Shown here: positions 1 through 33,524 of the stretch, piece by piece
How positions within the stretch are numbered: position 1 is the first letter of the stretch
Layout: each line of letters starts with the position of its first letter
From: Candidatus Gracilibacteria bacterium CG12_big_fil_rev_8_21_14_0_65_38_15
Lineage (GTDB): Bacteria > Patescibacteriota > Gracilibacteria > BD1-5 > UBA2023
NCBI GenBank assembly: GCA_002771035.1
Contig: PCUR01000073.1
Coordinates: 1 to 33,524, forward strand
Direction: 5' to 3'
DNA length: 33,524 nucleotides
Translations under genes and position numbers: made by a program
The notes under the pieces: generated by a model
Told to the model about the DNA's origin: nothing
Databases searched by the model: none
What the model saw: only the letters and a program-made list of their open reading frames with translations

Positions 1-124
1 TGTCTATAATATCCCTAACTTGTGATATTTTACGAAGTAATTTTTCTACACAACCTGCCTATATTGTACATATTAAAAATAGTGTGTAATATATAATTAT
101 TTCTATTCTTTTTGCAAAAAGAAA
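1..124. other. intergenic left edge
   Basis: AT-rich stretch downstream of murC. I see no convincing coding region here. Around 97-129 there is a weak self-complementary sequence (CTTTTTGCAAAAAG core) that could help end murC transcription. Confidence 0.4.
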
Positions 125-1477
125 TTATAAAATCTCGTCACGGAGCGTATCAATATCCCCTGCTCCAAGCAGTAATATTATACTCGAACTTGGGTTCTCT
201 TTGTCATATTTTTTAATATATTCGAGAGTGTTTTTCATCCCCTTTCCATTTCGGATAAATGGATAATAAGCATTAAGAGAATTAATCAATCGGTCCATTG
301 TCATATATTGGACGTCCTCATCACTATCCCGTGAGAAATAAATATCTGGAATAATGAGCATATCTGCCGAATCGAAAGCTGTCATAAATCCTGAGAGAAG
401 TTCCTTAGTTCTGGAATGCTGATGTGGTTGAAATACGACAAAAAGTTTCTTGTCGGAATATTTTTCAGCAATCGCTTCAAGCGTCAACCGAATCTCGGTC
501 GGATGATGTCCGTAATCGGACATAAGGATATTCCCGGCAGATGTGGTTCTGATAATCTCAGAACGTCTCCAACAGCCTGTGTAGGATTCAAGTTTCTTTA
601 CGATGTACTCTCCATCAATTCCGAGGATTTTCCCGACTACAAAAGCAAGTTTCGCATCAAAGAGCAAATGGTTTCCTGGAACTTGGAGTTCTATATCTGG
701 GAATAAGGAAAACTTTCCGTCTACATCGTACCATCCGGTATGATTCATGCGAATAGGTTTCGCGCGAGTTTTGGAAAAATCAAGTTTCTGCGCATTCAGA
801 TTATCCATATCGTATACCACATATTCGCTTGTCTGGTTGATGAGCGATTGGAAAGCGGAAATATAATCCGCGAGATCTCGGTAATAATCCAGATGATCGA
901 GATCGATATTGGTGATGACCGTAATATACGGATGATACGCGAGAAATGCTCGTTTGTATTCACATGCCTCGATAGTAAAATACTCGCTCTGTTCAATATA
1001 CAGATTGGAATTCCCGAGTCCAGGAACCTGTGTTCCGACGAGCACTGAATTCCCAACCGTAGAACCGGCAAGCATTATTCCCGTCATCGCCGTCGTCGTG
1101 GATTTCCCATGACTTCCGGTAATCGCTATGCATTTTTTTGCATTCACCATCTCTGCAAGCGCATCCGGATAGGATATAAGAGGAATATTTCTCTCAAATC
1201 AAGTAAGCATTTCGATATTATTTCTATATCCTTCCTCGAAAGTATTTGCTGTTCCGAGAACCGCTTTGGTATAGATAATACGATTCGTATTCGGTGGAAT
1301 ATTTTCCGCTCGGTGTCCGATGAAAATATCCATCCCCTCTTTCTGGAGATTCTGGATAAGTTCGGAATCACTGTCAGTCGACCCTGAAACAGTGAATCAA
1401 AGCTGTTTATAATAACGAGCAATAGCGGAAATCCCGATTCCTCCGATACCGATGAAGTGATAGTGTTTTTGGGACAT
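125..1477 (-). CDS. murC: UDP-N-acetylmuramate--L-alanine ligase MurC
   Basis: Cytoplasmic Mur ligase that adds L-alanine to UDP-MurNAc, the first amino acid of the peptidoglycan stem peptide. 450 residues, the usual family length. The N-terminal nucleotide-binding loop FIGIGGIGISAIA starts at residue 8, and the ATP-binding loop ITGSHGKSTTT follows near residue 118. A C-terminal ligand-binding Mur domain (SDYGHHPTEI, then VVFQPHQHSR) is clear. The N-terminal 109 residues are only recovered when TGA is read as glycine (KQLGFTVSG near 1404, TGFERN near 1198). The start at 1477 gives the canonical MSQKHYHFIGIGGIG terminus. It is the last gene of a minus-strand run after ftsX and a P-loop kinase, 7 nt after the kinase stop. 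The family assignment is firm. Confidence 0.96.
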
Positions 1478-1484
1478 AAATTTA

Positions 1485-1991
1485 TTAATTAGTACTTAAG
1501 AATGAGAAAATATTAACTTTCAAATCTCATATATTTCCAGAATTATCTATGGTTATGTATTTTCCTGTTACTTTCTCAAAATAGGACTTCAACTTGAGAT
1601 ACACTTCATAGTTTGCCTCGCTAACATCTCATTTCCTCTGGTTTAATCTCTCTTTAATATATTGCTCATCCGATATAACGTGTATGAAATGGCAATTGGT
1701 TTTCATTTTTTCTCATAAAACTTGAACGGAATCCCGTTCCGATTGTTTTGCGAAAACACCATCCAAAATCACCGTTTTCCCTATGTTGAGAAAATGATTT
1801 GTCCTTCTATAAAACTCAGCATATACATTATCGGATTCATCTTGAGTATAAAGGGATTTTGGAAATAATTCCTGTCGAATCTCATCCGTTCTGAGAATTA
1901 TAGATTTTTCTCCAAAATATTCATGTATTATATTTGCCACTGTGGATTTTCCACTTCATGGCAATCAAAAAACAATTATAAGTCTATTCAT
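1485..1991 (-). CDS. P-loop kinase / AAA_33-type ATPase
   Basis: 168-residue protein whose first ten residues lead into a textbook Walker A motif, GLPGSGKST (about residues 9-17). Two of these glycines are encoded by TGA, which makes this gene one of the best local proofs of the recoding. A later TDEIRQELF segment and ILDGVFAKQSERD match the layout of small AAA_33/zeta-toxin-like or polynucleotide-kinase-like P-loop phosphotransferases (established family features). The substrate cannot be told from sequence; no partner antitoxin gene is visible, so a toxin role is not supported. It lies between ftsX and murC on the same strand, 9 nt after the ftsX stop, so the three are probably co-transcribed. 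Confidence 0.8.
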
Positions 1992-2000
1992 GTTATGATT

Positions 2001-2918
2001 TTATGATAAATTCTCTTTTCCGATAAACCGACGGGATGAGAGGAATCCTGAGAGAAGTCCGACAAAAAGAACTACTCCAAATTCCATAAGAAATATTTGT
2101 CCGTAGAGAGCAAAAAAACGATCGATGAATACGGGAAAGTCGGTGATGAGCGAGAAATTTATATTTCTTACAAGCAGAGAAAATACGGAAGTTCCTATAA
2201 AATAGGCAAGTCCAGTGTAAAGTACTCATTGAATGGCGAATGGTCCATAGATGAAAAAGTTTTCCCCTCCGACCAATCGGATGATTTTAATCTCATCGCG
2301 ATAGAAGAATACGAAATTTCCGATACTGTTATAGATGATAATAAATACCGCAAATATGAAAAATCCGATGATACCATAAATACCGTACTGAACGGACAAA
2401 AGAATATTTATAAGTCCTTGGATACGATCGTATTGCGCCCGATAATCAGTCAAAGATTTCTTGGAACGCTCCTCGTCGTACTGAATAATCCCAGTATAAC
2501 GCTTGACGACCATATTAATAGCAGGATACTCCCCGAGTGGGATATTTTTGATAACTATAGATGATGGAAGTGGATTATCTTTGTCTCACTCGATTACACG
2601 GGACAGTTCGGGATCGCGTTTTTTGAGTACTTCAAAAGCTTCCTCACGAGAAATAAACTGGACTTGCACACTGGAACTTGCTTGTTTCAATGCTGAAATA
2701 CTCTCAATAACTTCCGAATTATCCGCATCATATCCCGGCTTCAGATTGAGCGATATACTCATTCGATCATTGATATTTGAAGTAATCGAAGAAGTTACAT
2801 ACTCGATAAAAAAAAGAACATTGATAAAAAATATGAGAAGGGAAATAACCAGAATCGACGAAAACGAAAGAAACGGATTCCGAATCGTATTCTTGAGAGC
2901 GTACTTAAGGATGCGCAC
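2001..2918 (-). CDS. ftsX: cell division protein FtsX (ABC-type permease)
   Basis: 305-residue membrane protein. FtsX works with the ATPase FtsE to control cell-wall hydrolases at the septum. Visible are an N-terminal cytoplasmic amphipathic start (MRILKYALKNTIRNPFLSF), a first membrane helix at about 20-40, an extracellular domain of about 130 residues, and three more hydrophobic segments in the C-terminal half (IYGIIGFFIFAVFIIIY, VLYTGLAYFIG, FLMEFGVVLFVGLLSG). The cytoplasmic loop RDEIKIIRLVGGENFFI between helices 2 and 3 is typical of FtsX. TGA-glycines occur at about 2586 and 2226. ftsE is not in the window; in many genomes it sits immediately upstream, but here the next gene in that direction is nth. 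Confidence 0.9.
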
Positions 2919-3106
2919 GAAATAATGAAAAATGAAGAATTAAGAATTCAATATTCAAAAATGATGATTATCTATAAATCGGGTTTTTAGGGGGAAAACT
3001 GCCTGAGAACGATGATAAACAGTTTATTTATTGCTACCCGACGAGTTTTTTCCCTTTAAAAGCTTTTGATACTTTTGGCTACAAAAGTATATAAACTTTA
3101 TTCTGA
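2919..3106. other. intergenic gap between nth and ftsX
   Basis: 188 bp of AT-rich DNA. I see no open frame of note and no clear hairpin terminator. It presumably carries the promoter of the ftsX-kinase-murC run on the minus strand. Confidence 0.4.
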
Positions 3107-3763
3107 CTATATAGATTTCCCCTCAGAAATCAACCCCCGCCGACCATAATCACACATTTCTCGAATCGGACAAGTGGAACACTTGGGATTTCGTGCCGTG
3201 CATTGGTATCGACCAAAGAGTACAAGTGGATGATGAATAATCATCTTTTGTTCATAGGTAAATTTTTTTTCGAGGATTTTATCCGTCTCTTCCGGAGATT
3301 TTGTTCGGACAATTCCGATGCGGTTCATAACCCGATGCACGTGCGTATCGACTCCGACATACGGTGCATCGTAGAGAACTCCGAGTACGACTTTCGCGGT
3401 CTTCACACCAACACCAGGAAGTGTTTGGATTTTTCATAAATCATTCGGGATTATTCCACCGAATTCACGAACAAGTTTCTCTCCAGATTGCCAGATGAAT
3501 TTCGCTTTATTCCGATAGAAATTCACCGAAGAAACCATTTTTTCGAGTTCCTTCGGAGATATTTTTGCCATATCCTCGGGTTCGCGAACGCGAGCAAAAA
3601 TCGCTGGAGTGATTTTATTGACCTGTTTATCCGTCGTCTGAGCCGAGAGAATCACCGCGATGAGAAACTGAAACGGAGTTTCGTACTGGAGCTCCGTCCG
3701 GATATCTGGGTACATTCGGGCAATTTCCGTGAGAATATGGGAAATTTGGATTTTGGTTTTCAT
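3107..3763 (-). CDS. nth: endonuclease III (DNA glycosylase/AP lyase)
   Basis: 218-residue base-excision-repair enzyme that removes oxidised pyrimidines and cleaves the abasic site. The helix-hairpin-helix LPGVGVKTAKVV carries the catalytic lysine, and VGVDTHVHRV carries the catalytic aspartate. The C-terminal four-cysteine iron-sulphur motif is complete: C-x6-C-x2-C-x5-C in CTARNPKCSTCPIREMC. A single TGA-glycine at 3434-3436 sits just before the HhH, and standard-code translation would split the protein in two. Divergent from tatD, whose start lies 72 bp away. Confidence 0.96.
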
Positions 3764-3835
3764 TTTTCTATCAGATGGTTATACTAAAATCCATAATATG
3801 GAAAAACTAGAAAAATTCAATTTACTGTTTTCATT

Positions 3836-4666
3836 ATGCTTTTCGATACCCACACCCACTCTTACTTTCCCGAGCTCGCCCTTCGACAGGACGAGATTGT
3901 TGATACTATGATGCGAAACGATATTCGTTATGCGACACAGATCGGTTGCGATATCGAAACCAGCAAGCAAGCGATAGAACTGGCAAAAAAATACGAGGAA
4001 TTTTACGCAACGGTCGGATATCATCCGACCGAAGGACAGACTCTCACTCGAGAGAAAATTCCAAAAATAGTAAAAGAATTGGAACAACTCATTATCGTAG
4101 ATCGTGAGATTTCAGGTTCTTTAAATTCATCTCGGTGTATCGTCGCTATCGGCGAAATCGGATTTGATTATTATCATCTGGAAGCAGGAAGAGAAGCGGA
4201 ATACAAGGAAACACAACGAGTTCTTTTCTTCGCGATGACCGAATTGGCTCTGAAATACGATCTCCCCATCGTCGTCCACACTCGTGAAGCTCGCGTGGAT
4301 ACGCTCCGATATTTGAAAGAATCCGGAATCCGGAAAGCGATTATTCACTGTTTTTCGGAGGATTATGCATTTGCACAGGAACTTATGGAATACTCCGATG
4401 AAATCGTTTTCAGTTTTTCGGGAATCGTCACTTATAAGAAGTCCCTTGCCGTTCAGGAAACTACGAGACTTCTTCCTCTGAATAAAATCCTCATCGAGAC
4501 GGACGCTCCGTTCCTCTCGCCCCAAGCGGTTCGCGGAACCATCAACGAACCGGCGAATGTCCGATACGTTCTGGAAATCATAAAAAATCTCCGGACCGAA
4601 GATGGTGCGGAGATTGAGAAAGTTATTTATGAGAATAGTTTGAGAGTGTACGGAATACAGGATTAA
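3836..4666 (+). CDS. tatD: TatD-family metal-dependent DNase
   Basis: 276-residue TIM-barrel hydrolase of the TatD family (3'-5' exonuclease activity on DNA in characterised members). The metal ligands are all present: DTHTHSYF at the N-terminus, the GEIGFDYY glutamate near residue 104, VVHTREA, IHCFSE and the C-terminal ETDAPFLSP aspartate. Length is normal and no TGA-glycine is needed. It shares 4 bp with the convergent gene at its 3' end. A TATACT-like -10 lies near 3780, but I see no good -35. Confidence 0.94.
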   Translation: MLFDTHTHSYFPELALRQDEIVDTMMRNDIRYATQIGCDIETSKQAIELAKKYEEFYATVGYHPTEGQTLTREKIPKIVKELEQLIIVDREISGSLNSSRCIVAIGEIGFDYYHLEAGREAEYKETQRVLFFAMTELALKYDLPIVVHTREARVDTLRYLKESGIRKAIIHCFSEDYAFAQELMEYSDEIVFSFSGIVTYKKSLAVQETTRLLPLNKILIETDAPFLSPQAVRGTINEPANVRYVLEIIKNLRTEDGAEIEKVIYENSLRVYGIQD

Positions 4667-5337
4667 CGGTATTCTCCCACATCCAATACGAGGTGAAGTT
4701 TCGCGCCAGATGGTCAGATATCGATTGCCATCGGTGCAGAAGTAGTGGTGGATTCTCTGTAAGTATTGATTCCCGGGTGAGATGTAATCATTCCTTCTCG
4801 TGTAATCAAAATTTTTGGAACAGCCACTGAATATACTCTTCCTTCGAAACCTATTTCCAGTCTTGCTGTATTTTGTTCATAATGAACATAGAGAGGTTTT
4901 TTAGTGTAATAATTACTTTTTCGATCCATCTTGAGATTGATATCATATCGAGTGAAACCTTTTGAAACAAATCCTTCTTCTCTGTAATCAGGAGCGGAAT
5001 CACTGGTTGCGAGTTGTACATCGATTACCGAATAACGACCGTCGGCAAATCCTCCGAGTACATCGATATCGCAATACGATCCTGTCATAATTCTCAGTGG
5101 AGTGACTTGTTTTGTTTCAATCGAAGTTTCTTGAGAAGATAATTGTCTCTCTTTTTGTATTTCCTCGATTTGATTCAAAACTCCCGCCATTTCATTGAGC
5201 TTGTCTAGCTTCGCTTTTCATTTGAGTTTCGGTAGTTCTTCTTTGGACATCTGATCGTATGCATCGCAATAAGATCGGAGAAGATCTACTTTTCTGTCAG
5301 GAGAAGATTGGGGAAGATTTTCACAAGCGTCTGCCAT
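4663..5337 (-). CDS. hypothetical protein
   Basis: 224-residue soluble protein that I do not recognise. The first 65 residues are rich in charged helix formers (DRKVDLLRSYCDAYDQMSKE, then LPKLKGKAKLDKLNEMAGV) and probably form a helical bundle or short coiled coil. The rest is beta-rich (TPLRIMTGSYCDIDVLGG, YSVIDVQLATSDSAPDYR, KSNYYTKKPLYVHYEQNTA). There is no signal peptide or membrane helix. The start at 5337 keeps the full charged N-terminal region; an internal methionine at 5190 would remove it. One TGA-glycine lies at 4714. It overlaps tatD tail to tail by 4 bp. Confidence 0.7.
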
Positions 5338-5444
5338 AAAATTTAATTTTAAAGATAATATGTATCCATATTATCATATCCTCCTTTCTTTTGCAAAAAA
5401 ACACAAAGTTCTTACAATCAGAGTATTATTTTCCCACTGACTTT

Positions 5445-6872
5445 ATGGACTTTCGACTTTGTAAACTTACCCATTCCAAGGAAAATCGAAGTGGTTTCAC
5501 TCTTATCGAGGTTCTTCTCGCTATCACTCTTTCGGCGATTCTTATGACTGGGATTGTCATATTTGTTTCCAGCTCGCTCGGGTCGAATATGGCGACAAAG
5601 AAGATACTCGAGGATGGAAATAAGAATGAGAAATTCGAACAATATCTTACGCAAACGCTTGGAAATATTACGGGGAGCGGATTTTATGCGACTGGCTCAA
5701 TTTTCGGTGACTATCTCACCGGGATATTTCTCTCCACAGGGAGTCCGAATCTTCCTATCACTTTCCTCGGACTTAAAACCGAGACAGGGTATTGCGATAG
5801 TTATGAGGGAACAGCTGATGCCACCGGAACTATTCTTAAATTGGCGATACGACAATTTGCCGTTCCAACAGAACAAAGCAATGTCCCTGGATATACTCTC
5901 TCATCCACCGGGAATTCCATTTCTTTCGGTACAAATCGCATTATTGGAACCGGATATCCGGGAAATAGTTTGGATACAACTTCCTGAGCTCTGACGGAAC
6001 TCTCATCGCCGAGTGCCATTATATTATCAGGAAGTAATCTCTATGTCGCCGACACGATGAACGATCGTGTTTTATCGTATAATACGAGTCTTGGAACTAT
6101 AATCGAGCTTCTCGGGCGGGCGGACGGTATACGAAAACCGACGAGTCTGTATTTCTCGGGAAATACACTCCTCATCGCGAGCAGTGGAAACGGGAAAATT
6201 TACAGCCTCCAAGATGGAGACTTGGGTAATGGTTCTACTTTTTCTAGCACTTTTCAAGTAGCAAATGTTTTCCAAGCAGATACTATCCGATTTACGTTTT
6301 CTGGAATATCTTCTGTTACTCAACCAACGACAACCGGAGATTTTATTTTGGACGGAGTAACTCAAAAACTGAACGATGTTGTAACTCCCGGAACAAACTT
6401 GCAATATACTCTCTCGTGAGGAGTTCAAAATTTTTCAGCGGGAACTTCGTATAAATTCACGGTAAGTAATATTTCAACTCCACCGACAACTCCTGGAAAT
6501 TACACGGTACAGATAGATTTCCAGAGCGGAACTACCGTCAATTATTCCGATACTTTTCATTATTTCTCAAAATGAGATGGTACTCTGGAAGATGATACTG
6601 GGAATATCCTAAAAACACTCGCTTCAAATATCGACTATCCTCATAATATAACAGGATCAAGCAGTTGGAGTAGTACGATTAATTGGAATACAGTTTTTTC
6701 CAGCAATCCTTCCTGAGACGAGATAACTTCCTATTTTCCCATTCAGGATATTGATTTTCAGAAAACTGGAAAAATCCTCACGATTCGATATCATGAATAT
6801 ACCAATTACGATTGCATTCTCGAGAAACACCGAACGGAAGAAAGAATCTGGAAAATACCATTACCCGAGTAA
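5445..6872 (+). CDS. pseudopilin-like protein with NHL-like repeats
   Basis: 475 residues. It begins with a type IV pilin/pseudopilin prepilin signal: a short charged leader ending SKENRSG, then FTLIEVLLAITLSAILMTGIVIFVSS, with glutamate at +5 of the mature chain. A prepilin peptidase would cut after the Gly. The mid-region holds two NHL/beta-propeller-like units (SAIILSGSNLYVADTMNDRV and TSLYFSGNTLLIASSGNGKI), followed by Ser/Thr-rich beta sequence. Several glycines are TGA (5986, 6417, 6571, 6715). The start at 5445 gives a 17-residue leader; an upstream TTG at 5391 would lengthen it by 18 residues and cannot be excluded. The gene is followed at once by a strong bidirectional terminator. 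It is probably a minor pilin or surface adhesin. Confidence 0.75.
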
Positions 6873-6873
6873 T

Positions 6874-6905
6874 AAAAAACCTCTTTTATTGAAAAGAGGT
6901 TTTTT
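6874..6905. terminator. bidirectional Rho-independent terminator
   Basis: Perfect 14-bp stem (AAAAAACCTCTTTT and its complement) with a 4-nt loop. It is A-rich on one side and T-rich on the other, so it works in both directions. It sits between the convergent pseudopilin-like gene and the T4SS-pilin-like gene. Confidence 0.9.
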
Positions 6906-6916
6906 ATTCAAGTATC

Positions 6917-7345
6917 CTAAAGTTCCGAGAAGTCGGCGGGAAGTGTATTGTTTCCTCCAGAAGATCCAGAAGAAATATCGATTGTGTCTTTATTTCCAAG
7001 CAATTTTCCAGAAAGATCCTGGATAGTCGTGAATATTACTTTCGGGGAAACATACTTAGAAACATTGAGTCCGAGAAGATCTCCTACTTTCGGAGCAACA
7101 AATATGGAAAGAATAATAACAATAAGTCCGATTACCGCATAACGAATACTGTTAATAGCGGGCTTTACCTTTTCATCCTTTCCTCCTGACAATATAAGCA
7201 TAACTCCTCACCAAAGGATAAAAATAACAGAAAGAAATCCAGAAATAAGCACTACGAGAGCGATTCCTACACGGATAATATCATTGATATTATATATTTT
7301 GTTTGGATCAATGGCAGAACCTGCAGCGAAAGCGATATCAAACAT
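6917..7345 (-). CDS. small two-helix membrane protein, T4SS-pilin-like
   Basis: 142 residues. A short N-terminal segment (MFDIAFAAGSAIDPN) resembles the processed end of a VirB2/TrbC-like subunit. Two hydrophobic helices follow at about 23-52 and 62-87, then a C-terminal tail that is Gly/Ser-rich at its end. This layout is typical of the small pilin-like proteins found beside VirB6/TrbL-like genes in Candidate Phyla bacteria. The identification rests on topology rather than a diagnostic motif. One TGA-glycine lies in FILWGGVML (near 7202). The related membrane protein gene sits far away at 19869-22121. Confidence 0.6.
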
Positions 7346-7374
7346 AGGAGAAGTTGGAAAGAAATATTGTTTGT

Positions 7375-7402
7375 ACTATATTCAGAGAAAGAGAAAAGTA
7401 AA
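7375..7402 (-). promoter_or_regulatory. predicted promoter of the T4SS-pilin-like gene
   Basis: On the minus strand TTTACT, 16 nt, then TATAGT, about 30 nt upstream of the start at 7345. The boxes match the sigma-70 consensus moderately. Confidence 0.4.
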
Positions 7403-7448
7403 GTTTTTTGGATATAAAGGGGAATATGCTATAAATCCCAAGAAAAAA

Positions 7449-7476
7449 TTGATATCTCTCCATTTTTTCATACTAT
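7449..7476 (+). promoter_or_regulatory. predicted promoter of the yggT-ftsW pair
   Basis: TTGATA at 7449-7454, 16 nt, then TACTAT at 7471-7476. The predicted leader before the start at 7504 is about 20 nt. Confidence 0.5.
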
Positions 7477-7503
7477 GCAAACATATTAAAAATAATCCAT
7501 CGT

Positions 7504-7785
7504 ATGACGCTTCTTATTTTTTCTCTTCTTATTTTCCTTTCACTCATTCAATGGGTGGTTTTCATTGATGTTATACTCTCATGGGGAACCCTTGTAGGAA
7601 TACATTTTCGTCCAAAGTTCATAGTAGCAATAACGCTTCCGCTTTATGAAACAGTGAGACGATTCATTCCTTCTTCGTTCAGCGGAATTGATTTTTCTCC
7701 AATCATTGTATTTATTGCCATCGAACTTATATCGAAGCTTCTTATCGCGATAGATCCGAGTGTTTTAGCTTTATTACCAAGATAA
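7504..7785 (+). CDS. YggT-family membrane protein
   Basis: 93-residue integral membrane protein with two hydrophobic segments and the YggT-type arrangement: VVFIDVILSWGTLVG, then the amphipathic LPLYETVRRFIPSSFSGIDFSPIIVFIAIELI. YggT proteins are linked to envelope, osmotic and division functions in other bacteria, with no defined reaction. It lies 12 nt upstream of ftsW in the same orientation and shares its promoter. Confidence 0.8.
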   Translation: MTLLIFSLLIFLSLIQWVVFIDVILSWGTLVGIHFRPKFIVAITLPLYETVRRFIPSSFSGIDFSPIIVFIAIELISKLLIAIDPSVLALLPR

Positions 7786-7797
7786 AATCAATTATTT

Positions 7798-9015
7798 ATG
7801 CAATCTAAAAGTATCGATTACTCCATATTTTTTATCGTTCTTTCGCTTATTGTGTTCGGAATGATTATGATAAGTTCCGTGAGCGTCTATCCTTCTTTCA
7901 AGGTAACATCTTTTATGGTAACGAAAGGACTGCTTGTTGAACCGAATAATTATTTCTATCTTCTCAAAAATATTACTCATGTAATTCTCGGGTTTTTACT
8001 TTTTGCTATTGTCGTAAAAACTCCTTTTTCTTTTTTTGAGAAATATGCGAAACATATTTTTATTGCGGGGATTTCTTCTCTCATTCTCGTACTTTTTATA
8101 GGAGCCACCTATAATGGAGCAAGGGGATGGATTAATGTTCCGTTTCTGCCGTTTTCCATTCAACCGGTTGAGTTTATGAAGTTCGGACTCATTATTTACC
8201 TCGCGTATTTTCTCAAAAGACGTCGTTCGCAGATTGCCGATTTTTATAACGGATTTTTGCCGTATATGTTCAATTTTGTGATTATCATGTTCCTCTTGGT
8301 TCTCCAGCCAGACTTCGGTTCTATACTTATCTGTACGCCGCTTGTTGTTGCTATGTTTTTCGTCGGATGAGGTAATACAAAACATCTTCTTGCATCAGCG
8401 TGAGTATTTATAATATTCGCTCTCTCCATCTATGGACTCTGAAAACATTCGACTCCAACCGATAGGAATTCTTTCTCGTATATAACAGATCGAGTAGATA
8501 ACTTCCTTGCAGATAATCAGGATGCAATCAGAAATAAAACCATCAATTTCCAAACAGAACAAGGACTTATCGCCATCGGAAGCGGTGGATTTTTCGGGCT
8601 CGGATTCGGGAAATCTATACAGAAATTCGGATATCTTCCCGAAGTGGAAGGGGATTTTATTTTCTCGGTTATCGCAGAAGAACTCGGATTTCTCTGAGTC
8701 CTTTTCTTGGTATCACTCTATCTGTATATCTGATGGCGAGGTTTTCTCATCGCCGAAGCTTCGCAGGATATTTTTGGGAAATATGTCGCTACAGGAATCA
8801 CTACTCTTCTTCTCACACAGGCTTTTATCAATATAGGAGTTAATCTCAATATCCTTCCACTTACCGGAATAACCCTTCCGTTCATCAGCTACGGAGGTTC
8901 CTCACTTCTCTCTCTTATGCTCGCGATGGGAGTACTCCTTAATATTTCACGTACTGCTGATTTTGCCAAAGTGGAAAATAAAGTCGGATTATTCCGGAGG
9001 AATAAGGTACGATAA
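7798..9015 (+). CDS. ftsW: peptidoglycan polymerase FtsW (SEDS family)
   Basis: 405-residue multi-pass membrane protein of the SEDS family (FtsW/RodA), which polymerises lipid II into glycan strands. Hallmarks are GARGWINVPFLPFSIQPVEF in the first half, VLQPDFGSILI, and the C-terminal LPLTGITLPFISYGGSSLL. Ten or so hydrophobic helices are visible. Five conserved glycines are TGA (8368, 8401, 8439, 8697, 8731), so standard-code translation stops at residue 190. FtsW is preferred over RodA because of the FISYGGSSLL signature, but paralogues are hard to separate by eye. Its stop is one base away from the stop of the convergent surface-protein gene. Confidence 0.93.
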
Positions 9016-9016
9016 A

Positions 9017-9823
9017 TTAATGCACAACACAAACTACATCGGGGTCAGCCCCATTTCTATAGAAAGCCCCTACGGTTAATCCACCAGCGATTGCATTTGC
9101 ATTATTTGTATACACAGGAAGTCCTACAACATGTAATTTGCTTTTTGGGTTTATAGTCCCGATTCCTACGTTACCACTCGAATCAATACGAACTCGCTCT
9201 GTACCATAACTAGCATTTGTAGTTCATAATGGCAATCCTGTTGGACCAGTATAAAATGCAAGACCCGTCGGCATATCAGAACTTGAATTAAATATATTAT
9301 CGGCATATCCAGATATAGATGCTGAATAGAGGAGATTTGATTCTGTTCCGTTAGTTTGATTACCACCAAAATATATTGTTCATAGTCTTTTCCCACTTGT
9401 TACAGCACCTTGTGTATTTAGTCCGGCAAGAGCAAGTCCTCCGCCAAATGTCTGGGATGAATTATTATCACTCCGTCTCCCTTGTACTTCAAGTACTGGA
9501 GAAGGATTACTTGCTCTATTGTCATAGATAAGTATTCCACCACTTGGTGTAGATCATCCTATAGTCAATCTGCTTGTTGGATTTACTCCTATCCCCACAT
9601 TTTCTCCTGAGAATGAAAGATTCTCCAATCGTGTATTGATATCTAATACTCCATCCACAATCCGATTCCATGCAGTTGCAGTAAGACCTGAGCCAGTTCA
9701 TACTTTATCCGCAACAGTAAGTCCCCCGAAGAGAGCTCCGTATCCAACAGAAAGCACAAGAAGAGTACTAAAGAATATAACTGCTGAATAGATGGATTTC
9801 TTCCAAAAAGAAAGAGTTTTCAT
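9017..9823 (-). CDS. tail-fibre-like surface protein
   Basis: 268 residues. The N-terminus has a basic start and one hydrophobic helix (WKKSIYSAVIFFSTLLVLSVGYGALFGG in pieces), a signal peptide or membrane anchor. Two copies of a motif of the form NVGIGxNPxSxLxxxG occur near residues 75-92 and 233-250. This motif is common in phage tail-fibre/tailspike and S74-type surface proteins, but no C-terminal S74 chaperone domain is visible. The sequence between is Gly/Ser/Asn-rich, as in trimeric beta-helical fibres. Four glycines are TGA. No other phage genes are nearby, so I infer a cellular surface protein or adhesin rather than a prophage remnant. Confidence 0.7.
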
Positions 9824-9909
9824 ACAAGAAACATAAAAAAAATAAATTAAAACCAGTATTGCATTTCTTTTCAATAAATCAAGTTTCGCTTTAAAAATAT
9901 AATTTTCTC

Positions 9910-9937
9910 TTGCTTTTTAAATTAGCACGTATATAAT
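9910..9937 (+). promoter_or_regulatory. clpB promoter
   Basis: TTGCTT at 9910-9915, 16 nt, then a perfect TATAAT at 9932-9937. The -10 box lies inside the CIRCE-like palindrome, so a repressor bound there would block RNA polymerase. Confidence 0.65.
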
Positions 9938-9948
9938 GTATGTGCTAA
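9922..9948 (+). promoter_or_regulatory. CIRCE-like HrcA operator
   Basis: Inverted repeat TTAGCAC / GTGCTAA with a total span of exactly 27 bp, the 9-9-9 arrangement of the CIRCE element (consensus TTAGCACTC-N9-GAGTGCTAA). The outer seven bases of each arm are perfect; the inner two deviate. CIRCE is bound by the heat-shock repressor HrcA, so clpB is probably derepressed on heat shock. Confidence 0.8.
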
Positions 9949-9969
9949 ATTATATTTCATAACTCTCAT

Positions 9970-10064
9970 GATTTCAAAATATATTTTCTCCCTTCCTGCG
10001 GGACTCGCTCTATTGATAGCTCAGACATAGTCCTCGGTAGCGGTCGAAAGCATATTTTGAAATC
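9970..10064 (+). other. long clpB leader with distant 13-bp inverted repeat
   Basis: The predicted clpB leader is about 165 nt. It holds a perfect 13-bp inverted repeat, GATTTCAAAATAT at 9970-9982 and its complement at 10052-10064, enclosing 69 nt that are GC-richer than the surroundings. A short frame from 9969 (MISKYIFSLPAGLALLIAQT, then TAG) is probably not a gene. A structured 5' UTR is the likelier reading. Confidence 0.45.
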
Positions 10065-10109
10065 CTAACTATCTACTGGATTTTCATTTACTTCATAATC
10101 TTCTCACTT

Positions 10110-12782
10110 ATGAATACGGAAAAATACACTCTATCCGCTTCCAAACGGCTAGAGGAAGCACAGAATATCGCTATAACGAGTGGAAACCCATCACTCGAAA
10201 GTATTCACCTTCTCTCTTCTATCCTGCTCGCAAAAGAGAGTATTAATCATGAACTCCTTGGACGAGTCGGAGTGGAGGTGGAAACCTTTGCAAAACGTGT
10301 AACCGAACAATTGGAACGCCTTCCGAAAACGAGTGGCGGATCTGGTAGTCTCACTCTTTCTCAGGAATTAAATACTGTCATAGCCTACGCGGATACTCTT
10401 GCGAAAACTATGCAGGACAGTTACATTACCGAGGAACATTTGTTTCTCTCACTTATCGAAAAATCCTCCAGTCTAAAGGAACTTTTTAAGACTTTCAGTA
10501 TCACTTTTGATATCTATAAAAAGGAGGTGGAAAACCTTCGAGGAGGCGAGAAAGTTACTTCCAACGATGCCGAGAATCTCTACGAAGCACTCAAGAAATA
10601 CACTATCGATCTCGTCCTAATGGCGAAGAAAGGAAAAATCGATCCCGTAATCGGACGTGAAGAAGAAATACATAGAACTATTCAGATACTTTCCCGACGA
10701 ACGAAGAATAATCCCGTTCTCATCGGAGATCCTGGAGTCGGTAAAACCGCCATCGTCGAGGGAATCGCCCGAAAAATCGTCGAAGGCGATGTTCCAGATG
10801 TACTCAAAAACAAACGAATACTCACACTCGATCTCGGAGCACTCATTGCCGGAGCCAAGTACCGCGGAGAGTTTGAAGAACGTCTGAAAGGAGTTCTGAA
10901 AGAGGTCGAAAAATCCGATGGAAATATCATTCTTTTTATTGACGAAGTCCACACCATCGTCGGGGCTGGAAACCAGGAAGGATGAGCTGATGCTGGAAAC
11001 CTTTTAAAACCCGCTCTCGCTCGCGGAGCCATCAAAGTTATCGGAGCGACGACCATCAATGAATACCGAAAATACATCGAAAAGGATCAAGCCTTGGAAC
11101 GCCGGTTCCAACAGGTCATGGTCGATGAACCGAATACGGACGATGCAATTGCAATTCTTCGTGGAATCAAGGACAAATATGAAGCTTTTCATGGAATCAA
11201 AATCACTGACCGAGCCATTGTTGCTGCAGTGGAACTCTCGGTCAAATACATCGCCGATCGCAAGCTCCCGGACAAAGCCATCGATCTCATAGACGAAGCA
11301 GCATCGAGCGTGAAAATGAGTTCAACCAGTAAGCCGATTGAACTCGATAAGCTCGAGAAAGAAATCCGTTCTCTGGAAATCCAGAAAGAAGCTCTTAAAG
11401 CAGAGAAAACACAAGATCCGAAAACAAACAGCGACCTTGAAAAGGAATTGGCGGACAAGCAAGAGCAATTTCGTACAAAACTTTCGAAGTGGCAACGGGA
11501 AAAAGATCTGATTATTTCCGTGAAAACCAATAAAGAGAAAATAGAATCTCTGAAGAATGAAGCAATAGAACTCGAACGTGATGCAGATTATGCCGGAGTT
11601 GCGCGCATCCGATACGGAGAAATACCAGTTCTTGAAAAAATAATCGAATGAGTCGAACAAGAACTCGCGGAGATTCAAAAGAAAGGAGAATCCTTCCTTC
11701 GAGAGAAGGTAGATATCGAAGATATTGCAGAGATTATTGCGAAATGGACCAGAATCCCGGTCGGGAAACTCGTGGAAGGAGAAGGTGAAAAATATCTCCA
11801 TCTTTTTGAACAACTCTCCGCGCATGTAGTCGGACAGGATAATGCTCTCCGTCTCGTTTCCGAAGCAATCCAGCGAAATAAGGCAGGACTCTCGGACCCC
11901 GAAAAACCAATTGGAAGTTTCTTATTTCTCGGACCTACTGGAGTCGGTAAAACCGAAACCGCGAAAGCGCTCGCTACTGAACTTTTCAACGATCCTCACT
12001 CTATGATTCGCATCGATATGAGCGAATATGGAGAAGCACATACGGTCGCTCGACTCATCGGTTCACCTCCCGGATACATCGGACACGAGGAAGGTGGACA
12101 ATTGACCGAAGCAGTACGCCGAAAACCCTACTCAGTCATACTTTTCGACGAGATAGAAAAAGCTCACACTGACGTATTCAATGTATTCCTCCAGATCCTC
12201 GACGACGGACGATTGACCGACGGAAAAGGACGAACAGTGAGTTTCAAAAATACGATTATTATCATGACGAGTAATGTCGGAAGTCACTTAATTTCTTCAT
12301 ATCTAGAAAATAAACCCCCTGTATTCCCCTTCTCAGGGGGACAAGAAAAAGATACCGCTATTGCCTCCCTGACAAGGGAGGTGCCCGTAGGGCGGAGGGT
12401 TTTGGAGGACGACGGAGGGGTGCAAAAAACCATTATGAGTGAACTCAAAAATCACTTCCGTCCAGAGTTCCTGAACCGCATCGACGACATCGTGGTCTAT
12501 AATCCACTCTCGGAAGAAGTTCTCTCCGGAATCGTAGAAATCCTCCTACAGGATGTGACGAATCTTCTCGCAGAAAAACATATCACAGTTTCGTATGATG
12601 CAAGTTTGAAAAAAGAACTCATCGCCACCGGATACGACCGAGAATTCGGCGCACGACCGCTCAAACGGGCGATTACCCGAATGGTTATAAATCCACTCTC
12701 GACCAAGATTCTCTCAGGAGAACTCATGGATGGAATGAGTGTGAAACTCAGTATGAAAGAAGGGGAATTGAAAATCTCGTAA
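10110..12782 (+). CDS. clpB: ATP-dependent disaggregase ClpB
   Basis: 890-residue HSP100 chaperone that extracts polypeptides from aggregates together with DnaK. Domains in order: N domain (about 1-145), first AAA+ module with Walker [10 protein letters not shown] near residue 206 and Walker B ILFIDEVH, coiled-coil middle domain (about 400-520), and second AAA+ module with GPTGVGKTE near 608, [19 protein letters not shown], and sensor/arginine-finger [11 protein letters not shown]. Two glycines are TGA (10984 and 11650). An insertion of about 40 residues (about 733-775) lies between TSNVGSHLI and the FRPEFLNR segment and is encoded by hairpin-rich DNA. The gene is alone behind a CIRCE-like operator and ends at a palindromic terminator. 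Confidence 0.97.
12310..12430 (+). repeat. hairpin-rich palindromic element inserted in frame in clpB
   Basis: This segment looks unlike the surrounding gene. It is G/C-run-rich with two hairpins: CCCCCTG/CAGGGGG at 12315-12340, and CCTCCCT/AGGGAGG at 12364-12381, followed by GCCCGTAGGGCGGAGGG. It encodes about 40 low-complexity residues ([27 protein letters not shown]) absent from ordinary ClpB, and keeps the frame. No second copy is visible in the window. Confidence 0.6.
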
Positions 12783-12788
12783 ACGAAA

Positions 12789-12818
12789 AATAATCCGCCA
12801 ATTGGCGGATTATTTTTT
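12789..12818. terminator. bidirectional terminator, clpB/rlmE
   Basis: Perfect 26-nt palindrome (AATAATCCGCC, AATT, complement) ending in a T-run, between the convergent clpB and rlmE genes. The rlmE stop codon overlaps its right edge. Nearly the same stem recurs at 19481-19507. Confidence 0.9.
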
Positions 12819-13611
12819 AATCCTTCTTCCCCTGACATACAAAGTACTCCTCGAAACTTCGTTCTCGGCAGGCTTTTGGTTTGCATTTGTGGAGTACAGT
12901 ATACCGATTTTTAATCGGACCGATGAGATCGTCGATATCTTCTCCGACGAAGACTTTCAAAACCAGAGTTCCTCATTTTCGGAGGAATATGTCGGCGATA
13001 TCGAGGATGGCGAGATTGAGCTCGACACTTCGATATTGATCGACTCCTGTTTGTCCCGTTGTATGAGTGGCGATATCTGAAGTCAGACAGTCAAGTTGAG
13101 TGATACCGAGTCATTTGAGAAATTCGACTATTGGTTCCGTTACAAATACATCTCCTTGAAGTATATGGACATTTTGGTATCCGAGACTTTTTATTTTCTG
13201 GATATCGATTCCTGCAATAATTCCGGTCGGTCCAACCATCTTCGCGAGAACCTGCAACCAACTTCCTGGAGCACTCGCGATGTCGAGAACTTTCATCCCG
13301 GTACGAATGATATTGTACTTTTCCTGAATCTCGAGAAGTTTAAAAGCACTTCGAGCGCGATATCCAAGTTTCTTGGCTTCGTAAAAATACTCGTCTCGAA
13401 CGATATATTGAGGTTTTCCGGTTTTCTTCTTCTTTTTAACTGGCTGTTCCGCGAGAATATCACGCGCCTTTTTGAGGGGTGCCGCACCGGGATGACGTGC
13501 AACCCGTATGTTTTTCTGCTTTGCAGGAACCTCTCCGGCAAGGATCCTATCCAGCTTTGTACGACGTCTCGTACGAGTGAGTTTCTTGGGTGCGGATTTT
13601 ACTGTTGACAT
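12817..13611 (-). CDS. rlmE: 23S rRNA 2'-O-ribose methyltransferase RlmE (FtsJ/RrmJ)
   Basis: 264 residues. The Rossmann SAM-binding site VLDIASAPGSWLQVL is clear, and the K-D-K-E catalytic tetrad can be assigned: YRARSAFKL lysine, TSDIA aspartate, LVLKVFVGED lysine, RSFEEYFV glutamate. RlmE methylates U2552 in the A-loop of the large subunit. The protein has a basic N-terminal extension of about 70 residues (KKLTRTRRRTKLDRILAG, then AEQPVKKKKKTGKPQ) that the bacterial family, usually about 200 residues, lacks; it probably binds rRNA. One TGA-glycine at 13111 joins the two halves. Starts 54 bp from the divergent DHH gene. Confidence 0.92.
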
Positions 13612-13665
13612 AAAAAGAAAATTTATTAATATCCTCCATTAATTTGCTCTTAAAAATACACAAAA

Positions 13666-14625
13666 ATGCAGAAAATACAACAAGAAATAAAGAAATGACA
13701 AAATTTTCTCGTTATAGCTCATAAAAATGTCGATGGTGATGCTTATGGTTCCAGTATGGCTCTCTATTTCTATCTTCGTCATATCGGAAAAACTGTAGAA
13801 GTAGTAAATGAATCTCTGATTACCCCCCTTTTCTCTTTTCTCGATATCCATACGAATATCACAAAAGAGATTGCCGGAAAGAATTTCGATGCGATTTTCG
13901 TGTGCGATTGCGGAGAATTGAGTCTCATAGGAAAATATCCGGAATTATATTCAGATATTTTCGAAAATACCCCTATTATCAATATTGATCATCATAATGG
14001 AAATAAGATGTTCGGTGATTATAACCTTGTTGATACGGAGGCGAGCTCGACATGTGAACTCCTCTATGATCTATTGAAATTGGATGAAAAAAATATTACA
14101 CCTCAAATAGCAACACTCCTACTTTTTGGTATTATTCGCGATACGAATTGTTTCAAAAACAGCATCCGTCCACATACTTTCGAAGTAACAAGCAAGCTTA
14201 TTGCTCTTTATGCCGATTACAGAAAAATAATTTTTCATTCATATAAAAGTGAGAAGATAAATTATCTTCAGCTTTACGGATACGCTCTTGAAAATCTCAT
14301 ATCCCTTAAATGAGGAACCATTGTCGGATGTTATATTTCACAAGAAACTTTCGTACGATACGGTATCCGGGAAAATGAACTCGGGCCTCAGTTTATCAAT
14401 GAGATTCTCTCCTCGCTTGATGGAACAGATTTCGCTTTTCTCATAAAAGAAACAGAGTCAGGCGACAAGAAACTTAGCTTCCGTGCCAGACGGGATGGAT
14501 TTAATGTATCCCGTATCGCTGCCTATTTCGGATGAGGAGGACATATACAATCCGGTGGAGCATATACAAATACACCTCTCGAAGAGATACTGAAAATCAT
14601 AGAAAATACAGATGTAAGAATGTAA
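13666..14625 (+). CDS. DHH-family phosphoesterase (NrnA-like)
   Basis: 319 residues with the DHH catalytic core: AHKNVDGDAYGSSMAL (motif I), FVCDCGE (motif II), INIDHHNGN (motif III), and a C-terminal DHHA1 domain ending in GGGGHIQSGGA. This is the layout of NrnA-type nanoRNases / pAp phosphatases, which finish RNA decay by hydrolysing di- and oligoribonucleotides; exopolyphosphatase-like activity is an alternative. The start at 13666 is upstream of a TGA-glycine (about 13696) and is needed to include motif I. Further TGA-glycines occur at 14311, 14326 and 14533. Confidence 0.87.
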
Positions 14626-14647
14626 TAATAAAAAAATAGAGAAATTT

Positions 14648-15106
14648 TTAAAATCTCCCTATTTCGCGATCCATATCCCGTCCCACATCCCGTTCTTTCA
14701 AAACTTGTTTCTTTTCGAAAACCTTTCGTCCTCGTGCGAGAGCAACGGAAATCTTTATAAGATTTCCTTTAAGATAAACCTCCGTCGGGATAAGAGAAAA
14801 ACCCTTTTCTTTCATCTTTCCAGTCAGATAATCGATATCTTTTTTATGGAGGAAAATCTCTCGGTCGGCGGTTGGATTGACCCTGAGTTTATGCGGAAGA
14901 TGCTCATACGGAGAAATATGAAATCCCTTCAAAATCGGACGGAGAGAAGTAAGGCTCACATAGCTTCCTTTGAGATTGCATTGTTTCGCTCGTATACTCT
15001 TTACTTCTGGTCCCGTAAGTTTGATTCACGCTTCATAGCCTTGAACGATTTCATAATCGAACAGGGCTTTTTTATTGACATGAAGTGAAACGGTTGGGAA
15101 TTTCAT
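14648..15106 (-). CDS. smpB: SsrA-binding protein SmpB
   Basis: 152 residues. SmpB escorts tmRNA to stalled ribosomes for trans-translation. Conserved blocks are LTGPEVKSIRAKQCNLKGSY, HKLRVNPTADREIFLHKKDI (the typical LLxxKxEI-like stretch), and LIPTEVYLKGNLIKISVALARGRK. The C-terminal basic tail DVGRDMDREIGRF matches the mRNA-channel tail. A TGA-glycine in YEAGIKLTG (near 15027) would break standard translation. The tmRNA gene itself was not found in the window. It is the last gene of the nusA run; structured-repeat copy 1 lies upstream. Confidence 0.95.
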
Positions 15107-15217
15107 TATTTTAAATAAGTGAAGGATTTGATTCAAAACATATCTTTTTTGGAAACTTTTTTAAAAATGATCACACGGCCTCGATAAATCTTTTATAAGG
15201 TCCGGTGACATGTGAAA

Positions 15218-15294
15218 TTTGTATGAAAACTGCGTACCGAAGTGAGCTGTACAAATAGTACAGAGAACGAGGAAACGTAAAGTTTGAATGCAAA
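15218..15294. repeat. structured repeat element, copy 1
   Basis: About 77 nt. Outer stem TTTGTAT/ATGCAAA, inner AAACT/AGTTT, then GCGT/ACGT. An asymmetric purine-rich internal loop (AGTGAG opposite AGAACGAGGAA) follows, capped by hairpin CTGTAC-AAATA-GTACAG at 15247-15263. Located 21 nt after the uppS stop and 111 nt before smpB. Confidence 0.75.
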
Positions 15295-15314
15295 GTTCGC
15301 TTTTTAAGAAGTTT

Positions 15315-15989
15315 CTATTTTCCAAAATTTCTTTTTGCGTCTTTCAGAGTTTCGAGTGCTTTATAAAACTCCGTTTCTTTGAAATCTGGCCAGAGAGTTG
15401 GGGTGAAATAATATTCACTGTATTCACTCTGGTAGAGAAAATATCCGGAAAGTCTCATATCTCCGCCAGTGCGGACAATGAGATCCGGTGAAGGAAATCG
15501 TCAGGTATCGAGAAATGGGAGAAAAGTATTTTCATCCAGTTTTTCGATGTCTCATCCTTCTTTCATAAATTTTTTGAGAGCCCGGACAATCTCATCCTGA
15601 CCACCATAACCGATAGCGAGAATAAAGGTCATCTTCGTACCATTTTTCGCTGTTTCCCGAGTATTTTCGAGAAGTTCTACTGTTTGAATTGGAAGAATAT
15701 CCGGATTTCCTACCCATTCGAATTTGATGCCTTTTTCTAGGAGTTTCGGGAGAAAATTCTGGATGCTTTTTCAAAGAAGTTTATAGAGATATTCAAGTTC
15801 TTCTTTACTTCTATTCTCTATATTTTTCTTGGCAAGTGCCCAGAAACTACAGTATTCCGCTCACTCATTATAACAAAGTTCAATGATATCTTCCACTCGT
15901 TTACTCCCCTCTTCGTGTCCAAAAAACGTCTGGAGCAGATGTTGTTTTGCCCATCGACGATTCCCATCCATAATAAATCAGAGGTGCAT
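15315..15989 (-). CDS. uppS: isoprenyl transferase (undecaprenyl diphosphate synthase) UppS
   Basis: 224 residues. Cis-prenyltransferase that makes the C55 lipid carrier for peptidoglycan. The N-terminal signature IMDGNRRWAKQ starts at residue 6; FWALAKKNIENRSKEEL, AIGYGGQDEI and the C-terminal PSPDLIVRTGGDMRLSGYFLYQ-like block (DLIVRTGGDMRLSGYF) are all present. The start at 15989 (MHLGFIMDGNRRW) uses a TGA-glycine at residue 4 and gives the usual short N-terminus. Separated by 9 nt from ruvX upstream. The protein is slightly short compared with the usual 230-250 residues. Confidence 0.95.
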
Positions 15990-15998
15990 AGAAAAAAA

Positions 15999-16409
15999 TT
16001 AGAGATTATTTTTTGATTTCTTGGTCGAATCCAAGTAACTCTGGAGAAAAATACTCGCAGCGACATCATCGATGGCTTTACGTGGATCTTTTCCAAATGG
16101 ATCCATGGAATTTTTCGCTTCAAAAGTCGTCAATCGTTCATCCCATTCGATGTATTTTATATCTTTCGGGAGGAGATTCCGAAGTTTTTGCTGAAATTTA
16201 CGAGTTCTGGTTGCTTGGTCTGAAACACTTCCGTCCATATGATTAGCGATTCCAATGATAATCGTATCTACCCCGCGTTCTTTTACTATCTTTGGAAGAT
16301 ATGAGAACACTTCTTTGGTCGCGATAATCGCAACCGGAAAAGCAATTTCCTCCACCGCTACCGCGAGTCCGATTTTTTTGGTTCCGTAATCGATGGCGAG
16401 GGTGGACAT
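15999..16409 (-). CDS. ruvX: RuvX/YqgF-family Holliday junction resolvase-like nuclease
   Basis: 136 residues with an RNase H-like fold. The N-terminal AIDYGTKKIGLAVA, VDTIIIGIANHMDGS, and YIEWDERLTTFEAK followed by AIDDVAASIFLQSYLD are the family blocks, with the acidic residues in place. Family members act as Holliday-junction resolvases or in 16S rRNA 5'-end processing; the second role fits its place among translation genes. No TGA codon is needed. Confidence 0.93.
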   Translation of the reverse strand: MSTLAIDYGTKKIGLAVAVEEIAFPVAIIATKEVFSYLPKIVKERGVDTIIIGIANHMDGSVSDQATRTRKFQQKLRNLLPKDIKYIEWDERLTTFEAKNSMDPFGKDPRKAIDDVAASIFLQSYLDSTKKSKNNL

Positions 16410-16471
16410 AAAAGTTGAAAGTGAATAGTAGTAATATTATTATTCGTCATCCCAGAACTTTTTTCAGAGAC

Positions 16472-16936
16472 CTATTTACTCTTTATTTCCACGTGCATCT
16501 TAATATTCACATCACTTCCAAGATTGATTTTGATATCGGTTACACCAACTTGCTTCAGTTTATGTCCTTCAGGAAGAAGGATGTGTTTTTTCTCGAGTTC
16601 TACTCCATACTTTTTCTTTATCTCGATGATGATTTCGTGTTCTCCGAGTCCTCAGAAAATCTTATCTTTGCTTCCAGCAAGCTCGAAAGTAATGGTAGTA
16701 TTATGAAGTTTTTCCGCTATTTCATGGCGGGCTTCCACGAGGTGGCTTTTATTGTCTTGAGCTTTTTTCTTTTTCTCGGCTTCTCGTTTGATAAGCTCTG
16801 GAGTTGCAAGTCTTGCGAGCTTTTTGGCGATGAGAAAATTCCTCGCATAAGCGTGGCTAACTTCGATAATCTCTCCTTCTTTTCCGACATTGGCGATACG
16901 CTCGAGAAGTTGTACTGATACAGTATTATTTGCCAT
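16472..16936 (-). CDS. rplI: 50S ribosomal protein bL9
   Basis: 154 residues. N-terminal domain VQLLERIANVGKEGEIIEVSHAYARNFLIAKKLA is the bL9 signature, followed by the long connecting helix (EAEKKKKAQDNKSHLVEARH) and the C-terminal rRNA-binding domain. A TGA-glycine at 16652 lies in the GGLGEHEI segment and is required for the C-terminal domain. It follows nusA, with structured-repeat copy 2 in between. bL9 is reported missing from many Candidate Phyla lineages, so its presence is informative. Confidence 0.95.
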
Positions 16937-16996
16937 AATGATGCGTAAATTATTTGATAATTCATCAATCTTAATATCTCCTGAAAAATGAAAAAA

Positions 16997-17072
16997 TTTG
17001 TATGAAAACTACGAACCGGAGTGAACCGTACGATTGTACGGAGAACGAGGAAGCGGACAGTTTGAATGCAAA
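16997..17072. repeat. structured repeat element, copy 2
   Basis: About 76 nt. Outer stem TTTGTAT/ATGCAAA, inner AAACT/AGTTT, then the conserved internal loop (GGAGTGAA opposite AGAACGAGGAA) and cap hairpin CCGTAC-GATT-GTACGG at 17026-17041. It lies 20 nt after the nusA stop. On the minus strand the stem is followed by six Ts, so this copy also looks like a Rho-independent terminator. Confidence 0.78.
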
Positions 17073-17092
17073 GTTATCATTTTGCAGAGATA

Positions 17093-18154
17093 TTATTTCT
17101 CTTCTTTGGCATCGAGGATGATCTTGTACCCAAGAAGTTCGGATGTGAGATTGATATTAGCTCCTCCTTTTCCGAGAACTTTCGCTTTTTCCTCTTCGGT
17201 TACTATGCATCGGATAACTTTGTTTTCCTCGTCGATAGATACTTTCTCAACCACTCCTGGAACGAGACATTTTCTCACGAGTTCTTCTCTATTGGAGGTA
17301 TAGTTAATGATATCAATCTTTTCTCCAGCGATTTCATCGACAACCGCACGAACGCGAGAACCTTTCGGTCCGATGAGACAACCTGCTGGGTCTACTTCCT
17401 CGTATTCAGAAGCGACGATAATCTTGGTTTTGAATCCAGGAGTACGAGCGATACTTACGATTTCGATTGTTCCGTCTTCAAGTTCTGGAGCATTCATCTC
17501 GAAGAGTTTCACGACAAGATTCGTGTCCTTTCGGGTGAGAGTTACACGAGGTCCAGAAAGAGTATCTTCCTCGAGTTTCGCAACAGAGAGGTAGATTCGT
17601 TGTCCTGGAGTGTATTTATCTTTGGATACTTGTTCAGATTTTGGGAGAACTACTTGGTTTCCGTTGTAGTCGAGAAGAACACGATTTTTCTCCACCATTT
17701 CCACTTTGATACTGATAATTTCCCCTTCTTTTCCTTTGAAAAGATTGAAGATTTTTTCTTTCTCGGTTTCCTGTATTTTCTGGATGATAACCTGACGAGC
17801 AGCTTGTGATGCGATACGTCCGAATCCTTCCTCATCTTCGAGGACTTCATCCGATACATCGATTTCTATCGTATCTCCGATAGAGAATCCATCTGCATCA
17901 TCTCCGAGATCTGCGAGAGTCATCTCGATATCTGGGTTTTCTACTTTCTCCACGATAGTTTTCTCAACCGTGATTTCAATCGCTCCGGTTTCAAAATCGA
18001 GATGAACATTTACTTCACTGTCTTTATTTCCGAAGTCTTTTCGGTATGCAGTCTTGATTGCCGATTCGATAATCTCTACGAGACGTTCTCGTGGTATTTT
18101 CTTTTCTGCAGAAATCTGATTGATGGCAGTTTCTATTTTTCTTATATCTATCAT
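17093..18154 (-). CDS. nusA: transcription termination/antitermination protein NusA
   Basis: 353 residues. N-terminal RNA-polymerase-binding domain (about 1-125; IETAINQISAEKKIPRERLV and IKTAYRKDFG), S1 domain (about 130-200; GKEGEIISIKVEMVEKNRVL), KH1 with VASEYEEVDPAGCLIGPKGSRV, and KH2 with EEEKAKVLGKGGANINLTSELLG-like sequence at the C-terminus. The acidic repeats found after KH2 in E. coli are absent, as in most bacteria. No TGA-glycine occurs. It heads the nusA-rplI-ruvX-uppS-smpB run, preceded by a terminator. Confidence 0.96.
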   Translation of the reverse strand: MIDIRKIETAINQISAEKKIPRERLVEIIESAIKTAYRKDFGNKDSEVNVHLDFETGAIEITVEKTIVEKVENPDIEMTLADLGDDADGFSIGDTIEIDVSDEVLEDEEGFGRIASQAARQVIIQKIQETEKEKIFNLFKGKEGEIISIKVEMVEKNRVLLDYNGNQVVLPKSEQVSKDKYTPGQRIYLSVAKLEEDTLSGPRVTLTRKDTNLVVKLFEMNAPELEDGTIEIVSIARTPGFKTKIIVASEYEEVDPAGCLIGPKGSRVRAVVDEIAGEKIDIINYTSNREELVRKCLVPGVVEKVSIDEENKVIRCIVTEEEKAKVLGKGGANINLTSELLGYKIILDAKEEK

Positions 18155-18170
18155 AAAATGAATGGTGAGA

Positions 18171-18176
18171 ATTATA
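18171..18176 (-). promoter_or_regulatory. possible nusA -10 box
   Basis: Perfect TATAAT on the minus strand, 17 nt upstream of the nusA start, just after the upstream terminator. No good -35 is visible. If used, the leader would be only about 10 nt. Confidence 0.35.
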
Positions 18177-18195
18177 AAGACTTGTCTGGTATAAA

Positions 18196-18227
18196 AAAAG
18201 AACTTGGAGGAAGCCCCAAATTCTTTT
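18196..18227 (-). terminator. Rho-independent terminator before nusA
   Basis: 12-bp stem AAAAGAATTTGG / CCAAGTTCTTTT (one T-G pair) with an 8-nt loop, then a T-run on the minus strand. It lies 55 nt after the stop of the single-TM protein gene and separates it from nusA. Confidence 0.8.
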
Positions 18228-18282
18228 CACTTCCCAAATACAAGGAAGAGTATATATATATTTTCTCTATTATCAAATTTTT

Positions 18283-19392
18283 TTACGGAGTTGGAATTTC
18301 TGCTCCTGTAAAAGTATCCTGAGGAGTTTTATTTTGGATATTTTTCTTGGTATTCTTAGTTATACTGTAATCACGACCTATTTCATAACTCGGAAGAATA
18401 TCAGATTCGACTTCCATTACAGGCGGAAGAATCGGTTCCAAATCTGATGGAGAAACATCGACTGGTGGTGTGTTTACTATCGTTTCCTGAATATTACTTT
18501 TTCCTGATTTTTCGATATCAACAGAAAGAAATGAACCGGAAAACATTGCAATAGCGGAAATAGAGAAAAGTACACCTACTCCTGCGATAATCTTTGTCTT
18601 ATTTTGCACGAAGAATCGGAATCCAGCACGACGTCCTTCACTCAGTTCTGCTTTCACTTCCGCAACGTATTCCTGAGTGATTATAGGAGAAGCTCTATCC
18701 TCCGATACTTCCGTATTAGAAACTTCATCCGGCACGAGAACGATTTTCTCTTCTTCGATGATAGTAGGTGTTTTTTCAGAAACTATTGATTTCTGAGCTT
18801 CATTAAGAGGAACAATCTCTTCAAGATCGATGAGATCATTGTCAAAATCCATTTTCCCGGAGATTTGGAAATTTGGGAAAAATTCTTTTGGTTTTACTAT
18901 TTCTACTTCTACCACTTCCAGTTTTACATCTTCTCCTCCTCAAGAGAAAATAGATTGAGATTCCTGTGAATCAATCACTTCCCCTTCTGTTACTATAGTT
19001 TCCGTTAGAATAGAAGAAATAGGGAGTTCTGTCAGAGATGGAGTACTGATGATTTCTTCTTCCTGAACGATTTGTTCCAAAGAAATAAGTGAAGATATTG
19101 TCTCTGTTTGATTTACTTCCACTTGAGGAAGAATCGCTTCGGGAACCACATCTTTTGAGATAGCTACTTCCACTGATGGAGTACTGCTTTCTATTCCAGA
19201 AGCCTGTTTCAATTTCATGAGGGAGATTTTCGGACCGGTAGCAGGGATTTTCTTCTCCGATACGTTTTCTGGAGTTTTGGAAATCTCTGGCAGAGGGATT
19301 TTCGGAGTTCCCACAGAAACAATATCTTCTCTATTGGAAGTAGGTACCGGTGCTGTAGAAATATTTTTGAGAGAATTGAGATTCAGTGCCAT
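18283..19392 (-). CDS. single-TM protein with long acidic/proline-rich cytoplasmic part
   Basis: 369 residues, not recognised. Residues 1-260 are hydrophilic, low-complexity and rich in Glu, Ser, Pro, Ile and Val, with no obvious fold. One membrane helix (AGVGVLFSISAIAMFSGSF, about 269-288) follows a basic stretch (SEGRRAGFRFFVQNKTK), which predicts N-in/C-out topology. The outer part is a 75-residue Pro-rich tail. The N-terminal LNLNSLKNISTAPVPT could be a docking peptide. One TGA-glycine at 18940 joins the halves. Its neighbours upstream are a small membrane protein and the VirB6-like gene, so a role in the same envelope machine is possible. It has its own promoter and terminator. Confidence 0.7.
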
Positions 19393-19423
19393 AATTTGTT
19401 TTATTATCTAATAATATGCGTAT

Positions 19424-19452
19424 ATACTAACATAAATTCATAGTTATGTCAA
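19424..19452 (-). promoter_or_regulatory. predicted promoter of the single-TM protein gene
   Basis: On the minus strand a perfect TTGACA, 17 nt, then TAGTAT, about 30 nt upstream of the start at 19392. Confidence 0.6.
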
Positions 19453-19480
19453 AAAATGGAACGTCTCTTTTATAAGATTT

Positions 19481-19507
19481 AAATAATCCGCCAATGGCGG
19501 ATTATTT
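19481..19507. terminator. palindromic terminator
   Basis: 12-bp perfect stem AAATAATCCGCC with a 3-nt loop, 9 nt after the stop of the 89-residue gene. The stem sequence is almost the same as that at 12789-12814. Confidence 0.8.
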
Positions 19508-19516
19508 GGTATTTTT

Positions 19517-19786
19517 CTAATAAGTAAACTCTGGTCTGTTTAAAACTTCTCCCATCATTTTTGCCTCATACTGCCGACCACCGATAGTGATAATTACTGG
19601 TTTGTTGGAACTCTGGATTTCCCTTCCAGGTCCAGAACTAGTATACTCGCCGAGATTCCCTTTCAGAAGCGCAGAATCGAGTACGAAACTCCTCTCTCCA
19701 CCGAGATAGGCTCAGGCGAACATAAGAACGGCAATATAACCGACGAGGCTCGTAGTGTTCGTTATAAGGTTATGTAACTCTTTCAT
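19517..19786 (-). CDS. small membrane protein next to VirB6-like gene
   Basis: 89 residues, not recognised. One hydrophobic segment (LVGYIAVLMFAGAYLGG, about 14-30; the glycine in FAGAYLGG is TGA at 19712) is followed by a soluble part ending IITIGGRQYEAKMMGEVLNRPEFTY. It lies between the VirB6-like gene and the single-TM gene on the same strand. Size and topology would suit an accessory subunit of the same complex, but that is inference from position only. Confidence 0.65.
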
Positions 19787-19868
19787 AAGCAAATATTTGT
19801 TTTGGTGGATAGAAGATTATGTCTTTGGTGTAATTTTAGTATATTTAAGAAAGAGCGTCAAGAGGAGA

Positions 19869-22121
19869 TTATCAGATGTCAATATTTTTATCTTTGAGTG
19901 CTTTTGTTAGTTGTTCTATAGTTATATCTTTGGTAGCTGGCACAGCTTTTAATTCTGCAAGCAATCTATCAAGCTCAGTGGTATCAATCTTTGCATGATT
20001 ATTTCATACTGCTGGAGTGGTTATGTGAACTTGAAGATCAGAAGGAGTTGTATTACCTGGTAATGTAACTTTTATTGGTGTTATATTTGCACTTTCTACT
20101 ATCTTTTCACCTTTTCCTATATAGCTATCTATATCTCCTTCTGCTACCTTTCCTTTTCCTCAAACCAAACTTCCATAACCTTTTGATTCTGAGAGTCCAT
20201 CTAATTTGGAAAGTATCTTTCTTATTTCTAGAGCATTGGTAGTATCTCCAAGAGATTTTATTAATTTAGTTGCATCTTCTTTACGATCAAATCAACCATG
20301 GTTATTAAGAGAATCTAGATGTTTTGTAAGTACACCTCGTGCATTATTATTGAGAGCAAAATTATCTGATTTTCCGGCAGAAAGCATATCTTTTGCGTAC
20401 ATTGCCGCTTCTTGCATGTTTGAGGCTGTTTTAGTCTGCAAATCAATAGATTTTTGAGAAAGCATATCTCATTTAGGTGCAAATTGTTTTCAGATTGCCA
20501 CTCATTGTTGTTGAGCCATATTGTCTAACGAGTTCTTTATTGGACCAACAATACTTCCCATTCCTGCCATACTAATACTCTTGTCTTTTCCACCTGGCAA
20601 TGGAATTGGTACATATTGTGGAGCTTTCATAGCAAGTTTTCCGATTTCATCCCCAAATCACTTAATAGGAGCAACAGCAGATTCGGTAATCTTGCTCGCA
20701 CCAAGAGCGGCCATAACTGCCATCCAGAGAATAACAAGCGCAAGAACATTTATGATAATAGTTCCGATAATACCTTTTCCTGTACTAAGAACACCGGAAA
20801 CTCCTGCCGCATTCTCTGAAGTAAGAAGTCAAACAGTTGTAAGTTTTATATCTCAGAATGTAAATGTTGTCGTATCGCCTGCAGTTTCGACAACTCTACC
20901 ATTTTCTCAGAGTTTTCAACCTGGTCATGTAGTTCCATTACTTGTCGCTCACATAACCAATCCAAGGAACATAAGTCCAAACGCAAGTGCTGCCGATACA
21001 TAGACCGGAACGAGAGCGAGGGAAATAAATTCTTTGAAAGAAAATTTCTCCAATTTTTTTGCTTTATCACCGAGCACATAAGTAAGTGCAAAAAGTGGAG
21101 AAAATATCGCATAGAGCCAGAGCATAAGAGCTCGAGAGAAAAGCGCATAGACAATAGCAATTACAAGTATTCCGAAAATAATGAAGAATATGATTCCAAA
21201 TGAAAGCTTGCTCGCGATATCCAATACCTTATTTATTCATTGTTCAACAGTAATGGCCTTAAAATCTTGAATCTTAAAAATCCCATATGCATAGACTGAA
21301 AGGAGATTATAGGCACCTCAAGTACTATTTGAAAGAAACTCTTCTATAGTAAGACAATCTGAATTTTTTCCTCCAGAACAATCAGATGCAGCAAATTCCT
21401 TATTTCTTGAAAATGATCATTCTCATCCTCCATCTGTTCCATTTCAAGTTGTTCCACTTCAAAAATCTGCTCATTTAACATAGTAAACTGTTTTTGGGAT
21501 AATTTTATCTCCTAACATTCCTGATGTTGCTGAATTTGATTTGATAGTAGAAACAGGGAGTTGAATCACCGATGCAGTGAGCACGTTTGCGATACTGAGA
21601 GTGGCACTTACGATAAACCAAGTAAATGGAACAATAAGCATTCCTGTTACGAGTTTCGGAAGCATACTTTTCATCTCATACGCTTTACTATGTTCTCCTC
21701 CGAAGATATTGGCAAATGCTACGAATACGAGTAAGAATCCGAATATTACATACACAACATTGGAAACAAGAATCCAGAGACTATGGAGAATTGGACGAAG
21801 ATTGAATATATCACCGAAAGTCCAGTCGGGAGACAGGAGCCATCCAGCGAGCATAATGAGCGGAGTAACAAGGAAAGTGAGTGTTCCTATTCCGAGATTC
21901 ATAAGAGTCACGAGAGAATCAACTGTCGTGTCTACTGGATTTGTTGCCTGTGTAGGTTTCGGAACTTCTTCCGCCATCGCACTCTGTATTCCTCCGTTCC
22001 CTATTTGAAATCCTCCCGTATTATTCATACTGAGTTCTCCACTTGTAATAAAGAGTCCGGCACAAAAAACCGACAAGAGACCGAGTCGGGAAAGTTTGGA
22101 AAGGATTTGAGATCGAAACAT
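19869..22121 (-). CDS. VirB6/TrbL-like polytopic membrane protein
   Basis: 750 residues. An N-terminal signal-like helix (LSRLGLLSVFCAGLFITSG) is followed by membrane segments near 70-95, 108-135, 155-180, 303-345, 365-390 and 430-455, then a hydrophilic C-terminal part of about 290 residues. This arrangement, with the block ALMLWLYAIFSPLFALTYVLG, matches the VirB6/TrbL-type inner-membrane proteins of type IV secretion systems widespread in Candidate Phyla bacteria. About 21 TGA-glycines occur, all after residue 216; the first third has none. The stop is TAA after a final TGA-glycine (DIG). Without table 25 this gene is unreadable. No VirB4-type ATPase is in the window. Confidence 0.72.
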
Positions 22122-22163
22122 ATTTGTTTATATTAATGAATGAGTTTTTCGCTTTCTTTTGTT

Positions 22164-22192
22164 ATTACATCATATATTTTGTTATTTTGCAA
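22164..22192 (-). promoter_or_regulatory. predicted promoter of the VirB6-like gene
   Basis: On the minus strand TTGCAA, 17 nt, then TGTAAT, about 40 nt upstream of the start at 22121. Confidence 0.45.
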
Positions 22193-22284
22193 AAATTCTC
22201 GCCTACTTTTTTGAATTTTGTGGTTTTTAACGATTTATCGATTCAGGAGGAAAAGAAAAGAAGTTTTTACTTTGGGTGATTTTT

Positions 22285-22313
22285 TTGATTTTTTCGGCAT
22301 TATAGGATATACT
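22285..22313 (+). promoter_or_regulatory. predicted promoter of the 1256-residue protein gene
   Basis: TTGATT at 22285-22290, 17 nt, then TATACT at 22308-22313. The predicted leader before the ATG at 22345 is about 25 nt. It is divergent from the VirB6-like promoter. Confidence 0.6.
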
Positions 22314-22344
22314 CGTGAGGAATTTATATATTTCTCATACAAAT

Positions 22345-25300
22345 ATGGCAAAAAATAATGGAAATACAGGTATCGATGGAGTTGAACAAGTAAATACCCA
22401 GAAACCGAAAAAAACAGATGAATCGATGACAACTCGTGCAATTCGTGATTTTATCGAACATAAACTTCTTGGGGATGATGGTGGGAAAAATTTCAACGAA
22501 ATTACTTCCAATAAAGGGAATGGATTATCGGAGGATTTTTTGAAATTTCTTGCTAAAAAACCTGAATTTGATGAGCAATCAAATGAGCAAATTGAATCAT
22601 TCAAGTCCGTGAAAAACGTACAATTTCTTCGTGAAACCCTCCGAATCGGTGTCGGATTTGAGACAAAACAGGAGGCTTTAAAGAAGATTATTTTTGATGA
22701 ATATGAAGGGTTAGATAATGCAATGAAGAAAGATTTTGATAATCGCGTAGATACTATGTCTCTTGCGAATCTTACCTATTATCTTCGCAATTCTTCCGAG
22801 CGACATAAATTTGTAAAACTTACTCTTCCAAATACCCCCCTTAAGAAAAAGGATTTTCTTGCATTTTTGGATTCCCTTGAGATCGACGGAACAAAACTAA
22901 CTGAAGAACAAAAACATTCGTTTCTCTTTATTCAAGGGCTCAATCATGTAGACGAAAAGGATATTGAAAATCTCCTTTTGCTTTTCCCCGAAAACAATCT
23001 TGAACAAAAACAACTTCTCATTCGAGCATTTCTTCCGACAGTCTCTTTGGGCGATCTCGTACGGATGCGAATAATAACAGAGTCAGAAGCACGCAGAGTC
23101 GTAAAAGAGAAATTAGATACGAAAGGGGTTTTTAAAGATATAGAGAATATTGATACGGAAATTGAAGCTTTTATAGAGAGAGTGGACTTAGACGAAGTCA
23201 TTATTCCAACGAAACTTTTTCCTGAAGAAGTGGTAAATAAAATTTTATCAACCGAATGAGTTAAAAAAATCAAACAAGAACTCAATGAGCTTTTTGATGA
23301 GCTAAAACAAGATGTACGTGATGAATTTGGACTCACTTCTGATAAAGAAGGGAAATATCTTCCATCTCTCATAAAAAAAATCCAAAAAGAAATAATCGGA
23401 AAGAATGGAAAATGTCTTGTGGAAAATGTCAAAAATCTCGGGGAAGGAACAATTATCCATGGACAAATCCAGGAGTGATCAGAAATACGAAATATATATA
23501 TCCGAATCGATGCTATTAATACAAATTCAGCTCATGAGACTGGAAAAAAGACGATGACAATAACACATCTCACGGGACCAAAAGGCACAGTTATACAAAA
23601 TCCTTCGGCTACAAAAACAGAACCAACTGTCAGTTTCCAAGATTTTTTTTCGCTCCTCAGGGTTTTTAATAAATCAGAAATACTCGATGTAAAAACATTT
23701 CAGGATTCGATCAACACAGGAGTAATACGGGAAGTTGTGGAAGATGGAGATATAAAAACTCTTTCTGATCTTAATAATAAACTCGATACGATTGATGGTC
23801 AAGGAAATAGTTTTCATTTCAAAGCTGGGAAAAAGACATCTTTCTCTATTTTTACTCCTACTGATCCAGAGTTCGGTATTTTTAGTGTACAAGATATCGA
23901 TGAGTCATCCCATACTTTAAAAGTAAATACGGGGACGAAAATAGAAGGACCATATACATTTGATGAATTTTTCTTCTTCTTTAAAGAACAAAAAGGAGCA
24001 CGTATGCATGGACTCGAAAATCTTGAGACAACTCTTCAACTTATTAAGAATAAAGCAGGAGGTGCTAAAAATTACAAAGATATAGAATATAAGGATGGGA
24101 AGCTTATTCCATCAGATCGGAAAGATGATAAGAATTTTGAGGGAATCAAATATTTTGTCGGGAAGAATGGAGAAGTGATCGAAATCGTTAAAGCAGAAAA
24201 CAACCGTGTTCAGATCGCATTTCACGATGGCTACAAAGAAAAGAAAGAGAAAGATAAGAATGGAAATGAGATAAAATCTTATGAAACAAAAACACGAACA
24301 AATCCATTGTGGTATGGGTGGGAGATTTTCTATATGAAGCATGAAGAACTCAGTGCTGAGCCAAAGATATTTCAAGCTCCAATCGAACCAGAGGAAGTCA
24401 AAGAATCGCCAGACAAAATGAAACATGGTTTTCTAAAACATTATCTTGGAAATTCGAGTCTCCATGACATATTTGGTGCAGGAAAACAAATCGTTGACTT
24501 CGTGAAACATAAGCTTGAACATAATTCAAAGATGAACGCCGCAAAACTAGCCCTATCTCTTGGAAAAACAATGGGATTCAGTGATGAATGGCTCATGGAT
24601 CTTCGAGGAAGTGTTCATGCTAGTAACAAGAAACTTACAGATGAACTTGTTGATGAACTAGGAAAACTTCCAACTCCTATGCGTCATAAACGTACCCGTG
24701 ATATACTTAATAATCACGGTTCACATGACTATGAAATCCATGCGGCAATGATTTCAATGCTTAAAAAGCATTGAGGATTATATGCAGGTGGACTCAAAGA
24801 TCTCGAAGGAACTTATGCATGGTACAAGGCTCTCGGCGGAAAACCGAATGATACTTTTATGATGAAAACAAAAGAGAATCTTACTAGGAAAAATGAACCT
24901 TTCCGAGAAGAAACACTTCTACGAGAATGGCTTAAACATCTCGGGAGTGAGAAAGGATGATATCGAGTAGATGGTAATCTCTGGATTCAGGCTTTCAAAA
25001 TTGCTTGGCAAGAAGGAATCGAATGAGAAGCGAAGAAGGGAGAATCCGAAACGGCGGAAATGCAATTTATTGACGCACGTATGGATTATGTTTTCGATAA
25101 ATGGAATGGAAAAGAATATGCAAACGGTGTTGGAGCGCTCAGAAAAGTTTGGAGCAAATGAGGAACTCCAGAGCAGATGCAAGAAGGAGCTTTTCTTCTC
25201 GCAATTACAGATATACCAGAACACCTCGCACAAGGGCAAATCAATGGTCTTAAGAATGAATTCTATGGAGGACATACGTATCCTGGACTATTATTCATAG

Positions 25301-26115
25301 GAAGTCCTCAAGATCAAAAGATATTCCGTAGAGTTGTTGAAAAACTCGTAGATTCTGATTCCGATATGAAGATAGCATACGCAGAAATAAAGAAATTATT
25401 GGAAAATGATCCAAAAAAGAAACTTGTTGAAACGACCAAGAATTTTTGGAGAAAATACGGACATATACTCGCCCCAAAACTCGCGATGACAAAAGATCCT
25501 GAGATATTCGACAAAAAAGAGGAAGATGAAGATTTTAAGGCATATTCTGAAAAATTATCAGGAAATCTTGCCGATGTTGGAAAAATCGATTCTGGTGAAA
25601 AAGAAAATCATATGTATGATTACAATCATACATCTTTTGCTCTCGCAAATATGAAACGTTATGTAGATGAAATGGATGTGAACTCAGGAAATGGAAATAT
25701 GAATAATGAGAAAGAGAAGTACTTTTTCGAACAATTAATTAAATGAATCGATGATATAAAGAATCAGAAAAGACATCTAAATCCAATAAATGATCAAGAA
25801 AAGAATGAAAACATAAAACTTCAAAAGAAGATATATCGCGAGTATCATAAGAATATTCTCGCACGATTATCAGATCGTCTCAATGGAGATGCATTTGAAA
25901 AACTTGAAACTCAGCCATATATGAAGCGCTTGATGCGACTCTGATTTACAAAACCTTCATCCAACGAGGAAACTGAATTAATCGGTAGTGTCTACGATAT
26001 GCATCTTGAGCGAGATTTTAATAAGTACATTAATTCCAATAGCACTATTGAGGAAGCGGAAGACAAAACTCTTGATTCCTTGGAGAAAATATTGAAAATA
26101 CATAATCAGGATTAA
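22345..26115 (+). CDS. very large hypothetical protein (1256 residues)
   Basis: Not recognised. No signal peptide and no membrane helix. Residues about 1-40 are Asn/Lys/Gln-rich and probably disordered. Residues 40-400 are mostly helical and charged. About 400-480 is beta-rich (VKNLGEGTIIHGQIQE, YIRIDAINTNSAHETG, MTITHLTGPKGTVIQ). About 540-680 looks like two small beta/alpha units (FGIFSVQDIDESSHTLKV; KYFVGKNGEVIEIVKAENN). The rest is helical, with LWYGWEIFYMKHEEL as a memorable block. Eight TGA-glycines occur (e.g. 23257, 23476, 24772, 24958, 25741), so standard translation gives several fragments. The ATG at 22345 is preferred to a GTG at 22315. It is monocistronic, with its own promoter and strong terminator, divergent from the VirB6-like gene. 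A cytoplasmic scaffold or a secreted effector are both possible. Confidence 0.75.
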
Positions 26116-26142
26116 TTTGATTTCTCGTATTACGGTAATTTA

Positions 26143-26172
26143 AAAAAACCTTCCGAATTCGGAAGGTTTTTT
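26143..26172 (+). terminator. Rho-independent terminator of the large gene
   Basis: Perfect 30-nt palindrome, A6-CCTTCCGAATTCGGAAGG-T6, 28 nt after the stop codon. It lies just left of the insertion sequence. Confidence 0.92.
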
Positions 26173-26189
26173 ACTGATTTTACTTTTTA

Positions 26190-26219
26190 TGGGTAAATAG
26201 AATTTTTTGCGTGCTACTT
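26190..26219 (+). repeat. IS left terminal inverted repeat
   Basis: 30 bp, the exact reverse complement of 27276-27305 over at least 29 positions. The transposase stop codon (26214-26216) lies within it. Confidence 0.88.
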
Positions 26220-27193
26220 GTTATTCCGAAAATAGATCCAAAGTGCTACAAAAGAATATAATCTGTGTTCTGATAATCATTTATGTTCATTGATTCATTC
26301 GTTGGTAAAAACTCAGAAGTATCATTCCAGTTTGTTCGTTGATCTTTCGATGTTGCTATCAGTATACCGATAGCCCTGAAACATATATGGCAGAGCATTG
26401 TCGATATGCTTCATTGCTTTTCTAAGACTCGTATGAGTAAAGATCCATCATCCCTTTCGGGAGATGGATCTTTCAGTAAGATACGGGAGATGTTTTTCTT
26501 TCCACTTCTCAAACAGTTTCGGGAAGAGTAGAGGATTTGAAAGAGGAGGATAATTCAAGATATGAAGTAAACTTACTCCTGCCTCGGATTTCGGATGATT
26601 GGATATATAATTGATCACTTGTCTTTGGATATGTACCAGACAACGCTGAATGATGGAGTTTGGATACACGGATTTTATGGCGGAGAGAATGCTCGGAGAA
26701 CCATCTATGACAAAAACTGTTATCTTATATCAGAAAGAATCTCGTAGTATTCGTAAGTCATGAACTATCGCATCTTTGTTTTCAGAGGAAGTCACACTGA
26801 ACCAGAGAACCTTCTTGATGATATACTCGTAGTACACAAGGAGTATTTTCCCTCATGGAAGATGGTATCAATCTATCATGACATATCCTACGTTATCAAA
26901 GTACTCATCTATGTGTAGTAACCTATTTATTCTCATCCAATCTCTTTTGAATATCAAGACGAACGAGATACTCTTGTCTTCCTGATTGGTTTGCTATCTG
27001 TCGTGCTGAATATCACTCGATGATGTATTGGTTAAACCAGAATTTAGTCCTGAATTTTGTTTCTTGTTTCTGAACTTTTCTTTCTACGAAACGATATTTA
27101 CACGTTTTGCATTGTAAAGTGGAATTTCAAACCATATTTTTCCCATTTCTCTTGATGGAAGTACCAGAACATTTCGGACATTTTTTTTCTCAT
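26214..27193 (-). pseudogene. IS transposase, DDE type, with two frame breaks
   Basis: Corrected length about 325 residues. Order: N-terminal zinc ribbon (MRKK-CPKCSGTSIKRNGK and LQCKTCKYRF), helix-turn-helix region (YSARQIANQSGRQEYLVRLD), then the catalytic domain with Asp in VGYVMIDGYHLPGG, Asp in VFVIDGSPS followed by IIQRCLVHIQRQV, and Glu in RSTNKLEGYFG, ending GLSEHRLYILFVALWIYF. The QRCLVHxQR block and the zinc ribbon suggest the IS1249 branch of IS256. Two +1 breaks occur: an A8 tract right after the start (27181-27188), and near 26945 (AATAAATAG). Removing one A at each restores one frame. About ten glycines are TGA. It may be inactivated, or expressed by slippage. Confidence 0.75.
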
Positions 27194-27275
27194 TTTCACT
27201 ATGAAAGTTATGAAGTAAAACTTTATGACAGTTTTATCATAACCTTTTGGCTTGAAATACATAATTTTTGTTCCA

Positions 27276-27305
27276 AAGTAGCACGCAAAAAATTCTATTT
27301 ACCCA
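27276..27305 (-). repeat. IS right terminal inverted repeat
   Basis: 30 bp, mirror of 26190-26219. It lies about 80 bp upstream of the transposase start and may carry its promoter. Confidence 0.88.
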
Positions 27306-27429
27306 AAATAATTCAAGGAAAGGTATTTTTCTGCATAAATTTATTAGAAATAATAATTAATTATTAATGCGAATTATTCTATAGTTAGAACTTAAGTAAA
27401 TCTTAATACTAGATGGAGTATTACAAATA
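27306..27429. other. intergenic, IS to NifU-like gene
   Basis: 124 bp, very AT-rich (TAATTAATTATTAATG). No gene and no clear terminator hairpin seen. Confidence 0.4.
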
Positions 27430-27843
27430 TTATCCAGATAATACATCACTAAAATCATCTACTATTCCATCCTGAAGATACTTATGAATCGCATTACGAA
27501 CAGCGAGAAGTCCAAGCACACTTGCCTGTTTACGACGAGATGAAACCTGAAATCCTATCATCTCACGAACTGTTTTTTCATCCATTGTAAGAATCTCCGA
27601 TATATTCATCCCTATAATCAATTCTCCGAATATACTCGTACAGGCAGTCGTAACTATTGCAGTATTTCCTTCGAATGAAAAATCCTCTATCGTTCCTGTA
27701 TCATCCAACTTCAGAAACACTTCCAGAGCATCTCCACAACTCCGGTTTTCTTCGAAATGCCGAATAGTTACATCTTCCAAAATCCCCTTGTTCGGGGGAT
27801 TTTTTGCATATTCGAGAAAGGTTTCGGTATAAACCTGGGACAT
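27430..27843 (-). CDS. sufU: NifU/SufU-like Fe-S cluster scaffold, third cysteine missing
   Basis: 137 residues. Scaffold of the IscU/SufU/NifU-N fold that receives sulphur from the cysteine desulfurase encoded just upstream. Cys36 in ENRSCGDALEV and Cys68 in TTACTSIFGE match the first two cluster ligands; the Asp after CG is present. The third ligand, usually in a [KR]-C-[AS]-x-L context, is replaced: SSRRKQASVLGLL has Gln106 there. All other scaffold features are kept, so this is a family member with altered chemistry rather than a wreck. 38 nt after the sufS stop. Confidence 0.85.
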   Translation of the reverse strand: MSQVYTETFLEYAKNPPNKGILEDVTIRHFEENRSCGDALEVFLKLDDTGTIEDFSFEGNTAIVTTACTSIFGELIIGMNISEILTMDEKTVREMIGFQVSSRRKQASVLGLLAVRNAIHKYLQDGIVDDFSDVLSG

Positions 27844-27881
27844 ATAGAATGATAGAAATATTAGGATGATGGAATTCTTTT

Positions 27882-29108
27882 CTACTTCGCACTCGATAAT
27901 ATTTCTTCAAACGCATCGAAAAACTTATTCACATCTTCTCGAGTATTATAGAGAAAAAGACTCATTCGGACACTTCCAGTAATTCCATGACTTTGCATAA
28001 GCGGTTCGGCACAGTGATGTCCGGCTCTGACACAGATTAAACGATCAGCGAAAGCATCGGAAATATCGGAAATATGCATAAGTTCCGTCGCAAAACTAAA
28101 TACTCCTATTCTTCCCTCTTCTTTCTCGGATCCTATTAATCTTACTTCTGGAAATTGTTTCTTGAATATTTGCCACCGGGCAAGTGTACATTGTACGAGT
28201 TCTTTTTCGATTCGTTCAATTTCCGTATATCCGCCGATGGATTCTATAAATTCTATGGCTCGGAGGAGACTTCCTGCTCCGATGATATGTGGAGTTCCTG
28301 GCTCGAATCGTGATGGAAGTCCTGCCGGAGCGAAACTATCTTCATGAACCCAATTAATTGCTCCACCTCCGCCGATAGAAGGAACGAGTGTTTTTAGAAG
28401 TGATTTTTTTCCATACATAATACCGATTCCCGTATCGGACATACATTTATGTCCCGTGAACACGAGGTAATCGATATCGAGAGTCTGGACATCCACCTTG
28501 AAATGCGGAACTGCTTGACTTGCATCCACGACGAACAAAATCGCCGGGTTTTTAGAACGGATGATGTCGCGAACTTTCGCAAGGTCAAAAACCGTTCCTG
28601 TGACATTCGATGCAGCCGTGAGAGAAACTACCCGAACATCTCTCGTTAGTTTCGCTTCGAAATCCGCGAAATCGAGTCCAAAATCTGCATCGAGTCCGAT
28701 GAACTCCACTTCAATTCCAGCTGTTTCCTTGGCGATGAGCCACGGAACAATATTCGCATGGTGCTCCGCACGAGAGAGGAGAACTTTGTCTCCTTTCCCA
28801 AGTTGTCCAGAATGAACAAGGGAAGTCACAAGGATATTGAGTGCCGAAGTTGCATTGTATGAATACGAAATCTCTGCGGTTTCCCGAGCATTGATGAGTC
28901 GTACGACCGCTTCCTTCGACCCATGATAGAGTACTTCTGAAGCTTCCGAAAGATCATACGCACCACGATGAATGTTCGCATATTCTTGCTCCATATGATG
29001 TTTCATTCCTTCTATAACCAAACTCGGTTTCTGTGCCGTCGAGGCACTATCCAAGTACACCATATCTGGATGGTGCGAGAAAACAGGAAAATGAGAGCGG
29101 AGAGACAT
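27882..29108 (-). CDS. sufS: cysteine desulfurase SufS
   Basis: 408 residues, PLP-dependent group II cysteine desulfurase that takes sulphur from cysteine. Seen: YLDSASTAQKP, ANIHRGAYDLSEAS, SRAEHHANIVPW with the PLP-stacking histidine, VVDASQAVPHFKVDVQ with the PLP aspartate, FTGHK with the Schiff-base lysine, SRFEPGTPHIIG, and RAGHHCAEPLMQ with the catalytic cysteine. The residues after the lysine (CMSDTGIG) differ from the usual MYGPTGIG. No TGA-glycine is needed. Placed 14 nt after tyrS and followed by the NifU-like scaffold; sufB, sufC and sufD are not in the window. Confidence 0.95.
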   Translation of the reverse strand: MSLRSHFPVFSHHPDMVYLDSASTAQKPSLVIEGMKHHMEQEYANIHRGAYDLSEASEVLYHGSKEAVVRLINARETAEISYSYNATSALNILVTSLVHSGQLGKGDKVLLSRAEHHANIVPWLIAKETAGIEVEFIGLDADFGLDFADFEAKLTRDVRVVSLTAASNVTGTVFDLAKVRDIIRSKNPAILFVVDASQAVPHFKVDVQTLDIDYLVFTGHKCMSDTGIGIMYGKKSLLKTLVPSIGGGGAINWVHEDSFAPAGLPSRFEPGTPHIIGAGSLLRAIEFIESIGGYTEIERIEKELVQCTLARWQIFKKQFPEVRLIGSEKEEGRIGVFSFATELMHISDISDAFADRLICVRAGHHCAEPLMQSHGITGSVRMSLFLYNTREDVNKFFDAFEEILSSAK

Positions 29109-29122
29109 AGATATTTTATAAA

Positions 29123-30325
29123 TTATTTCGCAAATATATTTCGGAATTTCTTTTTCCCCATCTGCACGAGCGTTCCTTTCTCAGAAGAAAGAAAAATTGT
29201 CATTTTTGCATCGGAAACGACAGTGCCATTCACTCGGACACTTCCACCCGAAAGTGCATTACGAACATCTCCGGTAGTTGCACAGAATTTAAGTTCTTTC
29301 AGAATATTTCAGAGTTCCATCTCAGAAACACTCAAATATATTTTCTCAATCTCATCTTCACTCGGAACAATTCCATCGGTGAGTACTTTCTCAAAGTACA
29401 TTTTTCCAGCGATTGCTGCTGCCTCGCCATGATAGAGTGAAACGATGATATGAGCCAAATCCATCTTGATATATTTTGGATTCTCATCCGATAAAAGCCG
29501 TGCTTTATATGGTTCGATTTCTGAAAGAAGAAGTGTTGTACAATGAACAAAATATGGGAGAATAAGTTCATCTTTAATCTCCATAATCTTCACGAACATT
29601 TGGTTCGGAGTATCGGAAAGTCCGATGAAGTTCTTGTAGGTTTTACTCATCTTACGACCATCGGTTCCCTCGATGAGATTAAACATCATAATATCTTGTT
29701 TTTCCTGACCATATGCTTCCTGAAGCGTTCGCCCGGCAAGGAGATTGAAGTACTGGTCATTTCCTCCGAGTTCCACATCGGCTTTCACTTGAACACTATC
29801 CCAACCTTGCATAATCGGATAGAGAAATTCTTGGAGAGAAATACGGATTCCTCCGTTGTATCGTTTGGAAAAATTATCACGATCGAGCATCTCGGCAACT
29901 GAGAAATTTTTGGCAAGTTCTCCGACGGTATTGAAGTTCGTCGTATCCATCCACTCGCTGTTGTAATGAACTTCCAGTTTCTCCAAATCGAGAATCTTCC
30001 CGAACTGTGCGAGATAATTTTCGGCGTTCTTTCGAGTTTCTTCACGTTTAAGCATCGGACGTTCCGCATCTTTGTCGGAAGTATCTCCTACTTGAGCGGT
30101 CGCATCCCCGATAATGAGGACAATTTGATGCCCGAGTTCCTGAAAAGCACGGAGTTTCAGAATAGGAACCGCATGTCCGATATGAACCACCGGTGCTGTC
30201 GGATCGATTCCGAATTTAATACGGAGTTTCTTCCCTGATGTGAGTTGCTTCTCCATGTGTTCTCGATCAATAACACGAGAAACCCCCTTTTCGAGGAGGT
30301 TTTGTATTAAAATTTCTTGTGTCAT
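29123..30325 (-). CDS. tyrS: tyrosyl-tRNA synthetase TyrS
   Basis: 400 residues, class I synthetase charging tRNA-Tyr. HIGH motif at about 48-51 (VVHIGHAVPIL), KMSKS-like motif GRKMSKTYKN near residue 230, and a C-terminal S4 RNA-binding domain (DVRNALSGGSVRVNGTVV). The S4 domain is reached only through a TGA-glycine at 29309. The sequence type is the TyrRS-Z (HIGHA/KMSKT) group common in many bacteria. The start at 30325 follows an orphan gene by 8 nt, so it is translated in a run with clpP upstream and sufS downstream. Confidence 0.96.
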
Positions 30326-30333
30326 AAGAATAG

Positions 30334-30585
30334 TTAGTTAAGTATTCTCCATTGTAAATCCCCTTCTTTGGCATTCATTATTTTCTGGACTTTTGCAACG
30401 GAAAACGTCCGTAAATTGCTTACCATAAATCACTCTGGATGTGTATCGGTCAAATAAAGTTTATAATATTTTTCATCATTTGACGCTACATCGTCCGGAA
30501 TACCGATTTTTCCGTTACGAAGAGAAGAAGGAGGTATTGTTCAGATTTCCTGAACAATGGCGTAACAACACAAAGGAGTGTTCAT
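30334..30585 (-). CDS. small hypothetical protein between clpP and tyrS
   Basis: 83 residues, not recognised and too short to stand out in a standard-code scan because of two TGA-glycines (near 30541 and 30430). It starts MNTPLCCYAIVQEIGTIPPS and ends MNAKEGDLQWRILN. It is soluble, without a signal or membrane helix, with a Cys-Cys pair at residues 6-7. It sits 43 nt after the clpP stop and 8 nt before tyrS, which supports translation. Confidence 0.7.
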
Positions 30586-30628
30586 AATTTATTTATTATT
30601 GATATGTATTTTTGTTTTGCAGAAATTT

Positions 30629-31252
30629 CTATTTATTCACGATAATCTTATCGATAAGTCCATATTTGAGAGCTTCCTCAGGAGTCATATAATTGTCGCG
30701 ATCACAGTCTTTTTCTACTTGTTTTATGTCTTTTCCAGAATGTTTCGCGAGAATACCATAGAGAGTATTTCCTGTTTTGATGATATGTTCCGCAGCGATT
30801 CGGATATCGGTTGCTTGTCCTTCTGTTCCACCGAGCGGTTGATGAATCATAATTTCGGAATTCGGAAGACTGTATCGTTTTCCTTTTGTTCCACCTGCAA
30901 GGATAATAGATCCCATGGATGCAGCGAGTCCGATGCAGACAGTGATAATATCACACTGAACGTATTGCATAACATCATAGATAGCGAGTCCTGCCGTTAC
31001 GTGTCCTCCTGGGCTATTTACATAAATAGTAATAGGAGCTTTTGGATCCTGTTTTTCGAGATAGAGAAGCTGAGCAATAACTGTATTGGCAACTGATGCA
31101 TCGATAGCATCACCGAGAAATACCACACGATCTTCGAGAAGTCGAGAATAGATATCGTACGCTCGTTCCTGACCACCGACTTTATCGATAACCGTTGGGA
31201 TAAGAGTTGCCTGAACTTGTTTTTTCTTCTTTTGAATACTTTGAAGTGTCAT
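30629..31252 (-). CDS. clpP: ATP-dependent Clp protease proteolytic subunit ClpP
   Basis: 207 residues, serine peptidase that forms the barrel degrading proteins unfolded by ClpX or ClpA/C. The catalytic triad is assigned as Ser112 ([10 protein letters not shown]), His137 ([10 protein letters not shown]) and Asp186 (DCDRDNYMT). The oligomerisation region and axial loop ([30 protein letters not shown]) are normal. No TGA-glycine is needed. ClpB does not feed ClpP; no ClpX is in the window. Structured-repeat copy 3 lies about 50 nt upstream. Confidence 0.97.
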
Positions 31253-31303
31253 AGGAAATGAGATTATAAGTAAAGGTATTGGAAATGTGTAAAAACGAAA
31301 TAA

Positions 31304-31380
31304 TTCGAGTGCAAATCGGGAACCGGAGTGAACCGTACGAATCAGTACGGAGAACGAGGAAACGAAGATTTAAGCTCGAA
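31304..31380. repeat. structured repeat element, copy 3
   Basis: About 77 nt. The outer stem is different in sequence but still paired: TTCGAG/CTCGAA, then AAATC/GATTT. The internal loop (GGAGTGAA opposite AGAACGAGGAA) is the same as in the other copies, and the cap hairpin is CCGTAC-GAATCA-GTACGG at 31333-31350. It lies 25 nt after the pilin stop. Confidence 0.78.
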
Positions 31381-31405
31381 GGATGAGTTTTTCCGCGTTT
31401 CCTAA

Positions 31406-32194
31406 TTAGAATCCGCTGATTGGATAGGCTACACGCGTATTCGCATCGAACGTACTTCCGTTGTAGGATTCCCCATCTTTGAGATTATTATTTGTTGTAC
31501 CGCTTCCGATAAGTGTATCCGGACAATTGATACAAGTGGATTTATCGAAATTACCGGAAATCTTGGTGATTATACCCTTTTGATCATCGGAAACAACAAC
31601 GGCGAGATTATAGGCAGAACCTTTTTTGGAAGTACTATCCCAAAGAGTATTATTTTTTGCATACACCCCATAAACATATTCTCCGATTCCATAGTCTTTG
31701 AGAGTTTCTGTATTTCCCACTTTTATATCCTTAACGGAAGGATCGGAAAGTTCCTGGGAGAGGTATTGTTTAGGGAGAACATCTGAATCCATTGTTCCTT
31801 TTGCACCAACTTTATTTACTGCACTTCCAGATTCATAAACAATTCCTCCTCCAACAATTGAACCAGTAAGAACCGTGACTATTGCATCACCACTTTTTGT
31901 TCCAGTAAAAGTATTTGCAATAGTGGCACTTGTTGCACTATCGAATCCCCATACATTTGTATCTGCATTATATATCGAAGGCATCGGATAGTAATTCTTG
32001 TCGACAAAGAAGGTATTGAGTCCTGTTTCGATATTTCCGATATGATTCAGTTTCGTTGCATTTTTCGCCTTATCGGTAGAACCAGAAAAACTTGTATAAG
32101 CAGTGATACTGATAATTGCAAGAATAGTAATAACGACCAAAAGTTCCACAAGTGTAAAACCACGAGTAGGAAAAACAATATTCTTCTGTTCCAT
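31406..32194 (-). CDS. type IV pilin-like protein
   Basis: 262 residues. The leader ends PTRG and is followed by FTLVELLVVITILAIISITAYTSF, a textbook prepilin N-terminus with Glu at +5. Cleavage after Gly would give a mature chain of about 250 residues. The pseudopilin-like body has KNATKLNHIGNIETGLNTFFVDKNYYPMP (in pieces), as in major pilins and type II secretion pseudopilins. A C-terminal CINC pair may form the disulphide of the D-region. No TGA-glycine occurs. It has its own promoter and lies between the CRISPR array and clpP. Confidence 0.88.
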   Translation of the reverse strand: MEQKNIVFPTRGFTLVELLVVITILAIISITAYTSFSGSTDKAKNATKLNHIGNIETGLNTFFVDKNYYPMPSIYNADTNVWGFDSATSATIANTFTGTKSGDAIVTVLTGSIVGGGIVYESGSAVNKVGAKGTMDSDVLPKQYLSQELSDPSVKDIKVGNTETLKDYGIGEYVYGVYAKNNTLWDSTSKKGSAYNLAVVVSDDQKGIITKISGNFDKSTCINCPDTLIGSGTTNNNLKDGESYNGSTFDANTRVAYPISGF

Positions 32195-32227
32195 AGAGAA
32201 AAAGGTTATATAGGTAATTACCCGCGT

Positions 32228-32255
32228 ATTGTAGGACTATTTACGAAAAATTCAA
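32228..32255 (-). promoter_or_regulatory. predicted pilin promoter
   Basis: On the minus strand TTGAAT, 16 nt, then TACAAT, about 33 nt upstream of the pilin start at 32194. Confidence 0.5.
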
Positions 32256-32306
32256 GTAAATCTTCATTTTATTATTTTTTCTATATAAAAACTTTATTTT
32301 ATCTGA

Positions 32307-32354
32307 GAATTGTCTATTTAATCATTAAATTTTCTTAAAATTTATAGACAATTC
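32307..32354. repeat. inverted repeat at the CRISPR trailer end
   Basis: Perfect 11-bp arms GAATTGTCTAT (32307-32317) and ATAGACAATTC (32344-32354), 26 nt apart, with a smaller hairpin inside (AAATTTT/AAAATTT). It ends 3 nt before the last CRISPR repeat. It could end the pre-crRNA transcript. Confidence 0.6.
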
Positions 32355-32357
32355 AAT

Positions 32358-33524
32358 ATCTACAACAGTAGAAATCTTATGGTGGCTTTAGAGGTATATT
32401 AAGTCTGCTTCGGATACTAATCTACAACAGTAGAAATCTTATGGTGGCTTTAGAGAGATGTTATCGTTGGATTATCACTTCATCTACAACAGTAGAAATC
32501 TTATGGTGGCTTTAGAGATATACGATATAAAGTACGCTCTATCATCTACAACAGTAGAAATCTTATGGTGGCTTTAGAGTTTATCCTTCGCCCATACATA
32601 ATTATATCTACAACAGTAGAAATCTTATGGTGGCTTTAGAGTATCACTTTTGGGTAGAAATGCCCACCATCTACAACAGTAGAAATCTTATGGTGGCTTT
32701 AGAGACTCCTGATGAGTTTGTAGTTACCAATCTACAACAGTAGAAATCTTATGGTGGCTTTAGAGACGGAAGGAAAGCATTTATGAGAGACATCTACAAC
32801 AGTAGAAATCTTATGGTGGCTTTAGAGAATCTTTTATTGACATCGCCACCTTTATCTACAACAGTAGAAATCTTATGGTGGCTTTAGAGTATCGAGCTCA
32901 TCACACCGATTGGTGATCTACAACAGTAGAAATCTTATGGTGGCTTTAGAGACATTCGTTTTTATATCTCGTATTTGATCTACAACAGTAGAAATCTTAT
33001 GGTGGCTTTAGAGCAGTATATTCTTTTTTCTCTTGAAGTATCTACAACAGTAGAAATCTTATGGTGGCTTTAGAGGTATACAGTCTTATCAAGTCCGCCG
33101 AATCTACAACAGTAGAAATCTTATGGTGGCTTTAGAGTCCAATATGTCAAAGACCAGACGGAATCTACAACAGTAGAAATCTTATGGTGGCTTTAGAGCT
33201 GGAAGAAATAAGAAAAGCAGGTGAATCTACAACAGTAGAAATCTTATGGTGGCTTTAGAGATGTATTTTTTGCTAATTGTTTTTCTATCTACAACAGTAG
33301 AAATCTTATGGTGGCTTTAGAGACTTCGATAGTAGGTACAGACTTGGTATCTACAACAGTAGAAATCTTATGGTGGCTTTAGAGGATGACTCACTCCCAT
33401 ATTCTCGGGAATCTACAACAGTAGAAATCTTATGGTGGCTTTAGAGCTCCTCGGGCTTAAAGATGATTATCAATCTACAACAGTAGAAATCTTATGGTGG
33501 CTTTAGAGGATAATAATCCTCGAT
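32358..33524 (-). CRISPR. type V-A (Cas12a) CRISPR array, truncated by window edge
   Basis: Nineteen identical 36-nt repeats from 32358 (period about 62 nt), 18 complete spacers of 25-27 nt (mostly 26) and a 16-nt partial spacer at the right edge. On the minus strand each repeat ends in TTTCTACTGTTGTAGAT, the Cas12a crRNA 3' hairpin TCTAC-TGTT-GTAGA (established signature). The array is therefore transcribed leftwards, the leader lies beyond 33524, and the repeat at 32358 is the oldest, trailer end. No repeat shows decay, and all spacers differ. No cas gene is in the window. Confidence 0.97.

Follow-up and report, generated by a model that had tools for sequence, protein, structure and literature searches.

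A family of dispersed, RPE-like palindromic elements in Gracilibacteria, located in frame within genes and antisense behind stop codons

Palindromic repeats in other systems

Palindromes that encode protein in frame are best known from Rickettsia. The closest described elements, the RPEs, measure about 100-150 bp, form a long stem-loop, occur in many copies and are found in spacers as well as in frame within conserved protein genes (PMC2229807, PMC10969869); they are said to lose their repeat identity over time (PMC6649704). The ERIC/RU-1 repeat of 127 bp also forms a long stem-loop and affects mRNA depending on its orientation, and in-frame fusions to genes are likewise on record for several MITE families (PMC2229807). 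REPs are shorter (20-40 bp; PMC3733652), and for the 446 of 4,072 E. coli REPs that lie no more than 15 nt from a stop an effect on translation termination or mRNA stability has been reported (PMC12306157). Finally, the byp elements of Magnusiomyces mitochondria are palindromes that interrupt coding genes and are transcribed, yet untranslated (PMC6649704).

The element described here, a 120-150 nt hairpin formed by a long palindrome, resembles the RPEs in length, in its many copies and in its in-frame presence within conserved protein genes. It keeps its pairing by compensatory change, whereas RPEs, in the cited account, lose repeat identity; moreover, it resides in another phylum, its in-gene frames mostly need TGA to be read as glycine, its encoded peptide is not conserved, and antisense copies lie directly behind stop codons. 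With the REP/BIME and RAYT systems it shares the dispersal of palindromes, some close behind stop codons, but its unit is 120-150 nt rather than 20-40 bp, its stop-codon rule is much tighter than the one reported for REPs and is tied to orientation, and the Y1_Tnp transposase was not found in several genomes rich in the element. The likeness to ERIC/RU-1 lies in the long stem-loop and that to several MITE families in the in-frame gene fusions; unlike in MITEs, no target-site duplication was seen for the element, and one copy used as a query gave no phage or plasmid match. Like the byp elements it occurs as a palindrome within coding genes, but its in-gene copies keep the frame.

Copies, fold and covariation

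The window, the whole stretch of 33,524 nucleotides that was analysed, belongs to a 1.01 Mb Gracilibacteria genome using code 25 and contains three copies of the family (Table 1). The initial annotation had described three copies with a common loop and altered stems, and these were found at the positions it gave; its limits were too short in comparison with the ends of the covariance model matches. The spacing of 20-26 nt behind the stop codon that it reported was measured from the inner stem: in copy 2 the outer stem takes in the three bases complementary to the stop codon, and in copy 3 it ends 3 nt away from the stop codon. In copy 1 another dispersed sequence takes the place of the outer left arm.

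Table 1. Copies of the element and related features in the window; uppS, nusA, pilin, smpB, rplI and clpP are names assigned by reading of the sequence
Feature	Position	Strand	Remark
Copy 1	15192..15320	+	Covariance model match; flanked by smpB and uppS and antisense to both genes
uppS stop codon	15315-15317		At copy 1
Copy 2	16971..17098	+	Covariance model match; flanked by rplI and nusA and antisense to both genes
Copy 2 outer stem, left arm TAATATCTC	16972..16980	+
Copy 2 outer stem, right arm GAGATATTA	17087..17095	+	Final 3 bases are the nusA stop codon complement
Copy 3	31278..31406	+	Covariance model match; flanked by clpP and a pilin-like gene and antisense to both genes
Copy 3 outer stem, left arm GGAAATGTG	31281..31289	+
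Copy 3 outer stem, right arm CGCGTTTCC	31394..31402	+	3 nt from stop codon of pilin-like gene
rlmE-like gene	12817..13611	-	Empty allele; G005 and G003 hold an in-frame copy at this site
sufS-like gene	27882..29108	-	Empty allele; G005 holds an in-frame copy at this site

A search of the genome with a covariance model, as the initial annotation had proposed, yielded at least 67 copies (E below 1e-6; 69 matches at E<=1). The model was built from 15 copies; as it was applied to 150 of the 897 first-look candidates, the count is a lower bound. The motif AGAACGAGGAA occurs 17 times in the genome, against once for the same pattern reversed, and 16 of these occurrences, judged by reading, are family copies (L010 being the exception). 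All seven members of the genus carry the family, with 61 matches in G005 and 59 or more copies in G013; outside the genus copies are patchy, the model matches at family level and further out being few and partly weak. An exact-pattern scan of contigs returned 44 stretches, from 19 Gracilibacteria records, one Peregrinibacteria record and 24 others; the 25 stretches from outside Gracilibacteria were left aside because, by calculation, a pattern of 17 bases should turn up some 60 times by chance in a database of 257 billion bases. None of these exact matches came from a record with Rickettsia in its title, and neither the exact pattern nor one copy used as a query revealed carriage by a phage, plasmid or virus. 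The initial annotation knew of no described family with this loop, and Rfam gave 0 matches at gathering scores across the window; at E<=1 the three copy loci gave one match, below its own gathering score and outside the element.

The purine-rich strand forms an almost unbroken hairpin, made of short helices separated by G-A and A-A mismatches. For copies 1, 2 and 3 the + strand folds more stably than its dinucleotide shuffles (z -6.9, -3.7 and -4.3), and the opposite strand less markedly so (z -3.7, -1.5 and -2.9). The + strand fold is the stronger one in 134 of 144 copies, and the strand test gave 184 G-U against 47 A-C combinations on the + strand in 71 of the 156 genus copies, with subtypes sorted by regular expression, a crude procedure of which two versions disagree. 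The folded strand thus seems to be the purine-rich one.

Covariation is extensive. In an alignment of 71 distinct rows, 95.2% of the cells are paired and 272 are doubly changed, versus 98.4 +- 10.3 when shuffled and 10-35 when slid; there are 46 pair types, more than in the shuffles (39.0). A MAFFT alignment of 15 copies is 97.2% paired, with 42 doubly changed cells versus 13.8 +- 3.8 (shuffled) and 0-4 (slid), although here the 16 pair types fall below the shuffles (18.3), in the opposite direction to the other measures. Between relatives, in 16 same-site pairs, which include three comparisons within one trio of sites, 93 of 144 changed pairs are still paired, 54 of them by double change, and 51 are broken. 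Selection on the folded structure, as presumed in the initial annotation, is strongly supported by the alignments and by the same-site pairs.

Copies behind stop codons and within genes

Of 126 copies outside genes, 84 have their end at the stop codon of an opposite-strand gene; these 126 are the copies that were not flagged in the open-frame search, a few of which (L085, L219, L229) were placed in genes by other means. For 102 copies the neighbour to the right is a minus-strand gene, and in 84 of these the stop codon falls within -6 to +2 of the model end, 14 of the 17 convergent cases among them. These distances were taken from the model ends and gene calls, because detection of the stem boundary fails for some copies. 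The mRNA of the adjoining gene is complementary to the strand that folds better.

The position at the 3' ends of genes and the long stable hairpin might suggest a transcription terminator or a 3'-end processing hairpin, as had been considered for the three copies, and on the + strand a T-run does follow the hairpin in 16 of 73 copies versus 8 of 73 at the control position. On the mRNA strand, however, a T-run is found in 13 of 73 copies versus 15 of 73 controls, a separate ordinary terminator (hairpin plus T-run) stands beside 7 of the 14 convergent copies, no terminator-like site was found at the three window copies, and some copies lie inside genes. The element is extremely unlikely to be a terminator or a 3'-end processing hairpin; a processing or regulatory role in a wider sense is conceivable.

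The intergenic placement that the initial annotation described holds for its three copies; beyond the window the family also occurs in frame inside genes, housekeeping genes among them. A strict test found, among 172 copies, 24 in-gene copies that are sense and in frame and one that is antisense. The first in-gene search, which considered open frames only, had listed 28, of which 22 pass the strict test; the latter adds L062 and L074. At sites where an empty allele is available for comparison the insert adds about 41-51 residues. Such alleles were found for the SufS, RlmE and RimO sites, the last resting on DNA comparison, and the inserts interrupt conserved enzyme domains; that of SufS maps between residues 187 and 192 of the solved SufS chain 5j8q. 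Midway through the element, the RlmE copy of G003 is read in another frame than that of G005, the peptide of these two copies is not conserved, and two kinds of peptides occur among the open-frame copies. No gene clearly split out of frame was seen among 13 further sense or unclear copies that were read (8 in G000), in a test that is not fully unbiased as an open frame was demanded first and part of the remaining copies was read. To judge from the reading frames, which mostly require TGA to stand for glycine, the in-gene copies appear to be translated into an additional segment of the protein.

Alternatively, the RNA of these copies might be removed or skipped, by splicing or by translational bypassing as in Magnusiomyces mitochondria, leaving the protein unaltered. 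The interruption of conserved domains, the orientation of 24 of the 25 copies of the strict test, whose mRNA carries the strand with the strong fold, and the unconserved RlmE peptide would agree with this, but an open frame is unnecessary in a skipped copy, and none of the 13 further copies clearly splits its gene out of frame. We consider removal or skipping very unlikely.

Mobility and possible use by the host

At window sites 1 and 2 the element is absent in 6/6 relatives, and at site 3 in the 5/5 relatives seen. Sites that are shared between relatives often hold different subtypes at the same place and in the same orientation, which is not explained by plain descent. In its own genome no two copies exceed 92% identity (median 62%), in a comparison that used the same crude and discordant regular-expression sorting of subtypes, so nothing points to a recent burst. 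The dispersal across the genus, the empty sites and the empty alleles in relatives strongly support the initial suggestion of a small mobile palindrome.

No transposase was linked to the element. Mobilisation by a RAYT/Y1 enzyme was rejected: Y1_Tnp was matched in 5 of 27 family genomes (once in the own genome, 14 times in G002) and not found in G001, G003-G006, G013 and G022, among them the copy-rich G005 and G013. A MITE with target-site duplication was rejected since the flanks of 113 copies show no excess of direct repeats beyond chance relative to shuffled flanks (z -1.3 to 1.9). Insertion of the element in the loop of pre-existing terminator hairpins, prompted by the locus-specific outer stems, was dropped because the outer stems, by reading, follow the subtype consensus with compensated variants, and because no hairpin with the outer stem of the window copies was seen by eye at the relatives' empty window sites.

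We consider it probable, at roughly 80%, that the copies constitute a new Gracilibacteria family of mobile palindromic elements, non-autonomous and about 120-150 bp long, which is RPE-like and in which pairing is kept by compensatory change. The folded single strand would be what the mobility machinery recognises, and for this reason pairing would be kept while the sequence drifts. Copies would persist where their harm is small, either in frame in protein loops, where they would be translated with TGA as glycine, or just past a stop codon, mostly oriented such that the weaker fold enters the mRNA. Since the reading frame is kept, in-gene copies are probably not removed ahead of translation. 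The stop-codon rule does not follow from this mechanism.

Compatible with such a mobile family, and by analogy with the E. coli REPs, a former mobile palindrome might have been kept by the host for its hairpin at the stop codon, with an influence on translation termination or mRNA stability. The narrow range of stop-codon distances, the many pairs that compensatory changes maintain between relatives at a shared site, and the constancy of place and orientation in relatives point in this direction, but the strand that folds better is antisense to the adjoining gene's mRNA, the three window sites are empty in relatives, and copies inside genes fold equally well (mean -41.6 vs -40.8 kcal/mol). Such a host function seems unlikely. 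A wider form of the idea, which we hold to be doubtful, is that a mobile hairpin is now used in place: the folded strand would be selected at fixed sites behind stop codons and in housekeeping genes and take part in their expression, in a host without a TGA stop, with subtypes being exchangeable and the site retained.

With its many copies in a candidate-phylum lineage that has recoded TGA, the element would show that in-frame palindromes recur outside Rickettsia. Its compensatory evolution and its orientation-bound position at stop codons set it apart from the described cases cited here. The in-gene copies offer dozens of natural experiments on the sites where enzymes tolerate in-frame inserts of 40-50 residues, and anyone aligning Gracilibacteria proteins or modelling their structures will encounter such inserts.

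Size, spread and structure of the hairpin family

The window represents contig C66 of a genome of 74 contigs (1.01 Mb, translated with code 25), and the three copies from which the initial annotation had started are present at the places and in the form it described. The invariant motif AGAACGAGGAA occurs 17 times in this genome, against once for its reversed control, and 16 of the 17 occurrences are copies of one structure. The proposed covariance-model search for further copies was amply rewarded: model R1, built from 15 copies, gave 69 matches at E<=1 in the window's own genome, 67 of them below 1e-6, together covering about 0.9% of it. R1 matches were found in 19 of 59 genomes (own included), namely in all seven of the genus (10 to at least 59 each), in 10 of the 20 of the family outside the genus (at least 59 in G013, 24 in G022, 1-4 in the rest) and in 2 of the 32 from other families of the same order. 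A class-wide draw yielded matches in 22 of 288 genomes, those outside the order being weak. No element was found in viral contigs by an exact-pattern search, and a search that used one copy as its query found none in phages or plasmids. Pairwise identity among the own-genome copies has a median of 0.62 and a maximum of 0.92, marking the family as old and diverse.

Each copy is an imperfect hairpin of 120-150 nt, and the window copies 1, 2 and 3 fold on the + strand with z-scores of -6.9, -3.7 and -4.3. The conserved centre carries a CCGTAC-type cap; next comes the AGTGA / AGAACGAGGAA loop, interpretable as tandem G-A mismatches on both sides of a GT/AC step. Outside this loop short helices alternate with purine mismatches. 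The outer arms are, by reading, of three kinds (CTCAAAAACGAAG..., CTGAAAAATGATG... and GAAAGAACGATAA...), and the outermost stem varies between copies, yet is paired in most. Five own-genome copies measure 148-168 nt because an extra hairpin has been inserted. Several copies hold a nested hairpin, small and GC-rich (GCCATAGCTCCCCCTTGTGGGG with variants), between their outer and inner arms; in L225 it is in frame inside the KsgA gene. In window copy 1 a different dispersed sequence, CTCGATAAATCTTTTATAAGGTCCGGTGACATGTGAA, stands in place of the left arm; the own-genome copies L097 and L108 have it too, as do, by DNA matches, copies in the relatives G004, G002 and G001.

Features and their locations (window positions unless a locus is named)
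Feature	Location	Strand	Remark
Copy 1	15192-15320	+	adjoins uppS stop
Copy 2	16971-17098	+	adjoins nusA stop
Copy 3	31278-31406	+	adjoins pilin-like stop
CTCGATAAATCTTTTATAAGGTCCGGTGACATGTGAA	15130-15218		at left arm of copy 1
Transposase-like reading frame	26214-27135		in two pieces; name presumed
Different palindromic sequence, GTCATTCTGAG...	L122 (G006), near 1640-1760		site 2 orthologue
Nested GCCATAGCTCCCCCTTGTGGGG-type hairpin	L003, L087, L105, L106, L108 (G000, own genome); L225, L228 (G005)		within element
Ordinary terminators (GC-rich hairpin and T-run)	left flanks of L037, L079, L082, L084, L095, L160, L209		between convergent + gene and element

The stems do covary, as had been claimed: covariation exceeds both controls on nearly every measure in the MAFFT alignment of 15 copies (A2, with its own consensus structure applied) and in a 71-row alignment fitted to the model (A3), with one exception: A2 contains fewer pair types than its shuffles do (16 versus 18.3). 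In 71 of the 156 genus copies, + strand folds hold 184 G-U against 47 A-C pairs, whereas folds selected to suit the minus strand hold no more G-U (43) than A-C (55) pairs; the purine-rich strand is therefore regarded as the one that folds. When copies at the same site were compared (16 comparisons), 93 of the 144 pairs that had changed were still paired, 54 of them by double change, and 51 were broken. As replacement by another copy could mimic such pairing, this shows selection on pairing, not strictly at one site.

Copies between and within genes

Among the 126 copies left in four genomes once those flagged as in-gene were set aside (with a simple gene finder of our own making), the right neighbour is on the minus strand in 102 cases, and in 84 of these its stop codon falls within -6 to +2 of the end of the model match, as it does in 14 of the 17 convergent pairs. 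Where a + gene lies on the left (31 copies), a sense stop within -6 to +8 of the left end is found in only three. In four of the 12 own-genome exceptions the stop codon lies 16-17 nt inward from the end of the model match. With the orientation seen behind stops, the mRNA receives the weaker fold (mean about -32 versus -41 kcal/mol); our guess is that the rule stems from a target preference, or from selection against a strong fold in untranslated mRNA. The suggestion that the element is a terminator did not hold, as T-runs on the mRNA strand are in no excess over the control and 7 of 14 convergent copies have a separate terminator of the ordinary type next to them; T-runs on the + strand are in mild excess (16/73 versus 8/73 in the control). 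REP sequences near stop codons are reported to affect translation (PMC12306157), so that the element may be functional.

Open reading frames hold 28 of 172 copies, all in sense orientation. The host genes encode, by reading, MurB, RimO/MiaB types, PheT, DinG, TilS, KsgA, Dus, UvrD types, UvrA, RecG, RlmE, SufS, ValS, CysS, RsmB and others. Pfam confirmed all five tested: the insert lies inside the single Radical_SAM match of RimO and inside RrnaAD in KsgA, and in SufS, TilS and Dus the domain is matched in two stretches each. When a coding signal was required on both sides, 24 sense copies and one antisense copy (L085 on contig C73 of the own genome, in frame in a gene read as RadA) of the 172 passed; 20 of the 24 share one phase and 22 are among the 28. 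With TGA as a stop, no frame is open across the element in 22 of the 28. In G005 the insert in SufS amounts to 41 additional residues relative to empty alleles (222 versus 181) and maps between residues 187 and 192 of 5j8q, a solved SufS chain; sufS is empty in the window and three relatives. The RimO insert of the own genome adds 51 residues to the empty allele, and the window rlmE is the empty form of a gene filled in G005 and G003. In the KsgA loop that holds the element in G000 and G005, relative G004 (L051) carries an unrelated-looking insert, HPNPLLKGEGI...SPLLLGEGSGVRG.

Probable mobility and comparison with known palindromes

A small mobile palindrome, another of the initial proposals, agrees well with the distribution: the element is missing from all six genus relatives at window sites 1 and 2, and from the five seen at site 3, where G002 fell outside the comparison. 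At site 2 G004 retains an apparent right-end remnant, identical to the window copy. Other orthologous sites, searched in equal orientation only, hold the element in the same place, at times as another subtype; one site carries three subtypes in G000 (L079), G005 (L209) and G006 (L068). At site 2, the orthologues in G005 (L123) and G002 (L125) hold an apparent small reading frame and that in G006 a different palindrome, indicating that this spacer takes further insertions too. Mobilisation by a RAYT was rejected, Y1_Tnp being absent from G001, G003-G006, G013 and G022, although matches exist in the own genome (one) and in G002 (14). No target-site duplication was found at the copies.

The closest known kind is the Rickettsia palindromic element (RPE). 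For RPEs a loss of repeat identity over time is reported (PMC6649704), and the peptides they encode are reported to be conserved, whereas the Gracilibacteria element keeps much of its pairing and its peptides are not conserved. No such element was recognised in titles and abstract beginnings of the open-access literature on Gracilibacteria and the candidate phyla radiation, and passages of a Gracilibacteria proteome paper mention none. The hairpins form a real and apparently undescribed family of mobile palindromes that can code for protein; they resemble the RPEs in kind, which need not mean common descent.

What the first reader, a model, noticed from the sequence alone, without database searches (positions are those of the whole stretch)
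32358..33524. Cas12a-type array in a recoded Candidate Phyla bacterium
Nineteen perfectly conserved repeats with the TCTAC-TGTT-GTAGA hairpin and short 26-nt spacers. In ultra-small bacteria CRISPR is uncommon, and spacers may come from phages that also use TGA as glycine. Several spacers read as plausible coding sequence in one frame (e.g. the spacer at 33199-33224).
Basis: partly seen in the sequence, partly recalled or inferred. Interest (0 to 1): 0.7.

Follow-up and report, generated by a model that had tools for sequence, protein, structure and literature searches.

The report
Recoded Cas12a CRISPR array, split contig
This is the far end of an ordinary, apparently intact Cas12a (type V-A) CRISPR immune memory in a tiny bacterium that reads the stop codon TGA as glycine; its cas genes lie on a second contig, where a toxin-antitoxin pair sits inside the cas operon, an arrangement that recurs in distant relatives and deserves a test.

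Summary
Window 32358-33508 holds 19 identical 36-nt repeats with 18 spacers of 25-27 nt, plus a cut spacer at the contig end. The main interpretation also holds: contig C28 of the same genome carries the only other copies of the repeat (three), preceded by cas12a (1,329 aa, catalytic residues intact, 23 in-frame TGA), cas4, cas1, cas2 and a leader. Two sister species carry the flanking genes of both contigs side by side without any CRISPR. So the two contigs are one locus, a discrete insertion in a variable slot, and the window holds its leader-distal (oldest) end. The Cas12a tree places this effector among standard-code Patescibacteria, so the gene was probably acquired and then recoded. No protospacer was found, so the phage-code and PAM ideas stay untested. 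Type V-A systems in TGA=Gly Gracilibacteria are already published (PMC10746230); this is a new member of a known kind. The less ordinary point is outside the window: a RelE-type toxin-antitoxin pair between cas12a and cas4. Across 77 Cas12a loci this junction takes insertions in 26 (cas4-cas1: 2 of 71; cas1-cas2: 0 of 68), and six hold RelE-superfamily pairs, about five independent events. Functional coupling is unproven.

The parts
32358..33508 (-). CRISPR array, leader-distal part: 19 identical 36-nt repeats, 18 full spacers (25-27 nt)
   Evidence: hairpin fold
33509..33524 (-). 16 nt of a further spacer, cut by the contig end; the array continues on contig C28 (L010 11899-12091, three more repeats) after a gap of unknown length
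   Evidence: adjacency of the two contigs by synteny in sister species
32307..32354 (-). A+T-rich stem-loop directly after the last repeat, possible end of the array transcript
   Evidence: z -2.6; function inferred only
32271..32279 (.). right breakpoint: sister-species DNA aligns up to here from the pilin side; everything from here into the array, and the cas genes on C28 back to about L010:5013, is absent in the sisters
31406..32194 (-). flanking gene: type IV pilin-like protein (N-terminal methylation motif), syntenic in sister species; not part of the CRISPR system

Best explanation
A canonical type V-A (Cas12a) CRISPR-Cas locus, split by the assembly into two contigs. Order: cas12a, a RelE-type toxin-antitoxin pair, cas4, cas1, cas2, leader, array; the window holds the leader-distal part of the array. 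Mechanism, by homology: Cas1-Cas2 with Cas4 insert ~26-bp pieces of invader DNA at the leader end (on C28); the array is transcribed from the leader toward the pilin gene; each repeat ends in the Cas12a handle; Cas12a uses each crRNA to find and cut matching double-stranded DNA next to a T-rich PAM. The effector was probably acquired horizontally from a standard-code Patescibacterium and then took up TGA glycine codons. Shown: array, gene content, intact catalytic residues, recoding, insertion site. Inferred: expression, crRNA processing, PAM, immunity, and any role of the toxin-antitoxin pair.
For: The repeat occurs in only two contigs of the genome, each running into the contig end inside the array. 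Cas12a: TIGR04330 847 bits, PADLOC Cas12a E=0, RuvC/REC1/NUC Pfam domains. RuvC D938, E1023, D1280 and Nuc R1240 are present in all 16 aligned proteins that reach them. Type V Cas4 (TIGR04328) and Cas1 (TIGR04329) are over cut-off, Cas2 too. A promoter-like site lies in the leader (about 1.8 such sites expected by chance). In sister species G194 and G141 the order ftsQ-rbfA-AbiEi-like gene-(1.1-1.3 kb of unrelated DNA)-pilin-ClpP-TyrS joins the flank of C28 to the flank of the window, without cas genes or repeats in that gap. Code: 23 of 75 glycines in cas12a are TGA, and these columns are Gly in 48 of 115 residues of standard-code relatives, next best Lys 12. Tree: the window's Cas12a sits in a clade with standard-code L043, L124, L080, L112 (SH-aLRT 100), apart from the same-family L049 and the code-25 clade L045-L048. 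Two spacers (one on C28, one in the window) agree at 18 of 26 bases in register (3 of 2,000 shuffled sets reach 18), as if taken from homologous invaders.
Against: No protospacer was found, so targets and PAM are unknown. The gap between the contigs was not sequenced, so the full repeat number is unknown. The pre-crRNA-processing histidine and lysine of FnCas12a (H843, K852) fall in a loop missing here and short or different in its relatives, so processing by the same residues is not assured. No expression data.
Confidence: 0.95

Rival explanations
1. The array in the window is an orphan, or contig C28 is a contaminant of another organism binned with this genome, so array and cas12a do not belong together.
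For: The two contigs are not joined in the assembly.
Against: Repeats are identical over 36 nt on both contigs; both contigs end inside the array; genes of C28 (rbfA 89% identical) and of the window (ClpP 91-93%) are neighbours in two sister species.
Confidence: 0.02
2. The toxin-antitoxin pair inside the cas operon is an addiction guard: losing or silencing the cas operon frees the RelE-type toxin, so the CRISPR locus is retained. It would be a protein counterpart of CreTA.
For: It is the only PF05016 (ParE/RelE-superfamily) match in the 1.01-Mb genome, and it lies between cas12a and cas4 on the same strand. RelE-superfamily pairs with different antitoxin types (MazE/AbrB-, RelB- and Phd/YefM-like where assignable) stand at the same junction in L046, L047, L056, L086 and L146, about five independent events. 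Insertions favour this junction: 26 of 77, against 2 of 71 and 0 of 68 for the next two junctions.
Against: Close homologues of this toxin are scattered over the order; the cas12a loci fetched there did not show it, although linkage of every copy was not checked. The same junction also accepts RhuM, Bro-N, HNH and second effectors, so it may simply be the tolerant seam between two modules. Six of 77 is a minority. The antitoxin matched no Pfam family.
Confidence: 0.2
3. The locus is decaying and no longer active.
For: It is absent from five other genomes of the genus; no protospacer found.
Against: All repeats including the last are identical, all four cas genes are open under code 25, catalytic residues intact.
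Confidence: 0.05

Closest known systems
Type V-A (Cas12a/Cpf1) CRISPR-Cas of Gracilibacteria and Absconditabacteria (Liu et al. 2023, PMC10746230)
   Same: Same effector family, same cas1, cas2, cas4 complement, same TGA=Gly host clade; nine of their V-A systems also had unannotated ORFs inside the cas operon
   Different: Here the inserted ORFs are identified as a RelE-type toxin-antitoxin pair, the effector groups with standard-code bacteria, and the empty site is seen in sister species
FnCas12a (PDB 5NG6, 6I1K) and the Cas12a-type protein of PDB 8QWD
   Same: Closest solved sequences; catalytic residues and the PAM-side K/N motif are kept
   Different: The loop that carries two of the FnCas12a pre-crRNA-processing residues is missing
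CreTA / CreR (RNA-based guards and regulators in CRISPR loci; reviewed in PMC12737573)
   Same: A toxin-antitoxin element nested in a CRISPR-Cas locus (CreTA)
   Different: Here both partners are predicted proteins, and no degenerate repeat or crRNA-like RNA was found in the own locus
RelE / ParE-superfamily type II toxins (RelE3, PDB 3BPQ; E. coli RelE)
   Same: Small downstream toxin-like gene of a two-gene unit; phmmer E=2.5e-5 to RelE3, 0.013-0.02 to RelE
   Different: Just below the Pfam gathering score (22.1 against 23 bits); antitoxin not assignable to a family

Membership tests
CRISPR-Cas type V-A | Array of ~36-nt repeats ending in UCUAC-N3-5-GUAGA(U), short spacers | tested here: met
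CRISPR-Cas type V-A | Cas12a effector with RuvC and Nuc and intact catalytic residues | tested here: met
   D938, E1023, D1280, R1240
CRISPR-Cas type V-A | cas4-cas1-cas2 next to the leader end of the array, same strand | tested here: met
CRISPR-Cas type V-A | 5' T-rich PAM (TTTV) at protospacers | not testable with these tools
   no protospacer found in phages, plasmids, 353 genomes of the class, or IMG/VR for the spacers scanned
CRISPR-Cas type V-A | Cas12a cuts its own pre-crRNA (FnCas12a H843, K852, K869) | tested here: inconclusive
   H843 and K852 align to a gap in the window's protein, and the loop is short or different across the class; activity not testable
Genetic code 25 (TGA=Gly) | In-frame TGA codons at positions that are glycine in relatives | tested here: met
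   23 TGA columns, Gly 48 of 115 aligned residues in standard-code relatives
Type II toxin-antitoxin, RelE/ParE superfamily (the pair in the cas operon) | Antitoxin gene followed by a RelE/ParE-fold toxin gene | tested here: inconclusive
   toxin: PF05016 E=2.4e-4, slightly under the curated score, and RelE3 E=2.5e-5; antitoxin: no family, but the pair is conserved at L160 and L162
CreTA / CreR | Degenerate repeat plus partial match to a cas or toxin promoter | tested here: not met
   no degenerate repeat near the cas genes of the own locus; lone repeat found only in L042

The most novel reading that the evidence does not exclude
Protein toxin-antitoxin pairs of the RelE superfamily are recruited repeatedly, in different phyla and with different antitoxin types, into the seam between the effector and the adaptation genes of type V-A loci, where they act as addiction guards or as a second, abortive line of defence when Cas12a is lost or blocked.
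Probability: 0.2. Interest if true: 0.65.

Novelty: new member of a known kind. Interest (0 to 1): 0.36.

Why it matters
As a CRISPR array it is one more recoded type V-A system, useful mainly as a clean case: a cas12a of probable standard-code ancestry that now carries 23 TGA glycine codons, so it would no longer be readable in standard-code bacteria; an insertion site with two empty sister genomes; and a spacer set to test against phages of TGA=Gly hosts. The recurring toxin-antitoxin insertion between effector and adaptation genes offers a concrete candidate for what some of the unannotated ORFs inside these operons (left open in PMC10746230) are, and a testable idea that class 2 CRISPR loci, too, may be guarded by toxins.

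Tried and rejected
Protospacer search: all 21 complete spacers by blastn against phages and plasmids (none), against 353 genomes of the class (only an A-rich spacer at 22-23 nt in two genomes, taken as chance; the first look scored only two candidates of the own genome, so self-targeting elsewhere is not excluded), eight IMG/VR pattern scans that together covered eleven spacers, in full or by their first 18 bases. The one IMG/VR hit matches the first 18 of 26 bases, then breaks off, and has no TTTV PAM: chance. A genome-collection scan with the single Cas12a protein found nothing; with the alignment it found 291, of which 80 were kept. The AbiEi-like gene divergent from cas12a was considered as a regulator and rejected: it is at the same place in sister species without CRISPR. 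Rfam has no family matching the array. Degenerate repeats near the own cas genes: none convincing.

Full report
OBSERVATION. The window (contig C66 of a 1.01-Mb genome in 74 contigs, 97.75% complete) ends in 19 perfect copies of a 36-nt repeat at 32358-33508 with 18 full spacers of 25-27 nt and a 16-nt spacer fragment at the contig end. The transcript strand is minus; the repeat ends in the UCUAC-UGUU-GUAGA stem-loop, the Cas12a handle.

THE REST OF THE LOCUS. The same 36-nt repeat occurs in only one other contig, C28. C28 (L010, 12,091 bp) carries cas12a (5113-9102, 1,329 aa), two small genes (9173-9502, 9504-9764), cas4 (about 9833-10384), cas1 (10439-11407), cas2 (11412-11687), a leader of about 210 bp with a promoter-like site, and three repeats running into the contig end. 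Families: Cas12a TIGR04330 847 bits; Cas4 and Cas1 are the type V forms TIGR04328 and TIGR04329. RuvC D938, E1023, D1280 and Nuc R1240 are kept in all 16 aligned relatives that reach them.

ONE LOCUS, ONE INSERTION. In two sister species of the same genus without Cas12a, the flank of C28 (ftsQ, rbfA, an AbiEi-like gene) and the flank of the window (pilin, ClpP, TyrS, Csd) are neighbours, with 1.1-1.3 kb of unrelated DNA between the AbiEi-like gene and the pilin gene. Nucleotide similarity stops at about L010:5013 on one side and window 32271-32279 on the other. So C28 and the window are joined through the array; the whole V-A locus is a discrete insertion in a variable slot; and the window holds the leader-distal spacers. 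The number of repeats is at least 22; the gap length is unknown.

CODE AND ORIGIN. TGA is read as glycine: the 23 in-frame TGA codons of cas12a fall on glycine in 48 of 115 aligned residues of standard-code relatives. TGA makes up 31% of glycine codons in cas12a against 10% in 25 other genes of the two contigs. A Cas12a tree places the window's protein with standard-code Patescibacteria (clade of five, SH-aLRT 100), not with the same-family code-25 protein of G079 (about 31% identical by BLAST) nor with the code-25 clade L045-L048. The simplest reading is horizontal gain from a standard-code donor followed by recoding; a code-25 intermediate donor is not excluded, and the high TGA share may favour it.

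TARGETS. No protospacer was found. The set of 21 spacers has more open frames than shuffled spacers (4.19 against 3.58, sd 0.21), as expected for coding DNA, without telling the code. Two spacers, L010 11997-12022 and window 33323-33348, agree at 18 of 26 bases in register (3 of 2,000 shuffled sets reach 18) and share the first 8 bases, as if taken from the same gene of two diverged invaders. PAM and phage code remain untested.

PAIR INSIDE THE OPERON. Between cas12a and cas4 lie a 109-aa gene without a family match and an 86-aa RelE/ParE-superfamily gene (PF05016 E=2.4e-4; RelE3 E=2.5e-5). It is the only PF05016 match in the genome. Homologous pairs exist elsewhere in the order (L160, L162). 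In 77 non-redundant loci with cas12a and cas4, this junction is at least 250 bp wide in 26; cas4-cas1 in 2 of 71; cas1-cas2 in 0 of 68. Three further loci from the phylum sample (L180, L182, L183; L184 repeats L080) show no insertion. The insertions are: RelE-superfamily toxin-antitoxin pairs in six loci (L010; L046 and L047; L056 RelB-YafQ; L086 MazE/AbrB-ParE-like; L146 YefM-YoeB), five RhuM proteins (L111, L120, L145 confirmed by Pfam; L137, L152 by sequence likeness), two Bro-N proteins, about eleven second effectors (Cas12a-family by PADLOC where tested), an HNH protein, and a lone repeat. L152 counts twice (second effector and RhuM); one more wide gap, L141, is a broken reading frame of cas12a itself. 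L046 and L047 are sister loci, so about five independent events. With roughly one to a few such toxins per ~1,000 genes, chance would give well under one at a fixed junction (my estimate, not a computed test). The junction is the seam between effector and adaptation modules, so tolerance for insertions is the ordinary explanation; guarding is possible and testable. The searches of the held papers turned up CreTA, CreR and CrePA but no type II pair in V-A operons in what was read; subscription papers and supplements were not seen.

VERDICT. Observation confirmed; interpretation as a Cas12a system in a recoded bacterium confirmed; statements on phage code untested. Known kind: Liu et al. 2023 (PMC10746230) report type V-A as the main CRISPR system of TGA=Gly Gracilibacteria.

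Noticed in passing
L010 9173-9502 and 9504-9764 (contig C28 of the window's genome): RelE-type toxin-antitoxin pair between cas12a and cas4, the only PF05016 match in the genome; similar pairs at the same junction in L046, L047, L056, L086, L146.
   Followed up: partly
L047 259-724: Second toxin-antitoxin-like pair (MazE-like gene plus a small RelE-like gene without a Pfam match) between cas2 and the array of G285.
   Followed up: no
L042 10914 (lone repeat) and 10706 minus: Single Cas12a repeat between cas12a and cas4; the 10 nt after it (AAGTATGAGT) match a site with a TTTC PAM 200 bp away in the same intergenic region: looks like a CreR-type autoregulatory crRNA in a recoded bacterium.
   Followed up: partly
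L045 9870-13313, L048 125-3646, L051 118-3873, L055 1726-5025, also L084, L087, L098, L102, L105, L117, L121, L140, L152: Second, divergent Cas12-type effector next to cas12a, four of them in code-25 genomes; possibly Cas12a2/Cas12a3-like proteins, not assigned further.
   Followed up: partly
L111, L120, L145 (Pfam), L137, L152 (by likeness); L106, L147: RhuM and Bro-N proteins recur at the cas12a-cas4 junction.
   Followed up: partly
L176 11374-12666, L177 13046-14168: The empty slot holds a different unknown protein gene in each sister species (about 380 and 268 aa open frames): a variable cargo site next to an AbiEi-like gene.
   Followed up: no
L010 11820-11885: Long stem-loop in the leader just before the first repeat (TTTAAGCCAAGAAG ... 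CTTCTTTGGCTTAAA); whole-leader fold not better than shuffles (z -1.2).
   Followed up: partly
window 26217-26957: Fragment of a Mutator-family transposase (PF00872, E=2.1e-8).
   Followed up: no
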